A stretch of 64,000 nucleotides of DNA from NCBI GenBank assembly GCA_001804865.1, contig MHBK01000019.1, positions 1 to 64,000 of the forward strand. The letters run 5' to 3'. Positions 1-64,000 of the stretch are shown here, one piece after another. This stretch comes from Lentisphaerae bacterium GWF2_57_35 (lineage in GTDB: Bacteria; Verrucomicrobiota; Kiritimatiellia; CAIQIC01; GWF2-57-35). How positions within the stretch are numbered: position 1 is the first letter of the stretch; every line of letters starts with the position of its first letter. Under the pieces are notes generated by a model. The model was not told where the DNA came from. It was given only the letters and a program-made list of their open reading frames with translations, and did no database searches. The translations under genes were made by a program, and so were the position numbers.

Positions 1-390
1 CCGCCCGACAAATCGACGAACTGCTGCCCGCCCAATTCCAAAAGGCCCACGCCCCCGCTTGATCTCGCCCTGGGTTCACCGGACGCTTACCAAGAAAGAA
101 TCCAGGAAGTCCCCATCACCTTCGAACCCCGTCCGAATGCCGCGCTGGCCAGAGCGGGCCTGGACCCCTGGGACACCTTGGGCTTGTTTACCGGCGTTCC
201 CTATCCCGACAGTCTGACCATCTCCCAACGGCTTCCGCCTCAGATCATTCTTTTCCTGGAAAACATTTGGAACTACGCGCAACATCATTTGCCGGCCTAT
301 CGAAATCAAGTCCGAAAGACCCTGCTGCATGAAATCGGCCACTATCTGGGGCTGGACGAAGAGGATCTAAGGAAACGGAAGTTGAGTTAG
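1..390 (+). CDS. Zincin-like metallopeptidase family protein (C-terminal part)
   Basis: The reading frame is open from the window edge, so the N-terminus lies outside. The C-terminus carries the zinc-protease motif HEIGH within TLLHEIGHYLGLDEEDL, followed by an acidic stretch, and an upstream block LGLFTGVPYPDS; this combination is typical of the small (about 120-150 aa) 'possible zinc metallopeptidase' family (DUF1025/Zincin_1). Substrate and role are unknown for this family. The first ~20 codons in this frame look unlike the family, whereas a neighbouring frame (bases 3-62) reads ARQIDELLPAQFQKAHAPA, which resembles the family's first helix; either an upstream gene ends there or the gene carries a frameshift. 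Confidence 0.75.
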   Translation, partial: PPDKSTNCCPPNSKRPTPPLDLALGSPDAYQERIQEVPITFEPRPNAALARAGLDPWDTLGLFTGVPYPDSLTISQRLPPQIILFLENIWNYAQHHLPAYRNQVRKTLLHEIGHYLGLDEEDLRKRKLS

Positions 391-429
391 CCCGGATTTC
401 TCACCGGGCGGTGAGAAATGCGGGTTAGG
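391..429. repeat. Palindromic interspersed repeat, copy 1
   Basis: Directly after the metallopeptidase stop codon lies an imperfect palindrome built on atttctcaccg / cggtgagaaat, flanked by cccg and cggg and followed by gttagg. The same sequence in reverse orientation recurs at 56750-56785. It sits between two convergent genes and could act as a transcription-stop hairpin or as a REP-type element; function is inferred only from structure. Confidence 0.6.
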
Positions 430-450
430 CCGTAAATTCAGCCCCATCCA

Positions 451-909
451 TCAAGACTCCTGGTCATAATGCAAGGCGTCGCGCAAGGCTTTAGTTTCTT
501 CTTTTTGCTCCATGGCCAAAAGTTGCTTGAACAAGTCTTTGACGTCTTGGGACACGGATTTCTCCGCCGCCTGCTTATACAAGGCGACGAGACACTGATC
601 CACCCGCAACGCCGTCTCCATAATGTCATCCGGCGACATATCCGGAGAAAGTTCCAAACATTCAAAGCACTTGGCGTGTTTCATTTCCGGCGGATATTTG
701 AACCACGTATTCAGCACCTTTTTGGAAGCGCCGTCCTCATAACGAGCAAGCGCCTCCACCATATTCTGCTCATGCCGGCTCATGTAGGTGAGCAACACCT
801 GCATTTTTTCGTTGGAAGCCAGCTCGCTGTTCTTCGTATAGTATTCGCTCAGGGCCTGATGAAACTGCCTCGCCCGGTCCAAAAGATCTCTAACTTTCTT
901 GAATGCCAT
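451..909 (-). CDS. Ferritin-like (rubrerythrin-type) helical protein
   Basis: A 152-residue all-helical protein with repeated acidic/histidine positions (ARQFHQALSEYY, SRHEQNMVEALARYE, MEQKEETKALRDAL) arranged like the two helix pairs of ferritin-like four-helix bundles. Only some of the usual E...ExxH di-iron ligands are evident, so metal binding is uncertain. A Shine-Dalgarno GAGGA lies 5 nt before the ATG. It follows the DedA gene by 18 nt on the same strand and is probably the last gene of the lipA-to-DedA run. A second ferritin-like gene occurs at 15755-16249. The cellular role is not clear. Confidence 0.6.
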   Translation of the reverse strand: MAFKKVRDLLDRARQFHQALSEYYTKNSELASNEKMQVLLTYMSRHEQNMVEALARYEDGASKKVLNTWFKYPPEMKHAKCFECLELSPDMSPDDIMETALRVDQCLVALYKQAAEKSVSQDVKDLFKQLLAMEQKEETKALRDALHYDQES

Positions 910-927
910 ACGGTCCTCTACCCAGCT

Positions 928-1596
928 CTAACGGCCCAATTCGGCCGCTTTGGCCGCCGCTTTTTTACGTCTGTAAAACCAAATATACGCCAAAATGAGG
1001 ATCGTGCAAAATAGAAGCGCCCAGACCGTCGCCTGCCGCGAGTAATAATGAATCAACTCCTGATTTTGCCCGGCCACATATCCGATCACGGTCAAAACAA
1101 CCATCCAAATGCCGGCGCCTAAGCCGGTAAAAAACAGGAAATGCGCCAGATTCATGCGCGCAATGCCCGCCGGCAGGGAAATATACTGGCGGATCACCGG
1201 AATCAGGCGTCCGGTGAAAGTTCCAATCTCGCCATGCGTTTGAAAAAACTTTTCGCCTTTTTCGAAATTCTTTTCCGAGATGAGCAGGTATTTGCCCCAT
1301 TTCAACAGCAAGGGCCGCCCCAACGCCAAGGCCAGGTAATAGTTGAACAAGGCGCCCAGCCAACTGCCGATGATGCCCATGAATATGGCCATGTAGATGT
1401 TCATCTCATGCCCTGGCACATAGTTGGCGGAGGCGAGATATCCCGGTGAAGACAGATACCCGGCCGGGATCATGACCACTTCGCTCGGAAACGGAAAACA
1501 GGAGCTTTCCAGAAACATCATGACGACAATGCCCCAATAACCCCACTGCCCGACCACCTGAACGATCCACTCCACCACATGCTCTAATAACTCCAT
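928..1596 (-). CDS. DedA/VTT-domain integral membrane protein
   Basis: A 222-residue polytopic membrane protein with the DedA hallmark FLESSCFPFPSEVVMIPAG near the N-terminus and the later G-RLIPVIRQYISLPAG block (FTGRLIPVIRQYISLPAG) that contains the conserved arginines. Members act in the inner membrane and are linked to undecaprenyl-phosphate or phospholipid recycling and envelope homeostasis. The C-terminus is basic (YRRKKAAAKAAELGR). It lies 30 nt downstream of the GT2 gene in an envelope-oriented run with an LpxL-type acyltransferase, which fits a lipid-carrier role. The exact substrate cannot be read from the sequence. Confidence 0.9.
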   Translation of the reverse strand: MELLEHVVEWIVQVVGQWGYWGIVVMMFLESSCFPFPSEVVMIPAGYLSSPGYLASANYVPGHEMNIYMAIFMGIIGSWLGALFNYYLALALGRPLLLKWGKYLLISEKNFEKGEKFFQTHGEIGTFTGRLIPVIRQYISLPAGIARMNLAHFLFFTGLGAGIWMVVLTVIGYVAGQNQELIHYYSRQATVWALLFCTILILAYIWFYRRKKAAAKAAELGR

Positions 1597-1626
1597 GATC
1601 GATAACCTTTCCTTGTTCTGTTTTCT

Positions 1627-2328
1627 TTATTGCACAATGCTTTGACGCTGGTGTTTTCGATATTTCCACAGCATGGCCAGAAACCGCCAGGTATCGGCCA
1701 GAGGATGAATCTTGCTTGTTTCGTCGCCGTAAATCGTCGCGATTCGGACCGAACTGATGCGGATGCCGCGCTCCGCCACATGGAGCAAGATCTCCGATTC
1801 CGCCGCAAATCGCTCGGAGGTGGCCGACACGAATGGAATCACATCGCACCGGTAGAGCCGATAGCCGCATTGAGTGTCGGGGACATATTGGCCCATCAGC
1901 CGGCTTAACATCCAACTCATGAGCTGGTTCGTCCATTTGCGCACGGCGGGCATGTGCGCCACATCCGCCATCCGGTTGCCCACCAGCACCGGGATGCCCG
2001 TCCGCACATACGCCTCGATAAAATTCGGTATTTCCACCGGATCGTGCTGCCCGTCGGCATCCATGGTAATGGCGACCTCAAACCCTTTTTCGCGCGCATA
2101 GCGAAAGCCCGTGTTGAGCGCCACGCCCTTGCCCTGGTTCTGCGGATGTCGCAAAACCATCGCCCCCGCCTGCTCCGCCTCGACCGCCGTGCGGTCGGAC
2201 GATCCATCGTCGATCACCACGACCTGGGGACAATACCGCCGGATCGCCGTCACCACATCCCGAATCTTCTTTTCTTCCCGAAAGGCCGGCACCACGATGC
2301 AGACCTTTAAATTTTCTTTGTTTTGCAT
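1627..2328 (-). CDS. GT2 family glycosyltransferase (polyprenyl-phosphate sugar synthase-like)
   Basis: A 233-residue GT-A fold protein. It opens with KVCIVVPAFREEKKI, has VVVIDDGSSDRT, and the metal-binding triplet in ITMDADGQHDP, as in dolichol/undecaprenyl-phosphate mannosyl- or glucosyltransferases. No C-terminal membrane helices are seen, so it is a soluble or peripheral form. The ATG at 2326-2328 is chosen because it starts 1 nt after the stop of the acyltransferase gene; an upstream in-frame ATG would overlap that gene by about 100 nt. Sugar donor and lipid acceptor are not determinable. Confidence 0.85.
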   Translation of the reverse strand: MQNKENLKVCIVVPAFREEKKIRDVVTAIRRYCPQVVVIDDGSSDRTAVEAEQAGAMVLRHPQNQGKGVALNTGFRYAREKGFEVAITMDADGQHDPVEIPNFIEAYVRTGIPVLVGNRMADVAHMPAVRKWTNQLMSWMLSRLMGQYVPDTQCGYRLYRCDVIPFVSATSERFAAESEILLHVAERGIRISSVRIATIYGDETSKIHPLADTWRFLAMLWKYRKHQRQSIVQ

Positions 2329-2329
2329 G

Positions 2330-3223
2330 TCATAAATCCGTCGATTGATGGCCCTGATTATGAGGATCGGAGGCCCAAAAGTCATCAAATATAAACCACT
2401 GGTAAGGCCGCTCGCCGATCTCTTTTTCAAGCACCGAACTAATCCGTTGCCTCAAGGCCTCTTCGGTGGGCTCGTTTTCAGGAAATATGGGGGGATGAAG
2501 CCGCAGCAGAAAGGTATCGTCCACCTGCCGGATCAAGAACCCCGGCACAATGGGCGCCCCGGTGTGTTTCGACAGCCAGGCCGGTCCCTTGGGCAAGCGC
2601 GCCGGCTTGCCGAAAAAGTCGATGCGATCGTCCCTCGTCGTAAAATCGCGATCCGCCAGCAAGGCCACCACCTCGCCCCGCTTGATGCTGCGCATAACGC
2701 CCAGCGCCGAGTGTCCCACGGGAATCAACTGCATCCCCCGACTCTCGCGCTGCGACTGAAAAAGCCGGTTGAGCTTTTCCACGCGCTGGGTCAACACCAG
2801 CGCCTTGAAACGATAACCCAACGCGCTCAATACCGCTCCGCCCAATTCCCAATTGCCGAAATGCGCCGTCAGCAGGATCACGCCCCGTCCCAACCGGACG
2901 CATTCGTCGAGATATTCGACATGCGCAATGCTCACCATCCGCCGGACGTCCTCCACGCTCAACATGGAATACCGAAAAAAATCGACCAGGTATTTCCCGA
3001 AGTATTGAAAGGTTTTGCGCGCCAAGCCTTCCAAGGCTTCGTCCGCCGGCTGGATTTTTTGGGCCTGGTAAATCTGCCGAAGATTGGCAATGACGGCCTG
3101 GCGTCCTGCATGATTATGCCGGTAAAACAAATCCGCCACCCGTAGTCCAACCCAGTAAGCCATTCGCATGGGGAGCATTCGACTCAGCATGGAAGCCGCT
3201 CGGTAAACCCAGTATTCAAACAT
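2330..3223 (-). CDS. LpxL/HtrB-like lysophospholipid (lipid A) acyltransferase
   Basis: A 297-residue membrane-associated acyltransferase. It has the HX4D/E motif in LLTAHFGNWELGG, the RG-type block SIKRGEVVALLADRDF, and the FFG-P-PKGPAWLSKHTGAPI segment typical of late Kdo-lipid A acyltransferases (lauroyl/myristoyl transfer). The start ATG at 3223 overlaps the preceding glycosyltransferase stop by 8 nt (ATGTTTGA), indicating translational coupling. Inferred to act at the cytoplasmic face of the inner membrane in lipid A or other glycolipid acylation. Confidence 0.85.
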   Translation of the reverse strand: MFEYWVYRAASMLSRMLPMRMAYWVGLRVADLFYRHNHAGRQAVIANLRQIYQAQKIQPADEALEGLARKTFQYFGKYLVDFFRYSMLSVEDVRRMVSIAHVEYLDECVRLGRGVILLTAHFGNWELGGAVLSALGYRFKALVLTQRVEKLNRLFQSQRESRGMQLIPVGHSALGVMRSIKRGEVVALLADRDFTTRDDRIDFFGKPARLPKGPAWLSKHTGAPIVPGFLIRQVDDTFLLRLHPPIFPENEPTEEALRQRISSVLEKEIGERPYQWFIFDDFWASDPHNQGHQSTDL

Positions 3224-4352
3224 GCGCGGCCCCCACCAGTTCCTTCGTCCGCAACTCCAGCGACGCCAGCACATGCCGGGCAATATCCAGAGCGGCATGG
3301 GGTTTGCCCAAGGCCAGCGCGCGTTCGCGCATCATGGTCAACAACTCTTTATTGCCCAGCAAGGTCGTCACGACCGGGTTTATATCGCGATCGTGCGCCA
3401 AGTGCACAGCCGCCCCATGACGGACCAGGACATCCGTGTTTCCCTGTTCCTGGCCCGGCAGAGGCCGTATGAGCAGCATCGGCAAGCCCACGGAGGCCGC
3501 TTCGGCCGCCGTCAAACCTCCGGGTTTGCTGATCAAAACGCTGGCCCGATGCATCAGCGCCACGACGTCCTTCACATAGCCTCGAATACGAATCGGATGG
3601 CGAAACGAATTGCGGTGGCGAATCAGCTTGGTGCGCAGGCGCCGGTTCGTGCCGGTCACGACATCAATGGTGAAATCCTGTACGCTGCGATCCAGTTGGC
3701 GAATCGTCCGCAAGCGAGCTCCCAAACCGCGACTGCCGCCCATCACCAAAACCCTCGGACCGTCTTCACGCGAGATTCGGGTTTTGCGTTCGGCGACAAA
3801 GCCCGGGTGAATCGGAATGCCCATCACATGCGTGCTCTTGCGCTCGATGCCCAGCCAGACCAGGCGTTCGGCCGCCGCCTCGTCGGCGACCACATATTCG
3901 ATCCTTGGCCCCTTCGACACCCAGAAACGGTGCGGAATGAAATCCGTGACCACGCCCCACAGCGGCAGCTCCAAATTGCGCCGCTCGGCATAGGCATTCA
4001 GCACGGCTAGAGGATGCGCCTGCGTACAGATGGCGGCATCCGGGCGAAAGGTTTCCATCAACTGCACCAGCGGCTTGCTGTTGCCCCGCTGAATCAACCC
4101 CCGGATTTTGCGGGTCAAATATTCGAAAAATGAATTATCGTAGAGCGCTTCCCAGACTTCCGGCGTTCGGCGGATGGTCACCATGTAGGTCTTTTGCAGA
4201 ATGGCGCTCCACTTGGGATGGCTGTATTCGAGCAAGTCCACGCACAGGGTTTCTACGGTGGGATCCAGCTTGTGCAAGGCAGACTCCACCGCACAGGCCG
4301 CCGAATGGTGCCCGCTATGGCGAACCAAATAGCATATAAGGATTCTTGCCAC
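3216..4352 (-). CDS. MGDG-synthase/MurG-like (GT28) glycosyltransferase
   Basis: A 378-residue GT-B protein. The N-terminus (RILICYLVRHSGHHSAA) has the HSGHHSAA loop found in monogalactosyldiacylglycerol synthases and processive diacylglycerol glucosyltransferases. TDFIPHRFW is the typical middle motif, and the C-terminal half has VLVMGGSRGLGARL and a donor-binding ISKPGGLTAAEAASVGLP. A GTG start at 4352 is preferred: it lies 7 nt after the lipA stop and behind a GGAGG overlapping the end of lipA; longer in-frame extensions would overlap lipA. Acceptor is likely a lipid, consistent with the neighbouring acyltransferase. Confidence 0.8.
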   Translation of the reverse strand: MARILICYLVRHSGHHSAACAVESALHKLDPTVETLCVDLLEYSHPKWSAILQKTYMVTIRRTPEVWEALYDNSFFEYLTRKIRGLIQRGNSKPLVQLMETFRPDAAICTQAHPLAVLNAYAERRNLELPLWGVVTDFIPHRFWVSKGPRIEYVVADEAAAERLVWLGIERKSTHVMGIPIHPGFVAERKTRISREDGPRVLVMGGSRGLGARLRTIRQLDRSVQDFTIDVVTGTNRRLRTKLIRHRNSFRHPIRIRGYVKDVVALMHRASVLISKPGGLTAAEAASVGLPMLLIRPLPGQEQGNTDVLVRHGAAVHLAHDRDINPVVTTLLGNKELLTMMRERALALGKPHAALDIARHVLASLELRTKELVGAAHV

Positions 4353-4359
4353 AAGTCGT

Positions 4360-5232
4360 CTAAGCCTCCGCCTTGGGATCGGTCGCGCGCCGGGCCAGTT
4401 CGTCGGCCTTGTAGGACGACCGGACCATGGGCCCTGCCGCCACCTCTTTGAAACCCATTTGCCGCGCTCGATCCGCCCAATGCTCGAATTCCGCCGGCGC
4501 ATAAAAATGTGCGACGGGAACGTGCCGTCGACTCGGGGCCAGATACTGTCCCAGCGTCAACAAGGAACAGCCGGCCGTCAGCAAGTCGTTCATCGCGGCC
4601 ATCAACTCCTCCTCGGTTTCGCCCAGCCCCAGCATGAGTCCCGATTTCACCCTCAGCGTCGGCCGCCATTCGGCCGCCTGCTTCAACACCCCCAGCGAAC
4701 ACCGGTAGGAGGCCTGCGGACGAATCGTCGCCTGCAATCGCTCGACCGTTTCCAAATTATGGTTGAAGACATCCGGTTGTGCCAAAAAAACTTTTTGCAG
4801 GGAGGAAGAATTTCCTTTGAAATCCGGTGTAAGTACTTCCACCGCAGCATTCGGACACTCCCGGCGAATGGCCAGAATAGTTTCCGAGAAATGTGCGGCG
4901 CCCCCGTCCGGCAAGTCGTCGCGCGTCACGCTGGTCAAGACCACATGCCGCAATCCCAGGGTCTTGGCGGCCCGCGCCACCTTTCCCGGTTCTTCCGCAT
5001 CGACCGCGCCGGGCAGTCCCGTTTTAACGGCGCAGAACAGGCAATTTCGCGTGCAGGTATCGCCCAAAATCATCACGGTCGCGGTCGCCCGATTCCAACA
5101 TTCATGCTTGTTCGGGCAACGCGCGCTTTCGCAAACGGTATGCAATCCCAGCGAGGACATCAAATGGTCCACCTGGGCATAACCGCTTTCCGTCCGCAAG
5201 GACGATCTGATCCATGAAGGCAACCTGCTCAT
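4360..5232 (-). CDS. lipA: Lipoyl synthase
   Basis: A 290-residue radical SAM enzyme that inserts two sulfurs into protein-bound octanoyl groups. Both iron-sulfur motifs are present: the auxiliary-cluster CESARCPNKHEC (CX4CX5C) and the SAM-cluster CTRNCLFC (CX3CX2C). The C-terminal RSSY motif that ligates the auxiliary cluster is also present (MVRSSYKADE). The ATG at 5232 gives a normal N-terminus; an upstream in-frame ATG at 5268 is possible. It heads the minus-strand run into envelope glycolipid genes, with which it shares no obvious pathway. Confidence 0.97.
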   Translation of the reverse strand: MSRLPSWIRSSLRTESGYAQVDHLMSSLGLHTVCESARCPNKHECWNRATATVMILGDTCTRNCLFCAVKTGLPGAVDAEEPGKVARAAKTLGLRHVVLTSVTRDDLPDGGAAHFSETILAIRRECPNAAVEVLTPDFKGNSSSLQKVFLAQPDVFNHNLETVERLQATIRPQASYRCSLGVLKQAAEWRPTLRVKSGLMLGLGETEEELMAAMNDLLTAGCSLLTLGQYLAPSRRHVPVAHFYAPAEFEHWADRARQMGFKEVAAGPMVRSSYKADELARRATDPKAEA

Positions 5233-5335
5233 CTTGGCGACCTTATTCGATTCTACAAGCCTGCGCAAGACTGGAACAGGTGCAACTACGAATCCACAGT
5301 TGACAGAGGCTTCCCATCAAGCTGAATATGCGGTC

Positions 5336-6055
5336 ATGATGCTTTTCCAGAATTATCACATGTCCAGCCCGACATCGATGATGCACATTCGGTGGGTGCA
5401 AAGGCTTGGACTCATTCCCATTTCTATCACGATCGCCATGATCCTGGCCAACCGCACGGGGGTCGGACCCGGTTTATGGACGGCTTTGGGATTGGGCGTG
5501 GGTCTTCAATTAATTCTCTGGGGTTGCAGCCGGCTCTATACGACCCACGAAAAACGAACTTTACTGGGCGATGCTCTCGTACGAATTCACGACCTGTGGT
5601 TTCCTTCGCTGGTTTTCTTCATCAAGTACGCCTTCATTGCCATTGCTCTTACCGTCCTCTGGCTCACGATCAATGAACTGGGCTTCCCGGCCTCGACCTG
5701 GCATTACGCGTTGTTTGTCCTTATCCTCATATTCCTGCCCATCGGACAAGTCCTGAGGGAAGTGGCCGGCGCCGACCCCGAGCCGAGGATTGAAGCCTGG
5801 GATAATGCCTGCCGCTGCCTCAACACGGTATTGATTACTATCGTGGCGGCCAACCTGACGTGTAATCTGATCGTGGCGCAAAGCTCTCCTTATGGAACCG
5901 AAACGGATGCTTTGGTCCTCATGATCTGGGTGCTGGCCATTCTGATCATGATCAGTTCCATGATCGTTTACTTGGGTCGAATTGTACGCCGCAAACGACC
6001 GTCCCCGCGCTGGAAACAGCGACAACCAAACTCGATAAGCGCGACGAAATTTTAG
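5336..6055 (+). CDS. Hypothetical polytopic membrane protein
   Basis: A roughly 240-residue protein with about six strongly hydrophobic segments (e.g. LGLIPISITIAMILA, FVLILIFLPIGQVL, MIWVLAILIMISSMIVYLG) and a basic C-terminal tail (RIVRRKRPSPRWKQRQ). No family is recognised. The frame is open back to 5234, but only a TTG is found there, so one of the ATGs at 5336/5339 or 5360 is the likelier start; none has a clear Shine-Dalgarno. A perfect TTGACA at 5300-5305 could be the -35 of its promoter, but no good -10 follows at the usual spacing. It is convergent with nadB. Confidence 0.55.
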   Translation: MMLFQNYHMSSPTSMMHIRWVQRLGLIPISITIAMILANRTGVGPGLWTALGLGVGLQLILWGCSRLYTTHEKRTLLGDALVRIHDLWFPSLVFFIKYAFIAIALTVLWLTINELGFPASTWHYALFVLILIFLPIGQVLREVAGADPEPRIEAWDNACRCLNTVLITIVAANLTCNLIVAQSSPYGTETDALVLMIWVLAILIMISSMIVYLGRIVRRKRPSPRWKQRQPNSISATKF

Positions 6056-6066
6056 ACCGCCCGGGA

Positions 6067-7665
6067 TCAACCGCCCGGCTGATCGCAAATCCGGGTATCG
6101 GTCGGCGTTCCGGGAAGCTCCTGGGGATAGTCCAGCGTGTAATGAAGTCCGCGGCTTTCCCTGCGCAGCATGGCCGAACGCACCACCAAAGCGGCTACGG
6201 CGGCAATATTTCGCAGTTCAAGCACATCCGCCGTAACCAAATAGGCCAGATAGTACTGGCGAATTTCCTGCCGCAGGTTGTTGATCCGGCGCAGGGCTCG
6301 TTCGAGGCGTTTATTCGTGCGGACAATACCGACATAATCCCACATGCAGGTGCGCAGTTCGTTCCAATTGTGCTCCACCACCACCGCCTCGTCGCTGGGC
6401 ACGGCGTCGTTATATCGCCAGGCCGGGATTTCGACGGTCGGGTGTTCGCGCGGCATCTGCGCAATGGTTTCCGCCGCACGATGTGAGCAGACCAGCGCTT
6501 CGAGCAGCGAGTTGCTGGCCAGACGATTGGCTCCGTGCAACCCGGTACAGGCCGCCTCTCCGCAGGCAAAGAGTCCTTTCAGCGCCGTCCGCCCGTCCAC
6601 CCCGGCTTCGACGCCGCCACAAAAATAATGAGCCGCCGGTACGACCGGAATGGGTTGCTTGGCCATGTTGAAACCATATTTCAGGCAAGCGGCATAGATA
6701 TTGGGAAAGCGTTTCTTCAAGAAGCGCGCCGACCGATGCGAAATGTCCAGATAAACGCACGTATCCCCGCGGGTTTTCATTTCGTTATCGATGGCCCGGG
6801 CCACCACATCGCGCGGCGCCAGGGAACCCCGCGAATCGTAGCGCTCCATAAAAGATTCCCCGGCGGTATTGATCAGCACCGCCCCCTCCCCGCGTACGGC
6901 CTCGCTGATCAAAAACGATTTGGCTGCCGGATGGTATAGGCACGTCGGATGAAACTGCACGAATTCCATGTTTTTGATCGGCAGGCCGGCGCGCCAGGCC
7001 ATGGCAATTCCATCGCCGGTCGCCACATCCGGGTTGCTGGTATAAAGGTATACTTTGCCGGCGCCCCCGGTCGCCAACACAGTGAAAGACGAACGGATAG
7101 CCAGGATTTCTCCCTTTTTTTGATCCAGGAAATATCCGCCGATGCAGCGGCTTTCCCCCGGCTGTTTCAGCCAACCGGTAGTGACCAAGTCAATCGCCAT
7201 CAAGTGATCCCGCAAGGTGATGTTGGCGTTTTCCGCTACCCGGTCCAACAACACGCGGATCATCCGTTGTCCCGTAATATCCCCGGCATGAAGAACGCGT
7301 CGGCGCGAATGGCCGCCTTCCTGGCCCAAATCATAGTCCTCGCCATGACTTTCCCGGCGCTCAAACGCCACTCCCAACGCTTCCAAATCCTGAATTCTGG
7401 CCGGGCCGGAGGAGATGATGGCGCGAGCGACCTCTTCGTTCGACAAATAGGCGCCGACCTTCATCGTATCCTGGACATGCTCATCGAAACTATCCTCCGG
7501 ATCGATGGCGCAAGCGATGCCGCCCTGAGCATAGTTTGAATTGCTTTCCACAGCCTCTTTCTTGCTGGCCACCATCACGCGTCCGTGACGCGATAAATTA
7601 AGGGCCGCCATGAGTCCCGCGAGGCCGCTGCCGATGACCAAATAGTCGTAATCGAGTGTCGTCAT
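6067..7665 (-). CDS. nadB: L-aspartate oxidase (de novo NAD synthesis)
   Basis: A 532-residue flavoprotein oxidising L-aspartate to iminoaspartate. Visible signatures: N-terminal dinucleotide fold DYLVIGSGLAGLMAALNL; SNYAQGGIA; the substrate-loop region QFHPTCLYHP; and AAHYFCGGVEAGVDGRT...GEAACTGLHGANRLASNSLLE near the C-terminal third, all diagnostic of NadB/succinate-dehydrogenase flavoproteins. C-terminal helical domain present, so full length. nadD lies at 14941-15558 but not adjacent. Single-gene unit facing the membrane protein gene. Confidence 0.95.
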   Translation of the reverse strand: MTTLDYDYLVIGSGLAGLMAALNLSRHGRVMVASKKEAVESNSNYAQGGIACAIDPEDSFDEHVQDTMKVGAYLSNEEVARAIISSGPARIQDLEALGVAFERRESHGEDYDLGQEGGHSRRRVLHAGDITGQRMIRVLLDRVAENANITLRDHLMAIDLVTTGWLKQPGESRCIGGYFLDQKKGEILAIRSSFTVLATGGAGKVYLYTSNPDVATGDGIAMAWRAGLPIKNMEFVQFHPTCLYHPAAKSFLISEAVRGEGAVLINTAGESFMERYDSRGSLAPRDVVARAIDNEMKTRGDTCVYLDISHRSARFLKKRFPNIYAACLKYGFNMAKQPIPVVPAAHYFCGGVEAGVDGRTALKGLFACGEAACTGLHGANRLASNSLLEALVCSHRAAETIAQMPREHPTVEIPAWRYNDAVPSDEAVVVEHNWNELRTCMWDYVGIVRTNKRLERALRRINNLRQEIRQYYLAYLVTADVLELRNIAAVAALVVRSAMLRRESRGLHYTLDYPQELPGTPTDTRICDQPGG

Positions 7666-7762
7666 TTTATTCTGGACAATTTACCCACCTAAATACTATG
7701 TTATTCGAAGGATATGGGTTGCGCTCCGCAAAGGGAAGAAATAATTAAGCAGAAAGCCTGGC

Positions 7763-9196
7763 GTGAACGTAGTCTTAATACAACCATCAAGCCCCGACGA
7801 ACCGGTGCAACCGGTTGAAAGCGCATCATGCGACGCTCATTTGTACGCACCGCCCTGGTCCATTCTTTGCCTGCGCGCCTATGTGCTTGAGCGGACTCGT
7901 CACACCTGCATTTTTCTTGACTGCCGCCAGTACACGCACCTGGAAAAGGAATTCATCGAAGCCGTCAAAACGGTTCCGTCTCCCCGCTTGCTGGTGGTCA
8001 ATGCCACGACCGAAAATATCGGCCAGGCCTCCGCCATCCTCGAAATGGCCAAGCGTCATTTTCCTGAAACTCGCACGGTATTATTTGGCTCGTATCCCTC
8101 GGCATTCCCCGACCATGCCGTGAATCTACCCTGGGCAGATTACGCCCTGGCCGGCGACCCGGAACCGATCCTTCGCAATTTGCTCGACTACATGGATGTC
8201 GAACGCAGGCTGCAAAGAGTGCCCGGCTTGGTCATCCCCCGGGTTCAATCGGCAACGCCCTATTGGCTGACGGATTTAAAATCGCTGTCCATGCCCGATT
8301 GGCACGGCTTGTTCTGGAGCGCCTATCAAGTGGGAGCCAACCGGGGCACCTGCCGGGCTGAAATGAAGCTCTCTCGCGGACACAGCCATTGTCCGTCGGA
8401 TCGAATTTTCGGCGGCATGGACGAGCCCCTGCGCACCTGGCCCCTGGATCGCGCCGCCATGACGCTCCTCAAATGCGCTCATCTTGGCGTCACGGAAGTA
8501 TTCCTGACCGATCCACCCGGCATCTGGACCGTCGAACGATTGAGCCAATGGTGCAAAGCCCTTCGCATGGTTCGCAATTCCCAGCCGTGGGGACTGAGGC
8601 TGCTGCCCACCTTCATCGATGACGAAACCTTGGCGGACATGGAATTCACCATGTGTCGCCGGGTGGAATTTGTTTACCCCAGTTGCGATCCCGACATCCT
8701 CAAACAGTACGGCTGCACCATCGAACCGGCCCATTTGGCCGCCATGATGACCGTCATGAAGGAATACAACATTCAAACCGTGGTGCGTTTTCTGGTTGGC
8801 GGGCCGGAGGAAAGCAAACCGGAGGAGCTTCGGATACAGCAAACCATCGCCTCCCTGAATTATTGCCGTTATGTCATGCAAAGCATGCCGTTGGTTTTCG
8901 ATGCCCCGCTCTACCGGGCGTTTGGGAGCCAGCCGGGAACCCCGCGTCCCGACGAATGGCTTCAGTGGACGATTCATCCCTGGATCGAAGAAAAACCCGT
9001 CTGCCTTTGGGGCGGCAAGGAAGCCCTATCGCGCATCGAAGACATTATGCAGGACGCACATTCCGCCATTCAGCACAGTTGGAAACGCATCTTCCGAGGG
9101 CTTTTCTCCCGCGTGCTGACCACCAATTGGATTCTGGCCGCCGAAGACCGCGCCGTCGGCCTACTCCCCTCCGCCCTACCCCATCCCGACGAGTAA
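7763..9196 (+). CDS. Cobalamin-binding-type radical SAM-like protein lacking the CX3CX2C motif
   Basis: A 477-residue protein with the domain order of B12-binding radical SAM proteins: an N-terminal Rossmann-like region (NVVLIQPSSPDEP; LLVVNATTENIGQA; TVLFGSYPSAFPD; ADYALAGDPEP) followed by a TIM-barrel-like half (VVRFLVGGPEESKPEE). At the position where SRGCPxxCxxC is expected the sequence reads NRGTCRAEMKLSRGHSHC, so only isolated cysteines remain and a classical [4Fe-4S] cluster cannot be bound. The start is a GTG with only a weak ribosome-binding site. It is monocistronic. It may be a non-catalytic descendant; function unknown. Confidence 0.6.
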   Translation: MNVVLIQPSSPDEPVQPVESASCDAHLYAPPWSILCLRAYVLERTRHTCIFLDCRQYTHLEKEFIEAVKTVPSPRLLVVNATTENIGQASAILEMAKRHFPETRTVLFGSYPSAFPDHAVNLPWADYALAGDPEPILRNLLDYMDVERRLQRVPGLVIPRVQSATPYWLTDLKSLSMPDWHGLFWSAYQVGANRGTCRAEMKLSRGHSHCPSDRIFGGMDEPLRTWPLDRAAMTLLKCAHLGVTEVFLTDPPGIWTVERLSQWCKALRMVRNSQPWGLRLLPTFIDDETLADMEFTMCRRVEFVYPSCDPDILKQYGCTIEPAHLAAMMTVMKEYNIQTVVRFLVGGPEESKPEELRIQQTIASLNYCRYVMQSMPLVFDAPLYRAFGSQPGTPRPDEWLQWTIHPWIEEKPVCLWGGKEALSRIEDIMQDAHSAIQHSWKRIFRGLFSRVLTTNWILAAEDRAVGLLPSALPHPDE

Positions 9197-9230
9197 GCGA
9201 GGGGTTAAGGAATTCAAAAATAGGCCCACA

Positions 9231-9315
9231 GACTTTGGACCTTGGACTCTTTGGACTTTGGACCTTGGACTCTTTGGACTTTGGACTTCTTTGGACTTTG
9301 GACTCTTTGGACTTC
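9231..9315. repeat. Tandem repeat, ~23-bp unit
   Basis: Between the convergent ends of the radical SAM-like gene and speA lies a direct repeat of the unit ggactttggaccttggactcttt. There are two nearly full copies followed by shortened ones (17 and 16 bp), all built from the sub-motif ggacttt/ggactcttt. It is non-coding and low in complexity; copy number is likely to vary between strains. Confidence 0.9.
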
Positions 9316-9332
9316 GCCCCTCTTCACACTTT

Positions 9333-11252
9333 TTACGACTCAAAATATGTATATCCACGCAGCCCCGACTCATACGCGTCCATAATCTGGCGTCGCTCCT
9401 CGGCGGTAATCCGGCCCGAACGCACAGCCTGTTCGGCCGCTTTTCGAACCCGGTCGAGCATTTCCTGCGGATTGTATTCCACGTAGGACAACACATCGGC
9501 CACCGTGTCGCCGGCGATTTCCGTGGCGTATTCAAGTTCGCCATTTTCACTGACGCGCAGGCTTACCACATGCGTATCGCCCAGCAGATTGTGCAAATCG
9601 CCCAAAGTTTCCTGATAGGCCCCGATCAGGAACACCCCCACATAATAATCCAATCCATTCTTTTCATGCAGCGGCAGCGTCTGCCGGACATCGTGAAGAT
9701 CGATGAAACGGTCGATTTTCCCGTCGCAGTCGCAGGTGATATCCGCGATGGTCCCCTGCCGCGAAGGCACCTCGGCCAGCCGATGAATCGGCATGATCGG
9801 GAATAATTGCTCGATGGCCCACACGTCGGGCAGCGATTGAAACACGCTGAAATTTCCGTAGTAAACGTCCGCAATGGCCGCATCGAGCCCCGCCAACTCG
9901 TCAGGAATGTATTTGCGTCCGCGAATTTCCTCCGCAATGCGCTGTACGATGTGCCAGAAAATCCGCTCCGCCAACGCACGCTGGCGAAGGGTGATTTTTC
10001 CGCTTTCGTAGAGCGCACGGGCTTCGTCGCGGTAATAAACCGCATCGTGATAGCATTCCTGCGCATTCTTGCTGGTCAGAACCTCGTTGACTTCCATCAG
10101 GCGCCGCAACTGCTCCGGGGAATCCGTCGGCACCTGCTCCGGGAGGCCATGCGACTCGCAACGGTTCACCTCCAGGATATTGAACAGCAACACGGAGTGA
10201 TGCGCCACCGTCGCACGCCCGGACTCGCTGACAATCACCGGATGCGGAATCTGGGAATCGTCGCACATCTTCATGACCGCCTCGACGATATCCGCCGCGT
10301 ATTCGTCCATCGTATAATTGCTGCTGGAAGAAAAGTTCGTGTGGGAGCCGTCGTAATCGACCGCCAGACCGCCGCCGACATTCAAAATCCCCATCTGCGC
10401 CCCTTCGCGGGCCAAATCGACGTACAGCCGGCTCGCTTCGGCCGCCGCGGCCCGAATGCTGCGGATGTTGGGAATCTGCGATCCCACGTGGTAATGCAGC
10501 ATGTGCAGACAATCCAGCATGCCGGCGTCGCGCAGATGATCCACCACATCGATGATCTGGGACGCATTCAATCCGAACATGCTCCGGTCGCCGCCGGATT
10601 CCGTCCAATAACCGGCCGCACGCGTCGCCAGCTTGGCGCGAATCCCCAACCGGGGCCGCACGCCCATGCGCTTGGCGCGATCGAGCACCATGGTCAACTC
10701 GTTGGACATTTCCAGCACAATGATAATTTGGATGCCCATCTTCAGCGTCAACAGCGCGAGATCGACGAACTCCTCGTCTTTGTAGCCGTTGCAAACCACA
10801 AACGCCTCGGGATCGTGCATATAGCCCAGCGCGGCAATCAGTTCGGCCTTGCTGCCGGCCTCCAACCCATGATGAAATCGCCCCCCGCAGGCCACCACGC
10901 TTTCCACCACCTGTTGCTGCTGGTTGACCTTGATGGGATAAACTCCGCGGTAATACGACTTGTAGCCCGCATCGAGAACCGCCTTGGCAAAGCTCGTGTT
11001 GATTTGCTCGACGCGCGAAGCCAGGATGTCTTCGAAGCGCAGCAACACCGGCATGTTCAGCCCCCGAGCCTTCAAACCCTCGACAATGTCCATCAGATCG
11101 ACATGGACCTCGGACCCCTTGCCCCGGGGGCGCACCACCACGTTGCCTTTGCCGGAAATATCGAAATATCCGGCGCCCCAATTCCGAATGCCATACAGCT
11201 CGGCAGAATCTTCCGTTGTCCAGCGCGTCAATGTTTCAGGCTTCATTCCCAT
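9333..11252 (-). CDS. speA: Biosynthetic arginine decarboxylase
   Basis: A 639-residue PLP-dependent fold-III decarboxylase converting arginine to agmatine for polyamine synthesis. The PLP lysine lies in YPIKVNQQQ; the glycine loop LNVGGGLAVDYDGS is conserved. Also present: GIRAKLATRAAGYWTESGGD and the C-terminal helical segment of the long SpeA type, whose full length is about 630-650 aa. Start is ATG at 11252 or the in-frame ATG at 11246; a GAGG sits 4 and 10 nt upstream respectively, favouring the second by spacing. A plausible promoter lies about 60 nt upstream. Confidence 0.95.
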   Translation of the reverse strand: MGMKPETLTRWTTEDSAELYGIRNWGAGYFDISGKGNVVVRPRGKGSEVHVDLMDIVEGLKARGLNMPVLLRFEDILASRVEQINTSFAKAVLDAGYKSYYRGVYPIKVNQQQQVVESVVACGGRFHHGLEAGSKAELIAALGYMHDPEAFVVCNGYKDEEFVDLALLTLKMGIQIIIVLEMSNELTMVLDRAKRMGVRPRLGIRAKLATRAAGYWTESGGDRSMFGLNASQIIDVVDHLRDAGMLDCLHMLHYHVGSQIPNIRSIRAAAAEASRLYVDLAREGAQMGILNVGGGLAVDYDGSHTNFSSSSNYTMDEYAADIVEAVMKMCDDSQIPHPVIVSESGRATVAHHSVLLFNILEVNRCESHGLPEQVPTDSPEQLRRLMEVNEVLTSKNAQECYHDAVYYRDEARALYESGKITLRQRALAERIFWHIVQRIAEEIRGRKYIPDELAGLDAAIADVYYGNFSVFQSLPDVWAIEQLFPIMPIHRLAEVPSRQGTIADITCDCDGKIDRFIDLHDVRQTLPLHEKNGLDYYVGVFLIGAYQETLGDLHNLLGDTHVVSLRVSENGELEYATEIAGDTVADVLSYVEYNPQEMLDRVRKAAEQAVRSGRITAEERRQIMDAYESGLRGYTYFES

Positions 11253-11306
11253 GATCCTCGATTCGATCGAGTCATCCTCTCTTTGATTTCGTATACACTG
11301 ACGCGA

Positions 11307-11334
11307 ATCGTACGTTGATTTTAAAAAAATGCAA
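11307..11334 (-). promoter_or_regulatory. Possible sigma-70-type promoter for speA
   Basis: On the minus strand TTGCAT (11334-11329) and TACGAT (11312-11307) are separated by 16 nt, a reasonable -35/-10 pair in the intergenic gap upstream of speA. It was assigned by eye only. Confidence 0.3.
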
Positions 11335-11371
11335 ATTCACAGAACTTATTTTTGAAGAATTCCTCGTCCGG

Positions 11372-11674
11372 TCAGCTTCCTTTGCGGATGTGCTCCTTCT
11401 CGTCTTCGCAACGCGACTGAATTCTTCGGATGTCCGTCTGCTTCTGCTCTTCCAATTTGGCCGCCGCTTCCATATCACCGGCCGCCCGGGCTTCGGCAAT
11501 CTGCTTGCCTTTCATGATCTCGACTTCCGCCATATCCGCTTTGCTCTTGCGCTCGATGCCGGCCAGAGCCGCCTTTTGTTCGGCGGAAAGAGAGGCCACA
11601 GGCCCATTCTTCCTCTCCAATCGCTCCATGGCCAGCTCATAAGAACTTTTGATGCCGTTCGCTTCGTCCTTCAT
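11372..11674 (-). CDS. Small charged coiled-coil protein
   Basis: A 100-residue, very charged protein of almost pure predicted helix (ELAMERLERKN, SAEQKAALAGIERKSK, EEQKQTDIRRIQSRCEDEKE). There are no membrane segments, signal peptide or recognised domain. Its ATG overlaps the stop of pcm by 4 nt (11671-11674), so it is co-translated with the repair methyltransferase. Function unknown. Confidence 0.7.
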   Translation of the reverse strand: MKDEANGIKSSYELAMERLERKNGPVASLSAEQKAALAGIERKSKADMAEVEIMKGKQIAEARAAGDMEAAAKLEEQKQTDIRRIQSRCEDEKEHIRKGS

Positions 11675-12348
11675 ATCTGCTCCTCGCCCTCGGTAGGGGA
11701 TTTCTCATTCGTCTCGGGGCCCGTCAACGGGACGAACCTCACTGGGATGATCTTCTCCTCCGAAACCGTGCCATCTTCGTGTTTTCGAATCAACATCAGA
11801 TATTGAGAGGACATCGCCGCCCCCACCGGAATGACCAGACGTCCGCCCAGCTTGAGCTGATCCACCAAAGCCAAGGGAACGGTTACCGGCGCCGCCGCCA
11901 CCAGCACGGCATCGAACGGGGCCTGTTCCGGCCAGCCCTTCGCTCCGTCGCCCGTGCGGACTTTGACATTCCGATAGCCCAGCGCCTTCAAATTTTCCCG
12001 TGCCTGCTCCGCCAGTTCGGGCAGTATTTCGACCGTATAGACCATCCGGCAGATTTCCGCTAGGACGGCAGCCTGGTAACCGCAGCCGGAGCCCACCTCC
12101 AGCACTTTGCTGGAAGCCCTTGCATCGGCCAGCTCCGTCATCAGGGCCACCATGTACGGCTGTGAAATGGTTTGCCCCTTTCCAATCGGCAGCGGATGAT
12201 CGGCATAGGCTTCGTCGTACAACGCGGCCGGCACGAACGCTTCGCGAGGAACCGCCCGCATCGCCCCCAACACCTCCGGATTCCGAATCCCCCGAGCCTT
12301 CAAGTCGACTTCGAGCATGTGTTCGCGCATCAACGAAAAATCATTCAT
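11671..12348 (-). CDS. pcm: Protein-L-isoaspartate O-methyltransferase
   Basis: A 225-residue SAM-dependent methyltransferase that initiates repair of isoaspartyl residues in damaged proteins. It shows the family's N-terminal RAVPREAFVPAALYDEAYAD, the conserved loop KGQTISQPYMVALMTELA, and SAM motif I VLEVGSGCGYQAAVLAEI, then GDGAKGWPEQAPFDAVLVAAA. Length is normal. The C-terminal ~15 residues (TNEKSPTEGEEQI) are an acidic extension. First gene of a two-gene unit with the small coiled-coil protein. Confidence 0.95.
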   Translation of the reverse strand: MNDFSLMREHMLEVDLKARGIRNPEVLGAMRAVPREAFVPAALYDEAYADHPLPIGKGQTISQPYMVALMTELADARASSKVLEVGSGCGYQAAVLAEICRMVYTVEILPELAEQARENLKALGYRNVKVRTGDGAKGWPEQAPFDAVLVAAAPVTVPLALVDQLKLGGRLVIPVGAAMSSQYLMLIRKHEDGTVSEEKIIPVRFVPLTGPETNEKSPTEGEEQI

Positions 12349-12766
12349 GGCTTCCGCCTCTCCACCATGACCATGCGGCCAAAACGCCGGATTTCAAAAC
12401 AAATTATCGGGACGGCTTTTGCAAGGTTTGAAGATTTTCCACGCCCGTCTGTACCCGCGTAGAGCAAGCTTGCAAAAGATACCGATTCACCTTATATTTT
12501 CCTGTTCGGAAACCGCTGCGTAGCCGCGTCCGTATAAGCATGCCAAAGTGAAACGTCGAGCTTTCCAAAGCTTGGAAATTCGTCTATTCACAGCATCTGG
12601 TCAATCGATTCTGTTGAAAGGTTCTGAAGAGCGCCCGACTCATGCCAGCCACGTAGGCCTGCAACAAACTCTTTTTGTAGGCCGGTTCTGCGAACCGGCG
12701 GCTTTTTCAACCGAATCGACAATAAACGGTCGACAGAGCCGTTATGTGTGCAAAGAAGACAGGCGG
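12349..12766. other. Intergenic region between pcm and the sigma-factor gene, with palindromes
   Basis: No convincing gene is seen in these 418 bases separating divergent units. Structural elements are the perfect palindrome tttccaaagcttggaaa (12562-12578) and a hairpin gccggttc/gaaccggc (12681-12699) followed by ggcttttt, which resembles a terminator just upstream of the sigma gene. The sigma-factor reading frame is open through part of this region (from 12548), but the sequence preceding 12767 does not look protein-like. Confidence 0.5.
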
Positions 12767-13363
12767 ATGGAGACGCGACAAAGCATGGACGAGCGCGTAA
12801 ATGAATGGATCGAAGCCTATCGACAGGGGCAAATTGAAGCGCTCAGCCATCTGGTGGAGCACTTCCGCCGCCCGCTTTTCGGGTTCATTCTCAAAATGAC
12901 GGAAGCCCGCGGGGATGCGGACGAGGTTTTCCAGGAAGTCTGGTTTCGGGCCATACGCAGCTTTGATCAGTATCGCGAGAAAAACTTCCTGAGCTGGCTT
13001 TTCCGCATCGCGCACAATCTGATTATCGACCGCGCCAGGAAAAACCGCCCGGAAGTCTCCCTGAATGGCGCGTCCGACGAAGCCGGCGAAGCCTGGGAAG
13101 CCAGGCTCCCCGACAAAGGGCTCACGCCGGAAGCGATTACCGCCGGCAAGGATCTGGGCGAGCAAATACAAAAGGCCGTCCGGCGGCTGCCGCCCGAACA
13201 GCGGGAAGTATTTTATCTTCGGATGGAAGCAGACCGATCCTTCAAGGAAATCGCTGCCATCCAGGACGTTTCGATCAATACCGCCCTGGCCCGAATGCAA
13301 TACGCATTGGCGAGGCTTAGAAAGGATTTGGGAACCGAGTATTACGACGGGGGGAAAACATGA
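12767..13363 (+). CDS. ECF-type RNA polymerase sigma factor
   Basis: A roughly 198-residue sigma-70 family protein with only regions 2 and 4. Region 2 contains DEVFQEVWFRAIRSFDQYR and FLSWLFRIAHNLIIDRARK; region 4 contains LPPEQREVFYLRMEADRSFKEIA and a helix-turn-helix SINTALARMQYALARLRKDL. ATG at 12767 is chosen (aggcgg upstream); ATG at 12785 is an alternative. It overlaps the anti-sigma gene by 4 nt, the normal arrangement for a sigma/anti-sigma pair. Likely autoregulates the three-gene unit. Confidence 0.9.
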   Translation: METRQSMDERVNEWIEAYRQGQIEALSHLVEHFRRPLFGFILKMTEARGDADEVFQEVWFRAIRSFDQYREKNFLSWLFRIAHNLIIDRARKNRPEVSLNGASDEAGEAWEARLPDKGLTPEAITAGKDLGEQIQKAVRRLPPEQREVFYLRMEADRSFKEIAAIQDVSINTALARMQYALARLRKDLGTEYYDGGKT

Positions 13364-13923
13364 ACTGCCTGCAAGCACAGCAAAAGATTCTGCTGGAAGC
13401 CAGTCACGAGCTGACGTGGATCGGACGCCGGCGGCTAAGCCGGCATTTGCGCCAATGCACGGGATGCCGTCAGCAAGCCGAAGACTTGACGACCCTGGCG
13501 GCCGCCGTCCGGCAAAAGCCCGACCTGGCGCCTCCACTGGACAAATTCCAACGGGAGCAAATCCTGGCCTTCGCCCGGCGCCAACAGGACAGAGCGATGA
13601 GGCCAACCCGCCAGGGCCTGCACGAATCCTTCACCGTCACCTGGCGCCCTGCCCTTATTTATGCGTCGATGAGCCTGCTGTTGCTGACGGGCTTCCTCCT
13701 CATCACCCGGCCCCTGTTTAAATCCCGCGATATCGCACAACCGGCCCTGGCGGCCCCGGAGGCCATGGCATGGAACGACGACTTCGACAGCCGGTATACC
13801 GAATTGGGGGCGCTAATGGCTTCCGCCGTTTACGAAAACAACGCCTCGGTCAGTGAAGCCGAGGCATCCGACGCCGACACCCTGGCCGATGAACTTTTAC
13901 AAATGGAAGGATCCGCCATATGA
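13360..13923 (+). CDS. Putative transmembrane anti-sigma factor (zinc-finger-like)
   Basis: A 187-residue single-pass membrane protein. The cytoplasmic N-terminus has a HX3CX2C-like cluster (HLRQCTGC) preceded by a further Cys and His (MNCLQA, ASHELTW), resembling the zf-HC2 anti-sigma domain. One transmembrane helix lies at roughly residues 98-116 (IYASMSLLLLTGFLLI), followed by an acidic periplasmic tail. Its ATG overlaps the sigma factor stop (ATGA). Inferred to hold the upstream sigma factor inactive until an envelope signal. Confidence 0.75.
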   Translation: MNCLQAQQKILLEASHELTWIGRRRLSRHLRQCTGCRQQAEDLTTLAAAVRQKPDLAPPLDKFQREQILAFARRQQDRAMRPTRQGLHESFTVTWRPALIYASMSLLLLTGFLLITRPLFKSRDIAQPALAAPEAMAWNDDFDSRYTELGALMASAVYENNASVSEAEASDADTLADELLQMEGSAI

Positions 13924-14582
13924 AAATTCCGCTGCTCATAGCCATCGCCTTTTTAATGCCCATCGCCGTTCCCGCGCAAATGGAGGAGCTGAGGCCCCCC
14001 CCGCCACCGCGCGCCATGCCCAAGGAAGCGCACCTGGAAAAATGGCTGGCGCATATCCGCGAGAAAAATCCGGAGGAATACGACCAACTGATCAAGCTTC
14101 GGGAAGCAGACCCCGAAGCCTTCCGAGCCGAGCTGCGCGAACGCCTGCGATACCGACGCCACATGGCGCACTTGAAAGAAACCCCCAAGCTGTACGAGTT
14201 TCTCATGTCGCTTCCACCCGAGGAACGCAATCGAATCCTCGACCGGCTGGCCCCGCCCCCACACGATCGATCAGAACGATTTGGAGACCGAAAAGGCCCA
14301 AATCCGGAAATGGGTGCGATGGAAGACGAAATTCGAACGATGGTCAAAACCTATCGCAAGACCGAGAAGCCGGGCGAAAAGCAACAAATTCAGGCTGACA
14401 TCCGCAACCGGCTGGAACGGCTTTTCGATCTAAGGGGACAACAACGCCTGCAAATGATTGCCGAAGCGGAACAGGATCTGCAGGTGTTGAAAAAACAATT
14501 GGACGAACGGCAAGCCAACCGGGAAAAAATCATCGAACGCCGGCTGGGCGAACTGCTGCATGAAGACGACCTGGCTTGGTGA
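13920..14582 (+). CDS. Secreted helical protein of the sigma/anti-sigma unit
   Basis: A 220-residue protein with a clear signal peptide (MKIPLLIAIAFLMPIAVPAQ), a proline stretch (PPPPPRAMP), then long charged helices including LPPEERNRILDRL. The latter recalls the LTPEQR-type repeats of Spy/CpxP-like periplasmic stress sensors. It overlaps the anti-sigma gene by 4 nt and is probably the sensor or effector of the same envelope response. No enzyme motif is present. The Spy/CpxP relation is a resemblance, not proven homology. Confidence 0.6.
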   Translation: MKIPLLIAIAFLMPIAVPAQMEELRPPPPPRAMPKEAHLEKWLAHIREKNPEEYDQLIKLREADPEAFRAELRERLRYRRHMAHLKETPKLYEFLMSLPPEERNRILDRLAPPPHDRSERFGDRKGPNPEMGAMEDEIRTMVKTYRKTEKPGEKQQIQADIRNRLERLFDLRGQQRLQMIAEAEQDLQVLKKQLDERQANREKIIERRLGELLHEDDLAW

Positions 14583-14602
14583 TCGCTAACGCTCTCCGAT
14601 CG

Positions 14603-14944
14603 TTACGAAACGATGCGCGCATCGCTCCACAGGCGTTCCAATTCGTAGTATTTGCGCGTCGTAGGCGAGAAGACATGCACCACGAGGTCCATGAAATCGA
14701 TGACCATCCACTCGCTGTCGGAGGTTCCCGCCTTGCGATAATGCTTGAGCCCTTCGCGCGAAAGAACCGCTTCTGCCTCGTTGATCAGGGCTTTGATGTG
14801 TGGACCGTTGCGGCCCGTGGCCACCAGATAAAAATCTGTCACGCTGGACAATTTGCGAACATCGAGGATTATGATGTCTTCACCCTTTTTCGCGATCAGG
14901 GCTTCCCGAGCTTTTTTGGCTATTTCCAATGTTTCGTTCTTCAC
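14603..14944 (-). CDS. rsfS: Ribosome silencing factor RsfS
   Basis: A 113-residue protein of the Iojap/RsfS family that binds ribosomal protein uL14 and blocks subunit joining in starvation. Diagnostic blocks: KGEDIIILDVRKLSSVTDFY, GNGPH-equivalent TGRNGPHIKAL, and SEWMVIDFMDLVVHVFSP near the C-terminus. Length is typical. It overlaps nadD by 4 nt; nadD-rsfS adjacency is a widespread conserved arrangement and supports both calls. Confidence 0.97.
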   Translation of the reverse strand: MKNETLEIAKKAREALIAKKGEDIIILDVRKLSSVTDFYLVATGRNGPHIKALINEAEAVLSREGLKHYRKAGTSDSEWMVIDFMDLVVHVFSPTTRKYYELERLWSDARIVS

Positions 14945-15558
14945 TTTTCTCCACTTCGATAAAGTTCTTGGTTAACAATATACATTTCGACGCCGAATGG
15001 AACAAAATAACGAATACTCCGGTCGGAGCGAACGCGCCTTCGAATGTCGGTGGACGAAATATCCACCAAATGTCCCGTAAAAACGTTGGACAGCAGCTTT
15101 TCCGGCCAGGGCGCTTTCAACTGCAACGAATCCGCTGCCGGCAAGGCTTGCAGGCCCGGACGGCGCAGGGTGATCACTTCGCACAAGCCCAGCAGCTCGT
15201 CGATTTCCTTCCAGGTATGCAATTCGATTAACGAATCGCCGCCGATGATGAAATAATACTGCGCCTCGGGATCCAACTCCTTCAAGCGCCGCAGGGTGTC
15301 AATGGTGTACGATACCCCTCCCCGCTCCATTTCCAGGGCCGACGCCACCATTCGGGCATCGTCTTTCAAAGCCAGCTTCAACATGGCCAGACGATGTTCG
15401 GGAGCGGCCATGTCCGCACAGGATTTATGCGGAGGTTGGGCGCAGGGAATGAAAATAACTTTCTCCAACCCGAATCGCTCCAAGGCATCCTGGGCCAGAA
15501 TCAAATGCCCCAGATGCACCGGATTGAACGAGCCGCCAAATATGCCGATTTTCTTCAA
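14941..15558 (-). CDS. nadD: Nicotinate-nucleotide adenylyltransferase
   Basis: A 205-residue nucleotidyltransferase joining nicotinate mononucleotide and ATP to deamido-NAD. The N-terminus KKIGIFGGSFNPVHLGHL holds the GSFNPxHxGH ATP-binding motif; ISSTDIRRRVRS is the C-terminal ISSTxIR motif. A TTG start at 15558 is preferred: it overlaps the stop of the upstream small gene (TTGA) with a GGAG about 12 nt before it; an upstream in-frame ATG at 15627 would add 23 residues unlike the family. Confidence 0.93.
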   Translation of the reverse strand: MKKIGIFGGSFNPVHLGHLILAQDALERFGLEKVIFIPCAQPPHKSCADMAAPEHRLAMLKLALKDDARMVASALEMERGGVSYTIDTLRRLKELDPEAQYYFIIGGDSLIELHTWKEIDELLGLCEVITLRRPGLQALPAADSLQLKAPWPEKLLSNVFTGHLVDISSTDIRRRVRSDRSIRYFVPFGVEMYIVNQELYRSGEK

Positions 15559-15758
15559 GGCTGCCGAGGCTCCGGCTCGTGGGCTTTTCGCCCGTAAACA
15601 CGTTCGTAAGCCTGGCAATACGGACACAACCCGTCTTCAATTGCCTTTACAAACCAAAAAATCACCCCGCGTTGCTTTCGGCGCGCCCGCGTACAAACCG
15701 GGCATTCCACGCAACGTCGGGCCATTTCGCGGTCTTTTTCCGTGATCGTTGCGGTCAT
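15555..15758 (-). CDS. Small cysteine-rich (zinc-ribbon-like) protein
   Basis: A 67-residue protein with three CXXC-like pairs (CVECPVC and CPYC separated by about 30 residues), rich in Arg at the N-terminus, suggesting a small zinc ribbon. Both ends overlap neighbours by 4 nt (ferritin-like gene upstream, nadD downstream), which makes it very likely to be translated. No family recognised; role unknown. Confidence 0.7.
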   Translation of the reverse strand: MTATITEKDREMARRCVECPVCTRARRKQRGVIFWFVKAIEDGLCPYCQAYERVYGRKAHEPEPRQP

Positions 15759-16249
15759 AGGGTCTGCCGATGGGCCTCCAAAATGCCGCGCAGCATGACG
15801 ACATGCTTTTTCTCTTCCTCAATGATCTTCTCAACGGCCTTCCGGTCGTTTTCCAACGCAAAGGCATCCTTCAACCCCACATAAAACAAGATCGATTGCG
15901 CTTCCGCCGTCACGGCCAGACCGATAATGTCCTCCACCGATTCGGTCCCCGTCAACTCATGAGCCATCTCCAGAGAACCTTCACCGCCATGACGTTCCAC
16001 CAACCCGTTCAAATACATGCGCACTTCGCCGGAGGGATCTTGAACGGCCGTTTTGTCGGCGCCGGACAATTTGCGGTTTATTTCGGCAAAAAAAGCCCGA
16101 TGTTCGTCTTCCATGCGAGCCATCTCGCTCAATTTCTTGCTCTCATGAAGGTTGATCTGCATCTTGGCGGCCTTTCGATAGAAAGCCGCTGCACTGCTCT
16201 CCGCGCGGTCTACCATTTGAAATATGTCCGTCAGGCTGAATCCATTCAT
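15755..16249 (-). CDS. Ferritin-like/rubrerythrin-type protein
   Basis: A 164-residue four-helix protein with ferritin-like di-iron ligand spacing: DRAESSAAAFYRKAA, ARMEDEHRAFFAEI (ExxH), VTAEAQSILFYVGLKDAF, and KIIEEEKKHVVMLRGIL (ExxxH-type). ATG at 16249 is chosen because AAAGGA lies 8 nt upstream; the frame extends further but without a ribosome-binding site. First gene of a tight four-gene unit with the small Cys protein, nadD and rsfS. A role in iron or oxidative metabolism is inferred from family only. Confidence 0.8.
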   Translation of the reverse strand: MNGFSLTDIFQMVDRAESSAAAFYRKAAKMQINLHESKKLSEMARMEDEHRAFFAEINRKLSGADKTAVQDPSGEVRMYLNGLVERHGGEGSLEMAHELTGTESVEDIIGLAVTAEAQSILFYVGLKDAFALENDRKAVEKIIEEEKKHVVMLRGILEAHRQTL

Positions 16250-16482
16250 ACAAACAATCCTTTCGCGTTCAATGCCGATTGCATGAATTAAAATAACTCC
16301 TCTGCCCTTCAGATTCCACAACTTCGATCGATTGTTCAATCAAAAACCATTTTCACAACGGGCCATGGGCGCATCTTTTCCGGCCACACAGGAAACCCTG
16401 CTTGACGAGTCGCCGTGCAGCCTTTATCAAATACATAGGGGATTGCAAAGCTTGCAAGTCCGCTCGATGGAGATTGGAAGCT

Positions 16483-16821
16483 ATGGAGTCGGTGATCAAA
16501 TCGGTAAAGAACCTTTGCCCGGGAATGAAGGTGGATAAGAATGTGGAAATCCGCGGCGCCGTTTTGCTCAAAGCCGGCACCCTGATAAGCGAAGCCCATA
16601 TCCGCCAATTGCAAAAATGGAACATCGGCAGCGTCAGCATCTCCACCCAAGCAGATGCAGCAACCGACGCCGCTGCCGATCCCCTGGCCTCTTCGCTCCA
16701 GCATGACGAGAGATACCTGCAAGAAAAAGAGCGCATCGAAAAACTTTTTTCCACCGTCGGCGAAGACAAGCAAATGCTTTTCTTGAAGGCCTCCGTTCTA
16801 AAACACATCGAGGGGCATTGA
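16483..16821 (+). CDS. Small protein resembling the N-terminal (DUF3391-like) region of HD-GYP proteins
   Basis: A 112-residue protein beginning ESVIKSVKNLCPGMKVDKNV, then RGAVLLKAGTLISEAHIRQLQKWNIGSV. That is the pattern found ahead of HD-GYP domains (L-x-GM-V-DV...LL-AGT-I). No HD-GYP domain follows; instead the next gene, one nucleotide away, encodes an HDOD protein. ATG at 16483 is chosen for the match to family N-termini. Probably a signalling partner of the following HDOD and response-regulator genes. Confidence 0.6.
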   Translation: MESVIKSVKNLCPGMKVDKNVEIRGAVLLKAGTLISEAHIRQLQKWNIGSVSISTQADAATDAAADPLASSLQHDERYLQEKERIEKLFSTVGEDKQMLFLKASVLKHIEGH

Positions 16822-16822
16822 T

Positions 16823-17692
16823 TTGACTATTAGTCCGGAAGAACTGGAACAGCGCGTCAAAAAATCCGTCACCGGCGGACGGGAATTATCCACACTCTGG
16901 GGCGTGGTCCAGAAAGTCCGCGAGATCACCTCCAACCAGCGTTCGTCGGTCAAGGAACTGGTGCGGGTGATCGGGGCCGATTCGATTTTAACGTCCAAGG
17001 TATTGCGCTTCGTCAATTCAGCGGCCTATGGGTTCAGCGGACGAATCTCCAACATCGATCAAGCCATCGTCATTCTCGGATTCCAGCAACTGCGCGACCT
17101 GTGCGTCAGCCTTACGCTGATCAAGGAAACCGGCGGGGCCGGCTCGCGCACTTACTTTGACCGAACGTTGCTTTGGAAGCATTCACTGGGGACGGCGGTT
17201 GCCTGCAAACTGATCCAGGAACGCGTCCCCGGCGCCGCGTCGTCCAATTTGTTCGTGGCCGGACTGCTGTGCAACATCGGGCGCCTCGTGCTCGACCAGC
17301 ACTTTCCCAAGGAATTCGAGCAGATTATGAAGCTGGCCAAGGAGCAGGGCCTGAGACTTCTGGATGCCGAACGCCGGGTTTTCAATGTCACGCATGCGGA
17401 CATCGGTTGCTGGGCCGCCCAGGCCTGGTGCCTTGACGAAAGCCTGGCGCAATGCATTCGAGACCATCATGGCCCTTCCGGCAATCGGAACGCCGCCATT
17501 GTGAATCTGGCCTATGTGCTCACCCAGGTCGCCGGCATCGGATCGCCCGGAGAAGAGACCCTGACGCTTCTCGTGCCGGGAGTTCTCGATACGCTCAAAC
17601 TCGACGAAACCGAGATGGCTCGACTGCTCCGGGACTTGGATAACGAATATCAGACTTTGGAACCCATGTTTAAAATCATGACGGAAAAATAA
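16823..17692 (+). CDS. HDOD domain signalling protein
   Basis: A 289-residue HDOD protein (HD-related, usually without catalytic activity). It has VKELVRVIGADSILTSKVLRF, the ssayGF block VNSAAYGFSGRISNIDQAIVILG and later HADIGCWAAQAW plus IRDHHGPSG, which retains some HD-like histidines. The start is a TTG, 1 nt after the preceding stop, behind GAGGGG. It forms a signalling unit with the upstream DUF3391-like protein and the downstream receiver domain. The regulated process is not evident. Confidence 0.85.
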   Translation: MTISPEELEQRVKKSVTGGRELSTLWGVVQKVREITSNQRSSVKELVRVIGADSILTSKVLRFVNSAAYGFSGRISNIDQAIVILGFQQLRDLCVSLTLIKETGGAGSRTYFDRTLLWKHSLGTAVACKLIQERVPGAASSNLFVAGLLCNIGRLVLDQHFPKEFEQIMKLAKEQGLRLLDAERRVFNVTHADIGCWAAQAWCLDESLAQCIRDHHGPSGNRNAAIVNLAYVLTQVAGIGSPGEETLTLLVPGVLDTLKLDETEMARLLRDLDNEYQTLEPMFKIMTEK

Positions 17693-17701
17693 GCGAAGGG
17701 A

Positions 17702-18094
17702 ATGGCCATCATGTCCAAAACCATCCTATTCATAGACGACGATCAGGTGCTGCAGGCTCTGGTCGTTCACTTATTAAGCAAACACTTGAAGGATTACACG
17801 GTATTGTGCGCCTCCGACACCCAGCAAGGTCTGGCCGATGCCCGGAAGCATCGGCCGGAGGTCATCGTCCTCGACATCATGCTGCAAAACGAAAATGGCT
17901 GGGAAGCCGCCGAGGCGTTGAAAAAGAACGACGAGACGCGCCACATCCCCATCATCGTGGCCTCCGGCGCCGGGTCCCCTTTTAACGGACTTCCCTTTAT
18001 CGATCCGACGCTCATCGCCAAATACATCCGCAAACCCTACAACATCGACGAACTGGTCGCCGCCCTCCGGGATACGATCGACATTACGGGATAA
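17702..18094 (+). CDS. Single-domain response regulator (receiver)
   Basis: A 130-residue stand-alone CheY-like receiver. Visible: acidic pocket FIDDDQVL, the phosphorylatable aspartate in VIVLDIMLQNENGW, Thr/Ser switch position near PIIVASGAG, and the conserved lysine in YIRKPYNIDEL. No output domain. ATG at 17702 or 17711 (the second has better spacing from GAAGGGA). Its stop overlaps the Dus start (TAATG), so it is translationally coupled to a tRNA-modifying enzyme, an unrelated function. Confidence 0.9.
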   Translation: MAIMSKTILFIDDDQVLQALVVHLLSKHLKDYTVLCASDTQQGLADARKHRPEVIVLDIMLQNENGWEAAEALKKNDETRHIPIIVASGAGSPFNGLPFIDPTLIAKYIRKPYNIDELVAALRDTIDITG

Positions 18095-19152
18095 TGAAAC
18101 TTCAACCGCTGCACATCGGACAACTAAAAATCGAATTTCCAGTCTTTCTGGCCCCTATGGCCGGCTATACGGACTACGCCTTCCGCTCCATTTGCGTCGA
18201 GCATGGCGCCGGCTCGACCCTGACGGAAATGGTCAATGCGATGGGCATCGTGCGCCGGCAACCCCGCACGCTGCACATCCTCGAGACGCTTCCCGCCGAA
18301 CGTCCGGTCGGCGCGCACATCTATGGATCCGATCCGTCCGTCATGGCCGATGCCGCCGCTTTCATCGAGTCGCTGAACTGCTTCGATTTCATTGACATTA
18401 ACGGCGGCTGCCCAGTGCCGAAAATCATGCGCCGGGGAGACGGCGCGGGCTTGCTGAAGAATCCGGCCCGCATGGCCGAAGTGGTGCGGGCCATTCGCCA
18501 GGCGGTGCGCTTGCCAATCACGGTCAAAACCCGCATCGGACTTTCAGCACAGGCCTGCAACATTTCGGAAGTGGCGCAAGGCATCGAGGAAGCCGGAGCA
18601 GACGCTATATTTTTGCACGCACGCTTTGCCAATGTACGCCACGCCGGCGCTGCGAATTGGGATCTACTGGCGCGAATCAAGGCGGAACGAAAAATTCCCG
18701 TCATCGGCAATGGGGGCATTGCCGTGGCGGCCGACATCGCACGAATGATCCAAGCCACCGGAGTCGATGGCGTCATGATCGGCCGCGCGGCGCTGGGGAA
18801 CCCCTGGATATTTCAACAATGTCGAGCCTTGAGTGACGAACAGATAGCCACCTATCCCTCTCCGGCCGAAAAACGCGCCGTCATTGTGACACATCTGGAA
18901 CGACTCACCCGCCTGACCGAAATGGAAATGGTCTACCGCAAGAAAATGCGACAACCCGCTTCAACGGCAGCTTGCTTGACCTTTCGCGCCCATATCGTGC
19001 GATACGCACGGGGATTTGCCGGCTTCCGGGAATTGGCCACGAATCTTCAGAATTTGGAAACCATCGAAAAATTGATGGACATGGTGGACCATGTGCTGAC
19101 CACCCAGTGGCGCCGGTCTTCCCAACCGGTCGATCCGCAAGGACGTACCTAA
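18094..19152 (+). CDS. dusB: tRNA-dihydrouridine synthase (DusB-like)
   Basis: A 352-residue FMN enzyme reducing uridine to dihydrouridine in tRNA. FMN-barrel signatures: FLAPMAGYTDYAFRSICVE, the catalytic cysteine in DINGGCPVPKIMRRGDGAGL, TVKTRIGL, FLHAR, PVIGNGGI and VMIGRAALGNPWIF. The C-terminal helical tRNA-binding domain follows. The DusB subtype is likely from overall length and the GCP-PKI block but not certain. Last gene of the signalling unit. Confidence 0.9.
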   Translation: MKLQPLHIGQLKIEFPVFLAPMAGYTDYAFRSICVEHGAGSTLTEMVNAMGIVRRQPRTLHILETLPAERPVGAHIYGSDPSVMADAAAFIESLNCFDFIDINGGCPVPKIMRRGDGAGLLKNPARMAEVVRAIRQAVRLPITVKTRIGLSAQACNISEVAQGIEEAGADAIFLHARFANVRHAGAANWDLLARIKAERKIPVIGNGGIAVAADIARMIQATGVDGVMIGRAALGNPWIFQQCRALSDEQIATYPSPAEKRAVIVTHLERLTRLTEMEMVYRKKMRQPASTAACLTFRAHIVRYARGFAGFRELATNLQNLETIEKLMDMVDHVLTTQWRRSSQPVDPQGRT

Positions 19153-19247
19153 GCCCCCTGCTCGAACTACCTGTTTCTTATAACTCGTATGTCCGGACGC
19201 TGCCATCTTTACGGGTCAAAGCAAGCCCCACAGATGGCAAAGCAGCA

Positions 19248-19398
19248 ATTGTAATTATGAACCAAAAGGTGGCCCGGCTTCTCCGAAGACGGGCTCATTT
19301 TCAGGTCAAACCGCGTTCGCCCGCCTGCGCATCGTTACGCGAAGCGTTGCGGGCAGGGGAGAACGCGGTCCACCTGTGGATATTGTCATAATTACAAT
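19248..19398. repeat. MITE-like element with 13-bp terminal inverted repeats
   Basis: The segment is bounded by attgtaattatga (19248-19260) and its exact reverse complement tcataattacaat (19386-19398). Inside is a copy of the repeat gtggcccggcttctccgaagacgggc (also near 37833-37880) and a strong hairpin formed by ccgcgttc/gaacgcgg and cccgcc/ggcgg-like arms. There is no coding capacity. Non-autonomous mobile element is an inference from this structure. Confidence 0.55.
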
Positions 19399-19458
19399 GG
19401 CTGAAGGCAATGCGTCTCACGGATCAGGACTCGCCGCCATGTAAAATGACGCCTCGAC

Positions 19459-19489
19459 AAAAAAAGAGCGTCCCGCGAACGGGACGCTC
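19459..19489 (-). terminator. Rho-independent terminator of the RRM protein gene
   Basis: Read on the minus strand, a perfect 10-bp stem GAGCGTCCCG/CGGGACGCTC with a 4-nt loop is followed by a run of seven T, 26 nt after the stop codon of the RRM gene. Confidence 0.93.
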
Positions 19490-19514
19490 CTTGAATTTAC
19501 ATTATGACGATCGA

Positions 19515-19862
19515 TTAGCGACGATCGCGACCACCACGGCCGCCACCACCGCCACCGAAATCGCGACGACCACCACCACCGCCGCCGCCGCCGAAATCGC
19601 CACGAGGACGATCTTCACGGGGACGAGCTTCGTTGACGGTCAACGCCCGGCCATTGAACTCCTTGCCGTTGAATTCGGAAATCGCGCGATTGGCCTCATC
19701 TTGCGACGACATCTCGACGAAACCGAAACCGCGTGACTTGTTCGTGAACTTATCCACGATGATACTGCAACTAACTACATTACCAGCCGCTTCGAAGTGC
19801 CTCTGAAGATCGCCTTCGGTGGTATCGAACGACAGGTTACCGACATATAGCTTTGTAGCCAT
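19515..19862 (-). CDS. RRM-type RNA-binding protein with Gly/Arg-rich tail
   Basis: A 115-residue protein: one RNA recognition motif (residues ~1-80) with RNP2 KLYVGNLSF and RNP1 KSRGFGFVEM, followed by an RG/GGG-rich tail (GGGGGGGGRRDFGGGG). This is the glycine-rich cold-inducible RNA-binding type known from cyanobacteria and many other bacteria. ATG at 19862 is preceded by AAGGAAAT. A strong terminator follows. The ~330-nt upstream gap may include a long structured leader, as is common for cold-regulated RNA-binding genes (inference). Confidence 0.95.
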   Translation of the reverse strand: MATKLYVGNLSFDTTEGDLQRHFEAAGNVVSCSIIVDKFTNKSRGFGFVEMSSQDEANRAISEFNGKEFNGRALTVNEARPREDRPRGDFGGGGGGGGRRDFGGGGGGRGGRDRR

Positions 19863-20196
19863 ATTTCCTTTTTCTTTCTGCTGCGGTAGGAACTTTCCAG
19901 TGACCGGTCCCGACCCATTCGGGTTACTGATCGCCACTTAGCACTGAGGCCTGCTGACAATCTACCATCTCACCTGACTAATCTCTCCTACTAGCATGCT
20001 GCAATATAGACGAGTGCCCAAAAAAGGCAACAGAAAAAAAGAAATATATTTGCCCCGTCCTTTTTCCAACCCTTTGAGCATTGATCGAAACTCGGTTTTT
20101 TGCCATGCCGATGCTTCCGCTTTTCGCCCAGATTCATCCGAATCGGTTCTTGTTATTTTCTTGTGATGCCCGATTAGATGCGCTAAGAAAAATGTC
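19863..20196. other. Intergenic region upstream of divergent RRM and LysM genes
   Basis: No gene is seen in 334 bases. It must hold the promoters of both divergent genes. The half nearest the RRM gene contains an accggtcact/gtgaccggt-like symmetry around 19898-19930, possibly the RRM leader; nothing else stands out. Confidence 0.4.
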
Positions 20197-20766
20197 ATGA
20201 AAACAACATTTTTTAGATCGGCAGGAGTTATATGCACCGGGCTGATGATAGTGATGGCTTCCGGCTGCGCCACTCTCAATGGTGAAGAAGAAGCCGCCCA
20301 ACAACGCGAGGATCGGCTGATCCTTGATGAAAAATTGCAGAGAATCAGCGGACGCATCGAAACCATTGAATTACAGATGGAACGACTGCAAATGGATATG
20401 GACGCCCTACGGGCCAGCCAGGGCCGCTCTTCGCAAACGCAAGCTTTGCAAAGCGCCCTGGACGACGTCAATCGCCGCATGCAAAGCCTGGAAGCGGCCC
20501 GGGTCAAAGATCGGCAGGAAATTGTCGACAGCCTCAGCCGGAAAATCGGCGACATCATGAAGGCATCGGCTCCGCCCAAAGCTCAGGCCTCGTCCAGAAA
20601 ATCCATGTCCAACACCGGTTATGAACACGTCGTCAAGGCCGGGGAGACGCTGTCAGCCATCTCGACAGCTTATGGGGTAAAACCCAGCGTCATTATGGAC
20701 GCCAATAATATCAAGGACCCCAACAGCCTCAAGGTCGGCCAAAAGCTGTTCGTTCCGGATAGATAG
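20197..20766 (+). CDS. LysM-domain lipoprotein with coiled coil
   Basis: A 189-residue predicted lipoprotein. The signal peptide ends in the lipobox MASGC (Cys ~25). A long coiled coil follows (residues ~35-115, e.g. RIETIELQMERLQMDMDALR), then a C-terminal LysM domain starting YEHVVKAGETLSAISTAYGV and ending KVGQKLFVPDR, which binds peptidoglycan. It probably tethers a membrane to the cell wall. Monocistronic. Confidence 0.9.
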   Translation: MKTTFFRSAGVICTGLMIVMASGCATLNGEEEAAQQREDRLILDEKLQRISGRIETIELQMERLQMDMDALRASQGRSSQTQALQSALDDVNRRMQSLEAARVKDRQEIVDSLSRKIGDIMKASAPPKAQASSRKSMSNTGYEHVVKAGETLSAISTAYGVKPSVIMDANNIKDPNSLKVGQKLFVPDR

Positions 20767-20783
20767 CCCACCCCTCTGTAGCC

Positions 20784-20799
20784 GCGCCTGAGCAGGCGC
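20784..20799. repeat. Short hairpin gcgcctg/caggcgc
   Basis: A perfect 7-bp inverted repeat with a 2-nt loop in the 48-nt gap between convergent genes; surrounding tagccgcg...gcagccgctgg resembles other intergenic 'tagccgc' fragments near 12524 and 59678. Could stop transcription weakly. Confidence 0.4.
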
Positions 20800-20814
20800 A
20801 GCCGCTGGCTTTCT

Positions 20815-21270
20815 TTAACGTCCTTTCGTCGCATTCCATTTAAACGGAATGTTGTTCTGGAATGGATCGGCGCGCACTTCGTCGGGATTTGCCCGATCGT
20901 ACGGCATGCTCGGCACATTCAAGACAAAGGCCTCCTGGTCGCCAACGCATTCGAAGCCATGATAAACGCCGCGCGGAACCTGGATGGCCGCCGGTTTTTC
21001 GGACGAAAGGATATGTTCGGTCGTTTGGCCGAAGGTGGAAGAACCCTCGCGCTGGTCATAAAACCCCATGCGGATGGAACCCAAAATGACCGTGAACAAT
21101 TCATCCTGTCGATGATGAACATGCCAGGCCTTGACGATCCCCGGTCGGACCGTCGAGATATGCACCTGGCCGAACCCATGGTAATAATCGTCCGTAGACT
21201 TCATGATTTCCATCAAACGACCGCGGTCGTCGCCAAACCATTTCAGTTCTTTAACCATCAAACCATCCAT
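20815..21270 (-). CDS. RmlC-like cupin (dTDP-4-dehydrorhamnose 3,5-epimerase-related)
   Basis: A 151-residue double-stranded beta-helix protein. It has DDRGRLMEIM at the N-terminus, GIVKAWHVHHRQDELFTVILG (metal/substrate-like histidines) and IQVPRGVYHGFECVGDQEAFVLNVP, as in RmlC/WxcM-like sugar epimerases or isomerases. It lacks the C-terminal length of full RmlC (~180 aa). It is divergent from the RiPP precursor gene 153 nt away, so belonging to that cluster is possible but unsupported. Confidence 0.75.
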   Translation of the reverse strand: MDGLMVKELKWFGDDRGRLMEIMKSTDDYYHGFGQVHISTVRPGIVKAWHVHHRQDELFTVILGSIRMGFYDQREGSSTFGQTTEHILSSEKPAAIQVPRGVYHGFECVGDQEAFVLNVPSMPYDRANPDEVRADPFQNNIPFKWNATKGR

Positions 21271-21345
21271 CTTCAGTTCTCCTTTTGGCAGGGGCGGTTG
21301 TTTGCCGCCGGCCGCTGCAATACAATTAGAAGCCCAAAATCAGGG

Positions 21346-21374
21346 TTGACCCGGATATACATTTATTCTAGCGT
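21346..21374 (+). promoter_or_regulatory. Possible promoter of the RiPP precursor gene
   Basis: TTGACC at 21346-21351 is a good -35; 17 nt later TAGCGT is a poor -10, with AT-rich alternatives (TATTCT at 21364) at non-ideal spacing. The location, 50-80 nt before the precursor start, is what is expected. Assigned by eye. Confidence 0.3.
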
Positions 21375-21423
21375 TCTGCCAAGTCGCAGCTTGATATGGG
21401 GCAACAAACAACAGGAGGAATCG

Positions 21424-21576
21424 ATGAGGCAGGAAAAGGAAATTAAAGAGGAGCAACCGGTCGAAAAGACTTCATATGAGGCTCCAAAGATGAAGAAACA
21501 CGATCCGGTAAAGATCGTCCAAGGCTCCGGAAGCTGCGGCGGGCTTTATTACACATCGCTGTATTATTCCTACTAA
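21424..21576 (+). CDS. RiPP precursor peptide with lasso-type YxxP leader and Tyr-rich C-terminus
   Basis: A 50-residue peptide with a strong ribosome-binding site (AGGAGG, 5 nt before ATG). The leader is charged (Lys/Glu-rich residues 3-15) and contains TSYEAPKM at 16-23, matching the Y-x-x-P motif that lasso-peptide leaders use to bind the RRE (B1). The C-terminal part reads GSGSCGG (34-40) then LYYTSLYYSY (41-50): five Tyr, three further Ser/Thr and one Cys nearby, an unusually modifiable tail. A terminator follows 13 nt after the stop, so the transcript is partly separate from the maturation genes. No other gene of this size in the window has such a motif. Core boundary and modifications are unknown; lasso topology is unlikely because no cyclase is present. 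Confidence 0.85.
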   Translation: MRQEKEIKEEQPVEKTSYEAPKMKKHDPVKIVQGSGSCGGLYYTSLYYSY

Positions 21577-21589
21577 TCTTTTGTGCGAA

Positions 21590-21632
21590 AACCTCGCGGG
21601 CTCATCCCATAGACCCGCGAGGTTTTTTTTTG
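21590..21632 (+). terminator. Terminator/attenuator after the precursor gene
   Basis: An 11-bp perfect stem aacctcgcggg/cccgcgaggtt around a 13-nt loop is followed by a run of nine T. It stands between the precursor and the biosynthetic genes, an arrangement that lets the precursor transcript exceed that of the enzymes. Confidence 0.95.
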
Positions 21633-21682
21633 CAGCCAGCTAGACGGGGGACGCCAACCTGAGTTCACCTCTCTTTGTATAT

Positions 21683-22675
21683 TTGGGTCCTTGGATCTTT
21701 TGCATCGAGTCCAATTCCCAAGCCGTCCTGGAAAGCGTGGCGAGTCTGTTTGCCCATCGGGCATCGTATCGCGCACCGGAACAAGGCCGGGTTTTTACTT
21801 GTCGCGTGACGGACGATCCGGATGCTTTTTTCCATTTAGAAGCACAACTCCAAGGTTGCCCGGCTGTCGTGTCGGCCACCAAGGGGATATCGATTCGATA
21901 TGCTTACCAGAGCTCTCGGACGCTCATCGGCATGGATCACACGGCGATCATGCAGCTTGATGAAGGCCAGCCGGAACAAGCGAACGTGTTCCTGGATCCG
22001 ACGAATTACGCCCCCTATCTGGCTGGCGACGCCCAACGCAGAATTCGCGCCGATCCCGAAGCTTTTCTCTACCCGCTTCTGGCCGAATGGCTGCGCACCT
22101 GGGATGCCTGCCTGATCCATTGCGGCGCCGTGGTCGTGAATGGTCATACCGTCATGTTTTCCGGTCCGCCCGGCAGCGGGAAGTCGACCCAAGTTTTGCG
22201 CCTGCTGCTTCAGGGCGCTCATTTTTTGGCGGACGATCTGGCCATTTTACGGCGCTCGGAGCAAGGCTTGTGCATGCAACCGCTTCGCGAGGTGGCCAAT
22301 GTCAGCCCTATTTCCAAGCAGCATTTTCCCGAATTGGAGTTCCTGGATCGTTGTCCCGTTCGGGGCGACGGCAAGCGCATGGTCGACATCCATAGCATCC
22401 TGGGCCAATCGGCTGCGCAAGAAGCCCGACCCGGCGCCATACTTCGTATCCATCCGGACTCCGCTTCCTGGATCATTCCTTGTCCGGAGGAAGATCGCCT
22501 CACGGGCATCGAAAACATGGCGTGGTTTCGATCCGATCCCGCAAGAACGACCCGGCATTTCTGGCTGTTGATGGATTGGCTCTCGGCTTCGCGCCAGTGG
22601 CGCGTATCCCAGGGGTATCTGGCCTCTCATTTGTCGGAACTCATGCACCTGCTAAAACAGGAGTTTCCGGCATGA
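21683..22675 (+). CDS. HPr kinase-like protein A of the RiPP cluster
   Basis: A protein of about 330 residues. The HprK-type C-terminal kinase domain has Walker A GPPGSGKS (~161-168), then QGAHFLADDLAIL with the Asp pair seen in HPr kinase/phosphorylase. The N-terminal ~140 residues are family-specific. Relatives act as K proteins in lasso clusters (phosphorylating a Ser of the peptide) or in 'HPr-rel' systems with PqqD-like and nucleotidyltransferase partners. The frame opens with a TTG at 21683; a CTG at 21659 behind GGGGGA is also possible, so the start is uncertain. It overlaps kinase B by 4 nt. Substrate is presumably the Ser/Thr/Tyr-rich core (inference). Confidence 0.8.
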   Translation: MGPWIFCIESNSQAVLESVASLFAHRASYRAPEQGRVFTCRVTDDPDAFFHLEAQLQGCPAVVSATKGISIRYAYQSSRTLIGMDHTAIMQLDEGQPEQANVFLDPTNYAPYLAGDAQRRIRADPEAFLYPLLAEWLRTWDACLIHCGAVVVNGHTVMFSGPPGSGKSTQVLRLLLQGAHFLADDLAILRRSEQGLCMQPLREVANVSPISKQHFPELEFLDRCPVRGDGKRMVDIHSILGQSAAQEARPGAILRIHPDSASWIIPCPEEDRLTGIENMAWFRSDPARTTRHFWLLMDWLSASRQWRVSQGYLASHLSELMHLLKQEFPA

Positions 22676-23682
22676 GATCTTTTACCTCGCTGTTCGAACC
22701 GCTGGCCGCCCAAGCTTCCTGCCGGCACACCATCCCCATCATGAGCGCCCGGCTGAACCTGTTCTCTTCGGACGCGGAATTGCTGAACGATTTTGCACAC
22801 ACTTTTGTGGATTTGGATTTTACCGGTCATCAAGCCGGCTCGCAGAGCATGGAATGCGGCCTTGCGCCCCTGTCGGCCGCCTTGGATTGGAAAGACGCGC
22901 TGTCGGCCCGTCTGCAACGGGAGATCGATCATGAAGGCCTCGGACGACTCGTTCTTTATAAATGGCAGGAAGGCATCGGAGTCGAGCAGCGCGGGTTCGG
23001 CGTCGTGTTGGCGCATGCGTCCGGGCAATTTCTTTGCCTGGTCGAGAACCCGGCAGCCGCCCCCGCCGGCCGCATGCGGAATCTTTTCGGACTGGCCCAA
23101 CTCATCACGGCCGAAGCGCTGACCCGCCAACAACTCTTGTTTGTGCATGCCGGCGGTTGCGGGCTCAATGGGCGCTGCATCCTTCTGACCGGCCCCAGCG
23201 GCGCGGGAAAGACCACGCAAGCACTCCGCTTGATCCGAGAAGGCGCAACTTTTTACGGCGACGACCAGATCGTCGTGGGCCGAAATGCCGAAGGCCGATG
23301 GACCGCCTGGCCTTACTGGCGCAACATCGGCATTACCGCCTCGACGGCCCAGCTCCTCCCCTGGCTGCCGCAACCGGACAAAAACGGGGCCGGCAAAGAA
23401 AAATTCTTTTTTTCGGCCGGCGAGGAATTCCAATTCAAGAAGCCGGGTCCGGCCCGGATCGAGGCCATCGCATGGCTTTCTCCAACGGAGACAGAGCTTC
23501 GAAAGGTAGACCGCGAGGAGGCGCTGGCTTGCCTGGGCCAGCATTTTCTATCGGTCCCCTGGACGGCGGATGCCGGTCAAGTCTTGGGCGCGCTTTGCGA
23601 AATGGCGGAGAAAATCCCGGTTTACATCATGCCCCGAAACCAACTATCGGTCGCCGCCTGGAAACAAATCGCCCATGCATGA
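22672..23682 (+). CDS. HPr kinase-like protein B of the RiPP cluster
   Basis: A 336-residue paralogue of kinase A: Walker A GPSGAGKT (174-181) in ILLTGPSGAGKTTQALRL and EGATFYGDDQIVV (Asp-Asp at ~197-198). The N-terminal ~150 residues differ strongly from kinase A. ATG at 22672 overlaps the preceding stop (ATGA), and its own stop lies within the first codons of the radical SAM gene. Two tandem HprK-like proteins suggest two phosphorylation sites, a heteromeric kinase, or kinase plus phosphorylase. Confidence 0.8.
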   Translation: MRSFTSLFEPLAAQASCRHTIPIMSARLNLFSSDAELLNDFAHTFVDLDFTGHQAGSQSMECGLAPLSAALDWKDALSARLQREIDHEGLGRLVLYKWQEGIGVEQRGFGVVLAHASGQFLCLVENPAAAPAGRMRNLFGLAQLITAEALTRQQLLFVHAGGCGLNGRCILLTGPSGAGKTTQALRLIREGATFYGDDQIVVGRNAEGRWTAWPYWRNIGITASTAQLLPWLPQPDKNGAGKEKFFFSAGEEFQFKKPGPARIEAIAWLSPTETELRKVDREEALACLGQHFLSVPWTADAGQVLGALCEMAEKIPVYIMPRNQLSVAAWKQIAHA

Positions 23683-25063
23683 TCTTTCCTCCAACGAAAC
23701 GATCCGCCTGCTGTCCGCGGACGATCCGACCCAACAGCTCGGGCTGGCGTTGTTGGGCGATTCGCCGGAGCGTCATGCCGCTCAAATCCTGGAAGCCATG
23801 CTTCAAGCCAGCGCTCCGGCGCGCGATCGACTCGGCTTGTTCTGCCGGACGCGCTTTCCCTTTCTGGCGCCGCCCTGCAAAGCCGGACGTCTCATCGACG
23901 CGAATTCGTTCGTGGTCGGCGACGGCATGAAGCAACGCGAAAACCTCTTTTTGCATTCCGTGCGAGTCTGGCTGGAATCGCATCGCGAAAAGAATCCGTC
24001 TGTCTGTTTCGACCTGCTGAAGGAGCACACCGCCCTGGCGGCCGAATACGAACGAATAATTGAAGAACTCCTGGGCGCAACCGGCCTCGATGCCTGGCGG
24101 CCCTACGCAGCCAATGCCCAACCGGACCCCGTCCGGCAGTTGGGGTTTGCGCCGACGTACCGGTGCAACTTGTCTTGTCCCTACTGCATCAGCGCCTCCA
24201 TGCCGCGTGACGAGGCGGGCTGGGAGGATATCCGCCGCTTGATCCATTGGTGCCGGCAAAACGACGTCCGCCGGCTTCACTTGTTCGGCGGGGAGCCCAC
24301 TTTCCATCCAAATTTTACGGCCCTGCTACAGGAGGCCGAACAAGCCGGACTGGAAGTCTATTTTCCATCGAATTTGGTCATGTCCCCCGCCAACCTCGCC
24401 TTCATCCAACCCCCGGTGGTCCGCACGGTAACGGCGCACGTTCGGTCGCCGGATTCAACGCGCACCGGCGACACGTTCTGGCAGACGGCCGATACGCTGC
24501 AACAAAAGGGCGTTGCCGTGCGGGTGCGCTACAATTTAAAAAACGAGGACTGGTCGTTTCTGGTCGACGGCCTCAAACGGCTAAACAGCCGTAAGTTGAT
24601 TTTTGCCGGCATCGAATTCCCGGGCTGCGGGACACAGCGTTCCGAGGTGGAGTGGCTCGATCACGTCGCCTGCGCGCGCCGTTTTGTGGACTACATGCTG
24701 GAGCGAAACATCAAACCGGTGCTGGCCAAACCCCTGCCGCAATGCCTCGTGGAACAGGTCGGAGGCGCCATCCCCTGGGACGTTTTCCGGGGCCATTGCG
24801 AAGTTCATCAAAACCGGTACATGCGGAATGTTCATGTGCGCCCCGACTTCAAGATCGCCCTGTGCAATGGGGATATGAATCCGGCGAGACCCAGCCTGTG
24901 GCAATTCCCCGACTGGGCGGCCTTGCAGGACTACGTCGAACCCCGTCTGCGCGCATGGCAGAAACAACCGCTTTGGCCAAAATGCCGGTCCTGCTACTAT
25001 GAATTCCGCGGACTCTGCCAGGGCGCTTGCCTGATCGCAAAAGACCAGGAGCTGAAATCGTGA
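23675..25063 (+). CDS. Radical SAM/SPASM protein 1 with ~150-residue N-terminal extension
   Basis: A 462-residue protein. The SAM cluster motif CNLSCPYC is at Cys164/168/171, followed by the GGEP-type motif LHLFGGEPTFHP. The C-terminus has a SPASM/twitch-like Cys set (CKPL-region cysteines, CEVHQ, IALCNGD, CRSCYYEFRGLCQGAC) for auxiliary clusters. Residues 1-150 precede the barrel, contain CRTRFPFLAPPCKAGR, and match no family I know; they could be a leader-binding or partner domain. ATG at 23675 overlaps kinase B by 8 nt. Probably modifies the precursor core. Confidence 0.85.
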   Translation: MHDLSSNETIRLLSADDPTQQLGLALLGDSPERHAAQILEAMLQASAPARDRLGLFCRTRFPFLAPPCKAGRLIDANSFVVGDGMKQRENLFLHSVRVWLESHREKNPSVCFDLLKEHTALAAEYERIIEELLGATGLDAWRPYAANAQPDPVRQLGFAPTYRCNLSCPYCISASMPRDEAGWEDIRRLIHWCRQNDVRRLHLFGGEPTFHPNFTALLQEAEQAGLEVYFPSNLVMSPANLAFIQPPVVRTVTAHVRSPDSTRTGDTFWQTADTLQQKGVAVRVRYNLKNEDWSFLVDGLKRLNSRKLIFAGIEFPGCGTQRSEVEWLDHVACARRFVDYMLERNIKPVLAKPLPQCLVEQVGGAIPWDVFRGHCEVHQNRYMRNVHVRPDFKIALCNGDMNPARPSLWQFPDWAALQDYVEPRLRAWQKQPLWPKCRSCYYEFRGLCQGACLIAKDQELKS

Positions 25064-25557
25064 AAGCCGGCTTCCAACAAATCATGAGCCGTATCGATCG
25101 GCTGACGGCGCTGATCGAGCATAAAAACATCGAAGAAGCCGCCCAACTCGTGGACGAGCATCGAGCCGAATTGGCCTTGGATGACCCTCTTTATCCCTGG
25201 CTCAAAAGAGCCTGGCCTCTGCTTCGCTATTTACGACCTGAAACCCGGCGCCAGCCCTGCCTGTACCTTTGCCTGTTGTTCTTCGCGCGAGCCTGCCGCT
25301 TGCAGCAGGACGCACGGATTAACGTCTGCCTGTCCGCCCACCAGACGGAGATGAACAACGGGCATTGCTGGCTGACCATTGACGGAGAGACGATCCCTCT
25401 GTCGCCTTCCGACCGCGACCATTTCGGCGAATGCCTCGGCGGCAGCCAATGGATTCGCTATTGGGTGAGGTTTTCCCTTCGGAGCCGCAATCCGCACATT
25501 ATGGCCCGACTTAAACACATCACGCGCTTTTTGCACAAAGGAGCTTCTCATGGCTAA
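25060..25557 (+). CDS. Lasso B2-type (McjB/transglutaminase-like) leader peptidase
   Basis: A 165-residue protein. The segment from residue 66, PCLYLCLLFFARACRLQQDA, then INVCLSAH and GHCWLTIDGETIPLS, matches the McjB C-terminal (Transglut_core3) pattern: nucleophile Cys67, His102 and Asp108 as the presumed triad. In lasso clusters B2 cleaves the leader with the help of B1. The start is a GTG at 25060 overlapping the previous stop (GTGA), 9 nt after AGGAG. It overlaps the next radical SAM gene by 8 nt. B1 is a separate gene at 29371-29646, as in split-B lasso systems. B2 identity rests on motif pattern, not on a search. Confidence 0.75.
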   Translation: MKAGFQQIMSRIDRLTALIEHKNIEEAAQLVDEHRAELALDDPLYPWLKRAWPLLRYLRPETRRQPCLYLCLLFFARACRLQQDARINVCLSAHQTEMNNGHCWLTIDGETIPLSPSDRDHFGECLGGSQWIRYWVRFSLRSRNPHIMARLKHITRFLHKGASHG

Positions 25558-26527
25558 TATCATGTTAACGACCGCCTGTAATTTCCGATGCGATTACTGC
25601 TTCGGACGGCAGTTGATCGGCCCCGAACATCCGATTCAGATGATGGACCCGGACCTCTATCGCCGGTTGCTCGATTGGATCGATGCCGCCAATATGCCGA
25701 ACCTGGACGTCCACCTCATGGGCGGAGAGCCCACCCTGCATCCGAAATTCTCCGAATTAGCCGAGGAGCTGGTTCAACGGGGACGCAAGGCGGTTGTTTT
25801 CTCGAATTTGTCGGCGCCCTTGCCCAAAGAAGTGCTGGAACGTTGCGTGGAGAACGACGTGATGTGGGTAGTCAATGCCAACGCCCCCTCCTCTTACCTG
25901 CCCGTTCAATTGGAGCACTTGCATCGCAATCTGGCCGTAGTGGGCGACCAAGCGATGCTGACGTTCAACATCACGGGGCCCGACACGGATTTCGACTACA
26001 TCTTCGACCTGATCGCGCAGCACAAGCTTGCGCACAGCATTAAAATCGGCATCACGCTGCCCACCCTGGATCATCAAAATGCGCATGTGAAGCGGGAACA
26101 ATACCCCGGCGTGGCCAAGCGAGTCATGGAACTTCACGAGGAGGCCCTTCGTCAAAACGTCCGGATCGAATTCGAATGCGGCGTGGCCTACTGCGTATTT
26201 AGCCCCGCCCAGCGCGCGCTCTTGAAAGACATCCATATCAGCCATTGCGGATCGCGGCTGGACATCACGCCCTGGGGCGAAGTCATCAACTGCCTGCCGT
26301 TGTGTAAAGCCGCCAGCATAGCTTATGACCGGTTCGCGCATTATGGCGAAGCCGTGCACTGGTATCGCCGGGCGCTGCATCCCTATCGGGGCTTGGGCAA
26401 CTCTACGACCTGTCCCGACTGCGCTCACATGAAGGAAGGTCGTTGCGGAGTCTGTCTGGCGGACACGCTGTGGCAGATGGATCACATCGCCTGGCCGCCT
26501 CAACCGGCGGCGAACTCGATTTCATAA
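25550..26527 (+). CDS. Radical SAM/SPASM protein 2
   Basis: A 325-residue protein that begins almost directly with the cluster motif CNFRCDYC (Cys10/14/17), followed by HLMGGEPTLHPKF. The C-terminal half has FECGVAYCVFSP, SHCGSRLDITPWGEVINCLP and CPDCAHMKEGRCGVC, the Cys layout of two auxiliary clusters. Clearly paralogous to the protein at 28405-29358 (motif at the same residues) and to the Cys-less relative at 27563-28408. Start overlaps B2 by 8 nt; ends one base into the next start (TAATG). Inferred precursor-modifying enzyme. Confidence 0.88.
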   Translation: MANIMLTTACNFRCDYCFGRQLIGPEHPIQMMDPDLYRRLLDWIDAANMPNLDVHLMGGEPTLHPKFSELAEELVQRGRKAVVFSNLSAPLPKEVLERCVENDVMWVVNANAPSSYLPVQLEHLHRNLAVVGDQAMLTFNITGPDTDFDYIFDLIAQHKLAHSIKIGITLPTLDHQNAHVKREQYPGVAKRVMELHEEALRQNVRIEFECGVAYCVFSPAQRALLKDIHISHCGSRLDITPWGEVINCLPLCKAASIAYDRFAHYGEAVHWYRRALHPYRGLGNSTTCPDCAHMKEGRCGVCLADTLWQMDHIAWPPQPAANSIS

Positions 26528-27555
26528 TGGACGCAAACCCGATGCCGCGCTCCTTCAAAGAACACTGCCGACGACGACTGACCCGCTGGACGGGTCTGCC
26601 CTTCGGCCCACCCCGAACGCTGGCCATCGAGCCGACCAATCACTGCACCCGGAAATGCCCAGTCTGCGGCGCTCATTCCGGCCAGGCCATCCGCCCGCGC
26701 GGCTTCATGGATTGGAATCTTTTTCTGGCCCTCGCGGATCAAATCCAGGCCCTGAAGCCGGCGCGAGTTTCTTTGTATGGGCACGGAGAGCCGCTGTTGC
26801 ATCCGCGCTTGCCCGACATGACGCGGGAGCTGGCGCAACGGGGCTTGCACACTGAAATAGTAACTAACGGCGATCTACTGGATGCGGAGCTGCTGGCGCG
26901 ATGCTCGTCAGCCGGTCTCGGCAGCTTGATTGTCTCCCACCCCGGCATTACGCCGGCAAATTACAAAGCTTGCCGGGGCGAGCTGCAAAATACAGTCCAG
27001 GAAGATCGATTGCGATCGTTGATTCAAAGTGCGGCGCCTTCCTGCGACATTTACATCCGCAGTCTGGTTTTGCCGCAGCTGTTGAACGACGGCCCCGCCG
27101 AGTTGGCGTCGTTTGTCCGCGGCTGGCTCACGCTGCCAGGCATCCGCGGCGTGGGACTGCACGGATATCAACCCTGGCCGCGTCATGGCCTGGAGCAGCA
27201 CCTCGGGCAGCTCTTTACCCGAGCCCGCCGTTGCGAGTTGGGCATGGAAACCATGACCGTTCTCTGGAATGGAACCGTTACGCTGTGCTCTTACGATTCG
27301 GAAGGAGCCCTCGCGGTGGGACAGGCACCGGGCTTGTCCTTGCTGGATGCTTACCGCGGCGCCGAAGCCCGGCGGCGGCGCAAAGCATGGTTTGGCGCCT
27401 CGTCCAAATGGCCGGAACTGTGCCGCGATTGCCTGTTGCCCCGTTGCGCGGCGGTCTTCATTCCCCTGGGCCGCGAGATTCTTCGCTCGGAGACCTTGTT
27501 CGAACGCCAGGTTCGCAGTGCGTACGATCAACTGAACGCCGCGCATTCAGGATAG
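26527..27555 (+). CDS. Radical SAM/SPASM protein 3
   Basis: A 342-residue protein of a different subfamily from protein 2: CTRKCPVC at Cys40/44/47 within LAIEPTNHCTRKCPVCGAH, then VSLYGHGEPLLHP (GEP motif) and a C-terminal SPASM-like CSYDSEG...CRDCLLPRC. The IEPTNHC context recalls SPASM proteins acting on peptides or in cofactor assembly. ATG at 26527 overlaps the previous stop. It is the last plus-strand gene of this arm, ending 7 nt before the convergent minus-strand arm. Confidence 0.87.
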   Translation: MDANPMPRSFKEHCRRRLTRWTGLPFGPPRTLAIEPTNHCTRKCPVCGAHSGQAIRPRGFMDWNLFLALADQIQALKPARVSLYGHGEPLLHPRLPDMTRELAQRGLHTEIVTNGDLLDAELLARCSSAGLGSLIVSHPGITPANYKACRGELQNTVQEDRLRSLIQSAAPSCDIYIRSLVLPQLLNDGPAELASFVRGWLTLPGIRGVGLHGYQPWPRHGLEQHLGQLFTRARRCELGMETMTVLWNGTVTLCSYDSEGALAVGQAPGLSLLDAYRGAEARRRRKAWFGASSKWPELCRDCLLPRCAAVFIPLGREILRSETLFERQVRSAYDQLNAAHSG

Positions 27556-27562
27556 CGCGCCC

Positions 27563-28408
27563 TTATCGGCCAGCCTGCCACCCCGACATGGACTGCGCCA
27601 GGCAACCCACCCCGCAAGCCCCCGTGGCCAAACTCCGGCAATTCGTACCCCCAGCCCGCTCGCACCAACCCTGGAAAACCGCAGGCCAACCGGCCATCAC
27701 GTCCGCCCGGCTAACGGAAGCATCCAGATTCATGCCGCGGCCATCCATCGCCGGGCACAATCGCAAGGTTCCATCGGGCAAAACAGCGAGCTGAAGCTGA
27801 CAGCGCGCCGCCGGCCAACGAATGCGCGTGCCGGTCAATTGGGCAAGCTGCGGCCGGGAAAAAAGGCAGAGCGGCAACCCGCAGGCAAATTCCACATCCA
27901 GCCGCCGGGCGCTCAATTCAGCGGCCAGTTCCACCAACAATTTGCCCCACACGGAATACCGATCGGGAGAGATGATTCCCGGTCTTTCGAAACGGCTCGG
28001 CCACATCGCCCCCAGCACAACCCGCCGCGAGGGCTTTATCGCGTCCACCACTTTCAACCAAAGCGCAGGATCAGCGACGGGCTCCATCAAGGGCAAAAAC
28101 AAAACCGACGGCAAAACCGGATAACGAGGGGCTGCCGTTTCCATGCCGGCGGCATCAAGACCCCATTCGCTGCCATGAGCCTGAATGGTCTCGATATGCT
28201 CCATCGTAACATGCCGATCGAACCAGCCATGAACCCAATACGGAGGTTTCAAAATCGCCAGGGCGCCCCGAAGCTCGTTTACGTCCACTTCGCCGCGCAC
28301 ATAAAGATGAATTTCCGGGTCGCCGGATGTGAGGCTCCATTCGGCACAACGTTTCAGGCACTCGGCCGTCATGACCGACCGGCCATCGCCAAGCCAGATC
28401 GCGATCAT
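27563..28408 (-). CDS. Radical SAM-like pseudo-enzyme (CX3CX2C lost, SPASM-like C-terminus kept)
   Basis: A 281-residue paralogue of the radical SAM proteins at 25550 and 28405. The C-terminal block VEFACGLPLCLFSRPQL...RCQLQLAVLPDGTLRLCP...CRSLATGACGVGC aligns with theirs position by position. The N-terminus starts IAIWLGDGRSVMTAECL, with no cysteine cluster where CX3CX2C should be. It therefore cannot bind the SAM cluster but may keep an auxiliary cluster or bind peptide. ATG at 28408 overlaps the upstream gene's stop (ATGA), with intact frame and normal codons, so it is not a decaying pseudogene. Possibly a scaffold or partner. Confidence 0.75.
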   Translation of the reverse strand: MIAIWLGDGRSVMTAECLKRCAEWSLTSGDPEIHLYVRGEVDVNELRGALAILKPPYWVHGWFDRHVTMEHIETIQAHGSEWGLDAAGMETAAPRYPVLPSVLFLPLMEPVADPALWLKVVDAIKPSRRVVLGAMWPSRFERPGIISPDRYSVWGKLLVELAAELSARRLDVEFACGLPLCLFSRPQLAQLTGTRIRWPAARCQLQLAVLPDGTLRLCPAMDGRGMNLDASVSRADVMAGWPAVFQGWCERAGGTNCRSLATGACGVGCLAQSMSGWQAGR

Positions 28409-29358
28409 GAGTCGCCTCCCGCCCGGGCCAGCGTTCTGGACATGCACCCGCCCGAACAAACGCCGTCAGCGAAAGGACGGCATTGAACGCAACTCTTCAA
28501 ACTTCCGCGCGCTTGGGGCTCCTGCCAACGCTCCAGGAAATGCCGGGAGATTTCTTCCAGCGAGGAAAATTGCGTCAAGGTCACGCTGTGCGCGCCGGAA
28601 AACGGGAAACATCGCCACACCTTCAAGTCAGGTCCAATATCCAGGATCGGCTTGCATACGAACAACAATTCGGCGCCGCACTCCACCAAGGTCGCCAATT
28701 CGTCCGGCGTGAAGAGGCACCGTTGAAAACCGCAGTCAAAACCGATCACAATGCCGTCCTTCGCCAAATCCACGGCCATCTCCACCAAGCGGGCCGCGAC
28801 GGAGCGCAAATCGGCGTCCTTGAGGTATACGTTTTTCTCGCCCTGAATGGGTTGCGTGATGCCGATGCGAATGGATTTTCCCAGGCCGGTTTCCTGAATC
28901 GTCCGGCGCAGATAATCCCACTCGAATCCGGGCGTATAAATGTTGAACGAAAGCCGCGCCCGATCGCCGAAGGCCCGGCCGTTTGCCACGATTTCGGTCC
29001 ATTCCGTTTTCGTATATTGATCGGGCGGATTCAAATTAACGATGATCCGCAAGGCCGATGAAGGAGACAGGTCCACCACCTCCCTCAGGCGGGGATTCGT
29101 GCCGTTGGTGAAAATTTTTACGCTGTAGCGCCGATCCAAAGCCAGCTTCACCAGCTGGGCAAAATGCCGGTGCAGCGTAGGCTCGCCGCCCAACAACGCC
29201 ACCGAGTCGCGCCCCGGACGCAAATAGCCGAGGATGGTTTCATATTCCGCCAGACTCATTTCCCAGCGAGGCGTCGATGTGCCCAGGGCGACTTGTTCCT
29301 TGGCAAAGCAGTAAGGACAACTCCGATTGCAGTAATTGGTCAGGAGGATATTCGGCAT
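28405..29358 (-). CDS. Radical SAM/SPASM protein 4
   Basis: A 317-residue enzyme with CNRSCPYC at Cys10/14/17 (same positions as protein 2), SVALLGGEPTLHRHF, and C-terminal FDCGFQRCLFTP, CKPILDIGPDLKVWRC and CVQCRPFADGVCSGGC. It lies 12 nt downstream of the PqqD-like B1 gene; RRE-radical SAM adjacency is a hallmark of RiPP maturation. It overlaps the pseudo-enzyme gene by 4 nt, which suggests the two are made in equal amounts and may form a pair. Confidence 0.88.
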   Translation of the reverse strand: MPNILLTNYCNRSCPYCFAKEQVALGTSTPRWEMSLAEYETILGYLRPGRDSVALLGGEPTLHRHFAQLVKLALDRRYSVKIFTNGTNPRLREVVDLSPSSALRIIVNLNPPDQYTKTEWTEIVANGRAFGDRARLSFNIYTPGFEWDYLRRTIQETGLGKSIRIGITQPIQGEKNVYLKDADLRSVAARLVEMAVDLAKDGIVIGFDCGFQRCLFTPDELATLVECGAELLFVCKPILDIGPDLKVWRCFPFSGAHSVTLTQFSSLEEISRHFLERWQEPQARGSLKSCVQCRPFADGVCSGGCMSRTLARAGGDS

Positions 29359-29370
29359 TCGCCACGCTCT

Positions 29371-29646
29371 TCAGGAACCAGTCGATTCCGCCACGAGGTT
29401 TTCGCTTTTCCACTCGCCGATGAGGGCGAGGCAATCCTGCCGCACGGCCTCCGCTTCCGGCGCTTCTTTCACGGCATCGCGCAGAGCCATCACCGTCTCG
29501 TCCAGCGACTTCTTGCCGACCACATGATTTTTCCACAACAAAGAACCCGTGGCGTTCAAGGTGTAGTACTGGCCGTTGGCCGTATTAAGAACCACGCAAA
29601 TGTCCCCGGAATTCCGCCACACAATATGATCCCCTGTCGTCAACAT
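29371..29646 (-). CDS. PqqD-like RRE protein (lasso B1-type leader-binding protein)
   Basis: A 91-residue protein with the PqqD/RRE pattern: three beta strands around WRNSGDICVVLNTANGQYYTL, then NATGSLLWKNHVVGKKSLDETVMAL and a terminal helix. The RRE binds leader peptides; in lasso systems it recognises the YxxP motif, which the precursor at 21424 carries. A strong AAAGGAG precedes the ATG by about 6 nt. It follows the NTP_transf_5 gene (84-nt gap) and precedes radical SAM protein 4. Confidence 0.88.
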   Translation of the reverse strand: MLTTGDHIVWRNSGDICVVLNTANGQYYTLNATGSLLWKNHVVGKKSLDETVMALRDAVKEAPEAEAVRQDCLALIGEWKSENLVAESTGS

Positions 29647-29729
29647 GTTCCACTCCTTTGATTATTAACTGCCATCATGACGATACTTTAGCGGAGCGCT
29701 CAACGGTTGCAATGATCTTTGTCGACAAC

Positions 29730-30839
29730 TCATCCACCGCGCGCAATCACTTTACCGCTGAGCCCAGCCCGTCGCGCCGAGCGATACTCCCGCATAAATT
29801 TTGCCGAGAAGCACGGGAGAATGGCGGCGAGCTTGGACCACCACCCTTCCGCCTCGCTCACTTCAATCCGTTTCCACAACCTGAAAGCTTCCGGAGACTC
29901 CCCGGTGAAAAGTCCTCTGGCAGCCCAATAACGATTGACCAGCCGATCGAAACGGTCTTTCACACCCCAATCGACGCTTGCCCAGCTCAAAGGCATTTCC
30001 CAACCGACTTCCTGCAGGCCCCGCCATACGACCCAGGCCATGCGGCCCCATCCCCGTGATAAAAAGGCCGTTTGCACAGCCGAAGGGTCAGGCTGCCGAA
30101 CCGACCACCAGGCCGCCAGGTCGCGAAGCCAGAGGTAACGCGCATACTCATGATGCCTCGCATGCAAAACCAACATCAGCAGATCGTCAACGGGTTCCAA
30201 TTGTAACAACGGCGCATGTCGCGGAGAGGGTTGAGCCCTATCCATTAAGGCCTCCGTGCTCAACAAGCCCCAGTGCCGTCGGCGTTCCGCTGCGCAAAAA
30301 TGGACCTCAATAAGCGCATCGCCCCGACGATAAATCCGCTGGCGCCTGCGGCGTTCTTCTTCAAACCGATGCCCTAAAAACCAGGAGGAAACGGCATCGA
30401 TATCGTTTTCGGAAACGAGCAGATCGATATCGCGAACTTCCCGGCAACGATAATCGCCGAAGACTTCCAAGAGGTAATTCGGGGATTTCATCAGCACGAC
30501 CCGGCAGCCGATTTCACGAGCCAACGTTCCTACTTCGCAAAGGCCTTCGTTCACGATGGCCCCACGTCGCGCGGCGGTCTCTCCGGCAATCCAGAGCAGC
30601 TCTCGGGCCGCTTCCGGCAAAGCCGAGAAGCCGGCCCAGGGCGTTTGGAAGCCCGCCAGCACCCGATGATACTGCCCCATCCACAGCAGATAGCCCCAAT
30701 CCAGCTGTTCCATGTCCCAGACGGATTCCATGCATCGATTGCGCCAGCTTGCCTCCAGGGAAGAAAACCAGAATTGCCGGGAATACGGGTCGGCCCGCTT
30801 GGGACAGACCAATTCAAATTCGTTCATTTGCTTTGCCAT
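29730..30839 (-). CDS. NTP_transf_5-type nucleotidyltransferase
   Basis: A 369-residue protein with the hallmark of the 'uncharacterised nucleotidyltransferase' family: VVLMKSPNYLLEVFGDY then REVRDIDLLVSENDIDAV (metal-binding D-I-D) and later DALIEVHF. Such proteins accompany HprK-like kinases in lasso and HPr-rel clusters; in the pseudomycoidin lasso system the homologue is implicated in elaborating the phosphorylated residue. ATG at 30839 or 30827; neither has a clear ribosome-binding site. It is divergent from the kinase gene at 30907 across a 67-nt shared promoter region. Confidence 0.82.
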   Translation of the reverse strand: MAKQMNEFELVCPKRADPYSRQFWFSSLEASWRNRCMESVWDMEQLDWGYLLWMGQYHRVLAGFQTPWAGFSALPEAARELLWIAGETAARRGAIVNEGLCEVGTLAREIGCRVVLMKSPNYLLEVFGDYRCREVRDIDLLVSENDIDAVSSWFLGHRFEEERRRRQRIYRRGDALIEVHFCAAERRRHWGLLSTEALMDRAQPSPRHAPLLQLEPVDDLLMLVLHARHHEYARYLWLRDLAAWWSVRQPDPSAVQTAFLSRGWGRMAWVVWRGLQEVGWEMPLSWASVDWGVKDRFDRLVNRYWAARGLFTGESPEAFRLWKRIEVSEAEGWWSKLAAILPCFSAKFMREYRSARRAGLSGKVIARGG

Positions 30840-30906
30840 AGTTTGGGACCGTCGTATACTGAAATCCACGTATAACACGTCCGCCGCACGGGCGTCAAAA
30901 CTGCAC

Positions 30907-31728
30907 ATGAATCCATTAAAGAAAACCGATCGTTCGCTGCCCCCGGGATACAGGGCTGAAGGGATGCGGCATGAAAGCCCGGCTTACGTCGTGTACCAAG
31001 CGCTGCACCTGGCCACCGGCCGGATGTGCGCTATTAAAACCACGCGAAAAGCGCCCACCCCGGACGCCACAACGGCCTTGGAACATGAATTTGACGCGCT
31101 ACGGCGTTTGTCGGGATCGTTCGCGCCCAAAGCGTACGAGTTGCTTCGTCCGGAGAAGCTGTTCCTCGTGCTGGAGTGGATCGACGGCGCCGACCTGGAA
31201 AGCATCATTCGAAGCAAGCCGCCGCTTCCACGCGCCATCGCACTGGCAAGCATGATCCTGAAGGCCGTTGACGATTTGCATGCCTCGGGTTTTTTGCACT
31301 TGGATCTGAAGCCGGCCAATATTCTGATCCGCCCAACGGGCGCCGCCGCCTTGATCGATTTTGCCCTCGCCCAACCCATCGGGCCGCCTGTCGCCCCGCC
31401 CGAGCAGCCGTTTCTTTTGCAAGGGACTTTATCCTATATGGCGCCGGAGCAAACCGGCTGGCTCGATGCACCGATCGATCGACGCGCGGATTATTATGCG
31501 CTGGGAGTCATTTTTTATGAATTGTTCGTCGGCGCGACGCCGTTTGCCGCCCAGACATTTCAGGAACTGCTGGATCATGTGCTTCACTCCGTTCCGGCAG
31601 AACCCATCGACCTACCGCTGCCGCTAAACCAGCTCATCATGCAATTGCTGGCCAAGCATCCGGATCAGCGGCCCGGCGAATTGGGCAAAGCCGCCGCGGT
31701 CGTTTCCTCGTCGGCAGAGATTTGCTGA
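30907..31728 (+). CDS. Ser/Thr protein kinase-like protein
   Basis: A 273-residue Hanks-type kinase domain without membrane or sensor domains. Present: the N-lobe lysine in CAIKTTRK (Lys44), catalytic loop HLDLKPANIL (His131, Asp133, Asn138) and YMAPEQTGWLD (APE). Atypical: no GxGxxG loop (RAEGMRHESPAYVVY instead), and DFG replaced by DFA (Asp151-Ala153). The Asp is retained, so activity is possible. The stop region overlaps the 3' end of the convergent ABC gene by 64 nt. Could regulate the cluster or phosphorylate the peptide; neither is shown. Confidence 0.85.
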   Translation: MNPLKKTDRSLPPGYRAEGMRHESPAYVVYQALHLATGRMCAIKTTRKAPTPDATTALEHEFDALRRLSGSFAPKAYELLRPEKLFLVLEWIDGADLESIIRSKPPLPRAIALASMILKAVDDLHASGFLHLDLKPANILIRPTGAAALIDFALAQPIGPPVAPPEQPFLLQGTLSYMAPEQTGWLDAPIDRRADYYALGVIFYELFVGATPFAAQTFQELLDHVLHSVPAEPIDLPLPLNQLIMQLLAKHPDQRPGELGKAAAVVSSSAEIC

Positions 31729-33500
31729 ACCATGCACATATACTTGAAGATCGGCGACGAAACGAGCAGGTCCTGAGGCCGCCCCACGGCTTCCACGCGG
31801 TTTTGATTGAGCACGACCACCCGATCCGATCGCATGGCCAGACTCATGCGATGCGTGACGATCAGCGTGATGCGCTCCGGCGCCGCTGAACCGATCAACC
31901 GAAAAACCTGTTCCTCCGACTGGGCATCCAAGGCCGAAGTCGGTTCGTCGAGCAACAACACATCCGGCCGCGCCAGCAACGCGCGCAACAAGGCGATTCG
32001 CTGGGCTTCGCCGCCCGACCAGTCCGTCCCGCTTTCGGCCATCCGGGCCTCCAAGCCGCCCCGGCGAGCCGTCACTTCGCCCAGCCCCAGCGTCGCCAGC
32101 CCCGAGAGCAGCTCTTCCTCGCACACGTCAGGGGCTCGAATCAGCAGATTCTCCCGGATCGTCCCTCGAAAGAGTTCCGGAGATTGGAAAACCACGCCAA
32201 TTCGGCGTCGCCAATCGCCCAAGGCCAGCGTATCCAAGGAACGTCCGTTCACAAGCACTTGCCCTTGATCCGGCTGAATGAAGCCCAGTATCAAATCCAA
32301 GAGCGTGGATTTTCCTACTCCGCTCAAGCCCACCATGCTCACTACCTCGCCGCGCCTCACGGCCAAGTCAATCTGTTCCAAGCCGCCCCCATCCGCTCCA
32401 TACGCAAAACTCACGTTGGAAAAGGCCAGCTCGTGAACAGGGCCGGGCATGGGCGCCGCATCCGGTTTTTCGATGGCCTCGGGAGGTTCATCCATGAGCT
32501 TCAGATAACGAGAGCCCGCCGCGCGAAAATCCTGCACCGAAGCCACGGCCAGGGCCGCCTTGCGCAATTCCTGTCCGATAAGCAGAATCCCGACGAGAAT
32601 GGACACCAAGGCGCCCACGGACAATTCGCCGCGGCGCACCCAATCCACGCCGGTAAAGGCGACGGCCAGAAAGCAGAGCAATAGGACGATCGCCGCCACA
32701 TGCCGCGCCGCCAGGGCCATCAACAAGCCGCTGCGCGCCAGCCGCAGATGATCCTTCACCCAGGCGCGAAGCACGCCGGCCTGCCGTTCCTCCAGGCAGA
32801 ACGCCTTGACGGTCCGCGCATGAAAAAACGATTCCGCCAATCGGCCCGTCAAACTGCTCATCTGATCCAGCTTATCCGCGCTGATGCGCATGAGCCGCCG
32901 GCGGAGCAGCAAAGCCGGCAATCCGGCGGCCAGCAGCGAGACAACGATCACGGCCGCGTAGCCCCGCGAAAGCCAAAGGATGGACGACAGATAAACCAGC
33001 AGAGTAATCGGGGCCGCCAGCAACAGCCGGGGCAACGTCAGTATCCCCTGTTGAACGGCCCTCACATCGTGATCGCAACGGGAAACCCATTCGCCGACCG
33101 GCACGCTCTCGAGCCGGCGCAGCGGCAGCCGCAGCACATGAAGATAGACCGCCTCGCGCAAGGTCTCGCGAATTCGCAGCGATTCGCCCAACTCCAGATT
33201 GGAACTGAGAAAAAACACGATTTCGACGGCCAGCAAGAGTCCCGCGCTGCACGCAAACAACCACCCCGCATCGTACCCCAGCGAGCCGCCCTCCCATTCC
33301 ACCAGCCGTCGCAAGAGAGGCAACAGGGCCGCCAACATCGCCGCCGCCAAGCTTTGAAGGCCAATCAAGGCAAGCAGCTTCCACCACGAGCACCGGGCCA
33401 GACGGCTGATGCGGAAAAAATCGTCCCGGGAAAAATCCGAAGGAGCGCCGCGGCGACGGGGATTCGCCAAAGCCAAAGGAGTCTCCCTGTTGTGCTTCAT
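31665..33500 (-). CDS. ABC exporter (lasso D-like), fused membrane and ATPase domains
   Basis: A 611-residue half-transporter: transmembrane helices between ~40 and 310, then an ATPase with Walker A GLSGVGKST (391-399), Q-loop VVFQSPELF, signature WSGGEAQ (494-500), Walker B VLLLDEPTS (~514-522) and H-loop His550. There is no N-terminal C39 peptidase domain, so leader removal must be done elsewhere, consistent with B2. Alone in its orientation next to the kinase; proposed to export the mature peptide. An MsbA-like lipid exporter is the alternative. Confidence 0.88.
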   Translation of the reverse strand: MKHNRETPLALANPRRRGAPSDFSRDDFFRISRLARCSWWKLLALIGLQSLAAAMLAALLPLLRRLVEWEGGSLGYDAGWLFACSAGLLLAVEIVFFLSSNLELGESLRIRETLREAVYLHVLRLPLRRLESVPVGEWVSRCDHDVRAVQQGILTLPRLLLAAPITLLVYLSSILWLSRGYAAVIVVSLLAAGLPALLLRRRLMRISADKLDQMSSLTGRLAESFFHARTVKAFCLEERQAGVLRAWVKDHLRLARSGLLMALAARHVAAIVLLLCFLAVAFTGVDWVRRGELSVGALVSILVGILLIGQELRKAALAVASVQDFRAAGSRYLKLMDEPPEAIEKPDAAPMPGPVHELAFSNVSFAYGADGGGLEQIDLAVRRGEVVSMVGLSGVGKSTLLDLILGFIQPDQGQVLVNGRSLDTLALGDWRRRIGVVFQSPELFRGTIRENLLIRAPDVCEEELLSGLATLGLGEVTARRGGLEARMAESGTDWSGGEAQRIALLRALLARPDVLLLDEPTSALDAQSEEQVFRLIGSAAPERITLIVTHRMSLAMRSDRVVVLNQNRVEAVGRPQDLLVSSPIFKYMCMVQQISADEETTAAALPNSPGR

Positions 33501-33543
33501 ATAAGAAACCCAATCCAGCCGTCCGGCTTGCGGAACTTTCGGC

Positions 33544-34035
33544 CTATTTATGCAACTCGAGAATCCGTGCGATCAGGGCTGTCGTGGACAGCCCTTTAAC
33601 CAGCGGGGCCAATACGACTCGCCCGCCGTTCTTCTCCACCACCTCGCGCCCGCTGACGTAGTGCGCCCAATCCTCGGCCTTCACCAGCACGTCAGGAATC
33701 AGCTCGCCGATCAGCGGCGCGGGTTCGTCTTCATCAAAAACAACCACATAGTCGATGGCCTCCAGCGCGGCCAGCAGCCGCGCCCGGTCGTCCTGGGCAA
33801 CGATCGGGCGCTTCTCGCCTTTGATCCGCCGGATGGAGACATCCGAGTTCAATCCAAGAATCAACACATCCCCCTGAGCGCGAGCGAAGGAGAGATACGA
33901 GACATGTCCGGCATGCAGGATATCGAAACAGCCGTTGGTAAAAACGACCTTCTTGCCTTGCTGCTTTAACCGAAGCCGCTCGGCCTTCATGGCCTCGCGC
34001 GTCATAATCTTGGATTCAACGTTTCGCATAAACAC
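33544..34035 (-). CDS. rfaE2: D-glycero-beta-D-manno-heptose 1-phosphate adenylyltransferase (RfaE2-type)
   Basis: A 163-residue (or slightly shorter) nucleotidyltransferase: KKVVFTNGCFDILHAGHVSYL holds the HxGH motif, then RRIKGEKRPIVAQDDRARLLAALEAIDYVVVFDEDEP, diagnostic of the C-terminal half of HldE. It makes ADP-heptose for LPS core; hldD follows at 39156-40121. The N-terminus is uncertain (ATGs at 34035, 34029 and 34005). It starts 3 nt after the icd stop. Confidence 0.93.
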   Translation of the reverse strand: MFMRNVESKIMTREAMKAERLRLKQQGKKVVFTNGCFDILHAGHVSYLSFARAQGDVLILGLNSDVSIRRIKGEKRPIVAQDDRARLLAALEAIDYVVVFDEDEPAPLIGELIPDVLVKAEDWAHYVSGREVVEKNGGRVVLAPLVKGLSTTALIARILELHK

Positions 34036-34038
34036 CGC

Positions 34039-35298
34039 TCACATATTGTCCGCAATGGCCTTACCGAATTCGCTGCATTTAAGCAGCTTGGCGCCGTCCA
34101 TCAGGCGCTCGAAATCGTAGGTCACGGTCTTGTTCTCGATGGTCTTTTCCACACCTTTGATGATCAAGTCCGCGGCCTCGGTCCAACCCATGTAGCGGAA
34201 CATCAGCTCGCCGGACAGGATCAGAGATCCCGGATTAACCTTGTCCTGGTTGGCATATTTCGGAGCCGTTCCGTGCGTGGCCTCAAAGACTGCTGCACCC
34301 GTGTTGTAATTAATATTCGCGCCCGGAGCGATGCCGATGCCGCCCACACAAGCCGCCAGCGCATCGGAAATATAATCCCCGTTCAAATTGAGCGTGGCGA
34401 TCACCGAATAATCGGCCGGCCGCGTCAGGATCTGTTGAAGGAACGCATCGGCAATGACGTCCTTGATGATAATCTCGGAGCCATCCTTCGGGCTCTTGAA
34501 GGAATGCCAAGGGCCGCCGTCCACCGGCACGGCGCCGAATTGCTCGCGTGCAACCTGGTACCCCCAGTCGCGGAACGCGCCTTCGGTAAATTTCATGATA
34601 TTGCCCTTGTGAACCAAGGTGACGGATTTGCGTCCATTGTCGATGGCGTATTGAATCGCCGCCTTGACCAGGCGGGAAGTCCCTTCCTGCGAGACCGGCT
34701 TGATGCCGATGCCCGAGGTTTCCGGGAATCGGATCTTTTTGACGCCCATTTCCTTTTGGAGAAAATCGATAACCTTCTTAACCTGCGGCGTACCGGCAGC
34801 CCATTCGATGCCGGCATAGATGTCCTCCGCGTTCTCGCGGAAAATCACCATATCCGTCAGCTCCGGACGCTTGACCGGCGAAGGCACGCCCTTGAACCAT
34901 CGAACCGGGCGCAGGCAGACATACAAATCGAGTTCCTGCCGCAACGCCACATTGAGGCTGCGAATGCCGCCGCCGACCGGCGTCGTCAGAGGACCCTTGA
35001 TGGAAACCTTATAGTCCTTCATGGCCTGAAGAGTTTCTTCAGGAAGCCAGACATCCTTGCCATAAATTTCCGTGGATTTTTCGCCTGCATAGACTTCCAG
35101 CCATTCCACGCGACGCGAAGAGCCGTACGCCTTTTGCACGGCGGCATTCCAGACGGTCATGGCGGCATAGGTGATGTCCGACCCAATGCCGTCGCCTTCG
35201 ATATAGGGAAGAATCGGACGATCCGGAACCTTCAATTTCCCATCCGCACCCATCGTGATTTTCTCGCCGCCCGCCGGCGCTACAATTCGATCGCTCAT
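34039..35298 (-). CDS. icd: Isocitrate dehydrogenase (NADP-type)
   Basis: A 419-residue TCA-cycle enzyme. Markers: [18 protein letters not shown], the substrate-loop arginines around [37 protein letters not shown], and [33 protein letters not shown], with metal-binding aspartates. ATG at 35298 is chosen (GAGAGGAC 5-7 nt upstream) over an in-frame ATG at 35325. Length matches bacterial dimeric NADP-ICDH. Confidence 0.96.
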
Positions 35299-35443
35299 GA
35301 CTGTCCTCTCTAATTCATTCGCCAAAGCCTTAAATCTTCAGCAGTTTCCTTGATTGAAAAACGAAGGCATGAACTCTAGCGAACCCAGATGAAATCGGCA
35401 AGCATTCCGCTTGAGGCGGTTGGATTCTCGCTTTGTAACGGAG

Positions 35444-36490
35444 CTACGAACCAAGAGATACTTGATCAAGCGGCCGTTTTTGACGTTTTACCACGCCAAG
35501 GACCAAGACCAGCGCGGCCACGGAACCGAGGACGACCACAAGGGTCCAGGGGAATGAAGTTTTCATGAACCGACGGGCTTCGCCGGGTCGAAAAATGGTT
35601 TTCCCATCGATCGTTTCCGGAGGCGGCGGAATGGGCGGCTTCCCGGCGTTCACCCAAGCCGTGTACCACAGGCTGGAAACATCCGTAACGGATTGATTGA
35701 CTTGCTTGGCAAACAAGTCTTTTGAGGAGGCCCACAAGAGATCGAAGTATTTTTCGGAAACCACATCGTTGTCCGTCTGCCGGCGCGCGGCGCGGTCTGC
35801 TTTGAAAATGGGCTGCACCTCCTGGTTAGCCGCGTGCATCCAGATCAGGGCAACGTTCCAGGGATCATCCACATAGCGAGCCGGACCGGCTTGAATCGTC
35901 TTGTAGTTCCAACGATGGGCGGGCATCTCCTTTTCCCAGCGCAGATGAATGCCCCGGTTGCTGATCCAATCGCCGTCAAAATCCTTCGTGCAATGCAGGG
36001 GCTGATGGGTATCGGCCACATAATGCCCCAACGCCGCCGCCACGGCGGTCGCTTCCAGCCAATTGGAAGAAGCCATGACCTGGGTTAACCGCTGCAGGGT
36101 TTCGTCGATGATCCACGGGGCAAGTCCCGTCTCTTCCGGCTCCTTCTTCCCGATTTTCTCGTACAAGGCCGAAAGACTTTTCGGCAAGTTGGTGAAGACC
36201 ACGCCCTTCAGGTGTTCGGGTTCGATGTAATGCCTGGGGCCCTCCGAAGGATCGGCTCCCTTCCACAAATCCGGATCGATGCTGTGTTTGGATAGCACTT
36301 TGTCGTAGGCGCGCCACGCGGCCATTTCGTCGGGTACGTTCCGGGCGGCGGCATAGTTGATGTCCATGTGAAGCCGCCCGCCCCACCCCTGCGCCGCCAG
36401 CGGCAGCCCGGCGGCCATGCACACGATCAACCAACGGCCAACAAAGGAGAAAAGAGCACGACCGTCACGAGCGCCAAGGCACAACTTCAT
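35444..36490 (-). CDS. S1/P1 nuclease family (zinc-dependent) protein, membrane-anchored
   Basis: A 348-residue protein. After a signal peptide (VGRWLIVCMAAGLPLAAQG) comes the mature Trp-starting motif WGGRLHMDIN, typical of trinuclear-zinc S1/P1 nucleases and phospholipase C. Further zinc ligands lie in LGHYVADTHQPLHCTKDFDGD and GIHLRWE. A C-terminal transmembrane helix (WTLVVVLGSVAALVLVLGVV) with basic tail is unusual for the family and would anchor it to the inner membrane with the enzyme outside. Probably phosphate or nucleic-acid scavenging. Confidence 0.85.
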   Translation of the reverse strand: MKLCLGARDGRALFSFVGRWLIVCMAAGLPLAAQGWGGRLHMDINYAAARNVPDEMAAWRAYDKVLSKHSIDPDLWKGADPSEGPRHYIEPEHLKGVVFTNLPKSLSALYEKIGKKEPEETGLAPWIIDETLQRLTQVMASSNWLEATAVAAALGHYVADTHQPLHCTKDFDGDWISNRGIHLRWEKEMPAHRWNYKTIQAGPARYVDDPWNVALIWMHAANQEVQPIFKADRAARRQTDNDVVSEKYFDLLWASSKDLFAKQVNQSVTDVSSLWYTAWVNAGKPPIPPPPETIDGKTIFRPGEARRFMKTSFPWTLVVVLGSVAALVLVLGVVKRQKRPLDQVSLGS

Positions 36491-36526
36491 TTTCTACAAC
36501 ATCCTTGCTCGCCCAGAGAACAGATT

Positions 36527-37027
36527 TCAGGACTTCTTCTTTAACGTCAAAGCCATCGCCACTTCCGGGCAAGTGAAGGGCGAATCGTATTTGGAGCAGT
36601 TGAGGCAACCCGTGTAGAGCTTGTACATCAGCTTCTCCTTGGGCACCTCCACAAAACCCAGCTTACGGAAAAATTCGGGCGTGAACGTCAGCACAATGAT
36701 TTGCTCGGGATAAAGCGCCTTGACGTGATTGATCGCCGACCGGACCAGGCGGCGGCCCAGCCCCGTGCCGCGCAAAGATTTATCCACGGATAGCGATTTG
36801 ATTTCCACGGAAGGATGCTTGGCGGAGCCGATTTCCGGCAGGACAGCCCACGAGACCGTCCCCAACACTTCGCCATCCACCTCGCACACCACAAACCGGT
36901 CGATGTTTTGCAAGATATCGCTGATCGAACGAGGCACCAATTCGTTCGGATGCTTTTTGATCATGTCAAAAATGGCGCGGGCATCGGTAAAACTGGCATT
37001 GCGTATCTTCGGTTCCTTTTTTTTCAT
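36527..37027 (-). CDS. GNAT N-acetyltransferase (ArgA-like short form) with C-terminal Cys motif
   Basis: A 166-residue GNAT protein: RNASFTDARAIFDMIKKHP at the N-terminus, then SLSVDKSLRGTGLGRRLVR (acetyl-CoA pyrophosphate loop) and FFRKLGFVEVPKEKLMYK. The C-terminus has GCLNCSKYDSPFTCPEVAM (three Cys), found in the short N-acetylglutamate synthase-like family. A role in arginine synthesis is plausible, but no arginine genes are adjacent. It is divergent from the glycosylase gene. Confidence 0.8.
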   Translation of the reverse strand: MKKKEPKIRNASFTDARAIFDMIKKHPNELVPRSISDILQNIDRFVVCEVDGEVLGTVSWAVLPEIGSAKHPSVEIKSLSVDKSLRGTGLGRRLVRSAINHVKALYPEQIIVLTFTPEFFRKLGFVEVPKEKLMYKLYTGCLNCSKYDSPFTCPEVAMALTLKKKS

Positions 37028-37106
37028 TCTGTCCCTTTATTCTACACATGACTATCTGCTAACGTTTACAGTAACTCGAATCATTCTTCAAACGGAAAGG
37101 AGTTCT

Positions 37107-37820
37107 ATGAAAAACAAGCTGATCAAAGCAGCCAAAAAGCTCGCTGAAGTCACGAGCGCCATGACCTTTCAACCGCCCGTGCAATACGTCTACAATCCGT
37201 TGGATTATGCCTGGGCCGGGCATGAGGCCTATTTAAATAAATTTGGACACGGACAGAAACGCGTCATTTTTGTCGGCATGAATCCCGGCCCCTGGGGCAT
37301 GGCGCAAACCGGCGTGCCCTTCGGAGAGGTCAAGGCGGTGAGCCAATGGATGGGGCTTTACGCTCTCATCAGCAAACCTGCCAAAGAGCATCCCAAACGC
37401 CCCATCGAAGGCTTCGATTGCCCCCGCTCCGAGGTCAGCGGCCGACGCCTATGGGGGCTCTTTGCCGAACGCTTCGGGGCTCCCGAAAATTTCTTCAAGG
37501 ATCATTTTGTCATGAACTACTGCCCGCTGATTTTCATGTCGGAAAGCGGCGGCAATCTCACCCCCGACAAATTGCGCGCCCAGGAAGCCAAACCCTTGTT
37601 CGACGCCTCGGACGAGCACTTGCAGGCTGTGGCCGACATCTTGCAGCCCGAATGGGTGGTCGGCGTTGGAGCTTTCGCGGAAGAGCGCTTGCAGAACGGG
37701 TTAGGCGACAAGGTAAAGATCGGGAAAGTCTTGCACCCCTCCCCCTCCAGTCCAGCCGCCAATCGAGGCTGGGCGCCTCTCGCGACGAAGCAATTGATCG
37801 CGCAAGGAATCTGGAGCTGA
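37107..37820 (+). CDS. SMUG1-like single-strand-selective uracil-DNA glycosylase
   Basis: A 237-residue DNA-repair enzyme. Family 3 motifs are intact: GMNPGPWGMAQTGVPFG (catalytic Asn) and HPSPSSPAAN (C-terminal His motif), with VMNYCPLIFMSESGGNLTP between. AAAGGAG lies 7 nt before the ATG at 37107. Excises uracil (and hydroxymethyluracil in relatives). Monocistronic. Confidence 0.93.
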   Translation: MKNKLIKAAKKLAEVTSAMTFQPPVQYVYNPLDYAWAGHEAYLNKFGHGQKRVIFVGMNPGPWGMAQTGVPFGEVKAVSQWMGLYALISKPAKEHPKRPIEGFDCPRSEVSGRRLWGLFAERFGAPENFFKDHFVMNYCPLIFMSESGGNLTPDKLRAQEAKPLFDASDEHLQAVADILQPEWVVGVGAFAEERLQNGLGDKVKIGKVLHPSPSSPAANRGWAPLATKQLIAQGIWS

Positions 37821-37826
37821 GCCAAC

Positions 37827-38678
37827 TCAGAGGTGGCCCGGCTTCTCCTGGGTGGCCCGGCTTTTCCGAAGACGGGCTTCTTCGTTGCTCGCTTCCACTT
37901 CCAGCCGCATCATCTTCACATGACACAAGCCCTGCGCATCCAAGGGATGGGTGGCCAGGTAGGCGTCAACGACCGCATACACGAAGGATTCCCGCAATTC
38001 TTCCGGCAATCTTTCGGTATACGGCAACCACGTGGTTCGAACCCAGCCGGCCAGCCCTTCTCGTCCGGCTTGCGTCATGTCCTTGGGGAAAATTTCGATC
38101 CGTTCCGGTTTCAGACCAACGTCGAGCAGCCAGGGCCTATACTCTTCGGGGCCATAGAAGCCATAAGGGAACGCAAAGCCTTCAAAATATGGCCTCCATG
38201 GATCACAAGAAAATACGGCATTCTGTGCGTTGACAATTTCCGCCGCATTGCCTTTTCCGCCCATTTGAAACAAGAGCTTGCCGGATGGCTTCAGGCTTCG
38301 TTTAACGCCCCGCAGAACCGACACATGATCCGTCACCCAATGGAGCGCTGCATTGGAAAAGACCACGTCAAACTGGTCCTCGAACGTTAGCTCTCGAGCA
38401 TCCATGCGTTGGAAAAACAGGTTTCGAAACTCCGCCGAGGAATAGGCCGTATTCGCCAGCTCGATCATCTCCGGCGAACTATCCACACCGATTACGGCCC
38501 CCCGAGGCAAGCAGGCCGCTATGGCCGCGGTAACTTTTCCGTCCCCGCAGCCGATATCCAAAAGCGATTCGTCCCCGCGTAACTCAAGCTTGGCGATCAG
38601 CTCCTTGGCCCATTGAAATTGCGCGGAAGAATTCTTCGCGTAGTCGGCCGGATTCCATTTGTAGCTCTTGTCCGTCAT
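37827..38678 (-). CDS. Class I SAM methyltransferase (trans-aconitate methyltransferase-like)
   Basis: A 283-residue enzyme with motif I SLLDIGCGDGKVTAAIA, acidic motif VIGVDSSPEMI, and FDVVFSNAALHWVTDH, the pattern of Tam-type methyltransferases. Substrate unknown. Its last ~17 codons (ARLRKSRATQEKPGHL) are made from an interspersed repeat (37833-37880) that also occurs in non-coding DNA at 19269-19294, so the C-terminus appears to have been extended by repeat insertion. Confidence 0.85.
   Translation of the reverse strand: MTDKSYKWNPADYAKNSSAQFQWAKELIAKLELRGDESLLDIGCGDGKVTAAIAACLPRGAVIGVDSSPEMIELANTAYSSAEFRNLFFQRMDARELTFEDQFDVVFSNAALHWVTDHVSVLRGVKRSLKPSGKLLFQMGGKGNAAEIVNAQNAVFSCDPWRPYFEGFAFPYGFYGPEEYRPWLLDVGLKPERIEIFPKDMTQAGREGLAGWVRTTWLPYTERLPEELRESFVYAVVDAYLATHPLDAQGLCHVKMMRLEVEASNEEARLRKSRATQEKPGHL
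37833..37880. repeat. Interspersed repeat, two tandem partial copies
   Basis: ggtggcccggcttctcctg is followed directly by ggtggcccggcttttccgaagacgggcttctt. The second matches 19269-19294 inside the MITE-like element. It lies within the 3' end of the methyltransferase gene. Confidence 0.75.
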
Positions 38679-38702
38679 GATGGAATGAACAGGCAGACCA
38701 AA

Positions 38703-39137
38703 TTACGCCCCCGGGAACGACTGACCTGTCGTCTGCCCGGTATACGGCATGGCAAACTGCGACTGCATGAACAACCATTTACCCCGGCGCTTTTCGAGAA
38801 CCGCGGTCATCAGTCCGGCCATGCTGACTTTTTCATCCCCCACTTGGGCCGCAAACGTGCATTTCGCGGACATCCAGGCCACGGAACCGGCCGCCGAGAT
38901 GCGAACGCCGGAGAGCTTGACCTTGACGCCGTCAGCTTGAGCGAAATCCCGAACCAGGCCTTTTCGAAGTTGCTTGCTGCCCACATAGACTTCATCGGCG
39001 CCGCTGCCCAACCCGATCACGTCGGGATCGGGCGCGTAGAAGGACATCGCCGCTTCCACATCCTTGCGGCCATACGCTTTCCACAACTCCTTGAGCGTCT
39101 TCAGAATCTCCGCTTTAGTCTTGGCATCAGCTTTCAC
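38703..39137 (-). CDS. NTF2-like/SnoaL-fold protein
   Basis: A 144-residue cone-fold protein: ILKTLKELWKAYGRKDVEAAMSFYAPDPDVIGLGSG at the N-terminus and FAAQVGDEKVSMAGLMTAVLEKRRGKWLFMQSQFAMP at the C-terminus, the layout of DUF4440/SnoaL_3 proteins. Function not predictable; it could be a ligand-binding or small-molecule enzyme. 24 nt separate it from the methyltransferase gene. Confidence 0.75.
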   Translation of the reverse strand: MKADAKTKAEILKTLKELWKAYGRKDVEAAMSFYAPDPDVIGLGSGADEVYVGSKQLRKGLVRDFAQADGVKVKLSGVRISAAGSVAWMSAKCTFAAQVGDEKVSMAGLMTAVLEKRRGKWLFMQSQFAMPYTGQTTGQSFPGA

Positions 39138-39155
39138 AACAGGCCTCCTTGTGGT

Positions 39156-40121
39156 TTATCTCTTCTGCAAGTAATCTTGGACATAATCCCGCACCCCGTC
39201 TTCAAGAGACGTAAAGTCGTTATCATACCCCAAATTCCGAAGAAGCTCGACGTCTGCCTGAGTGTGGTATTGGTACTTCGCCTGAAGAGTTTCCGGCATG
39301 TCGATGTAATTGATCCGCGCCGGCTTGCCCATGGCAGAGAAGACCGCCTTCACCAGATCGTTCCAGGTCCGGGCCTTGCCGCTGCCGCAATTCACCAGCC
39401 CGGATTTTCGTCGGTGTTCATGGAAGAACAACGTCACATCCACCGCATCCTTGACGTAAACGAAATCGCGATCCTGCTCGCCGTCCTTGTATTCGGGCCG
39501 ATAGGACTTGAACAATTTGACCTCGCCCGTCTGCAGAATCTGCTCGTAGGCCTTGTTGATCACCGAACGCATGTCGCCCTTGTGGTCCTCATAGGGACCA
39601 TACACATTGAAATACTTCAGGCCCACAATCCGGTCGAACAGCTCGTGCTTGAGCGCCCAGAGGTCGAACATGTGCTTGGAATAGCCGTACATGTTGAGAG
39701 GACTCAGTTGGCGGGTAATGTCGTCGCTATCGGCGTACCCGAGCGTCCCGTCGCCATAGGTCGCCGCGCTGGAGGCATAGATGAACCGGACGTTATTCTG
39801 CAACGCCCAGGTGCAAAGATCCCGCGTATAACGATAGTTGTTGTCGGCCAGAAAGTGGGCATTTTTTTCGGTCGTGGAACTGCAGGCGCCCAAATGAAAA
39901 ACCGTCTCGATGCCCGCCAGCGTATCCTGTCGAACCGCCAACCGGAAATCGTCCTTGTCCATGAATTCCTCGTAGCGCAAGCCGACGAGATTCTTCCATT
40001 TTTCGTCCGTGCCGAGGTCGTCGACAATCAGGATATCGTCCTCGCCCCGCTCGTTCAGCGCCGCCACCAGATTGCGCCCGATAAACCCGGCCCCGCCCGT
40101 CACCACAATTTTCACGCTCAT
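39156..40121 (-). CDS. hldD: ADP-L-glycero-D-manno-heptose 6-epimerase
   Basis: A 321-residue extended SDR. NAD motif VTGGAGFIGRNLVAALN; catalytic FIYASSAATYGDG and YGYSKHMFDLW (YxxxK); and VGLKYFNVYGPYEDHKGDMRSVINKAYEQI, which is characteristic of HldD/RfaD. It performs the last step of ADP-heptose synthesis for LPS inner core. ATG at 40121 fits the Rossmann start; an upstream ATG at 40187 adds 22 residues outside the family pattern. Confidence 0.96.
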   Translation of the reverse strand: MSVKIVVTGGAGFIGRNLVAALNERGEDDILIVDDLGTDEKWKNLVGLRYEEFMDKDDFRLAVRQDTLAGIETVFHLGACSSTTEKNAHFLADNNYRYTRDLCTWALQNNVRFIYASSAATYGDGTLGYADSDDITRQLSPLNMYGYSKHMFDLWALKHELFDRIVGLKYFNVYGPYEDHKGDMRSVINKAYEQILQTGEVKLFKSYRPEYKDGEQDRDFVYVKDAVDVTLFFHEHRRKSGLVNCGSGKARTWNDLVKAVFSAMGKPARINYIDMPETLQAKYQYHTQADVELLRNLGYDNDFTSLEDGVRDYVQDYLQKR

Positions 40122-40231
40122 AAAATTTCCTTTTCGGGCACTATATCGACGACAGCGGTCTTCCCGCAAGGTTTTACATGGGAACAAAACGGGCGCGAGA
40201 GGAACTGGCAGAGGCCGCCTGCCTTATTCTT

Positions 40232-40275
40232 ATCCGTGGGGCTGCTTCTAACCCGAGAAGAGTGGCCCCACGGAT
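40232..40275. repeat. Hairpin atccgtgggg/ccccacggat
   Basis: A perfect 10-bp stem around a 24-nt loop. The right arm plus following gatggcaaag recurs at 19226-19242 with one substitution. Confidence 0.7.
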
Positions 40276-40326
40276 GGCAAAGCGTCCCACGGATCGTTTG
40301 GAACCCATCTTCTCTGGGCCAAAGAA

Positions 40327-40460
40327 TCGGTCGCGACGGAGCGCGACCCTCCAAACAGCAAAGACGCCCTACTTCTCTCCTCTATCTTTGACACACACAA
40401 AGCCATGAGGTCGCCTACAAGAAGATTTGTTTTTTGGAGGGGCGCGCTCCGTCGCGACCG
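40327..40460. repeat. Inverted repeat pair of a 'tcgcgacggagcgcgaccctcc' module
   Basis: tcggtcgcgacggagcgcg-accctccaaa at 40327-40355 is repeated in reverse complement at 40432-40460 with one mismatch, enclosing about 75 nt. A diverged third module, ggttccgacagagcgg-aaccctccaaa, follows at 40470-40496. Confidence 0.8.
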
Positions 40461-40515
40461 AAAGAAGAAGGTTCCGACAGAGCGGAACCCTCCAAAGCAG
40501 ACGTTCGCCTCGCGA

Positions 40516-41283
40516 TCAGCGCGCGGGACTAAACCAGTGATTGCTAAAGATGCGCCAGAGCGAGCCGGCGACGGAAATGACGTTCTTCAGCCGGAAGGCC
40601 GTGGGCATGCCGCTTTCGCGCGACCAGCAGGAGACGCGCACTTCAAGGAAAGTCACGTTGGGATCTTCCAGCACCTTGCAGAGCATTTCCGACTGATAAC
40701 CGAGGCCGGAGGCCGGCACCCGGTTTTTCAACACGTTTTCCCTGCGATGCATCACGAAGCCATTGAAGTAGTGGAGCCGATGGCCGCTCAAGAACCGCAC
40801 GAAACTCGCGTAGGTGATGGACGTCGCCCGCCGCAGAAATCCGCGGTGGTCCGAGTTGAATTTCGTATCGCGAAAACGGCTGTCGATGTAGGGAATGATC
40901 ACATCGGCCTTGCCCATCAAGTCGAACATCTTGATCATCGATTCGACCGGCTCGGAATTGTCGCCGAAAAATACGATGAAATACGTCCCGCGGCCTCGCT
41001 CCGCCGCGCGGAAGTAATTGGCGCCCACGCCGCGGTTTTTCCCCTCGGAAACCAGCTCGAACTGGCCTTCCAAATGGTTTTTCTGAATGTACTCGCGGAC
41101 CAAATCGGCCGAGCGGTCTTTGGACCCGTCATCGAAAACAAGCACTTCATACTTGAAGGAAAATCCGGAGGCGGCTTGGCGAATCGTATCGAGCGTTTTG
41201 AGGATGAGCTTTTCTTCGTTGTAACATGGAACATAAACGGTCAAATCCACGTGATCCGACTTGGCTGCAATATCATTCGGCAT
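40516..41283 (-). CDS. GT2 family glycosyltransferase
   Basis: A 255-residue GT-A enzyme: DLTVYVPCYNEEKLILKTLDTI, VLVFDDGSKDRS, GKNRGVGANYFRA and YFIVFFGDNSEP (acidic metal site). No membrane anchor. ATG at 41283 gives a normal start; an upstream in-frame ATG (41331) is less likely. Lies at the edge of the surface-glycan locus with its own orientation towards hldD. Donor/acceptor unknown. Confidence 0.85.
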   Translation of the reverse strand: MPNDIAAKSDHVDLTVYVPCYNEEKLILKTLDTIRQAASGFSFKYEVLVFDDGSKDRSADLVREYIQKNHLEGQFELVSEGKNRGVGANYFRAAERGRGTYFIVFFGDNSEPVESMIKMFDLMGKADVIIPYIDSRFRDTKFNSDHRGFLRRATSITYASFVRFLSGHRLHYFNGFVMHRRENVLKNRVPASGLGYQSEMLCKVLEDPNVTFLEVRVSCWSRESGMPTAFRLKNVISVAGSLWRIFSNHWFSPAR

Positions 41284-41464
41284 AAGCTGTCCCCATAGTT
41301 GATTTTCCCCCATCGGGGGAGCTTGAATCAAAACCGGTTACGAGTCTTAGCACACATCCGGAATGTTTTCAACTGCCCTGTCCACAAGTTTTAAGGGACC
41401 GGTTGAAAGCTTGACCCTCTGTGTTGCATTCTCTACGGTCGTAAATGAAAGGATTGAATTTTTG

Positions 41465-42664
41465 ATGTTAACTTGTCGAGCTTGCGCCTCCCATACCGTC
41501 GTTGATTTGATCGATTACGGGCCACAACCGTTGTGCAATCGTTTTCTGGCCGGGCCCAACGGCCCGGAAGCCCGGTTTTCGCTTCACCTGTGCCTCTGCC
41601 CTTCGTGCGGAGTCATCCAGCTCGCCGAAGTCGCCCCGGCGGACGAACTGCGGCCGCGGCTCGAATGGGTCAAATACAACGAAGCCGAAGGCCATCTGGA
41701 CGACAAGGTCGAAAACATCCTGCGCATTACGCATTTGGGCACGGACGCCGTCGTGGCCGGCATGAGCTATAAAGATGCCTCGACCGTCCGCCGCTTCGCG
41801 GCCAAAGGCTTTTCCAAAAGCTACGTCATCGATCTGCCCAACGATCTGGGCGTTACCGCCCCCGGCGCCGGTGTGGAATCCGTACAGGCCGCGCTGACCG
41901 AAGCCAAGGCGCATGCGATCGCGAACCGCCGGGGCCGCCCCGATCTCGTCATCGCGCGGCACATCATCGAGCACGCCCACGATATGCCCGGCTTTGCGCG
42001 CGCTCTGCGCGCCTTGGTGAAGCCCGGCGGGTTCGTTGCCTTTGAAGTGCCCGACATGCTCCCATCGCTGGAAAACCGGGACTACAGCACGATCTGGGAA
42101 GAACATCCAATCTATTTTACTCCGCCCACGTACCGGCAAACCTTGGAACGACTAGGCTTCCGCGTGCTGGGCCTTTTGAACTATCCCTACACGATCGAAA
42201 ATGCCCTCGTCGCGATCACCCAAGTCGCCGAACCGCAAATCAGCCCTCTTCCGCCTGAAGCGTTGCAGTTGGAAATCCAACGCTCGCAGGCCTTCGCCGA
42301 GGCCTTTCCGGGCCTTAAAGCCCGCCTGCAGCAGACCCTTCGCAGTTTCCGGCAAAACGAGGGATCGATCGCTGTTTTTGGAGCCAGTCATCTGGCCTGC
42401 AAATTCATCAACTTGATGGGCATTGCCGAGTCGATCGATTTTGTGGTGGATGACGATCCCAACAAAAATGGCTTTCATATGCCCGGTTCGAGGCTGCCCA
42501 TTTTGGGTTCGTCGGCCCTGATCGAGCGGCAGATTCGCTTATGCCTGCTGAGTCTCAATCCGGAAAGCGAAGCGAAAGTCATCGGCAAGCAGCAGAAATA
42601 TTTGGAAGCAGGCGGAACTTTCGCCTCCATTTTTCCGGCCAATCCCAAGCATTTGAAATTCTAG
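41465..42664 (+). CDS. C-methyltransferase-family protein with degenerate SAM motif
   Basis: A 399-residue protein with the three-part build of sugar C-methyltransferases: an N-terminal zinc-binding region (LTCRACASH...LCLCPSCGVIQLAE), a methyltransferase domain, and a C-terminal Methyltransf_14-like domain (SIAVFGASHLACKFINLMG, DFVVDDDPNKNGFHMPG). The SAM-binding motif I, normally (D/E)IGSNDG, reads VVAGMSYKDAST, so SAM binding is doubtful. The 43541 gene is an intact relative. ATG at 41465. It is followed 13 nt later by the cupin gene. Confidence 0.75.
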   Translation: MLTCRACASHTVVDLIDYGPQPLCNRFLAGPNGPEARFSLHLCLCPSCGVIQLAEVAPADELRPRLEWVKYNEAEGHLDDKVENILRITHLGTDAVVAGMSYKDASTVRRFAAKGFSKSYVIDLPNDLGVTAPGAGVESVQAALTEAKAHAIANRRGRPDLVIARHIIEHAHDMPGFARALRALVKPGGFVAFEVPDMLPSLENRDYSTIWEEHPIYFTPPTYRQTLERLGFRVLGLLNYPYTIENALVAITQVAEPQISPLPPEALQLEIQRSQAFAEAFPGLKARLQQTLRSFRQNEGSIAVFGASHLACKFINLMGIAESIDFVVDDDPNKNGFHMPGSRLPILGSSALIERQIRLCLLSLNPESEAKVIGKQQKYLEAGGTFASIFPANPKHLKF

Positions 42665-42677
42665 AATCAAGGAGAAC

Positions 42678-43193
42678 ATGAATCTACGACAAACCAGTCC
42701 CGGCGTATTTGTGACCGACGAATCGATCGTGTGCCTAAGCGGCGACGTCATCGCCTTTCTTAAAAAGGAAGCCCTCGCCTCTCCCCGAAAACGAGTGCGC
42801 GTGTGCGCTCACAAGAGCAAGGACGACCAGGTGCACGAAATGATCATCGCCCTCGCCAAAGACAGCTATGTCCGCCCGCACGGGCATCTCGCCAAGAGCG
42901 AATCGTTTCATGTGATGGAAGGGCTCGCGCAAATCGCCTTGTTCGACGATCAGGGAGAGATCACCCATTTCATCCCCCTGGGCGACATTCATTCCGGCCG
43001 CTCGTTTTATTACAGGATCGCCGATCCCCGTTATCATACCGTGATCGTCGAATCCGATTTTCTGGTCTTCCACGAAACGACCGGGGGCCCCTTCTCTCCC
43101 GAACAAACCCGCTATCCCGATTGGGCGCCCACCGAGGACCGCGCCGACGAAGCGCGCCAGTACATCGCGAAATTGCGGGAGCGCATTCGGTAA
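42678..43193 (+). CDS. WbuC-type cupin protein of surface polysaccharide locus
   Basis: A 171-residue cupin resembling WbuC. It has ASPRKRVRVCAHKSKDDQVHEMIIALAK at the N-terminal part, then SYVRPHGHLAKSESFHVMEG (cupin metal ligands H-x-H...E...) and HSGRSFYYRIADPRYHTVIVESDFLVFHETTGGPF. The AGGAGAAC before the ATG is a good ribosome-binding site. WbuC-type proteins occur in O-antigen clusters, role unproven. Pairs with the preceding methyltransferase-like gene. Confidence 0.8.
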   Translation: MNLRQTSPGVFVTDESIVCLSGDVIAFLKKEALASPRKRVRVCAHKSKDDQVHEMIIALAKDSYVRPHGHLAKSESFHVMEGLAQIALFDDQGEITHFIPLGDIHSGRSFYYRIADPRYHTVIVESDFLVFHETTGGPFSPEQTRYPDWAPTEDRADEARQYIAKLRERIR

Positions 43194-43540
43194 GAGCCCA
43201 TCAACGGCAAAAACCGGGGCGAGGTCGCCCCGGTTCCAAAGAAACAACTACCGCAATGGAACCCCATGTCCAGTTTACTGGCATGGGGTGGCTGTCGCTT
43301 GGCCCTTCGACAAGCCAGGCCAGGCGCATGGGGTCGGGCCGATTCTGATCGGCCCCAAAACGGGGGCGCGTCAGCTTGGTTCAGTGGCAAGGCGGCGCAG
43401 GCCGGGCAGGACTTTTGTCCGCCCGGCCTGCGCCAACGCCGCCAATGAACCAAGATGGCGCGCCCCCGTTTTGCCCCATGCGCCTGGCCTGCGCTTGTCG
43501 AAGGGCCAAGCGGGACTTGCGTTGGAGCGCTAATCCCCCC
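43194..43540. other. Intergenic region dominated by long hairpins
   Basis: No gene is seen between the convergent cupin and methyltransferase genes. A small hairpin (accccatg/catggggt, 43261-43289) and the 217-bp inverted repeat at 43296-43512 fill it. Confidence 0.6.
43296..43512. repeat. 217-bp imperfect inverted repeat (giant hairpin)
   Basis: The outer arms cgcttggcccttcgacaag (43296-43314) and cttgtcgaagggccaagcg (43494-43512) are exact complements. Pairing continues inward through ccaggcgcatgggg/ccccatgcgcctgg, aaaacgggggcgcg/cgcgcccccgtttt, cttggttca/tgaaccaag and gcgcaggccgggc/gcccggcctgcgc to a small loop (aggacttttgtcc). The left arm has an extra inner hairpin gggccgattctgatcggccc. 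No open frame of interest. Confidence 0.92.
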
Positions 43541-44809
43541 TCACCAAAACGGCGTAGTGTCCTTGTTGACGATGACCACCTGAGGGAAGCAGGTAATAAA
43601 CTGTCCGCCTTGCTCCAGGTAGGCCTGATTACTGCGAATGATGGGCTTGGTGTGCACCCAGGCCAGCAGAAAGGCGTAGTCCGGCTTCTGCTCGTACAAG
43701 GCTTTTGTCGGCAGGACCGGGATGTGATAGCCGGGGCTGTACAGGTTCTGCTTATCCGGGCTGTCGTCCACGATGAACTTAAGGATTTCGCCCATGTTGA
43801 AGTGATAAATTAGCAATGTCCCGCCCCGCGCAGCGCCAAAGCCGGCAATCGTTTTACCCTGCTGGTGCAGTTTATGGAGCACGCCGCTGATTTCCGAGCG
43901 CATGCTTTCCAGCTCGCGAGAAAAGGCTTTCAACGTGACGGGGCTGCATAAATTGCGCTGCTTTTCGTAGCTCAGCATGTCGCCCACGGAAGGCGAAACT
44001 GCGCGCTTGCCGCCGGCTTTTTGGGCGGTGCAAATCAACGAGCCGCCTTGGATGGACACGCGCTCGACATCGATCAGCTCCATCCCATGCGCCTGCATGA
44101 ATTTCTGGAGCGGCGTGACGGAGTGATAACAAACATGCTCGTGAAAAATAGAGCCCAACAGCATCTTGTCCATCACATCAGCCAGATACGACACTTCAAA
44201 AACAAAAATTCCATCCGGCGCCAACAACTCGCGGATGCTCTCCAGCATGCCGGCCATGTCGTCCGTGTGGGCAAAGACATTGTTTGCCGAAACCATCTGG
44301 GCGCCGCCCCGCTCGCCGCAAATCTTCGCCGCCAAATCCTTGGTGAGAAATTCCGGCAGGGTCTCGATGCCCGCGGCGTTCGCGTGGCGCGCGATATTTT
44401 CCGCCGGGTCGATGCCCAGAACTTTCATCCCGAAATTTTTGAAGAACTTAAGAAAAGTCCCGTCATTGCTGCCGATGTCGATAGCCAGGCGGCCCTGGTC
44501 CAATCCGTTTTTGCGGATCACGCCTTCTGCATACTCTTGGAAATGCTTCACCAGTCCAGGGGAATTGCCGCTGAAATAGGAATAGTTGGAGCAAAAAAGA
44601 ACCTTCGGGCTCACCACGTCGAGCAATTGCACATGCCCGCACGACAAGCACTGATACATATCCAACGGATAGCATTCCTGCTTTTCGTTCAGCTTTTCGC
44701 GCGTCACAAAGGCGTCCGCCACCGGCGTCGCCGCGATCGGCACGACCAATTCCAAGGCTGAATGGTTGCAAAGACGACAGGTTGTTCGATGCTTCACGTT
44801 GTTTGACAT
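43541..44809 (-). CDS. Sugar C-methyltransferase (NovU/TylC3-type)
   Basis: A 422-residue enzyme: N-terminal zinc region TTCRLCNHSALELV...YQCLSCGHVQLLDVV, SAM motif RLAIDIGSNDGTFLKFF, SANNVFAHTDDM, IFHEHVCYHS, and a C-terminal domain GKTIAGFGAARGGTLLIYHF...FIVDDSPDKQNLY. Relatives transfer a methyl group to C-3 (or C-5) of NDP-4-keto sugars. It is the terminal gene of the minus-strand glycan run starting at 56.5 kb. ATG at 44809 or 44815. Confidence 0.88.
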   Translation of the reverse strand: MSNNVKHRTTCRLCNHSALELVVPIAATPVADAFVTREKLNEKQECYPLDMYQCLSCGHVQLLDVVSPKVLFCSNYSYFSGNSPGLVKHFQEYAEGVIRKNGLDQGRLAIDIGSNDGTFLKFFKNFGMKVLGIDPAENIARHANAAGIETLPEFLTKDLAAKICGERGGAQMVSANNVFAHTDDMAGMLESIRELLAPDGIFVFEVSYLADVMDKMLLGSIFHEHVCYHSVTPLQKFMQAHGMELIDVERVSIQGGSLICTAQKAGGKRAVSPSVGDMLSYEKQRNLCSPVTLKAFSRELESMRSEISGVLHKLHQQGKTIAGFGAARGGTLLIYHFNMGEILKFIVDDSPDKQNLYSPGYHIPVLPTKALYEQKPDYAFLLAWVHTKPIIRSNQAYLEQGGQFITCFPQVVIVNKDTTPFW

Positions 44810-44931
44810 AACCAAATCCCATCCGTTGATTTATAGTTTTATTTTCCGTGCGTCACGGTATCGTGGGGATGCCTTGGCATTCAAGGTCTTTTTTGGACGT
44901 TGTCGGACAAGCACAAAAACCGCGTCCAAAC

Positions 44932-45855
44932 TCACCGAAGCTGGCTTCGCTGAAACGTATTGCCGCTACGCGCGCGTTCGCTGCCCGGCAACTCGTCGAC
45001 GCGAATACCGTCGATGGCCTGCATTTCCTGCGCCGTCAACCGGAGATCGGCTGCGGCCAGGGCATCCAGCGCATTTTCCAGGCGGCTTGAGCCCGGAATG
45101 GGAACCACGCACTTCGATTTGGCCATCAGCCAGGCCAGCAACAACCGGTGCGGGCTGACGCCCCGCTCGCGGACCAGGTTTTCCAGCGGCTTGATCTCGC
45201 CCAACCGTTGCGCCAAGCCTTTCCCGCCCATCGGCCGCCAGGGCAGAAAAACCAAATCCTGCTGCTCGCAGTATTCCAGCACCCCATTGGTCTCGGGATC
45301 GCGGCGCCAAAGATTGTATTCGTTCTGCACGGAAACGATCTCGACGAGTTCCTGCGCCTCCCGGATTTGCGCGATCGAATAGTTCGAGACGCCGACGTGA
45401 AGAATCATTTTCTCGTCCACGGCGCGGCGTACCGGGCGCATGGATTCGGCGACGGAATACTCGGTGGACGGCCAATGATGCTGCCACAAGGGAATCGGGC
45501 CGCCCAGGGTTTCGCAGCTTTCGCAGATGGTCCGATACAGCGCTTCGGGCGTCCCCGCCAGCTTCCAGCGGCCGTCTATTTTGACGGCCCCGCCTTTGGT
45601 GGCGATGCAGATGCGGGAGCGATCGCCCGAATACGCGGCCAAGGCCCGCACAATCAGGCGTTCGTTGTGATGCTGGTCGTTCTCGTCGATGCAGTAGCAA
45701 TCCGCCGTATCGACCAGCGAGGCGCCTTGGGACCAGACGGCGTGCAGCAATTGAAAAGCCGTTTCTTCGGGCATCGCCTGCAACGACAACGACATGGCGC
45801 CATACCCGATGACGCCGATCTCGATGTCCGTTTTGCCGAGTTTGCGTGTCCGCAT
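44932..45855 (-). CDS. Aldo/keto reductase
   Basis: A 307-residue (alpha/beta)8 NAD(P)H oxidoreductase starting MRTRKLGKTDIEIGVIGYG. Catalytic tetrad visible: Asp and Tyr in LVDTADCYC, Lys in ICIATKGG, His in PLWQHHWP. C-terminal cofactor-binding CVVPIPGSSRLENALDAL. Within the glycan locus it may reduce a keto-sugar intermediate (inference). Confidence 0.9.
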   Translation of the reverse strand: MRTRKLGKTDIEIGVIGYGAMSLSLQAMPEETAFQLLHAVWSQGASLVDTADCYCIDENDQHHNERLIVRALAAYSGDRSRICIATKGGAVKIDGRWKLAGTPEALYRTICESCETLGGPIPLWQHHWPSTEYSVAESMRPVRRAVDEKMILHVGVSNYSIAQIREAQELVEIVSVQNEYNLWRRDPETNGVLEYCEQQDLVFLPWRPMGGKGLAQRLGEIKPLENLVRERGVSPHRLLLAWLMAKSKCVVPIPGSSRLENALDALAAADLRLTAQEMQAIDGIRVDELPGSERARSGNTFQRSQLR

Positions 45856-45892
45856 GGGATGCTTCTTCCGACCGGGGCTTTCGCTTGCAGGC

Positions 45893-46927
45893 TTACATGT
45901 GAATCAGGCAGCGCCCGGCCACTTCGCCCGACTGCATGTCCTGAATCGCCTGGTTGATTTCTTCGAGGCGATAGCGCTTGCCCACCAGCTCCTTCAAACG
46001 AAGCTTGCCGGTCTTGCACAGATTGACATAGCGCGGAATATCGTGGTCCGGATGCGATTCGCCGCCGTGCGAGCCGGTCAATTCCTTCTCGAAATGCAGC
46101 GGCAGGGTGTAAATCGTCGCTTCCGACCCCTTCGGCGGCACGCCGACCAGAACGGTCCGGCCCGAGCCGGACGTCAACCGGTAAGCCAGCTCAATCACCT
46201 TCACATTGCCGGTGTTGTCCACCGCCACATCCGCGCCATCCTTGCCGACCAAGGCCCGAACGGCCTCCTCGGCATTGACGTTGCGTGAATTGATCAGGTG
46301 CGTCGCGCCCAGGCTCTTCGCCAATTCCAAGCGATTGTCGTAGAAATCCACGGCAATAATCGGATTTCCCGAAACCATGGCCGCCGCCTGGATGATGTTC
46401 AGGCCGATGCCCCCGGCGCCGAATACGACGATCGATTCGCCGATCTTCAATTGCGCGTTGTTGTTGATTACGCCGAAGCCGGTAGTAACCGCGCAGCCCA
46501 TCAGGGCCCCGACTTCCGGATCGAAATCCGCGGGGACTTTCGTCATGCGATTCTCGGCGATCACTGCAAATTCGTTGAACGTCGTCACCCAGCCGGCATT
46601 GATCGTACCGAGTTTTGAAGCATACTTCGCCGGAACGCACGGCATGCCGGCGCCGGGCCGCCAATGCAAGACCACCCGGTCGCCCGGGGCCACAGTGCGC
46701 ACCCCTTCCCCGCATTCCTTCACCACGCCCAGGCCTTCATGCCCGAGCAAGTGCGGCAGATAATTGTCCGGACCTTTCGCCCCGTTGATCTCGCCGATCT
46801 GCGAGCCGCAGAGACCGCTGCAAACGATCTGAACCAACACCTGCCCGAACTTCAAGGCGGGGATTTCGATTTCCTCGATCACGAGGGGTTTCTTCAATTC
46901 AACCAAGATGGCCGCGCGACATTTCAT
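45893..46927 (-). CDS. Zinc-binding medium-chain dehydrogenase
   Basis: A 344-residue MDR enzyme: VCSGLCGSQIGEINGAKG, LPHLLGHEGLGVVKECGEGV (catalytic zinc ligands Cys, His, Glu) and the NAD fold IVVFGAGGIGLNIIQAAAM. The usual structural-zinc four-Cys lobe is reduced, as in some bacterial sugar/polyol dehydrogenases. Near transketolase and SDR genes, so a sugar oxidoreductase is likely. Thirteen nt follow the methyltransferase gene. Confidence 0.88.
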   Translation of the reverse strand: MKCRAAILVELKKPLVIEEIEIPALKFGQVLVQIVCSGLCGSQIGEINGAKGPDNYLPHLLGHEGLGVVKECGEGVRTVAPGDRVVLHWRPGAGMPCVPAKYASKLGTINAGWVTTFNEFAVIAENRMTKVPADFDPEVGALMGCAVTTGFGVINNNAQLKIGESIVVFGAGGIGLNIIQAAAMVSGNPIIAVDFYDNRLELAKSLGATHLINSRNVNAEEAVRALVGKDGADVAVDNTGNVKVIELAYRLTSGSGRTVLVGVPPKGSEATIYTLPLHFEKELTGSHGGESHPDHDIPRYVNLCKTGKLRLKELVGKRYRLEEINQAIQDMQSGEVAGRCLIHM

Positions 46928-46940
46928 GCCGGTCGCTCCT

Positions 46941-47603
46941 TTATTCGAAGTAGATGAACGAATGATCGCCGGTGTAACCGGTCTGCTTGAACCACCATTC
47001 CCATTCCTGGGGGGTGCAGAACATTTCGCAGGTGAACTGCCAGTACATCAGGTTCACCTTTTCCTCTTCGTTCCGGTACGCCTCGACGCAGACGTACTTG
47101 TTCTTGCGTCCGACGCGCTCGATTTCCTTTAGGGCTTCATAGCAATCGAAGCAATAAAGGTTGTGGATCGTGTTGAGCGAAATCACGAGGTCGAAGCTCT
47201 TGTCCGCGAAAGGCAGCTTGTTGGCATTGGCGACCTGGACGCGATCCTTGATCTCGTCCTTCGCGTGCTCGATGGCGTACGTCGAAATGTCGATGCCCGT
47301 TACCTCGACGCCGGGAACAATCTGCGTGAAATCGTAAATCAGGAAGCCCTTGCCGCAGCCCACGTCGAGGATCTTGTCGCCCGGCTTGATGCCGTAATGA
47401 TCGACCATCGCCTGAGCCACCTTGCGCCAACGGCCATCATACTTGTAACCGCCGTACCCCGTCGTCCGGTCGCCATCCCAATACTCGACATCGAACTTCT
47501 TCGCGATCTTGGCCACTTCCGCTTTGGGCCGTTCCAATACGCGGGCAATGTAATCGCGCTTGGTGCTTTTATGAACGCTTGTTAAAAAATCGACGTAAGA
47601 CAT
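46941..47603 (-). CDS. Class I SAM-dependent methyltransferase
   Basis: A 220-residue methyltransferase with motif I KILDVGCGKGFLIYDF, VTGIDISTYAIEHAKDEI and FDLVISLNTIHNLYCF. GGAGCG precedes the ATG. Likely an O- or N-methyltransferase acting on a sugar of the same locus; substrate not evident. A perfect hairpin (47631-47659) separates it from the transketolase genes. Confidence 0.85.
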   Translation of the reverse strand: MSYVDFLTSVHKSTKRDYIARVLERPKAEVAKIAKKFDVEYWDGDRTTGYGGYKYDGRWRKVAQAMVDHYGIKPGDKILDVGCGKGFLIYDFTQIVPGVEVTGIDISTYAIEHAKDEIKDRVQVANANKLPFADKSFDLVISLNTIHNLYCFDCYEALKEIERVGRKNKYVCVEAYRNEEEKVNLMYWQFTCEMFCTPQEWEWWFKQTGYTGDHSFIYFE

Positions 47604-47630
47604 GTTCGCTCCTTATGTTTCCTGATCTTC

Positions 47631-47659
47631 GTAGGGGCGTCGGCAAGCGACGCCCCTAC
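47631..47659. repeat. Hairpin gtaggggcgtcg/cgacgcccctac
   Basis: A perfect 12-bp stem with a 5-nt loop. The stop codon of the transketolase C-subunit gene lies inside its downstream arm. No T-run follows, so it may be a REP-type element or mRNA-stabilising hairpin rather than a terminator. Confidence 0.8.
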
Positions 47660-48579
47660 TTATGAAATTGTTCCTTGATGCGCTCCGCAATCGCTTCGGC
47701 GGAAAGCCCGGCTTTTTTGCGCGCATACTTCTGATTGCCGGCCTCGTGGATGAATCGGTCGGGAATTCCAAACCGCACCAACCGGGCCGGGAACGGGCCT
47801 TGATCGGCCGCCCATTCCGCCACAGCGCTCCCAAACCCGCCGATCAAACTGTGCTCCTCGATCGTCGCGACCAGCTTGGTTCCGCCGAACACCTGCTGCA
47901 AGCGTTCCTGATCCAGCGGCTTGACCGTATGGAAATTCAGTACGCCCGCCGAAATGCCGGCGGCCTGAAGCAACTCCGCAGCCGCCAAAACGTTGGGCAG
48001 GATATTCCCGGTGGACAGGAGGGCCACATCCGTCCCTTCCCGCATGACCAGGGCGCGGCCAATCTCAAACTCGGGGACATCGGCGTGCAGGGGCGGCTCG
48101 CCCTTTTTGCCGAGCCGCAGATAAACGGGTCCATTCAGTTTCAGCGCCGCGCGCAGGGCGGCCCGCACTTCCCACGGATCGGCCGGGCACAGGATCGTCA
48201 AGCCCGGCAGGGCGCGCAGGCTGGCGATATCCTCGAAGGAGTGATGCGTCGGCCCCAGCGAGGCGTAAGACAAGCCGGCCCCCACCCCCGTGATAATGAC
48301 CGGCGCCTTATGATAGCAAACATCCAGTTTAATTTGCTCGTAGCATCGCGAAGTGACGAAAGTCGTGATCGTATACGTCACGGGCCGCAGGCCCGAAAGC
48401 CCCATGCCCGCGCCCACTCCGATCATGTTGGCTTCCGCCACGCCGCAGTTCAGGAATCGATCCGGATGATGCTCCTTGAAGGTGTTGAACAGCCGGTTGC
48501 CGATGTCGCCCGACAGGAGCACCACGCGGGGATCGGCGTCGGCCAGCTTGGTTATCTCGTCTGCAAAAGCGTTTCTCAT
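47656..48579 (-). CDS. Transketolase, C-terminal subunit
   Basis: A 307-residue protein covering the pyrimidine-binding and C-terminal domains: RVVLLSGDIGNRLF, FLNCGVAEANMIGVGAGMG (the catalytic Glu that activates ThDP) and TVKPLDQERLQQVF. It overlaps the N-terminal subunit gene by 4 nt. Split transketolases occur in archaea and in sugar-biosynthesis loci. Likely supplies or consumes a C2-ketol unit for the glycan pathway, e.g. to make sedoheptulose 7-phosphate (inference). Confidence 0.92.
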   Translation of the reverse strand: MRNAFADEITKLADADPRVVLLSGDIGNRLFNTFKEHHPDRFLNCGVAEANMIGVGAGMGLSGLRPVTYTITTFVTSRCYEQIKLDVCYHKAPVIITGVGAGLSYASLGPTHHSFEDIASLRALPGLTILCPADPWEVRAALRAALKLNGPVYLRLGKKGEPPLHADVPEFEIGRALVMREGTDVALLSTGNILPNVLAAAELLQAAGISAGVLNFHTVKPLDQERLQQVFGGTKLVATIEEHSLIGGFGSAVAEWAADQGPFPARLVRFGIPDRFIHEAGNQKYARKKAGLSAEAIAERIKEQFHK

Positions 48580-49391
48580 ATCAAACCCAATTCCACCAGC
48601 GCGCGGTGAAGTTCATCTTCGTTTGGCGTTTTGTAGTGCCAGTTGTTGTCGTCTTCCATGAAAGACACGCCCTTCCCCTTGACCGTGTTCGCGACGATCG
48701 CGCGGGGACGGCCGTCGGGATTGGGCGGACGGCTCATCAGTTCGGCCAGGACCGCCAGATCGTGGCCATCCACTTCGTGGGCCTCCCAGCCGAACGTCGA
48801 CCATTTGTCCCGCAACGGAGCCAGCCCCAGCACCTCGTTGCTGCGGCCGGTCGCCTGCCATTTGTTGTAGTCCACCACGATGGTCATGTTGGACAATTTA
48901 TTGGCCGCGCCGAACAGCGCCGCTTCCCAGACCGAGCCTTCGTTGCACTCGCCGTCGCTCAACACAGCCAAGACGCGGTAATCCTGTTTTTGAATCCGGG
49001 CCGCGAGCGCCATGCCCAGTCCGATGCAGATTCCGTGGCCGAGCGAACCGGTGGCCGCTTCCACGCCCGGGGCGCAAATCGGGCCGGGATGTTCCTGCAG
49101 CGAGCAGCCTTCGACGTTGTATTCTTTTAGTTTGTCCTCCGGGAAAAAGCCCCGGTAAGCCAGCACGGTGTAGAGCGTCGTGGCCGCATGTCCCTTGCTC
49201 AGGATGAAGCGGTCGCGGTTGGGATCGGCCGGCCGGGCCGGATCGATCCGAAGGACTTCCCAATACGCCGCCACGAGGATGTCCACGCACGACAGGGATG
49301 AGCCCAAATGCGGCGTCTTGGCCCGGTGCGAAAGTTCGACGACTTTCCCCCGGACGCGCGCCGCGGTTTTCTTAAGTTCTTCAATATTCAT
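48576..49391 (-). CDS. Transketolase, N-terminal (ThDP-binding) subunit
   Basis: A 271-residue protein with the pyrophosphate-binding domain: HLGSSLSCVDILVAAYWEV, FILSKGHAATTLYTVLA, GSLGHGICIGLGMALAAR and the ThDP/Mg motif VLSDGECNEGSVWEAALFGA...VVDYNKWQATG. It pairs with the following C-terminal subunit (4-nt overlap) and follows the SDR gene by 3 nt. Confidence 0.93.
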   Translation of the reverse strand: MNIEELKKTAARVRGKVVELSHRAKTPHLGSSLSCVDILVAAYWEVLRIDPARPADPNRDRFILSKGHAATTLYTVLAYRGFFPEDKLKEYNVEGCSLQEHPGPICAPGVEAATGSLGHGICIGLGMALAARIQKQDYRVLAVLSDGECNEGSVWEAALFGAANKLSNMTIVVDYNKWQATGRSNEVLGLAPLRDKWSTFGWEAHEVDGHDLAVLAELMSRPPNPDGRPRAIVANTVKGKGVSFMEDDNNWHYKTPNEDELHRALVELGLI

Positions 49392-49394
49392 GGT

Positions 49395-50387
49395 TCAGGG
49401 CTTGTGAATGTAATCCCGCGGTTGCCGCCGGATTTCATCCCAATTCTTCCGCATCCAATCGACGTTGTCGGAAATGATGGTTTCCAGGGACACGACCGGC
49501 TCCCAGCCGAGTTGCTTCCGGGCCTTCGCATAATCCAATAAATACGCGGCGTCCAGCCCCAGACGGCCTTCGGCCACTTCGACGTGCTTATCGAACGATT
49601 CGCCCATGACGTCGCAAATCATTTGCACCAGGTCGCGAATCGAAATCCGCCGGTCGGTGGACAGGTGGAAAATTTCGCCGGCCTGGCCGGCGCGGGCGGC
49701 TTGCAGGGTGCCGGAGGAGACATCCTTCATGTGAATGAAGGACCGCACCGACACGCCCCCGCCTTGCAGCTTCAGCTTCTCGCCGGCCATGATGCAGAAG
49801 ATGGTGCGGGGAATGATGCGATACAACTGCTGTCCGGGTCCGCAGACATTGGCCGCGCGCGTGAACACCACGGGAAAACCGTAGGCCTTCACGAACGTCA
49901 TCAGGCTCATGTCGCAGGCAGCCTTCGAGGCCGCGTACGGCGTACTCGGATTGTACGGCGTATCCTCGCCCACCAATCCGCTGGTATTTCCATAAACCTC
50001 GGGCGTGGAAATCTGGACGTATTTCTTAATGAAATCGCACTTGCGCAGGCGGTCGTGCAATTTCACCATCGAAACCACGTTGGTCATGTACCAGTGTTCC
50101 GGATGCTGCCAGCTTTGCGGCACCATGCTTTGCGCCGCGAAGTTCACCACGTAATCCGGCTTGAACGAGTTGACCAGTTCCATGGTTTCATCGAGGTGGA
50201 TGTTCAGGTCCAACTGATGAAACGTGAACCGGTCGTGGGGAACCCATTTGTAAGGAAGGAACACGTCCGACGGCTCGGGCGAGCGGCTCGTGCCGACGAC
50301 CTCCGCCCCGTCCTGAAGCGCATAGCCCACAAACGAAGCGCCGGAAAACGAGTTGCTCCCGATCACGAGGATTTTTTCGCGGCTCAT
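49395..50387 (-). CDS. Extended SDR (NDP-sugar 4,6-dehydratase/epimerase-like)
   Basis: A 330-residue enzyme: KILVIGSNSFSGASFVGYAL (a variant dinucleotide motif), NFAAQSMVPQSWQHP, KYVQISTPEVYGNTS, YAASKAACDM (YxxxK) and RAANVCGPGQQLYRIIPR. The PEV after Ser/Thr resembles 4,6-dehydratase active sites. Sugar nucleotide unknown. It is tightly linked to the second SDR and the split transketolase. Confidence 0.85.
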   Translation of the reverse strand: MSREKILVIGSNSFSGASFVGYALQDGAEVVGTSRSPEPSDVFLPYKWVPHDRFTFHQLDLNIHLDETMELVNSFKPDYVVNFAAQSMVPQSWQHPEHWYMTNVVSMVKLHDRLRKCDFIKKYVQISTPEVYGNTSGLVGEDTPYNPSTPYAASKAACDMSLMTFVKAYGFPVVFTRAANVCGPGQQLYRIIPRTIFCIMAGEKLKLQGGGVSVRSFIHMKDVSSGTLQAARAGQAGEIFHLSTDRRISIRDLVQMICDVMGESFDKHVEVAEGRLGLDAAYLLDYAKARKQLGWEPVVSLETIISDNVDWMRKNWDEIRRQPRDYIHKP

Positions 50388-50394
50388 AAGCTCC

Positions 50395-51411
50395 TTACTT
50401 CAAGTCGATGCTCTTCATCATCTTGATGTTGAAATAGTGCATGTCCGACATCGAATCCGGCAGCTTGCCGTTCCGGAAGGCTGCGATCAGGTCTTTCGCG
50501 CCGTCTTCGATCGTGCGTTTCGGAACAAAACCGAGCACCTTGCGGATCTTGGCGGAGGAAATGTGATAGGACCGGATGTCGTCCGACGGCGTCGTTACAA
50601 TCTGCAACTTTTCCTTGCCGGACACTTCCTTCTGCACCACCGACTTCACGACTTCCGCTGTTTCGGAGACGCTGAAATTCTGGTAGGCGGCATTGAAAAT
50701 CTGGCCGGCGATGACGGCATCGGGCACGTCCAGCAGGAGCAAATACAAATCGACCATGTCCTGCATGTGCAGGTTCGGGCGCATCTGCGAGCCGCCAAAA
50801 ACCGTGATCTTGTCGGTGTTGACCGCGTGATTGGTCAGGATGTTCACGGTCAGGTCCAGGCGCTGCCGCGGCGAATAACCGCAGATGGTCGCGGGACGCA
50901 CGATGACCGTGGTGAAGCCCGGGGACTGCTCCTTCAAGAGGACGGGTTCGCACATGGCTTTGTACTTGTTGTACAGCGAGACCGGCACCAGCGGATGCTC
51001 CTCGGTCACGTCCGGATCGTCGCTGACCCCGTAGACGCTGCCGGAGGACGCAAAGACAAAGCGCTTCACGCCGGCGGCTTTGCTCAACGCGACGAGAGGG
51101 CCGAAGGCTTCAAAGTTGATCGTCCGGCTCAAGTCCGGATTCAGCTCCACGCTCGGATCGTTCGAGATGCAGGCCAGATGAATCACGGCATCGCAACCCT
51201 GGACGGACTGCTTCACCAGCTCCTGATCCCGGATGTCGCCCTTGACGAGTTCCAGCTTGGGATTGGATTTGACTTCATCGAACACTTTCTCGCCATAGAT
51301 GAAAAGATCCAGCACCTTGACCGCATAGCCCTGGGCCAGCAGCCGGGGAACCAAGACCGACCCCACATAACCGGCGCCGCCGGTAACCAAGACTTTCTTG
51401 AAAGAAGACAT
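50395..51411 (-). CDS. NAD-dependent sugar epimerase/dehydratase (extended SDR)
   Basis: A 338-residue enzyme: VLVTGGAGYVGSVLVPRLL, FVFASSGSVYGVSDD, YNKYKAMCEPVLL (YxxxK) and PATICGYSPRQRLDL, with NLHMQDMVDLYLLLL. Likely acts on a nucleotide-activated sugar (perhaps heptose) in this locus. Seven nt separate it from the following SDR gene. Confidence 0.87.
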   Translation of the reverse strand: MSSFKKVLVTGGAGYVGSVLVPRLLAQGYAVKVLDLFIYGEKVFDEVKSNPKLELVKGDIRDQELVKQSVQGCDAVIHLACISNDPSVELNPDLSRTINFEAFGPLVALSKAAGVKRFVFASSGSVYGVSDDPDVTEEHPLVPVSLYNKYKAMCEPVLLKEQSPGFTTVIVRPATICGYSPRQRLDLTVNILTNHAVNTDKITVFGGSQMRPNLHMQDMVDLYLLLLDVPDAVIAGQIFNAAYQNFSVSETAEVVKSVVQKEVSGKEKLQIVTTPSDDIRSYHISSAKIRKVLGFVPKRTIEDGAKDLIAAFRNGKLPDSMSDMHYFNIKMMKSIDLK

Positions 51412-51463
51412 AGTCGCGATCCTATTTATTATTGTTTCTTTGACTCGTTACATCGAAAATCGT

Positions 51464-52042
51464 TCACGTCAACGGGACCTGCACCGTATCCATCCAGTGA
51501 TGCAGAATGGCGGCATGGCAGGTTTCCGCAAAGCCATAATCCTTCGCCGCCACAAAAATATTCAAATTCCCGAGAGCCCGCAAAGGATTGGCTTCGCCCA
51601 TTGCGGTCAGCGTCACCACGGTAACGTTCATCTCCCGGGCCAGGCGGGCCGCCGCCACAACGTTGGGGGATTTGCCGGAGCTGCTGATCGCCACCAGCAT
51701 GTCGCCGGGCTTCGCGCGGCGGGAGAGCGGCTCGGAAAACACATGCTCATAGCCCATATCGTTGGAGATGGCGGTGATCAGCGACAGATCGGAAAACACC
51801 TGCGTATGCAAACGCCCGTTTTTCGCGAGATCGGCCGCCATGTGGCTGGCCATCGACGCGCTCGCGCCGTTGCCGACCAGATAGATCGTGGATTTGGAGT
51901 TGCGGATGGCCTCGGTAAGCCGAAGCCACATTTCGAATCCCTCGTCGGAATCGATGTCCTGGCCTTTAACATCCCGGAAAGAACAGGCCTCGAGCAGGTC
52001 GTTCAATTCCTTCACGTGCGCTTTCCAAATGCTTCGCGACAT
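51464..52042 (-). CDS. SIS-domain phosphosugar isomerase (GmhA-like)
   Basis: A 192-residue protein: AIRNSKSTIYLVGNGASASMASHMAADLAKNGR, SDMGYEHVFSEPL-like block (NDMGYEHVFSEPLSRR) and LVAISSSGKSPNVVAAARLA, typical of sedoheptulose 7-phosphate isomerases. GmhA converts sedoheptulose 7-phosphate to heptose 7-phosphate. Start is ATG at 52042, 14 nt after the preceding gene. It sits exactly where a dedicated heptose pathway would need it. Confidence 0.87.
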   Translation of the reverse strand: MSRSIWKAHVKELNDLLEACSFRDVKGQDIDSDEGFEMWLRLTEAIRNSKSTIYLVGNGASASMASHMAADLAKNGRLHTQVFSDLSLITAISNDMGYEHVFSEPLSRRAKPGDMLVAISSSGKSPNVVAAARLAREMNVTVVTLTAMGEANPLRALGNLNIFVAAKDYGFAETCHAAILHHWMDTVQVPLT

Positions 52043-52056
52043 GGCCAACAGTGCTC

Positions 52057-53580
52057 CTATTTCATCAGGGTTTCGATTTGCTTGCAAAGGCTGGCGCGTT
52101 CCATCGGCTTTTCGTTGCAGACCGTGGAGACGGCGTATGCGCCCACGGCATTGCCCACAAAGCCCACCACTTCCATCGGGGCGCCCTGATAGGCGCACAG
52201 GGCCGAAATGGACAAAAAGGCATCGCCCGCCCCCACCCGGTCCACCACCGTGTGCGCCAGGGCCGGGATGAGGAAAAAGCCCTCGTCGCGGTCGTAGCAG
52301 AGGCTGCCGTTTTTACCGCGCGTCACGACGACTTTCTGGCATTTCATCTTCTTCGAGACGTGCTCCAGCATGTGTTCCAGCTCGCCGCGGATGTCCCGCG
52401 CTTCCAGACGCAGTTCTTTTTCCGCCATGGTAATGTAGTCGGCGCGCGGGAACTTCGAAACGACGTTGAACCCCATGTTGCCGGCATTGGCCTGAACATT
52501 CAAGGCCAGGTATTTGGCCTTCGAGCTGATGATGTCGATCGCTTTTTTCGACATCATGCTGTGCCCGAAGTCCACCACGATGACCAGGTCGTATTCCGGG
52601 ATGGCTTTCTCGAGCATCGCGCAGACCGCGGCATCGTCCTCTTTCGAGAGGGCCGTGTCGTTGATCGTGTAAACCTCCAGCATCTTGGTGAAGAAGTAAT
52701 ATTCGATCAGCCGCTTTTTCACGATCGTCGGCGAGTCGTGCCGGTGGAAAAACATCTGCTTGACCTTCGAATTCAGCGTTGTGGCGATGAATTCCTCCTG
52801 CGTATCGCGGTCGCCCAAAACGCTGACCAAGCCGACTTCGTCGCAGAAATTGGACACATGATTGGCCACGGCCAGGATGCCGCCGGCGAATTTCTTGGTA
52901 TAGAGATCGCGCACCGCCAGGGTCGGTTCCTTGGATGACTTGCCGATCGACTCGCAGTACTGATATTCGTCGACAATCGTCTCGCCGATGGTCAGCACTT
53001 TGAGCGTCTTCGACTTCTTGACGTACTCGACAATGTCGTCTTTCTTATAGCGCCCGCGGAAGCCCGTCAGATAATCTTTCACTTCCTTCGGGAAGTTGGT
53101 CATGAACCGGTTGATCAGGTTGGAGGAGCTGAAGACAATGTCGTCCGTGAACACCAGTTGCCCGCCGACCGAGTTGATCGCCTCTTCCTCGAGCAGAATG
53201 CCGCCGGTATGATCTTTCGAGGCGTCCTTGTAGTCCATGCCCTTGACGTAAAAATTTGGCTTAATGGTTTTGAGTACGTGAACGGACTGGGGCAATTCGC
53301 TGTAAGAAACAAAATCCACGATGTCCAGCGTGGCGATCACTTCCATCCGCAAATCCAGATTGAACACCGGGCGGCCGGGGCCTTTGTTGACGTGTTTGTC
53401 CACGGTCAGGGTGACCACCAATACATCGCCATATTCCCGGGCCTTCTGGAAGTGGCGTATATGCCCCACATGAATCAGATCGAAAACCCCGTGACAAAGC
53501 ACCACCCTCTTGCCCTGCTTCTTCAGACTATCGACAATCTCCGCAAGGCGATCCAACTCGACGATTTTATTACTTGCCAT
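52057..53580 (-). CDS. Bifunctional nucleotidyltransferase-PfkB sugar kinase (HldE-like, domain order reversed)
   Basis: A 507-residue fusion. Residues ~20-150 are a cytidylyltransferase-like domain (VVLCHGVFDLIHVGHIRHF with HxGH, FYVKGMDYKD). Residues ~195-507 are a PfkB/ribokinase-type domain ending in HTVVDRVGAGDAFLSISALC (anion hole GAGD, catalytic Asp). Canonical HldE has kinase first and transferase second; here the order is swapped. Together with the SIS isomerase it could turn heptose 7-phosphate into NDP-heptose. Start ATG 53580 overlaps the GT39 gene by 11 nt. Confidence 0.87.
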   Translation of the reverse strand: MASNKIVELDRLAEIVDSLKKQGKRVVLCHGVFDLIHVGHIRHFQKAREYGDVLVVTLTVDKHVNKGPGRPVFNLDLRMEVIATLDIVDFVSYSELPQSVHVLKTIKPNFYVKGMDYKDASKDHTGGILLEEEAINSVGGQLVFTDDIVFSSSNLINRFMTNFPKEVKDYLTGFRGRYKKDDIVEYVKKSKTLKVLTIGETIVDEYQYCESIGKSSKEPTLAVRDLYTKKFAGGILAVANHVSNFCDEVGLVSVLGDRDTQEEFIATTLNSKVKQMFFHRHDSPTIVKKRLIEYYFFTKMLEVYTINDTALSKEDDAAVCAMLEKAIPEYDLVIVVDFGHSMMSKKAIDIISSKAKYLALNVQANAGNMGFNVVSKFPRADYITMAEKELRLEARDIRGELEHMLEHVSKKMKCQKVVVTRGKNGSLCYDRDEGFFLIPALAHTVVDRVGAGDAFLSISALCAYQGAPMEVVGFVGNAVGAYAVSTVCNEKPMERASLCKQIETLMK

Positions 53581-55642
53581 GAACAGCACCCATCTCCTGC
53601 TTCTGCGATTGTGTTTCTGTTATTTCCACGGAGGAAAGGGAGAACGAATATATGAGCATATTTACGCTGTCAACGGGAAACTGGGAGAGCTGGAGGTAAT
53701 TGTCCGTTCCTTGAAGCTCAAAAGGGCCGACGACCAGTTCGGCTTCCCCGTTCTGGGAAAAGGACGCGTTGCGCACTTCTCCGCGCCGTCCGTCGGCAAA
53801 TACCTGCCGGACGGAAAAGCTGCCGGGTTGGACCACCACGCCGCGCAGGGTGAGGCGAACCGAAGCGGGCGCCGCGGAAGAGCGTTGAACCCGAAGCGTC
53901 GCATCGCCTTGCGGCGCGGCAAACAATTGTCCATCCCGCACCTGCAGATAACGCCAGCCCGGGTCGACCGGCCAGACCGAACCGCCCGTGTTCCGGGCGC
54001 GGCGAGCCAGGATGTCCGGCTCCTCATTGTAATACGCCAGATAAGCGGGCGAAGCGGGAATGCTGGCTCCGTGCGGACTCAAGCCCCATTGCCATAGCCG
54101 GCTGAGGGTGTCGTCCCGGAACGACTGCCGGCGGACAAAATAGGTCCCCATCCACCGCCAGTACTCTTCTTTTTCGTCCCCGACGTCCGCCAGCATCACC
54201 GCCTTGGGGAAACGCTCAAAAAAGGATTGGGCGTTCTGGCGCTGCCAATCCAGAACCTGGGCCGGTATGCCCGAATTTGGGTAGCAGGCGAAGGCGGCCT
54301 GGCGATCTGTCACCGGATAGGCCTGCGGAATTTCCCGCATGTTATAGCCGTTCCGCCACACATAAAGCCCCCCCGCCGGCAACTGCGCGCCCAGCCAGTT
54401 GCGAATGTGCGACATGGGCACAAACTTGTCGGTCATGGCAAACAACGTGCGATACGGCGCCGCGCTCCAAAGGAGAAGGAGGCCCCAAAACAAAACAGCC
54501 GGCAGGGTTTGCATCCGGCCTTTCAAGCGGAGGCCGCGGGCCGCTCCGGAGGTCAGCGCCTCCACGCCGATCCCCACGAAGACGGTCATGGGAAGGAATA
54601 CAATGCTCAAATAGCGGGGGAAAAAGCCCCGCTGTAGAAACGCGAAAAACAAGACCGACGGAACGAGCAGCAGAGCGAAAACGAAGGCCGAACGGGTCCG
54701 GTCTTCTTTTCGCAACAGCAAGGCAACCGCCAACCCCACGCCCAGCACCAAGGCAAAGCCGGCCAGACGCCCGCCCTCCCGGCCCCAGCCAAAGCAGGCC
54801 AGTTGATAGGCCAGCAGCGAAAGGGAAAGCCCATCGACCGGACCGCCATCCGTCGAGGCATTGAAATTATCCATGCCCCGAAGGACCAACGAAACAAACG
54901 GCAGCGTGCCGATCAGCAGCAATACGGCCGGCCAGAAGAAGCGGCCGGCCTCGGCCCAGAGCGCCGATTTCGGAGAAGCGCGAAGTTGAACGAGACGTAC
55001 GATCATGCTGACGCCAACGACCAACCCCTCGGCGATCAAAAACAGCCAGGCCGTCATATGCGTGAACAAAGCGCCCATGGCGCCGGCCAGGACCAGCGCG
55101 CCATAACCGATTTTTCCGCGCAAGGAGGAATCGGAAGCGCATATGAATCCGGCCAAGCCCCATAAGTTCAAGGCCAGAAAAAACAGAAGCGGCGCATAGC
55201 TGGTGGCATCGCGCGACTGATAGACATGGAAAAAGGAGACCGCCGTAAACGCCATGACCCACAAGGCCGTTGAGGACGAGTAAACCTTGCGCACCGCAAA
55301 AAAGACCACCGGCAAGGTGGCTATGCCAAAGAGAATGAAGGGAAACCGAAGCCAGAACTCCGAGGGCTCAACGCCCAGGCCTTTGTAGAGATGAAGGAAA
55401 CCATTTATCAAGACATACTGGAACGGCATGTGCTGACCGGTGGGTCCTTTGAAAGCGGCGGTGTAAATATCGCCGATAATCTGGGAGGCCGTATGTTGGT
55501 CATCGCCATATCCCACTACGGTGATCTCGTCGATCCACAACAACGGACGGCCTGCTTCATATAAACGTAAAAACGAACCGACCAGCAAGACTAGCAGGAA
55601 TAATGCAACATGCCCTTTTTTCACGAATGTATCCTTAACCAA
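53570..55642 (-). CDS. GT39/ArnT-like polytopic glycosyltransferase
   Basis: A 690-residue membrane protein. The first lumenal loop has RLYEAGRPLLWIDEITVVGYGD (the acidic catalytic motif region of GT-C enzymes), then about ten hydrophobic helices (e.g. FLALNLWGLAGFI, LYRTLFAM region) and a large soluble C-terminal domain (~430-690). GT39-like enzymes use polyprenyl-phosphate sugars on the periplasmic side. Followed by the HldE-like gene with a small overlap. Confidence 0.8.
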   Translation of the reverse strand: MVKDTFVKKGHVALFLLVLLVGSFLRLYEAGRPLLWIDEITVVGYGDDQHTASQIIGDIYTAAFKGPTGQHMPFQYVLINGFLHLYKGLGVEPSEFWLRFPFILFGIATLPVVFFAVRKVYSSSTALWVMAFTAVSFFHVYQSRDATSYAPLLFFLALNLWGLAGFICASDSSLRGKIGYGALVLAGAMGALFTHMTAWLFLIAEGLVVGVSMIVRLVQLRASPKSALWAEAGRFFWPAVLLLIGTLPFVSLVLRGMDNFNASTDGGPVDGLSLSLLAYQLACFGWGREGGRLAGFALVLGVGLAVALLLRKEDRTRSAFVFALLLVPSVLFFAFLQRGFFPRYLSIVFLPMTVFVGIGVEALTSGAARGLRLKGRMQTLPAVLFWGLLLLWSAAPYRTLFAMTDKFVPMSHIRNWLGAQLPAGGLYVWRNGYNMREIPQAYPVTDRQAAFACYPNSGIPAQVLDWQRQNAQSFFERFPKAVMLADVGDEKEEYWRWMGTYFVRRQSFRDDTLSRLWQWGLSPHGASIPASPAYLAYYNEEPDILARRARNTGGSVWPVDPGWRYLQVRDGQLFAAPQGDATLRVQRSSAAPASVRLTLRGVVVQPGSFSVRQVFADGRRGEVRNASFSQNGEAELVVGPFELQGTDNYLQLSQFPVDSVNMLIYSFSLSSVEITETQSQKQEMGAVHGK

Positions 55643-55705
55643 ATCATCGTTTTTTTCATGCGAGCGCCTAGTTTATCGCAACCGTTCCCACGGTCAATGT
55701 CCGAC

Positions 55706-56521
55706 TCACAAATCCAGCAAATTGTCGTTCAGAATGGCCTGTACGGCCGGACGGGCGATAAACCGGTTCTGAAACCGGGTGGAGCGCCGGAGGATGCGGG
55801 GCGTGATATAGCTTTGCCCCCGCAACGCGGGCGCGGGATTGCTGGAGACCTCGATGAGGGGCGCGTGGTTTTGAATCTGCGTTTGGGCGCTGGCATGAAA
55901 CAAATAGCGGCTCAACACGCGGGCGGAGAGGCCCAGCACGCGATGCCCCTGCCGGACCAGCCGCTCGTTGGCTTCATAGGTAATGTCCTCGCCATGATGC
56001 GTGACAAAGGCACAGCCCTCGCGCCGGAAGACGTCGGCATCGTACATCGCGCATAAGGAACGCACAAAAGGCACGCCCGGTTTCCAGGACCGTTGCCGCA
56101 TATCACGGAAATAACTCCGGATCAGCCAGCCGGCCGTTCGAACGGGAATGCGCTGGTGCCGACATCCGACCCCCATGCAACCGGCGGCCTTCATCTGTTC
56201 CCGAAGAAACGGCAGCCAGCCGTCATGATGCACGTACGTATCCGAATGCATGACCACAAAAAACGGCGTATCAACCTGTTCCAAGGCCAGGTTCAAGGCT
56301 TGGTAATGGGCTTTCCAGGCGTCATTTACAAGCCCTGTCTCCACCAATTCGATCCACTTTACCGACCGCAAATAGTCCAACGAAGCGTCCTGGGAGCCGT
56401 TGTCGAGCACCCGCACAATAACCGGCTCGCGCATGTGCTTGCGCAACGACCTCAGACACAACCGAATGGGCTCCAGCGTCTGGAAATGCGGAATTAAGAT
56501 GGTTGTGGCGGCTTGTTTCAC
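55706..56521 (-). CDS. GT2 family glycosyltransferase
   Basis: A 271-residue GT-A enzyme: TTILIPHFQTLEPIRLCLRSL, VRVLDNGSQDASLDYL and FFVVMHSDTYVHHDGWL (DxD-like HSDTYV). Rhamnosyl-type GT2 resemblance is only general. First gene of the minus-strand glycan run; 63 nt before the GT39 gene. Confidence 0.82.
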   Translation of the reverse strand: MKQAATTILIPHFQTLEPIRLCLRSLRKHMREPVIVRVLDNGSQDASLDYLRSVKWIELVETGLVNDAWKAHYQALNLALEQVDTPFFVVMHSDTYVHHDGWLPFLREQMKAAGCMGVGCRHQRIPVRTAGWLIRSYFRDMRQRSWKPGVPFVRSLCAMYDADVFRREGCAFVTHHGEDITYEANERLVRQGHRVLGLSARVLSRYLFHASAQTQIQNHAPLIEVSSNPAPALRGQSYITPRILRRSTRFQNRFIARPAVQAILNDNLLDL

Positions 56522-56910
56522 ATGAATGCTTTGGATTTCCCTTTTTCTATCTCATCGACTTAAAGCCGATGCCCCTCCTGCCCTCTCGAAAATGCCTTAT
56601 CTTTTGTATGCTATGGATTCCGACTTCATTTAAAGGGGGGCGGCAAGCGCTATCTCGTTCGCCTCCTTTTGAATTTCACCCGTTTTTTATCACCACTCTT
56701 CCCTCTTTTCAAGTGTTGCTGCCTATCAGGATGCATCTTGGCGAAACCCCTAACCCGCATTTCTCACCGCCAGGTGAGAAATGCGCCCCTCCGGGGCCGC
56801 CGCGTGAGGGGTAGCCACGTTCACGGTGTCGCAAGACACCGCGTCACGTCTAAGGTAAAATCCATAATTACAACTGCTGATGTTCCAACATCCCATGTTG
56901 ACATTTCTTG
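56522..56910. other. Intergenic region with palindromic repeats
   Basis: No gene is supported. It holds repeat copy 2 (56750-56785), a following cgcccctccgggg/ccgcgtgagggg-type hairpin, another hairpin acggtgtcgcaagacaccg (~56821-56841) and cataattacaa (~56863-56873), which matches part of the MITE terminal repeat at 19248. Confidence 0.5.
56750..56785. repeat. Palindromic interspersed repeat, copy 2
   Basis: ctaacccgcatttctcaccg-ccaggtgagaaatgcg matches the reverse complement of 391-429 with few differences. Intergenic. Confidence 0.75.
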
Positions 56911-57060
56911 ATGAACGAAGAGACTATGGAAAAGATCGATCGCTCACTAATGAAAAAGCCGTATTACGTTCTTATGGAGAGGCCCGCTCGCATTAAAATA
57001 GAAGTCCAAAGCCCCGGAGCGTACGTCGCGAAACGCGCCGCCGCTCAGGGCAATCGTTAG
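56911..57060 (+). CDS. Doubtful small ORF
   Basis: A 49-codon frame (MNEETMEKIDRSLMKKPYYV at the N-terminus, basic Ala-rich C-terminus) ending 22 nt before the next gene. No Shine-Dalgarno is visible before its ATG, and no family is recognised. It may be a short leader ORF, a fragment or chance. Confidence 0.2.
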   Translation: MNEETMEKIDRSLMKKPYYVLMERPARIKIEVQSPGAYVAKRAAAQGNR

Positions 57061-57082
57061 GTTATAGACAAGGAGATCCTAA

Positions 57083-57676
57083 ATGCTCGGTGAATTATTG
57101 GATATAGCGAAATTCATCCTTGGATTTTCACCCTGGATTCTATTTTTATTTCTGCCAACCGATGGCTGGGATTCGTTGAGGAGAGCTGTTGTTATTTGTC
57201 TGGTTGTATCCGTAATGTTTGCATTGAAGGCGCTGCGCAAGGGCATCATTTTGCAGTGGGCCACCCTGATATTTTTTCTTTTCTGCGCAATAATGCTCTA
57301 CGGCTTCAATTGCGTATGGCTGGCCGAACACATGGGAATTATCGCAAACAGCTTCCTGGACGGCGTTATCTGGTTCACGGTACTGATAGGCCAACCGTTC
57401 ACGCTGCAATATGCACGAGCCGACCTGCCGAAAGAACAATGGTTTGATAAAAGTCTGATTCGCGGCTGCCGGTTCATCGCCATTTTTTGGGGAACGCTGC
57501 TTTTGGTTCCAACGGCTTTCAATGCCTTCCGTCTCTTTTATCCTCTTGCCCTACCAGATCCTTTCTATTTCTACATCAGCCTGTTCTGCATCGTCATCGG
57601 CATATCCTTTACCACTATCTACAAACACAGGAAGCGAAAGCAGCGGGAAGCCATGCGTTACCCAGCACACAGCTAA
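57083..57676 (+). CDS. Hypothetical membrane protein
   Basis: A 197-residue protein with five or six hydrophobic helices (LGFSPWILFLFLPTDGW, AVVICLVVSVMFALKAL, ATLIFFLFCAIMLYGF, FYFYISLFCIVIGISF) and a basic C-terminal tail (YKHRKRKQREAMR). An AGGAGAT lies 6 nt before the ATG. Base composition looks AT-richer than neighbouring genes, suggesting a different origin. No family recognised. Confidence 0.75.
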   Translation: MLGELLDIAKFILGFSPWILFLFLPTDGWDSLRRAVVICLVVSVMFALKALRKGIILQWATLIFFLFCAIMLYGFNCVWLAEHMGIIANSFLDGVIWFTVLIGQPFTLQYARADLPKEQWFDKSLIRGCRFIAIFWGTLLLVPTAFNAFRLFYPLALPDPFYFYISLFCIVIGISFTTIYKHRKRKQREAMRYPAHS

Positions 57677-57753
57677 ACTGGACAAGGGACTCTGGGAGAC
57701 TCATTTCATTTGGGGACCGTCCACCCTGAATCAAAGACAGACGAGGCCACTCA

Positions 57754-58608
57754 ATGAAGAACATCCTTGAAGAGAAGATATCCAGAAGACTTTTTTTCAA
57801 ATGCTTACTGACATGCGGCTGTGGATGTTTGGCATCAAGGCTAGCCCTTGGGGACTCGCAGAATCCCCCAAACGAGTCGAAGACCGTGACGGACAATCCC
57901 CTGGCTGACCGCGCCATGTTGTTGAAAACCTTCGAGGACACAAACGACGGAGCACTCCAGTATATGACCCAAGCATATGGATTGGACGTCGCTCGCGGCA
58001 TCGCGGAAGAGGCGAAGAGGCAGATCGAAGCCCTTCTTCCGCTAATCCCTGATCTGGGTGGGGCAAGGAACATCGTTATTCGCGATTTTCCCGTCGCTCT
58101 CTGGTATGTCGCGTATTTCCGACCGATGAAAGCACATGGCAAAACGGCGGAGGAACTGGGGAAGATGATCTACGATCTGTTTGAAACCAAGCTGCGCCAG
58201 ATGCCTGAAGCCGCGAGGCGATCAGAAGGCGCGAAGCTATTCCTTCCGGAGCATGTCGACAAGCTGAGGGAGTGGGCTCGATGGACACAGAAGAGAGAGT
58301 ATCCCGCAAACTGGGTAGCCTCTTTTGTGCCGGGAAACGGAACGGATTGTGACTATGGCTACGACTACACTGAGTGCGCAATAGTCAACTATCTGAAAGC
58401 TCATGGGGCCGATGAAGTTGCCCCATATGTCTGTCTGAATGACTTCATTCGCAGCCGGGCTTACGGGACAGGACTCAGGAGAACAAAGACGTTAGCGCAA
58501 GGTGACGACAGGTGCGATTTTCGATACAAGAAAAATTACCCGGTTACTCAGGACTGGCATACGGAAATTCCGGTAATCAGAAAGAGGATGGCAGAAAGAA
58601 TCGATTAG
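57754..58608 (+). CDS. ATC-hydrolase-like protein with Tat-type signal
   Basis: A 284-residue protein. The C-terminal half has the pattern of the L-2-amino-thiazoline-4-carboxylate hydrolase family: DCDYGYDYTECAIVNYLKAHG, VAPYVCLNDFIRSRAYGTGL, and TLAQGDDRCDFRY. The N-terminus has a twin-arginine-like motif SRRLFFKCLLTCGCGC followed by a small-residue stretch, so export or lipidation is suggested, unlike cytosolic homologues. Substrate unknown. Precedes the GH66-like gene by 30 nt. Confidence 0.75.
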   Translation: MKNILEEKISRRLFFKCLLTCGCGCLASRLALGDSQNPPNESKTVTDNPLADRAMLLKTFEDTNDGALQYMTQAYGLDVARGIAEEAKRQIEALLPLIPDLGGARNIVIRDFPVALWYVAYFRPMKAHGKTAEELGKMIYDLFETKLRQMPEAARRSEGAKLFLPEHVDKLREWARWTQKREYPANWVASFVPGNGTDCDYGYDYTECAIVNYLKAHGADEVAPYVCLNDFIRSRAYGTGLRRTKTLAQGDDRCDFRYKKNYPVTQDWHTEIPVIRKRMAERID

Positions 58609-58638
58609 AAAGGAAATGAGAGCTATTAGGAATCTTCA

Positions 58639-59679
58639 ATGAATCGACCATCGTTTTTTAAGCTCATAAGCCGCGGCGCGGCGGCCGTTCTCCTGTGGCC
58701 GGTTCTGTTGCCGGCAGAGGAACTGCCAGCCGCCAAGGTTCATGGACTCGCCGGCGAATACGGATTCGTCTCCTGTGCCGTACTGGGACCTGAGTCGGAG
58801 GAAACGGTTCGTGGTCGTATCGCGACGATGGCGCGGGATTATGGAATCCGCGAGTTCATGTTTTACGATTGGTTTGCCGACTATTCGACGCCGGTTCGAG
58901 GCGAGGATTGGACGGAGGCGTTTTTTCGCCGCATGCCCATCCGCCGCGCCGCCCTTCAAGCCGCCATTGAGGAAGTGCATGCACAAGGCGGAAGAGCGTG
59001 GGCTTACGTGCAAGCCGTCGCCGCCGAAGAGGAAAATCTGGAATCCCCGGCGGCGGACCGCTGGAAGCTGCGCAACGGCGGGGGAACGTGGTACTGGCAC
59101 CCGCCCGGCCACGCGAGATTTCCCACCTATTTCGCCAACGCGGCGTGGGCCCGGTTCATGGTCGAGCGATGGGCAGGACCGGTCAAGGAACTCGGATTCG
59201 ACGGAATCCACTGGGATACCCTGGGCCGGGTTGCCGGCGATTACGGCGCGGAGACGAAGGGCCTCCACGCCTTTATCCAAGCCGCCTACGAATTGCTGCA
59301 GCGCCACGGTTTGAGGCAAACCATGAACATGGTTGACCTGGCCTGGTGGGATCGAGAGATAGTAAAAAAATACCTGGAGTTCCCCTACGTGGAGGCCTGG
59401 TCCACCGACGCTGAACATCGCTACTACGCCGAAATGGACCAGCCGGACATGGCCGGTATCCACGGCGTCCTCGCGATGTATCCCTCCGTGGCCGTTCCTG
59501 CCGGCGGATCGGCTGCGGACGTGATCCGGGCCCGACACAACGAAGCGCACCAGCATCGCCTGGTCTACCTCCTCGTCGGCGACGGCGCCCGCCGAATGAA
59601 GAACGAATACTGGCCGGAAACCGTACCCTTGACCGAAGAAGAAAACGCCATTTTGCTGAACCGCCGCTCCACTCCGTAG
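58639..59679 (+). CDS. Secreted TIM-barrel glycoside hydrolase-like protein (GH66/dextranase-like)
   Basis: A 346-residue protein with a signal peptide (AAAVLLWPVLLPAEE) and beta/alpha-barrel motifs: MFYDWFADYS, AIEEVHAQGGRAWAYVQAV, LGFDGIHWDTLGRVAGDYG (candidate catalytic Asp), YVEAWSTDAEHRYY. The pattern is that of GH66-like or other glycan-degrading barrels; exact family not certain. AGGAA lies 7 nt before the ATG. Followed by the GH10-like gene. Confidence 0.7.
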   Translation: MNRPSFFKLISRGAAAVLLWPVLLPAEELPAAKVHGLAGEYGFVSCAVLGPESEETVRGRIATMARDYGIREFMFYDWFADYSTPVRGEDWTEAFFRRMPIRRAALQAAIEEVHAQGGRAWAYVQAVAAEEENLESPAADRWKLRNGGGTWYWHPPGHARFPTYFANAAWARFMVERWAGPVKELGFDGIHWDTLGRVAGDYGAETKGLHAFIQAAYELLQRHGLRQTMNMVDLAWWDREIVKKYLEFPYVEAWSTDAEHRYYAEMDQPDMAGIHGVLAMYPSVAVPAGGSAADVIRARHNEAHQHRLVYLLVGDGARRMKNEYWPETVPLTEEENAILLNRRSTP

Positions 59680-59849
59680 CCGCTTGCGTGAACCGGCGGC
59701 TTGAATACAGCCATGCGGCTCATACAGCGGCGTTGACGGGAAGGCCCGCGGCCTCGCGGACCGCTTCTTATCGTTTTTCCAACACCCAGCTCAACAGGCC
59801 CCCAAAAAACAGCTTCCGTCCTGATCGCGATTTGTCACATAATACCCAC

Positions 59850-61616
59850 ATGATGCAATCCAACTTCACGGCCGGGTTCGTTGTCCTCTTGATGGCCCTA
59901 ACGACCAACGGCGAAGATTTGCTGCCAGCCCATACGATGACGAATTTGCAGCTCCGAACCAGCGGGCGCGACGCTTTGGCCAGCATCCAAACGGTTCCCG
60001 CTTCCCATGCGCACTTCGACCATGCGGCGCGGATATCCGTGGCCCGGCGTCCGCGTTATCCGTGGGAACTGACGTTGACCCTGCCCAGCCACGCCGCCAT
60101 GCAGCCGGGAGACGTGGGACGGCTAACATTTTATGTCCGTTGCGCCGCTCTTTCGTCCAACACCTCCTCCGCCCGCTTGGATGTGCGAGTCACTACGAAG
60201 GAAGAAAGCGAACGAGACCTCGCCGCCCTGCCTGTGTGGGCAAGCGAGAAATGGCAGCAGATGATCCTGCCGTTCAAGCTCAGGACGGCTTCCGGCACTC
60301 CTGACGTCACGTTCAATCTCGGTTACGCCCAGCAAACGATCGAACTCGGCGGCGTGCAGTTGCTGAATTATGGCGCCAAGGACGCTCCCACCCCCCTGCC
60401 CTTCACGCCCATTTCGTATGAAGGCCGCGAGCCCACAGCTGCCTGGCGCAAGCAAGCTCAAGCCCGGATCGACACGCATCGCAAGGCCGATTTGATCGTC
60501 CAGGTCACCGACTCGCTCCATCGGCCGATCACCGGCGCGGTCGTGACCGCCCGCATGACGCGGCACGCCTTTCGTTTCGGCGCCGCGGTCACCGCCTATC
60601 ACCTCAACCTCGACACCCCGGAAGGCCAATGGTACCGGCAGATCGTAATGTCCAACTACAACGCCGCCGTCTTTGAAAACGACATGAAATCCGGCCCCTG
60701 GCACATGGGCTTGAGCAACGATCGGCCCGACTTCCGCAGAACCTGGCTTAAGCAAGCCATGGATTGGCTCGATGCGCAGCAAATCCACCTTCGCGGTCAT
60801 CATCTCGTGAACGCCCGTTTCACCCCCGCCGATTACGAATTCTTCCGCCGCAACCCCAACCAACTCCGAAATGAAATCTTCGCAGGCATGGAAGAAAAGC
60901 TCGCGGCCCTGCAGGGCCGGGTTCACGAATGGGACGCCATCAGCCATGTGGCCGTCCTGGAAAACTCGCTGGAATTCATTTTCAACGGACCCGAAATCTA
61001 CGCGGACCTCTTTCGCAAAGCCCGAGAACTGGAGCCTGACGCCGACTTATGGATCAACGAAGGAACCATCCTCCCCGGCGGTCTGCGGCGCGACCACTAC
61101 GAAAACATAGCCCGCTATCTGATCGACCAGAACGCCGCCCTCGACGGCATTGGCATGATGGCCCACTTCAGTTCGCTCTTCCTTGAAGCGCCCACAAACC
61201 TCTATGTCACCCTGGACCGCTTCGCTCACCTCATCCCCAGGCTTCAATTAACCGAGTTGGATGTCCGGATGAACGAAGACGAACAACTCCAAGCCGACTA
61301 CCTGCGCGATGTGATGATTACCGCCTTCAGCCATCCCGCGGTCGAAGGCATCTACATCTGGGGCTTCTGGGAAGGCCGCCAGCCCCATCCCGAAGCCGCA
61401 CTCTACCGACTGGATGGAACTCCCAAAAAATCCGCTGCCGCCTGGCGCGACCTCGTTTTCCGCGATTGGTGGACGCAGGAATCCGTCCTCACCGATTCCA
61501 ATGGCGTCGCCAGAATCCGCGGCTACCTTGGCCGCTACGAAATCATTTGCGACTCCCTGCTAACCAATATGGTCCTTCAAGCGCCGGCCACAGAGATCCA
61601 CCTCACCGTTCGTTGA
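59850..61616 (+). CDS. GH10-like (endo-xylanase family) secreted protein with altered acid/base site
   Basis: A 588-residue protein. Signal peptide (FTAGFVVLLMALTTNG), an N-terminal beta-sandwich (CBM-like, ~20-190), then a GH10 barrel: HHLVNARFTPADYEFF, RVHEWDAISHVAVLEN, YENIARYLIDQNAALDGIGMMAHF, RLQLTELDVRMNEDEQLQADY, EGIYIWGFWEGRQPHP. The nucleophile Glu469 (TELD) is intact, but the acid/base Glu of WDVVNE is His366 (WDAISH). ATG at 59850 fits the signal peptide. Possibly a binding-only or altered-specificity enzyme. Confidence 0.8.
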   Translation: MMQSNFTAGFVVLLMALTTNGEDLLPAHTMTNLQLRTSGRDALASIQTVPASHAHFDHAARISVARRPRYPWELTLTLPSHAAMQPGDVGRLTFYVRCAALSSNTSSARLDVRVTTKEESERDLAALPVWASEKWQQMILPFKLRTASGTPDVTFNLGYAQQTIELGGVQLLNYGAKDAPTPLPFTPISYEGREPTAAWRKQAQARIDTHRKADLIVQVTDSLHRPITGAVVTARMTRHAFRFGAAVTAYHLNLDTPEGQWYRQIVMSNYNAAVFENDMKSGPWHMGLSNDRPDFRRTWLKQAMDWLDAQQIHLRGHHLVNARFTPADYEFFRRNPNQLRNEIFAGMEEKLAALQGRVHEWDAISHVAVLENSLEFIFNGPEIYADLFRKARELEPDADLWINEGTILPGGLRRDHYENIARYLIDQNAALDGIGMMAHFSSLFLEAPTNLYVTLDRFAHLIPRLQLTELDVRMNEDEQLQADYLRDVMITAFSHPAVEGIYIWGFWEGRQPHPEAALYRLDGTPKKSAAAWRDLVFRDWWTQESVLTDSNGVARIRGYLGRYEIICDSLLTNMVLQAPATEIHLTVR

Positions 61617-61817
61617 CCACTTGACAAGACAAGAGAAGCCCCACAGATGAATGGAAAGTCTATTTCGGCAGGCGGGCCGCTTTGGGTCGCGTCGGCTTTG
61701 CAAACTCAAACCAAGAAAGTTGGCAGCGAATAGGATAAGCAACGCATGAAAGACGCGGATGGAACGGCTCTTTATTCGTTGCCCAATCCAAAAAGATCTC
61801 AAAGATTTTGGCTCTAA

Positions 61818-63671
61818 TCACGGCGGCGTCTGAAAATCGATGCCGTTGTGCGACACCCAGATGGTGTAGTAGCAGGGCTGATTCGGGGTCAGGCCGGTAT
61901 GTTCGAAAACCTGATTGGTTCCGGTGTAGATGGATGTCCCGTCGGTCAGGTTGGTTGGATAGCGAGTGGGATGATAGCGAACGGTCGCAGCCTGATTGAT
62001 CAGACCGGATTTCTTCGGGCTTTCCCAGCGGAGGACGATGTTATTCGTCAGCGCCACGGCTCTGAACCAAAAGGCCGCAGCCTTGAACGGAATCAGCCCG
62101 GCATCCCAGCATGAATCACATTTATTGGGCGGCAAGGCAATGAGAGGCGTGCGGCAGGCATTAGTCGGAACGTCGCTGTCCAGACTGCGAACGGCGCCCT
62201 GCTGGAATTTCGAAAACAGATATCCGGCGGGCGGGAAAAACTCGATGATGTAGTCGCCCGGCGCCAGGTTGTGGAACAAGTAGCAGCCCGAGGAATCTGT
62301 CGTCACGCGCTCCAGCAAATTGCTCTGGCCGTCATAAAGCTGTACGACGATATTCGAAGCGCCGGGCTCGGCGGCATTCTGTAGACCATTGCTGTTCGAG
62401 TCATACCACACCCGGTCGCCTAGCGTGTTGGGCGCCGGCAGAAGACTGAACCGCAGCACGTTGGTGGCAGCCGAGGTATCGGCATACTGGAAAAGCGGAT
62501 TTAAATAACCGTTCTTCCGTAGCGCCACCAGGTGCGAAACGGCATAATGCAAAGAACCCGAAAATGGCGTAGGGTCCAGATGGGTCAATGCATTATCCGT
62601 CAAATTGGTTCGGATAAAGCCATCGACCCAGTTGCTGGCGCCGGTAGGCACGCTTTTCACCGTTGCACTCAATCCATTCCCGCCGGACGAGGCCGTCAGG
62701 TTGAGTTGCAGGGGATAAACCTCGTCCTGCTCGACAAAAACTCGAATGGGCCTGGGCTGCAGATAACCCGTGCGCCGAAGGAAAACGGTGTGCCACCCCT
62801 GGAACAAATTGGTTACCGTGACCGGCGTGCTTCCCACCGACGCATCCATTCGATCCACAAAGACCTCCGCTCCCGCTGGAGTGGACTGCACTTGAATGGC
62901 GCCCACGTTCGTGTGCAGCAGATAAAAGAAGTCGTGGCAGTAGTAGTCACGGCAAATACCGGCAATGAACGAATCCATGCAAAGGTCGGGCACATTAAAA
63001 TCATCGCAAGCCCATGCCACGAAATAATCGTCGCAAGCGGCGAAGGTAAAATAGTCCCAACACGTTTCCGCCTCCAACCCCGGCACTTTTTGGGGAGGAG
63101 GAAGCGGATAACCGGGCGCATAGACACTAATCATATGACTGCCCCGATTCAGCCACATGGCGTTTGTCACGCTCTGCGCATCACGAGGCGCCGCTTCACC
63201 GATGTTTATGATGGCCGGCGTTCGACTGGTGGTCGCCTGGTAATCGACATAGATCAACGCATTGGTCGGGTCTGAATACACTCGGACAAAAGCCGGCGCC
63301 TGGCCTTTGGCCAAATCGAAATCGCATCGATTGGTCGCGGGCCGATTCTGCACGTTAAAGGGCTGCGAACTTTCCTGAATATTCGCATCGTAATACCATT
63401 CGTCGGCATAATTCGTGGCTTCCACCTTGATGTAATATGCTGACGAATCGATGTGGGGAAACAGGTAAAGACCCGCCGCATCACTGTTGGTGGCCGTATG
63501 AATGGAACGATCCAAATGGAACAGGATCACCTGTGCATTAGGAATTCCTGCCGGGCCATTTCGCACATAACCATACAGCGAGGCGTCCGGAAAGGCGATG
63601 GACGCCCAAGCAAAGCTCCACAGGAAAATCAGAGAGCTACTCCACCGTGCATATTCTGGCGTGCTTTTCAT
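61818..63671 (-). CDS. Large secreted protein with CNA-B/PEGA/SdrD-type domains and a Cys-x-Asp repeat
   Basis: A 617-residue protein with a signal peptide (SLIFLWSFAWASIAFPDA). Domains: carboxypeptidase-regulatory-like (~30-115, LYGYVRNGPAGIPNAQVILFH), PEGA-like (~125-195 and ~255-320, VQSTPAGAEVFVDR), SdrD B-like (~415-500, LGDRVWYDSNSNGLQNAAEPG), and a C-terminal fibronectin-III-like domain ending TIWVSHNGIDFQTPP. Between the PEGA domains residues 204-252 form CxD repeats (see findings). Likely cell-surface or extracellular. Confidence 0.8.
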   Translation of the reverse strand: MKSTPEYARWSSSLIFLWSFAWASIAFPDASLYGYVRNGPAGIPNAQVILFHLDRSIHTATNSDAAGLYLFPHIDSSAYYIKVEATNYADEWYYDANIQESSQPFNVQNRPATNRCDFDLAKGQAPAFVRVYSDPTNALIYVDYQATTSRTPAIINIGEAAPRDAQSVTNAMWLNRGSHMISVYAPGYPLPPPQKVPGLEAETCWDYFTFAACDDYFVAWACDDFNVPDLCMDSFIAGICRDYYCHDFFYLLHTNVGAIQVQSTPAGAEVFVDRMDASVGSTPVTVTNLFQGWHTVFLRRTGYLQPRPIRVFVEQDEVYPLQLNLTASSGGNGLSATVKSVPTGASNWVDGFIRTNLTDNALTHLDPTPFSGSLHYAVSHLVALRKNGYLNPLFQYADTSAATNVLRFSLLPAPNTLGDRVWYDSNSNGLQNAAEPGASNIVVQLYDGQSNLLERVTTDSSGCYLFHNLAPGDYIIEFFPPAGYLFSKFQQGAVRSLDSDVPTNACRTPLIALPPNKCDSCWDAGLIPFKAAAFWFRAVALTNNIVLRWESPKKSGLINQAATVRYHPTRYPTNLTDGTSIYTGTNQVFEHTGLTPNQPCYYTIWVSHNGIDFQTPP

Positions 63672-63820
63672 AATATGCAGACCATGTAGCTATCTATACC
63701 CCACCCCTTGCCCGGAAGAAAGAACATTTTATTGCAACCAGATAAACAACAGATTCTTGCACATAGAGCCATCCGCCGTTCGCAGGAGCCGCAACCCTTT
63801 GCGGCGATCATCGGAGACGC

Positions 63821-64000
63821 TCAAGCCCCGCCCACTTCCCCAAACGGCTGGAAACTGACATGCGGCGGTATGTTTTCGCCGGTGATCGCCCATTCGCCTT
63901 TTACGCGAATGTATCCAAGTCCAACGCCCTTCGGCGCCAACTCGGGCAGCGGGGCAACATCGAAAACCAATAGATCGTTCGAGACCGCGATTTTTTCGCC
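63821..64000 (-). CDS. C-terminal fragment of an unrecognised protein
   Basis: Fifty-nine codons remain open from the right edge to a TGA at 63821-63823, reading GEKIAVSNDLLVFDVAPLPE at the edge and ending FQPFGEVGGA. Beta-rich; no family recognised from this piece. Probably continues beyond the window on the same strand as the PEGA protein. Confidence 0.5.
   Translation of the reverse strand, partial: GEKIAVSNDLLVFDVAPLPELAPKGVGLGYIRVKGEWAITGENIPPHVSFQPFGEVGGA

Follow-up and report, generated by a model that had tools for sequence, protein, structure and literature searches.

The region between positions 21,424 and 33,500 of the window (the whole stretch of 64,000 nucleotides of Lentisphaerae bacterium GWF2_57_35 analysed here) encodes a precursor peptide, two HprK-like kinases, four intact radical SAM enzymes and a Cys-less paralogue of them, a B1 protein, a B2-like protein, an NTP_transf_5 protein and an ABC exporter (Table 1), all of which were listed at this place in the original prediction. 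The two main arms are convergent, as predicted; they do not overlap each other, but are separated by a gap of 7 bp, and the gene overlaps lie within each arm. Start codons were reassigned for rSAM1 (23675), B2 (25084), NTP_transf_5 (30839) and the Cys-less paralogue (28408). A hairpin directly 3' of the precursor gene was found to be stable (-27.3 kcal/mol, z -5.5, none of 200 shuffles being as strong), and partial readthrough past it into the enzyme genes is possible. A Ser/Thr protein kinase gene, absent from the predicted gene list, also lies in the interval and overlaps the ABC gene by 64 bp. No homologue of it was found in the other 18 cluster loci, and it is probably a lineage-specific insertion of uncertain role.

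Table 1. Features of the locus, with positions in the window and supporting matches
Feature	Position	Strand	Evidence
Precursor, 50 aa	21424..21576	+	MRQEKEIKEEQPVEKTSYEAPKMKKHDPVKIVQ / GSGSCGGLYYTSLYYSY, predicted cut at the slash
Terminator-like hairpin with T-tract	21590..21632	+	between precursor and enzyme genes
HprK-like kinase 1	21683..22675	+	TIGR04352 5.7e-9, PF07475 2.3e-4, both below cutoffs
HprK-like kinase 2	22672..23682	+	TIGR04355 1.5e-9, PF07475 9.6e-6, both below cutoffs
Radical SAM enzyme 1 (rSAM1)	23675..25063	+	PF04055 8e-10; CNLSCPYC
B2-like leader peptidase candidate, transglutaminase-like Cys-His	25084..25557	+	PF13471 E 0.005, sub-cutoff
Radical SAM enzyme 2 (rSAM2)	25550..26527	+	PF04055 3.8e-12
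Radical SAM/SPASM enzyme 3 (rSAM3)	26527..27555	+	PF04055 9e-13; SPASM PF13186 6e-7
Pseudo-radical SAM protein, no CX3CX2C	27563..28408	-	kept in locus L073: 30% identity, E 2e-15
Radical SAM enzyme 4 (rSAM4)	28405..29358	-	PF04055 3.5e-14; 48% identical to L073
B1, lasso-type PqqD/RRE	29371..29646	-	PF05402 E 1.5e-10; NF033530 4e-7
NTP_transf_5 nucleotidyltransferase-like	29730..30839	-	PF14907 4.3e-23
Ser/Thr protein kinase	30907..31728	+	PF00069 2.3e-34
ABC exporter	31665..33500	-	PF00005 1.8e-31; PF00664 8.7e-21

Precursor and enzymes

The precursor gene is preceded by an AGGAGG ribosome site, and its product, predicted to be a 50-aa peptide with a YxxP leader, is the only precursor-like ORF found in the window genome. 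It is 70% identical to the precursor of a homologous Spirochaetes locus, and no NCBIfam model names the family. Among 20 precursors, Y18, P21, H26, V32, Q33, G34 and S35 are invariant, giving the leader pattern Y..P....H.....VQGS; with the predicted VQ/GS cut, Gly would occupy core position 1. Compared with the lasso YxxPxL motif, the Tyr stands at -16 and not -17, and the last motif position is Thr or Met and not Leu. The cores contain 29-60% Tyr and repeats of the LYY(T/S)(S/T)LYY type, and they differ freely from genome to genome in length (14-31 residues) and in how many repeats they have. Asp and Glu are absent from the window core and from 18 of the 20 cores, so that a lasso ring is impossible in those cores. 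Cys is also missing from most of them (16 of 20), which rules out a sactipeptide or ranthipeptide for lack of a thioether Cys; the window core has a single Cys, at position 5.

The PqqD-like RRE of the locus can be classed as a lasso-type B1 by every comparison made. The best NCBIfam match of the window protein is a lasso PqqD model, and NF033530/NF033536, the lasso PqqD models, are matched by all 18 B1 members, the window B1 scoring under their curated cutoffs. In a search of the PDB, the B1 family profile matched only lasso B1 structures (TbiB1, 9.8e-14, and TfuB1). The B2 protein, predicted to be McjB-like, retains the expected Cys and His, C61, N82, H96 and W98 being invariant in 18 homologues; its Pfam support is only sub-cutoff, also in the 7 of 18 members that match PF13471, and a Foldseek search of its AlphaFold model against the PDB gave no match at E <= 0.001. 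Its assignment as a candidate B2 rests mainly on the invariant Cys61 and His96 and on two sister clusters, L017 and L023, in which a B2 scoring above the NCBIfam lasso-B2 cutoff lies beside a relative of rSAM4. These clusters, together with the lasso-type B1, support the originally proposed placement of a lasso leader-processing module beside radical SAM enzymes.

All four intact radical SAM enzymes carry CX3CX2C and conserved C-terminal Cys residues. They had been predicted as radical SAM/SPASM proteins, and the radical SAM part stands for all four (PF04055 E 8e-10 to 3.5e-14), whereas SPASM is recognised by Pfam in rSAM3 only, the C-termini of rSAM1, 2 and 4 being Cys-rich and matched by no model. 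The AlphaFold model of rSAM1 (pLDDT 87) has a Cys-rich C-terminus and an all-helical N-terminal domain, which was therefore ruled out as an RRE; its best fold match is SuiB, the streptide maturase (E 1.9e-11), yet at 15% identity. The pseudo-radical SAM protein lacks CX3CX2C, as foreseen, and has no match in Pfam or NCBIfam.

Both HprK-like proteins are sub-cutoff matches to their best models (E 1e-5 to 1e-9). Kinase 1 keeps H146, K167, D184 and D185, and kinase 2 the same catalytic residues. This H-K-D-D set is the motif of lasso kinases (PMC9266682) and is kept across the HprK family of the clusters, a kinase being encoded in all 19 precursor loci. The predicted nucleotidyltransferase-like protein and exporter are also present, and homologues of the former occur in 18 of 18 homologous loci and of the latter in most. 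No C39 peptidase domain was found in the ABC exporter.

Homologous loci and the lasso cyclase

In a scan of a genome collection that retained the 80 best among 304 relatives, and thus gives a minimum count of clusters, the set of 9-10 genes was found again in 18 or more genomes from two additional phyla (one Spirochaetes and 17 Bacteroidales MAGs). Chance cannot account for such recurrence. In the Spirochaetes MAG the two-arm convergent layout is preserved, with identities of 30-48%, while each of the 17 Bacteroidales MAGs has one operon, typically in the order B2-rSAM4-rSAM2-B1-precursor-HprK-rSAM1-rSAM3-ABC-NTP5. The convergent arms of the window, on opposite strands, might in principle be two unrelated sets, a kinase/radical SAM operon on the plus strand and an ABC/NTP/B1/radical SAM operon on the minus strand. 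This is extremely improbable given that both arms lie side by side in the Spirochaetes locus, and it is ruled out by the Bacteroidales genomes, where members of both arms are joined in one same-strand operon. The same operons hold the precursor, B1, B2, kinase, exporter and NTP_transf_5 genes, which answers the suspicion that the radical SAM genes belong to another pathway.

The rSAM2 orthologues of 19 clusters form one clade (support 100/99). In the tree, the rSAM4 enzymes of the window and Spirochaetes stand apart from those of Bacteroidales; either an exchange of part of the gene set or long-branch distortion may account for this. The rSAM3 gene occurs in the Bacteroidales operons and is missing from the Spirochaetes locus, and rSAM1 is missing from three Bacteroidales loci, so not every enzyme is essential. 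Of 388 genomes sampled from the window's phylum, one carried the cluster, as did one of 393 from the phylum to which the Spirochaetes locus belongs and two of 393 from the order that includes the Tannerellaceae locus L035; this rarity and scatter suggest horizontal spread and an ecological role. No match to rSAM2 was found in viral contigs, and a search of plasmids gave one distant radical SAM match only. Several of the hosts are gut or rumen bacteria.

The claim that the window holds no C-like protein was confirmed for the whole contig (C19), on which no Asn_synthase cyclase is encoded. With its A/B1/B2/K/N/D gene set and YxxP leader, the locus could be read as a lasso pathway with its cyclase lost or encoded at another place in the genome, and the window genome does contain three full-length Asn_synthase genes (on contigs C55, C43 and C15). 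The neighbourhoods of these genes, however, showed no similarity to any cluster protein, none of the 18 homologous loci has a lasso cyclase beside B1 and B2, and 10 of the 18 cluster genomes lack a full-length Asn_synthase domain. Loci free of a cyclase and cores free of Asp/Glu rule out a lasso peptide with a remote cyclase, and we give this reading next to no weight.

Relation to known peptide pathways

The cluster most resembles those of the phosphorylated lasso peptides paeninodin, pseudomycoidin and BsfA, with which it shares the YxxP leader, a lasso-type B1, a B2-like protein, an H-K-D-D HprK-like kinase, a nucleotidyltransferase-like protein, an ABC exporter and Val(-2) (PMC10368454, PMC9266682). 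Unlike them, it has no C cyclase, nearly all cores lack the ring-acceptor Asp/Glu, the core is a Tyr-rich repeat without a C-terminal Ser, four radical SAM enzymes are present, and B2 is shorter and below model cutoffs. The SynChlorMet (Scm) cassette of NCBIfam, with a PqqD protein, the HprK-like ScmC and the paired radical SAM/SPASM proteins ScmE and ScmF, gave weak matches (ScmC 19 of 125 bits, ScmD 21 of 100, ScmE/F about 30 or less of 400), and the lasso models outscore the Scm models for B1. Membership in it is ruled out by scores far below all curated cutoffs. DynA, PapB and WgkB, radical SAM enzymes of RiPP maturation, are weak profile matches; in contrast to these and to SuiB, the system described here has a separate lasso-type B1 for the leader, several radical SAM enzymes per peptide and Tyr-rich repeats.

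In 19 genomes, a short precursor lies beside CX3CX2C enzymes with auxiliary-cluster Cys, which places the peptides among radical SAM-modified RiPPs in the broad sense. A published survey treats about 300 such proteins as false positives of the lasso model; neither a precursor nor a core pattern is described in the relevant passages, and no set of kinases or peptide family. No description of this Tyr-rich precursor/radical SAM family was found in open-licence papers. The Tyr-rich, cyclase-less lasso-like peptides apparently represent an undescribed family of modified peptides.

Proposed pathway and its significance

The locus probably encodes one RiPP pathway that combines lasso-type leader handling, a radical SAM-modified Tyr-rich core and HprK phosphorylation, with no lasso ring being formed. 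The order of steps may be as follows. By analogy with lasso B1, the B1 protein would bind the YxxP...KH leader and hand the precursor to the other enzymes. The Tyr-rich core would be modified by rSAM1, 2 and 4, joined in most genomes by rSAM3, most likely by the cross-linking of Tyr and perhaps Leu, Ser or Thr side chains in the repeats, with the pseudo-radical SAM protein possibly serving as a scaffold. The HprK-like kinases would phosphorylate a Ser or Thr, most plausibly the invariant Ser that follows the predicted cut, and NTP_transf_5 may extend the phosphate on the peptide. B2 would remove the leader at the predicted site, and the ABC protein would export the product. In phosphorylated lasso leaders with Ile/Val(-2), the kinase BsfK acts on Ser3 with the help of B1 (PMC10368454), and Val(-2) of the present precursors fits this group. 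The module may have been taken from lasso pathways, or the transfer may have run the other way.

Two parts of this scheme may be read otherwise. In PQQ and mycofactocin, the residue acted on is Tyr. The radical SAM enzymes of the locus score weakly with PqqE- and mycofactocin-type models and might instead epimerise, decarboxylate, or excise or cleave at Tyr, as for a redox cofactor of this type. We regard this as unlikely: the core length and repeat number are variable, unlike those of a conserved cofactor, an exporter is found in most loci, and the best fold match of rSAM1, at the level of fold only, is a cross-linker. It is also conceivable, if doubtful, that the HprK-like proteins and NTP_transf_5 have a different target, either a small substrate or a partner protein, and that the peptide is modified by radical SAM enzymes only. 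Paeninodin-type kinases use a terminal Ser (PMC9266682), which the cores described here lack, but the presence of a kinase with H-K-D-D at every precursor locus and the invariant Ser directly after the predicted cut speak for action on the peptide.

In the reading preferred here, Tyr-rich cores, several radical SAM enzymes per peptide and kinases together make new linkages likely, and the differences in repeat length among species supply natural substrates from which the modification rules could be worked out. The family is defined across many genomes and marked by a clear precursor signature, and it allows a test of whether radical SAM chemistry and the leader-processing modules of lasso pathways are interchangeable. 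More tentatively, and with the balance still somewhat against it, these peptides may constitute a new RiPP class whose repeat-built, Tyr-rich members carry cross-links set along their length by three or four cooperating radical SAM enzymes, as well as phosphate and perhaps a sugar, and share leader handling with lasso peptides. If so, taken with the sister clusters L017, L022, L023 and L051, lasso peptides would represent a single branch of a broader B1/B2 system whose core-shaping enzyme can be exchanged.

The cluster and its precursor

The gene set listed by the original prediction was found on both strands (table). The two arms converge as had been proposed, whereas the claimed overlap between them was not borne out: a 7-bp gap separates the main arms, and overlaps lie mostly inside each arm, where, with start codons refined from translations, neighbours in most cases share a few bases or are spaced by no more than 14 bp. 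An intact Ser/Thr protein kinase gene not mentioned in the prediction (PF00069, 2e-34) lies between the NTP_transf_5 and ABC genes, sharing 64 bp with the latter. No counterpart was found in the 18 homologous clusters, and therefore the gene is probably an insertion in the window lineage; its product could be an additional tailoring or regulatory kinase. Elsewhere in the window, an unusually high AT skew (0.25) was observed over a long ORF.

Coordinates of the features (window, unless a homologous locus is named)
Feature	Coordinates	Strand	Details
Plus-strand arm, lying within	21,424-33,500	+	precursor, HprK-like kinases 1 and 2, rSAM1, small B2-like protein, rSAM2, rSAM3
Minus-strand arm, lying within	21,424-33,500	-	ABC exporter, NTP_transf_5, B1, rSAM4, radical SAM paralogue without CX3CX2C
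Precursor	21424-21576	+	50 aa; predicted core GSGSCGGLYYTSLYYSY
Hairpin and T-tract	21590-21632		terminator-like
Pseudo-radical SAM paralogue	27563-28408	-	lacks cluster-binding cysteines
Its counterpart in L073	10062-10985		
Ser/Thr protein kinase	30907-31728	+	
Long ORF	53570-55642	-	
High AT skew	54001-56000		
Candidate precursor, L022	4879-5058		end YVKPTVVKHAAATQVVGSAGGCNSYSATGCLVANQYYY; terminal QYYY
Candidate precursor, L051	4641-4790		end FQRPELKKHGKLKNTASQTTISKYTYSTIT
Gene row, L011	1-4745		G042 contig 62, at contig end

The precursor gene is preceded by an AGGAGG ribosome site and followed, before the enzyme genes, by a strong hairpin with a T-tract, a frequent arrangement of RiPP precursors, which possibly leads to an excess of precursor over enzymes. 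Each of the 18 homologous loci likewise has a short ORF for a peptide with this leader (L063 has two). Across the 20 aligned precursors, seven residues never vary: Y18, P21, H26, V32, Q33, G34 and S35, in the numbering of the window precursor. The segment after VQGS comprises 14-31 residues, 29-60% of them Tyr, with units such as LYYTSLYY and LYYTTLYY. None of the precursors tested matched an NCBIfam model. The likeness to lasso leaders lies in the leader motif and in the Gly after the leader: given the predicted cut before Gly34, the window precursor has Tyr at -16 and Val at -2, while lasso YxxPxL occupies positions -17 to -12 in a Bradymonadales set, with cores beginning at Gly1, and Ile/Val(-2) is found in phosphorylated lasso peptides (PMC10368454).

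Recurrence in other genomes

Among 346 genomes of the window's class, the whole set occurs only in the window genome, and two others carry a lone rSAM2/rSAM4 relative with different neighbours. When 84,980 species genomes were scanned with aligned rSAM2/rSAM4 relatives, 304 relatives were recovered; the same cluster was present in 18 of the best 80 loci, belonging to one Spirochaetes MAG (L073) and 17 Bacteroidales MAGs, many of the latter from rumen or other gut samples according to record titles. L073 has the same convergent two-arm layout, Cys-less paralogue included (48% identity for rSAM4, 43% for rSAM2). The Bacteroidales MAGs have a single operon, typically B2-rSAM4-rSAM2-B1-precursor-HprK-rSAM1-rSAM3-ABC-NTP5, in which the paralogue was not seen. 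This linkage in all 17 upholds the proposal that the radical SAM genes belong to the same pathway as the leader-handling genes. A maximum-likelihood tree groups rSAM2 of all 19 clusters in a single clade (100/99) that is separate from 53 relatives in other contexts; rSAM4 of the window and Spirochaetes falls outside the Bacteroidales rSAM4 clade, which has a long branch. The cluster proved rare among sampled genomes. It occurs in 1 of 388 from the window's phylum, where another genome has a lone relative only, and in 1 of 393 from the phylum of the Spirochaetes locus, where another carries a weak relative. For the order that includes the Tannerellaceae locus the count is 2 of 393, the query's own genome among them. 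Its scattered occurrence across three phyla suggests horizontal transfer.

Cyclase-less B1/B2 clusters form a wider group with other precursors (L017, L022, L023, L051). All four contain a lasso-type B2 and rSAM4/rSAM2 relatives; L022, L023 and L051 additionally encode B1, HprK, NTP_transf_5 and an rSAM1 relative, and L051 an extra B12-binding radical SAM enzyme and a Kdo-kinase-like protein. In L011, a locus of a class-level relative, HprK, NTP_transf_5, a B12-binding radical SAM enzyme and an rSAM2/rSAM4 relative are encoded consecutively, with no precursor found in that stretch; it is possibly a different RiPP pathway. A further clade of about 20 rSAM4-type proteins spans Bacteroidetes, Elusimicrobia, Deltaproteobacteria and other groups (L024-L029, L032, L037, L039-L041, L045, L049, L056, L062, L064, L072), with B1, B2 and HprK not detected nearby in most loci.

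Putative leader-handling and modifying proteins

Lasso PqqD models are matched by all 18 members of the B1 family. In the PDB, the profile of this family retrieved lasso B1 proteins exclusively: TbiB1 (9.8e-14), another lasso PqqD protein and TfuB1. B2, the putative leader peptidase, is the least secure assignment: Pfam Transglut_core3 is below cutoff in the window and matches weakly in 7 of 18 members, and a PDB search with the AlphaFold model (pLDDT 86) retrieved nothing at E <= 0.001, weaker matches including transglutaminase-, arylamine acetyltransferase- and endoisopeptidase-type folds. Cys61, Asn82, His96 and Trp98 are invariant in the family alignment. B2 exceeds the NCBIfam lasso-B2 cutoff in L017 and L023, the same loci that carry an rSAM4 relative, which lends support to the putative assignment.

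Both HprK-like kinases keep the His, Lys, Asp and Asp residues essential in lasso kinases, and NTP_transf_5 is possibly, by analogy, the counterpart of PsmN, a nucleotidyltransferase-like protein that reportedly attaches a hexose to a lasso peptide already carrying phosphate (PMC9266682). The motifs of rSAM1-rSAM4 are intact. The rSAM1 model (pLDDT 87) has as its top PDB match the streptide cross-linking enzyme SuiB (E 1.9e-11, 15% identity); its N-terminal domain, helical in the model, was rejected as an RRE.

Absence of a lasso cyclase and the proposed pathway

No lasso cyclase accompanies the cluster, as the original prediction held. None is encoded on the window contig, the three full-length Asn_synthase genes of the genome lying on other contigs; among the matches listed, their 20-kb surroundings showed none to cluster proteins, and the neighbours listed look like polysaccharide genes. 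The only SGGxDS-type ORF above 250 aa in the homologous loci, a 672-aa protein of L035, resembles NAD synthetase. In whole-genome searches of the 18 cluster genomes, no Asn_synthase match exceeded about one third of the domain in ten, and the other eight had matches of the size and score expected for the housekeeping enzyme; MAG incompleteness is a caveat for absence in single genomes, not for the overall pattern. In the L051 genome, the search detected no Asn_synthase domain of any length. Neither of the two defining lasso features tested was found, the second being the Asp/Glu ring acceptor, which 18 of 20 cores lack; together these absences are strong evidence against an ordinary lasso product. 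A sactipeptide was rejected, 16 of 20 cores having no Cys, and a SynChlorMet cassette was rejected by models. The front and back ends resemble the phosphorylated lasso pathway, whereas the middle consists of radical SAM enzymes instead. The cluster falls among radical SAM-modified RiPPs, broadly defined, with predicted chemistry.

That the whole represents one RiPP pathway is considered likely. B1 would present the precursor to the enzymes, and the radical SAM proteins would modify the Tyr-rich core, for which cross-linking is the most likely and a moderately probable reaction. Phosphorylation by the HprK proteins is favoured to a similar, modest degree; the first candidate site would be the invariant Ser35, by analogy to BsfK, which, assisted by B1, acts on Ser3 (PMC10368454). 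NTP_transf_5 may extend the phosphate, B2 would cut at the predicted VQ|GS site and the ABC protein would export the product. The RRE-Finder survey treats about 300 lasso-model RREs adjoining radical SAM genes as false positives of the model (PMC7470986); the window-type family may give a concrete identity to some of them.

Follow-up and report, generated by a model that had tools for sequence, protein, structure and literature searches.

The window, that is, the whole stretch of 64,000 nucleotides analysed here (contig MHBK01000019.1 of Lentisphaerae bacterium GWF2_57_35), raises the question of what is produced where a short ORF with a lasso-type leader and a Tyr-rich tail lies next to HprK-type kinase and radical SAM genes. 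The ORF, located between positions 21424 and 21576 of the forward strand, runs from ATG to TAA and encodes 50 amino acids with the translation MRQEKEIKEEQPVEKTSYEAPKMKKHDPVKIVQGSGSCGGLYYTSLYYSY. Inspection of the reading frame confirmed the features on which the sequence-only reading had been built, i.e., the length of 50 residues, YEAP (Y18–P21), GSCGG, and LYYTSLYYSY. Among RBS-preceded ORFs of 25–90 aa with a YxxP motif between positions 19,000 and 36,000 of the window, this ORF alone qualified, and it was present in a single copy in its own assembly (5.05 Mb). The hairpin directly 3′ of it, a terminator or attenuator, was not seen in a simple terminator scan because the loop limit of that scan was 8. 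Searches of the own phylum with single precursor sequences gave chance matches only, inside ORFs of ∼600–820 aa, and no match was obtained for the four precursors tested against Pfam and NCBIfam, neither of which holds a curated model of the family.

Related loci were sought by scanning alignment A1 (rSAM2/4 and two relatives) against a collection of genomes from 84,980 species; an earlier contig scan with one protein as the query had returned no loci, but the alignment query worked. The same gene set was found in a Spirochaetes MAG (L013) and in 17 Bacteroidales MAGs (L014–L030) assigned to Prevotellaceae, Muribaculaceae, Rikenellaceae, Tannerellaceae, Dysgonomonadaceae, and other families. 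The lack of homologous ORFs in related loci had been named in the sequence-only reading as a ground for rejecting its view; the opposite was observed, as a short ORF of the family was found at the matching place of the gene order in all 18 loci (one Spirochaetes and 17 Bacteroidales genomes), with YxxP and Tyr spacing conserved. It usually lies between the PqqD and HprK genes, and in L013 it precedes HprK as in the window. Two tandem precursor genes were observed in L030 (11227–11388 and 11459–11623); their leaders are almost the same, whereas their cores differ.

Alignment of the precursors (19 rows) showed that Y18, P21, H26, V32, Q33, G34, and S35 are invariant. In all 20 peptides, YxxP is present, the His lies at Y+8, the Ser of VQGS lies at Y+17, and the core that follows is rich in Tyr. 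Tyr makes up 41% of the residues in the 20 cores; Leu (17%), Thr (13%), and Ser (9%) are also frequent, Glu is scarce (0.9%), and Asp is absent. The spacing from one LY to the next was five residues in 31 of 50 successive pairs, against a mean of 1.3 and a maximum of 7 in shuffled cores (2000 trials). The sequence-only reading had described two Tyr-Tyr pairs spaced by three residues; the Tyr spacing is indeed conserved, but the real unit is a pentad, L-Y-Y-x-x, present in two to six copies within the family, of which the window precursor, with two pentads, represents the minimum. Examples are YLYYTSLYYTSLYSGGLYYVTLYYSY (L018), LYYTSLYYSSLYYSGLYYYY (L021), and GCSGLYYASLYYYY (L013). The cysteine of GSCGG in the window core is not conserved in the family, and hence the modification common to its members is unlikely to be a thioether. 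The ORF of the window is almost certainly the precursor of a new RiPP family served by the surrounding cluster.

The genes of this cluster are listed in Table 1. They are split into two convergent halves, one from the precursor to rSAM3 on the forward strand and the other from the ABC exporter to the core-less paralogue on the reverse strand. The conserved set among the loci comprises the B2-like protein, rSAM4, rSAM2, PqqD, the precursor, one or two HprK-type kinases, rSAM1, rSAM3, the ABC exporter, and NTP5 (PF14907). The conserved clusters are compact, with hardly any unassigned large ORF within them, although L025 and L028 carry an inserted gene for a DUF6056 protein. The flanks beyond the gene set hold no notable gene family shared among the loci, and the borders of the cluster are thereby fixed. 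A Ser/Thr protein kinase gene at 30901–31728 (forward strand) was considered as a cluster member and rejected, being without a relative in the other conserved clusters; it lies between the nucleotidyltransferase and ABC genes, which run on the opposite strand.

Table 1. Features of the window cluster and Tyr-repeat peptide ORFs at remoter loci.
Feature	Position	Strand	Evidence and remarks
Perfect RBS of precursor (AGGAGGA)	21413–21419	+	sequence
Precursor peptide	21424–21576	+	leader YEAP (18–21), H26, VQGS (32–35); core GSCGG LYYTS LYYSY
Strong hairpin, then T-run, directly 3′ of precursor (terminator or attenuator)	21590–21631	+	fold z-score −5.5
HprK-type kinase 1	21683–22675	+	NCBIfam HprK_rel_A, sub-threshold, 5.7e-09; H, K, D, D conserved
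HprK-type kinase 2 (start approximate)	22744–23682	+	NCBIfam HprK_rel_B, sub-threshold, 1.6e-09
Radical SAM enzyme 1 (rSAM1)	23675–25063	+	PF04055, 8e-10; CxxxCxxC invariant in 16
B2-like (lasso leader peptidase-like) Cys-His protein	25084–25557	+	PF13471, 0.0064, below cut-off
Radical SAM enzyme 2 (rSAM2)	25550–26527	+	PF04055, 3.8e-12; all Cys invariant in 19
Radical SAM/SPASM enzyme 3 (rSAM3)	26521–27555	+	PF04055, 9e-13; PF13186, 6e-07
Radical SAM paralogue without CxxxCxxC core	27563–28459	−	no HMM match; hhalign to A1
Radical SAM enzyme 4 (rSAM4), paralogue of rSAM2	28405–29358	−	PF04055, 3.5e-14
PqqD/lasso-B1-type discrete RRE	29371–29646	−	PF05402, 1.5e-10; lasso_PqqD_Strm, 4e-07; best PDB match TbiB1 (weak)
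NTP_transf_5 nucleotidyltransferase (start approximate)	29730–30842	−	PF14907, 4e-23; D137, D139 invariant
MsbA-like ABC exporter (membrane + ATPase)	31665–33500	−	PF00005, PF00664
Tyr-repeat peptide near rSAM4-lineage gene	L047:1817–2161		
Tyr-repeat peptide near rSAM4-lineage gene	L058:8954–9412		
Tyr-repeat peptide near rSAM4-lineage gene	L063:7517–7840		
Tyr-repeat peptide near rSAM4-lineage gene	L071:7433–8035		
Tyr-repeat peptide near rSAM4-lineage gene	L073:9523–9957		
Tyr-repeat peptide near rSAM4-lineage gene	L074:2948–3394		
Tyr-repeat peptide near rSAM4-lineage gene	L075:13014–13265		
Tyr-repeat peptide near rSAM4-lineage gene	L081:9555–9992		
Tyr-repeat peptide near rSAM4-lineage gene	L091:9540–9971		

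None of the ten cluster proteins scanned against specific NCBIfam models reached the cut-off, and the active-site residues were found to be intact. The four radical SAM enzymes bearing CxxxCxxC (rSAM1–4) retain this motif as well as the C-terminal cysteines; rSAM1 carries an N-terminal extension of ∼150 residues in addition to its C-terminal Cys motifs. The C-terminal half of the core-less paralogue is homologous to rSAM2/4 (hhalign probability 97, E 9e-11 against alignment A1), and its predicted structure has a mean pLDDT of 44. The HprK-type kinases keep H146, K167, D184, and D185, corresponding to the H-K-D-D motif that lasso kinases are reported to use in catalysis (PMC9266682). In the RRE, N31 is kept in 19 of 19 sequences and D71 in 18 of 19. 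N31 aligns with Gly42 of PbaB1, a WxxP-type RRE, and with Asn33 of the YxxP-type RRE LppB, while D71 is, by its spacing to the domain end, probably the counterpart of D70 of LppB, the Asp that holds the Tyr (roles of these three residues from PMC13381572). The lasso/B1 type assigned to the leader by the sequence-only reading is in agreement with the invariance of its Tyr and Pro and with the weak match of the PqqD protein to TbiB1. Two points lay beyond that reading, i.e., a likely phosphorylation arm consisting of two H-K-D-D kinases and an invariant Ser, and the B2-like protein. In the latter, C59, N80, H94, and W96 are invariant in 18 homologues, no conserved acidic third residue is evident, and PF13471 falls below the Pfam cut-off. 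Fold matches were weak, with no significant Foldseek match for the model and weak transglutaminase-like rows in a second structural comparison (VIA-align). The assignment of this protein as a B2-type Cys protease is thus weak.

In terms of machinery, the nearest relatives of the system are the linear polyphosphorylated peptides (LPP) of Bacillota (Popov et al., 2026, PMC13381572) and the phosphorylated/glycosylated lasso peptides. LPP clusters combine an RRE, HprK, an NTP transferase, and an ABC transporter without a cyclase, and the LPP leader reads YxxPxVLxHQxIxFETxxS, with a Ser phosphorylated three residues past the cut, at Y+18 (PMC13381572). The window cluster shares with them the discrete RRE, the HprK-type kinase, the NTP transferase, the MsbA-like ABC exporter, and the lack of a cyclase, and the peptides share the YxxP leader, the His at Y+8, and a Ser right behind the leader (Y+18 in LPP, Y+17 here). 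LPP clusters, however, employ the SipW/SpI-like peptidase LppS where a B2-like protein is found here, no unassigned ORF of the LppS kind being present in the conserved clusters. They also lack radical SAM enzymes, their cores are variable and without Tyr pentads, and their junction is FETxxS instead of VQGS. Paeninodin and pseudomycoidin (PMC9266682) resemble the present system in the B1-type RRE with a [Y/W]xxP leader, the B2 protein (here a putative one), the ABC transporter, the H-K-D-D HprK-like kinase, and its nucleotidyltransferase partner (PsmN), but their phospho-Ser is C-terminal, and the phosphorylated/glycosylated lasso peptides have neither radical SAM enzymes nor Tyr repeats. Here, both the macrolactam cyclase and the ring-forming Gly1/Asp-Glu are missing. 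The view of the sequence-only reading that the tail is not lasso-like holds, and the window peptide does not belong to the lasso peptides.

As expected of a radical SAM RiPP, the conserved precursor adjoins genes for radical SAM enzymes whose CxxxCxxC motif is intact. The repeated-core radical SAM RiPPs, such as TvgA/TvgB, in which TvgB modifies each repeat (PMC9062424), and the aromatic cyclophane RiPPs likewise have a short repeated core beside a radical SAM/SPASM enzyme, but they differ in leader, RRE, kinase, and protease type. PQQ and mycofactocin share the PqqD-type RRE, a radical SAM enzyme with SPASM, and a Tyr near the C-terminus (PQQ also a lasso-like leader motif); unlike these, the Tyr units here are repeated in variable number and are accompanied by a kinase, a PF14907 protein, and an exporter.

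A pathway can be proposed from these comparisons, and as a whole, with the RRE, radical SAM enzymes on the Tyr pentads, the kinase/PF14907 pair on Ser, B2, and the ABC transporter, it is considered likely. By analogy with the mechanism of B1 and LppB, the PqqD-type RRE would grip YEAP in the leader and present the peptide to the enzymes. The radical SAM enzymes would then modify the C-terminal LYYTS-type pentads, most likely at the side chains of Tyr, each pentad receiving one modification or cross-link; the bond type (C–C, C–O, epimerisation, or other) cannot be told from sequence. The enzymes, which the LPP core cluster as described lacks and which form no part of the lasso clusters compared, are assigned to the pentads, and the retention of up to four of them together with a pentad kept across phyla points to core-directed chemistry. 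That the pentads are the radical SAM substrate is probable by association, the cluster combining four radical SAM genes with Tyr-repeat cores and remoter relatives of the same radical SAM family lying next to Tyr-rich peptides. The HprK-type kinases may phosphorylate a Ser, for which the invariant Ser35 of VQGS is the best candidate since the LPP phospho-Ser lies at Y+18 and the invariant Ser here at Y+17; phosphorylation of Ser35 is evenly poised between the two outcomes. The PF14907 protein could subsequently decorate the phosphate in the manner of PsmN in pseudomycoidin, and a hexose or nucleotide on the Ser35 phosphate is suggested tentatively. Leader removal near VQGS would fall to the B2-like Cys protease and export of the product to the ABC transporter.

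The possibility that a true lasso peptide is made, with a cyclase gene at another place in the genome and tailoring as the role of the radical SAM enzymes, has in its favor that lasso clusters typically contain all of the YxxP leader, B1-type RRE, B2-like protein, HprK, PF14907, and ABC and that Asn_synthase-domain genes (PF00733 matches) are present on other contigs. No cyclase of the Asn-synthetase fold was, however, found in any of the 19 clusters (window and L013–L030), and cores devoid of Asp and with so little Glu provide no isopeptide acceptor at positions 7–9; this possibility is largely refuted and very improbable. A linear (poly)phosphorylated and glycosylated chain, made as in LPP chiefly by phosphorylation and with just a few residues epimerised or altered by the radical SAM enzymes, would agree with the common kinase/NTP-transferase/ABC/RRE set and the similar leader geometry (PMC13381572), with the invariant Ser, and with pentads rich in Thr and Ser. 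It is nevertheless unlikely, as up to four radical SAM genes are kept together and the Tyr pentad is kept across phyla, whereas LPP cores are highly variable (PMC13381572).

Variation in the number of pentads (two to six between species) also speaks against the peptide being the source of a small redox cofactor like PQQ or mycofactocin, in which a Tyr pair would be processed by PqqD and a radical SAM enzyme and cut out afterwards, since a cofactor would demand a fixed structure. PqqD together with radical SAM/SPASM enzymes and a Tyr-containing C-terminus would fit such a role, but the ABC exporter is conserved, the Glu-x3-Tyr of PqqA type is absent from the window core, and the cores are nearly without Glu, which leaves this reading improbable. 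The strong hairpin with its T-run directly after the ORF, as found in attenuators, might suggest a chance ORF or a regulatory leader ahead of the kinase genes instead of a peptide gene; given the conservation of amino acids over three phyla at a matching position and the tandem copies in L030, this is already refuted and its probability is negligible. The preferred reading is a RiPP with radical-modified Tyr pentads. It possibly constitutes a RiPP class of its own, though this is advanced with less than even confidence, in which radical SAM enzymes cross-link or otherwise remodel LYYTS pentads on a lasso/LPP-type chassis and the invariant Ser bears a phospho-sugar; in many phyla, this radical SAM lineage would also act on Tyr repeats that follow unrelated, Tat-like leaders.

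A tree was built from 90 radical SAM sequences. In it, rSAM2 of the window, Spirochaetes, and Bacteroidales formed one clade (100/99), with the window and L013 as sisters (100/96), while rSAM4 of the window and L013 grouped together (99/90) apart from a clade of the Bacteroidales rSAM4 (100/100). The tree indicates that the radical SAM paralogues are old. As rSAM2 forms one clade with the window and Spirochaetes as sisters, the gene set appears to have been transferred as one unit. L013 lacks rSAM3, the core-less paralogue is present in the window and L013 only, and rSAM1 was undetected by profile in L024, L028, and L029; hence, not every enzyme is essential. These gaps and the division of the window cluster into two convergent halves weigh against the proposed pathway. 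Beyond L030, identity is lower and the gene set breaks up. When 387 genomes of the own phylum, 295 of Bacteroidales, and 149 of Spirochaetes were searched by profile, no member beyond those already known was found, and the system is therefore rare. Many Bacteroidales members originate from the rumen or gut, and some, as inferred from isolate names, from termite gut, so the product is likely made in animal-associated communities. Placement of the cluster in a polysaccharide locus, as for LPP, was considered and is not supported generally, since among the families listed for the flanks of the 18 other clusters, none was shared or specific to glycans. In the window, a long run of sugar-nucleotide genes (including heptose adenylyltransferase, heptose epimerase, GmhA-like, and HldE-like) lies downstream of the cluster at 33544–53589. 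The radical SAM enzyme of L072, which groups with rSAM4 of the window and L013, lies among sugar genes, and no precursor of the LYYTS/YxxP type was found there.

A search of the open literature for Tyr-rich cores, HprK, or YxxP in connection with radical SAM RiPPs revealed no description of the family, nor do the papers searched describe the LYYTS motif. Known parts are combined in a new way in this RiPP cluster, and its substrate code is new as well. Here, the lasso-type leader machinery is seen as a portable chassis fitted with radical SAM chemistry, and the substrate code formed by the five-residue repeat of variable number is unusually clear for radical enzymes, in this case ones that probably act on tyrosine. 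The cluster also offers an independent system for the function of the HprK/PF14907 pair outside lasso peptides.

Among remoter relatives, peptides with long Tyr-rich repeats (NYxNY, YYNYYSY) and mostly Tat-like RRDAxKRxxK leaders were observed near rSAM4-lineage genes in many phyla (Table 1), and judging by these features, they look like a second, larger family of Tyr-repeat RiPPs. Their proximity to rSAM4 relatives lends support to the assignment of the radical SAM enzymes to the Tyr pentads, though by the criterion applied here, only ∼13 of the 62 loci with remoter radical SAM genes have a co-directional Tyr-rich ORF, which in at least one case looks like a chance occurrence. The peptides of L047, L055, L058, L063, L073, L075, and L081 matched no specific NCBIfam family, and that of L063 touches the general Tat-signal model of NCBIfam. 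YxxPxxxKH peptides ending in poly-Tyr were seen in L054 (3868–3957) and L055 (4879–5058) beside PqqD, HprK, rSAM1, and PF14907 genes; they too lend support to that assignment and are a probable bridge between the LYYTS-pentad family and others. A Verrucomicrobiales peptide (…FQRPELKKHGKL…SKYTYSTIT; L034:4641–4790), with FxxP in place of YxxP, lies just before PqqD, PF14907, HprK, and radical SAM genes. Peptides with Cys repeats of the CxCxx type and a Tyr-rich or TYWYPN tail were also observed near radical SAM genes in L042 (7165–7530) and, as several ORFs, in L077 and L078.

Follow-up and report, generated by a model that had tools for sequence, protein, structure and literature searches.

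The closest described counterparts of the locus reported here are the clusters for phosphorylated lasso peptides exemplified by bsf, paeninodin and pseudomycoidin (A, B1, B2, C, K, N, D), with which it shares a discrete B1, a separate B2, an HprK-like kinase, a nucleotidyltransferase and an ABC exporter. In the lasso precursor BsfA, the stretch from −17 to −12 was assigned to a YxxPxL motif; cleavage by B2 is aided by B1, which also assists the kinase in phosphorylating Ser3 (PMC10368454). Transglutaminase-like leader peptidases were given in a review for lasso peptides only (PMC10885120). With RRE-Finder, about 300 lasso-like discrete RiPP recognition elements (RREs) were found beside radical SAM genes, accompanied by neither a leader peptidase nor a cyclase, and these B1-like proteins were counted as false positives of the lasso model (PMC7470986). 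Kinase, PqqD and radical SAM genes are also combined in the SynChlorMet cassette (HprK-like ScmC, PqqD-like ScmD and the radical SAM proteins ScmE/F), while in the GG system of Bacteroidales a radical SAM relative devoid of CxxxCxxC, the pseudo-rSAM TIGR04150, is found beside true radical SAM enzymes.

The locus analyzed here lies within a stretch of 64,000 nt from a member of Verrucomicrobiota, hereafter the window, and differs from each of these systems. Unlike bsf-type lasso clusters, it has no asparagine-synthetase cyclase C and contains four radical SAM enzymes, and the Tyr-rich core of its precursor type, almost always devoid of a ring-forming Asp/Glu, is preceded by Gln in place of Thr(−2). 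In contrast to the neighbourhoods of the B1-like proteins recorded by RRE-Finder, it includes a B2 peptidase homologue. Its weak matches to the NCBIfam models of SynChlorMet fall far under cut-off and the precursor fits no NCBIfam model; the pseudo-radical-SAM protein, unlike TIGR04150, has no NCBIfam match. Within the literature searched, from which subscription papers were largely absent, neither the LYY repeat nor a radical SAM cluster that includes a B2 was mentioned, and the union of a lasso-type leader-removal set with radical SAM enzymes would represent a kind of natural-product pathway not described so far.

We regard it as quite probable that this is a RiPP cluster in which the parts that handle the leader and tailor the peptide are those of phosphorylated lasso systems, radical SAM enzymes replace the cyclase, and B2 cuts the leader. 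From sequence, we infer how the leader is bound, where it is cleaved, what the kinases act on and in which order the steps proceed: the PqqD-type B1 would bind the leader motif YxxPx(T/M) at −17 to −12 and hand the precursor, 50 aa long, to the radical SAM enzymes for alteration of its Tyr-rich core, and likewise to the HprK-like kinases; the small Cys-His protein B2 would then cleave at VQG|S, and the ABC transporter would export the product. If this is true, the B1/B2 pair, together with kinase and nucleotidyltransferase, would constitute a module compatible with an entirely different core chemistry.

Gene content of the two converging arms

The plus-strand arm starts with the gene for the 50-aa precursor peptide (21424..21576, +), with AGGAGG just 5' of its ATG, a leader ending in YEAPKMKKHDPVKIVQG and the core SGSCGGLYYTSLYYSY; the leader motif and its spacing are shared with the precursors of 14 other loci. 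Directly 3' of this gene, we found an intrinsic-terminator-like hairpin with a T run (21588..21632, +; fold −27.3 kcal/mol, z=−5.5), and downstream of it the genes, both with approximate starts, for HprK-like kinase A (21683..22675, +; TIGR04352, E=5.7e-9, under cut-off; Walker A GPPGSGKS and DD) and HprK-like kinase B (22735..23682, +; TIGR04355, E=1.6e-9, under cut-off; Walker A GPSGAGKT). These are followed by radical SAM enzyme 1, with an N-terminal extension and SPASM-like C-terminal cysteines (23675..25063, +; PF04055, E=8e-10; CNLSCPYC), the B2-like transglutaminase-like peptidase (25060..25557, +), radical SAM enzyme 2, with SPASM-like cysteines (25550..26527, +; PF04055, E=3.8e-12; 31% identity to radical SAM enzyme 4), and radical SAM/SPASM enzyme 3 (26524..27555, +; PF04055 and PF13186, both above cut-off).

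The minus-strand arm comprises an ABC exporter (31665..33500, −; PF00664 and PF00005), a PF14907 nucleotidyltransferase-like protein of the lasso 'N' type (29730..30908, −; E=5e-23), which is present in relatives too, B1 (29371..29646, −), radical SAM enzyme 4, with SPASM-like cysteines (28405..29358, −; PF04055, E=3.5e-14), and a pseudo-radical-SAM protein (27563..28408, −). The last of these is a relative of enzymes 2 and 4 (BLASTP E=8e-9 to enzyme 2) which lacks CxxxCxxC and retains several auxiliary-cluster cysteines; a relative, also devoid of CxxxCxxC, adjoins radical SAM enzyme 4 in a Spirochaetes locus (L061). Radical SAM maturase features, i.e., PF04055, CxxxCxxC and auxiliary-cluster cysteines, are present in four genes of the window. 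No NCBIfam maturase model scored above cut-off for the radical SAM proteins, and neither these nor the precursor or B2 are covered by an NCBIfam model at cut-off. A protein kinase ORF (30712..31728, +; PF00069, E=4.4e-34), with a start probably near 30910, lies on the opposite strand between nucleotidyltransferase and transporter, and its membership of the cluster is uncertain; a kinase-like gene was also observed near B2 in locus L101.

B1 is a small, discrete RRE of the PqqD type, which matches PF05402 above cut-off (E=1.5e-10) and whose best NCBIfam models, under cut-off, are lasso PqqD chaperones. The first-pass annotation had described split B1 and B2 proteins on opposite arms of a non-lasso cluster, each embedded between radical SAM genes. 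Both ORFs are present where it had placed them, and B2 does have a radical SAM gene at either end; B1 has radical SAM gene 4 on one side only and the nucleotidyltransferase gene on the other. Family profiles, Cys/His conservation, neighbourhoods in several phyla and the YxxP geometry of the leader all argue for its central claim of a lasso-type B1/B2 pair in a radical SAM cluster. The precursor, the lasso-type set of kinase, nucleotidyltransferase and transporter, and the wider cluster family were missing from that annotation.

The precursor family and its predicted cut site

All 15 precursors compared, which derive from the window, the Spirochaetes locus and 13 Bacteroidales loci (L081 included), display the pattern Y(−17)xxP(−14)...H(−9)...V(−3)Q(−2)G(−1)S(+1) with fixed spacing. 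Their cores are 15–32 residues long, are largely built from repeats of Tyr, Leu, Thr and Ser (e.g., LYYTSLYY) and differ at the C-terminus, where Y, H, K, R or T is found. LYY was counted 39 times in 14 cores, compared with 8.3 times expected from shuffled cores. In an Acidobacteriaceae locus (L069), B2, a B1-like protein and HprK occur with a precursor that has VVGS at the same spacing, and in a second Verrucomicrobiota genome (L047), B2 adjoins a peptide ending in TYYYYTYTYYYVS.

Counted from the predicted VQG|S cut, the Tyr of the YxxP motif falls at −17 in the 15 precursors, which is the lasso spacing. The main reason for predicting a B1-guided cut by B2 at VQG|S is that this position of YxxP is the same as in BsfA. 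Since a C39 peptidase domain was found neither in the exporter of the window nor in the other ABC proteins scanned, B2 is the sole recognised protease of the cluster. Lasso leaders usually carry Thr(−2), and Gln is found there in the precursors of this cluster type. The family offers both a predicted cut site and a very simple Y/L/T/S repeat core, which would allow direct tests of peptidase specificity (Thr or Gln at −2) as well as of radical SAM chemistry.

Identity of the B2-like protein and alternative readings

B2 starts with GTG at 25060, with AGGAG upstream, and is coupled to the stop of the preceding radical SAM gene; its ORF overlaps the following radical SAM gene by 8 nt. The window protein matches PF13471 with E=0.0056, which is under the curated cut-off, whereas some relatives in similar neighbourhoods exceed it (L064, L069, L101 and L047). 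We ran a profile of 12 cluster-type B2s, of which the five members scanned against Pfam were all under the PF13471 cut-off, over 9,445 ORFs. Once the profile members themselves and two additional B2s from Bacteroidales were set aside, the top matches were mostly proteins that do pass PF13471, and a chance match was rejected on this basis. Profile–profile comparison of this family with lasso B2s was weak (probability 48% with bridging sequences and 4% without them); despite these scores, the assignment of the cluster B2, at the level of sequence families, to the lasso B2/PF13471 family stands. In a B2 tree with long branches and a small lasso sample, which does not give the direction of descent, lasso B2s and radical-SAM-type B2s were split by a well supported branch (98/96). 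A homologue search with B2 alone retrieved no close relatives from 387 genomes of the phylum or from a wider genome-contig set, no second B2 relative was found within its own genome, and a PDB sequence search returned nothing meaningful for B2, so that no relative with a solved structure was recognised, and nothing for B1.

All 18 aligned B2s share Cys67, His102 and Trp104, and the motif is also kept in three more (21/21). The Cys–His spacing is 33–39 in cluster B2s and 34–37 in lasso B2s. Thus, two residues of the catalytic triad proposed in the first-pass annotation, Cys67 and His102, hold across the family and the third, Asp108, does not: its position is occupied by D in only eight of the 21 sequences, by N in eight, G in three, and K and T in one each, and so offers no conserved third catalytic acid. 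This lack of a conserved third residue, along with the shortness of many Bacteroidales B2s (only 88–121 aa), could indicate a catalytically dead protein whose only role would be to dock with B1 and the radical SAM enzymes, with a housekeeping protease removing the leader. We consider this unlikely, given that Cys, His and Trp are kept without exception from phylum to phylum, at a lasso-like spacing and a mean column identity of about 22%. A B2 that retains activity might alternatively be a transpeptidase of transglutaminase fold and not a hydrolase, which would ligate or cyclise the core, e.g., head to tail via Ser1. The transglutaminase fold is capable of acyl transfer, Ser(+1) is invariant in the 15 precursors and the lasso cyclase is missing. 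However, the core C-termini vary, unlike those of known head-to-tail substrates, and some protease would still have to remove the leader, none besides B2 being recognised; this role is therefore very improbable in our view.

The missing cyclase also bears on whether the locus belongs to, or descends from, a lasso cluster. No ORF with SGGxDS was found in the 64-kb window and the PF00733 matches of the genome are all on other contigs, which upholds the non-lasso character first attributed to the cluster; near the 13 full-cluster loci described below, such an ORF was present only in L085, outside the cluster. A ring-forming Asp/Glu at core position 7–9 was likewise absent, as the cores contain no Asp/Glu save one Glu in one core. 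Membership of a lasso cluster was rejected on these two grounds. A degenerate lasso cluster, in which the cyclase was lost and B1 and B2 persist as relics next to an unrelated radical SAM island, would account for the complete kinase/nucleotidyltransferase set of phosphorylated lasso clusters, and a real lasso cluster does lie beside a gene of the radical SAM 4 family in locus L099. Nevertheless, both Spirochaetes and Bacteroidales have the cyclase-free gene set, with its genes intact and its precursors all of a single conserved family, so that degeneration, already disfavoured by this conservation, is in our judgement extremely unlikely.

Relatives and distribution of the cluster

A search with the radical SAM 2/4 family yielded 79 named loci, in 13 of which (12 from Bacteroidales and one from a Spirochaetes MAG) a B2-like gene was accompanied by B1, radical SAM enzymes, HprK and a precursor; one more Bacteroidales contig with a precursor begins too late to show B2. 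In each of the 13 full-cluster genomes, the B2 profile had a single match, which was located at the cluster. By gene order, the closest relative of the window is the Spirochaetes MAG locus L061, which shares the two-arm layout and whose proteins are 48% (radical SAM 4) and 38% (HprK A) identical to those of the window. On balance, we favour the view that these loci represent an undescribed RiPP class whose range takes in Verrucomicrobiota, Spirochaetota and Bacteroidota at least. In it, a minimal, RRE-guided B2 of lasso type acting at VQG|S would mature Tyr-repeat peptides; these would be crosslinked by a pair of paralogous radical SAM/SPASM enzymes, in some cases with the help of a pseudo-rSAM protein, and phosphorylated by HprK-like kinases.

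Several of the clusters belong to MAGs of gut Bacteroidales, including those of ruminants. Among 374 genomes sampled from the order of genome G407, only three had a B2 match, so the cluster type is rare, if widely spread. Two of these matches correspond to cluster loci; the third, L158 (4711-7585), combines B1, B2, a PF14907 nucleotidyltransferase and HprK, with neither radical SAM nor cyclase genes on its short contig. In the order of the window, a relative of radical SAM enzyme 4 was detected in only one of 27 other genomes, with 33% identity, and this sparse occurrence suggests that the cluster may have been acquired by horizontal transfer.

Within Verrucomicrobiota, two loci with clusters of PqqD and radical SAM 4-family genes (L010 and L046) had no detectable B2. 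In the Verrucomicrobia MAG that carries L047 (9236-10534), B2 and the Tyr-rich peptide are followed by the contig end, and another contig of the same genome, L045 (1-4745), begins inside an HprK-like gene which is followed by a radical SAM 4 relative; the two are perhaps one broken cluster. Finally, in L099 (6948-10960), from a Syntrophobacterales MAG, genes for a fused PqqD-B2 protein, a PF00733 cyclase, a short peptide and a radical SAM 4-family protein stand in a row, a possible lasso/radical-SAM hybrid and evolutionary link between the two cluster types.

Follow-up and report, generated by a model that had tools for sequence, protein, structure and literature searches.

What does a radical SAM protein do in a peptide-modification cluster once it has lost the site for its catalytic cluster, and is such a protein kept for a function at all? 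This question is raised by a gene at 27563..28408 (-) of the window, the stretch of 64,000 nucleotides from Lentisphaerae bacterium GWF2_57_35 (contig MHBK01000019.1) that was analysed in this study. The gene encodes P0001, a cluster-less radical SAM/SPASM-like protein of 281 aa.

Sequence of P0001 and its Spirochaetes orthologue

The reading frame of P0001 is intact and begins with ATG. Its start overlaps the end of the upstream gene rSAM4 (28405..29358, (-)) by the 4 nt ATGA, with rSAM4 ending in GGC GAC TCA TGA and P0001 beginning with ATG ATC, and GGGAGG forms a ribosome-binding site 6 nt upstream of the ATG. A codon-usage model built from 13 further window genes gave P0001 0.308 bits/codon, compared with 0.24-0.52 in the other window genes, and negative values for the remaining five frames. 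rSAM4 is a catalytic radical SAM protein with CNRSCPYC, GGEPTLH and eight auxiliary cysteines (Pfam Radical_SAM, 3.5e-14), and, as the translationally coupled upstream gene, it is the likely partner candidate for P0001.

Elsewhere in its own genome, P0001 matched only rSAM2 and rSAM4 (E 6.4e-5 and 1.3e-4), and both matches fell inside residues 125-277. The CX3CX2C motif, the SAM [4Fe-4S] site, is absent from the P0001 sequence, and GGEP is intact in neither register (SGDP by MAFFT, RGEV by eye from the order of strands and helices). No Pfam or NCBIfam model matched P0001, Pfam Radical_SAM included. The homology of the C-terminal half to rSAM2 and rSAM4, the missing CX3CX2C, the intact frame and the 4-nt overlap had been described in the earlier note, and all of them were borne out. 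Because there is no CX3CX2C and no intact GGEP, SAM cleavage would not be expected of P0001; as firmly as a sequence allows, we believe the protein to be incapable of SAM-radical chemistry.

The SPASM domain was judged by a seven-cysteine motif that includes CX9-15GX4C and CX2CX5CX3C. P0001 keeps seven family cysteines, namely CX4C (176, 181), CX9GX4C (203, 218) and those at 257, 265 and 269, and the first Cys of the family CX2C is missing. By this measure, CX9GX4C and CX7CX7CX3C are present, CX2C has become CX7C, and there was no match to the SPASM HMM.

When 84,980 species genomes were scanned with an alignment of the catalytic paralogues as the query, 80 loci were obtained; a plain scan of the species-genome contigs with P0001 itself gave nothing. 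At one of these loci, L018, which comes from a Spirochaetes MAG, P0001 as a phmmer query picked 11194-12099 (-) (ORF 11194-12117) at the first rank with E 2.3e-14. This ORF was unlisted by the catalytic family model and was found by the plain search with P0001. Its frame is intact, it has neither CX3CX2C nor a GGEP motif, and it starts 10 bp after rSAM4 behind an AGGAGAA site. The gene order at L018 is that of the window: HprKa, HprKb, rSAM1, the B2-like gene and rSAM2, then the convergent cluster-less gene, rSAM4 and the PqqD-like gene. Neither rSAM3 nor the NTP_transf_5 gene was detected at the L018 locus.

P0001 and the L018 orthologue share CX4C, CX9GX4C and a derived CEx6CRSx3TxACGxG, in which the family CX2C has become CX7C; the L018 orthologue has Ala in place of the last family cysteine. 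In the tree, the two proteins formed one clade (99/93) outside all catalytic members, on long branches, and these gave no decision on whether the dead copy came from rSAM2 or rSAM4. Between the window and L018, the identity of the cluster-less pair is 24%, compared with 48% for rSAM4 and 42% for rSAM2, so the dead copy is under looser constraint; its C-terminal part is the best conserved portion. The proposal of a conserved inactive paralogue coupled to a catalytic copy was thus supported by a syntenic cluster-less orthologue. Two instances of the gene are available in all, the L018 one from a MAG, and the view that P0001 is conserved and functional rests on this one syntenic orthologue in another phylum together with the intact, coding-like frame.

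Predicted fold and distribution

AlphaFold2 modelled the L018 orthologue with pLDDT 79.8 and pTM 0.78, and P0001 with pLDDT 71.2 and pTM 0.73, the P0001 model being unreliable over residues 1-60. With the L018 model, the best 28 PDB entries were all radical SAM enzymes, with SuiB at the top (Z 14.8, 255 aligned, rmsd 3.6 A) and unrelated barrels only from Z 7.8 down, an agreement that is partly built in because both models were built on alignments mostly of catalytic radical SAM proteins and are biased to that fold. With the P0001 model, SuiB was top at Z 7.0, the nine best entries were all radical SAM proteins and unrelated barrels followed at 5.3; Foldseek gave no clear match with this model, which by itself would prove little. 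The fold predicted for the L018 orthologue is a radical SAM barrel with a SPASM-type domain. P0001 is homologous to the catalytic members, and the partial TIM barrel predicted for it is consistent with radical SAM descent. The better-modelled L018 orthologue suggests that the N-terminal half of P0001 is a shortened barrel remnant and not foreign-looking. Given such a remnant at the N-terminus, P0001 probably lost its cluster-binding loop by deletion and did not acquire a new domain.

The motif was counted in 102 ORFs, taken at 150 bits or more or as P0001 itself, including those of the window and of the whole-genome loci L009, L010 and L017. CX3CX2C was kept by all 101 other family members in the examined loci and was lacking in the window gene alone; its loss is therefore specific to the pair of P0001 and the L018 orthologue. 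No further P0001 orthologue was found among 193 relatives, where the sole match (G042) is a catalytic radical SAM protein, in a search of the phylum (377 genomes, E 1e-15) or among 296 relatives of the L018 genome, and none was found among 28 genomes of the order or in viral contigs or plasmids. The weak order-level matches were not accepted as orthologues: that in G024 is a catalytic radical SAM protein, and two short ones in G003 were left uncounted. L077 groups with rSAM4 in the tree but was rejected as a further case, since it lies in a glycan-type locus without a cluster-less gene; L080 14206-15912 was rejected as a motif-less ORF, its CX3CX2C sitting at residue 257. At two of the Verrucomicrobiota loci, L010 and L017 (G024 and G412), several different radical SAM genes were seen beside putative substrate proteins whose CxC-rich tails end in SHYWYP(C/N); this multi-rSAM system is a different one.

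Seventeen Bacteroidales loci (L019-L035) carry rSAM4, rSAM2 and PqqD-like genes, mostly HprK-like genes, rSAM1 and/or rSAM3, and exporter genes. None of them has a cluster-less gene, and all tblastn matches there lay within catalytic genes. Because these clusters, with the same kinds of radical SAM genes and a matching precursor, go without the dead copy, the cluster-less gene is an accessory of the convergent cluster subtype to which the window and L018 belong, and the wider pathway can do without it. The idea that homologous clusters keep the Cys-less copy held for L018 and failed for the 17 Bacteroidales loci, from which the gene is absent.

The gene cluster and its precursor peptide

Upstream of rSAM4 lie a PqqD-like RiPP recognition element, lasso B1-like (29371..29646, (-); PF05402 1.5e-10, NF033530 4e-7, the latter below cut-off), an NTP_transf_5 nucleotidyltransferase-like gene (29730..30842, (-); PF14907 4.3e-23) and an ABC exporter with permease and ATPase (31665..33500, (-)). 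A Ser/Thr kinase-like gene at 30904-31728 (+) (Pkinase 2e-34) runs tail to tail into the exporter gene, sharing 64 bases with its 3' end. The opposite arm holds two HprK-like genes with uncertain start codons, a (21683..22675, (+)) and b (22648..23682, (+)), followed by rSAM1 (23675..25063, (+); 462 aa, CNLSCPYC). At 25084..25557 (+), with an inferred start, is a Transglut_core3-like gene, a candidate lasso B2-like leader peptidase, whose match to PF13471 (0.005) is weak and below cut-off; its L018 counterpart likewise matches weakly. The arm ends with the catalytic paralogue rSAM2 (25550..26527, (+); CNFRCDYC) and with rSAM3, which has a SPASM domain (26527..27555, (+); CTRKCPVC) and is convergent with the P0001 gene, 7 bp from it at its end. 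A second degenerate-looking protein is encoded at 7763-9196 (+) of the window; it matches the B12-binding family PF02310 (1.7e-6) and not Radical_SAM, and the usual CX3CX2C place of B12-dependent radical SAM enzymes seems to read LSRGHSHCPSDR.

Before the HprK-like genes, at 21424..21576 (+), a short gene with its own Shine-Dalgarno sequence encodes a putative precursor peptide of 50 residues, MRQEKEIKEEQPVEKTSYEAPKMKKHDPVKIVQGSGSCGGLYYTSLYYSY, with homologues in L018 and Bacteroidales. Behind it, a strong hairpin with a T run (21588..21634, (+); -27.3 kcal/mol, z -5.1) may act as terminator or attenuator. The L018 homologue lies at 5858-6016 (E 4.8e-13), and each of the 17 Bacteroidales loci contains one or more ORFs of the precursor type (E 7.5e-7 to 0.02); these all carry KH and VQGS and mostly lie between the PqqD-like and HprK-like genes. 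The family has invariant Y, P, KH and VQGS (Y..P...KH.....VQGS), followed by a Tyr-rich core of LYYxSLYY repeats, and the members tested matched no Pfam or NCBIfam model. No lasso cyclase of the Asn-synthase type was found on the contig, and the PF00733 matches of the genome sit on other contigs.

The make-up of the cluster points to a RiPP pathway with lasso-like B1 and B2 parts, several radical SAM enzymes, a Tyr-rich precursor and no lasso cyclase; as in RiPPs, a short precursor gene with a conserved leader and a variable core adjoins the modifying enzymes. Judging from gene content, it resembles radical SAM chemistry joined to leader handling of the lasso type, and rSAM4 probably modifies the tyrosine-rich peptide. 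The precursor family, spread across Verrucomicrobiota, Spirochaetes and Bacteroidales, may mark a RiPP class not yet described, one that employs several radical SAM enzymes alongside lasso-like B1/B2. Near related radical SAM genes, further short ORFs have leaders related to these, at L039 4620-4790 (RPELKKHGKLKN...) and L059 3832-3957 (YVAPQFFKHNPLESV...YYYYYYY); these suggest that the family is wider than the LYYxSLYY type.

In both clusters with a P0001-type gene, a Cys follows soon after VQGSG in the precursor (GSGSCGG and GSGCSG). Most Bacteroidales precursors are without such a Cys; in L027, the Cys is present and the P0001-type gene absent. A link between gene and core Cys, seen in two of two clusters with L027 as the counter-example, is a lead only.

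Function of P0001 and comparison with known systems

On balance, we lean towards P0001 being a non-catalytic partner protein of rSAM4 that descends from a peptide maturase of the radical SAM/SPASM type. By sequence and prediction, neither the SAM-cluster loop nor GGEP is left, and what persists is a shortened barrel with a SPASM-like domain that still carries cysteines. The gene is coupled to that of rSAM4, and the two are conserved together in another phylum. We infer the pairing because the gene immediately follows rSAM4 in the two clusters and because fold and cysteines are kept. A heterodimer or a peptide-presenting subunit, as the earlier note had it, may be read from the same sequences. 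We rejected the idea that P0001 supplies cysteines missing from rSAM4, because none is lacking from rSAM4 in either cluster. More tentatively, we speculated on a heteromeric maturase, in which the radical SAM/SPASM subunit would perform the radical chemistry and the cluster-less subunit, as a barrel shell with auxiliary Fe-S, would hold the Tyr-rich core or wire electrons, in a RiPP class where leader handling of the lasso type goes together with radical SAM chemistry in place of a lasso cyclase.

It is unlikely, though worth weighing, that P0001 is a stand-alone auxiliary Fe-S or electron-transfer protein whose SPASM clusters serve at least one of the four catalytic radical SAM enzymes with no stable rSAM4 complex. 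Seven SPASM-type cysteines are kept while the catalytic loop is gone, and conservation is best in the C-terminal part; however, the barrel remnant would be superfluous in a purely ferredoxin-like protein, and the change of CX2C to CX7C and the loss of the last Cys in L018 also speak against it. We are more doubtful that P0001 is a neofunctionalised enzyme whose barrel pocket takes another cofactor or substrate for a different step on the Cys-containing core. The core Cys in both clusters and its lack in most Bacteroidales precursors would suit such an enzyme, but there are two instances only, L027 has the Cys without the gene, and no conserved new catalytic motif was found. Inactive paralogues frequently serve binding in other enzyme families, and P0001, whose gene lies within the PqqD-rSAM4 operon, might be a regulatory or leader-binding chaperone that hands the precursor over to the enzymes or to the exporter independently of rSAM4; we consider this improbable, with a PqqD-like leader-binding protein already present two genes upstream. 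That P0001 is a decaying remnant of a duplicated radical SAM gene, intact by chance, would agree with the 24% identity of the two copies and the Bacteroidales clusters without the gene, but is very improbable given the intact frame, the host-like codon usage and an intact syntenic orthologue in another phylum that lacks the same motif, shares the pseudo-specific residues and likewise lies behind rSAM4.

Kinase and protease pseudo-enzymes have been studied in depth, but those of the radical SAM type hardly at all in the open literature searched. The pair conserved in two phyla, a defined small candidate substrate and sister clusters without the dead subunit make it directly testable what a radical SAM pseudo-enzyme does.

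The SPASM peptide maturases SuiB, anSME, SkfB and ChlB have the predicted barrel and SPASM-type fold in common with P0001, most clearly with its L018 orthologue, whereas P0001 is without CX3CX2C and an intact GGEP. Lasso clusters with B1/B2, some of which have HprK-like or nucleotidyltransferase-like genes, share with the P0001 cluster a separate PqqD-like protein near the lasso B1 models, a Transglut_core3-like protein, the leader Y..P and HprK-like proteins; in contrast, the contig of the P0001 cluster has no Asn-synthase cyclase, and the cluster itself has several radical SAM enzymes and a Tyr-rich core. SynChlorMet has the same kinds of parts (ScmC, HprK-like; ScmD, PqqD-like; ScmE/F, radical SAM), and the PqqD-like protein matched ScmD (2.4e-4) and HprKb matched ScmC (7e-4), all far below the curated cut-offs; there is no cluster-less radical SAM protein among the Scm models compared.

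A precedent for pseudo-rSAM partners is NCBIfam TIGR04150 (pseudo_rSAM_GG) of the GG-Bacteroidales peptide cassettes, which, like P0001, is radical SAM-like and stands beside a catalytic radical SAM protein in a peptide-modification cassette. In Bacteroides, the TIGR04150 pseudo-rSAM adjoins TIGR04148/TIGR04085 radical SAM proteins (PMC4573289). Apart from mentions of TIGR04150, the open literature searched offered nothing fitting on this precursor type or on radical SAM pseudo-enzymes. P0001 did not match TIGR04150 (curated cut-off 250 bits), which gave weak sub-threshold scores of 20-26 bits to catalytic radical SAM proteins of L018 and L023, and the TIGR04150 cassettes have another precursor type and other neighbours. 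Pseudo-rSAMs in peptide cassettes are thus already known, and P0001, because it does not match TIGR04150, is another case of this idea, separate from that family.
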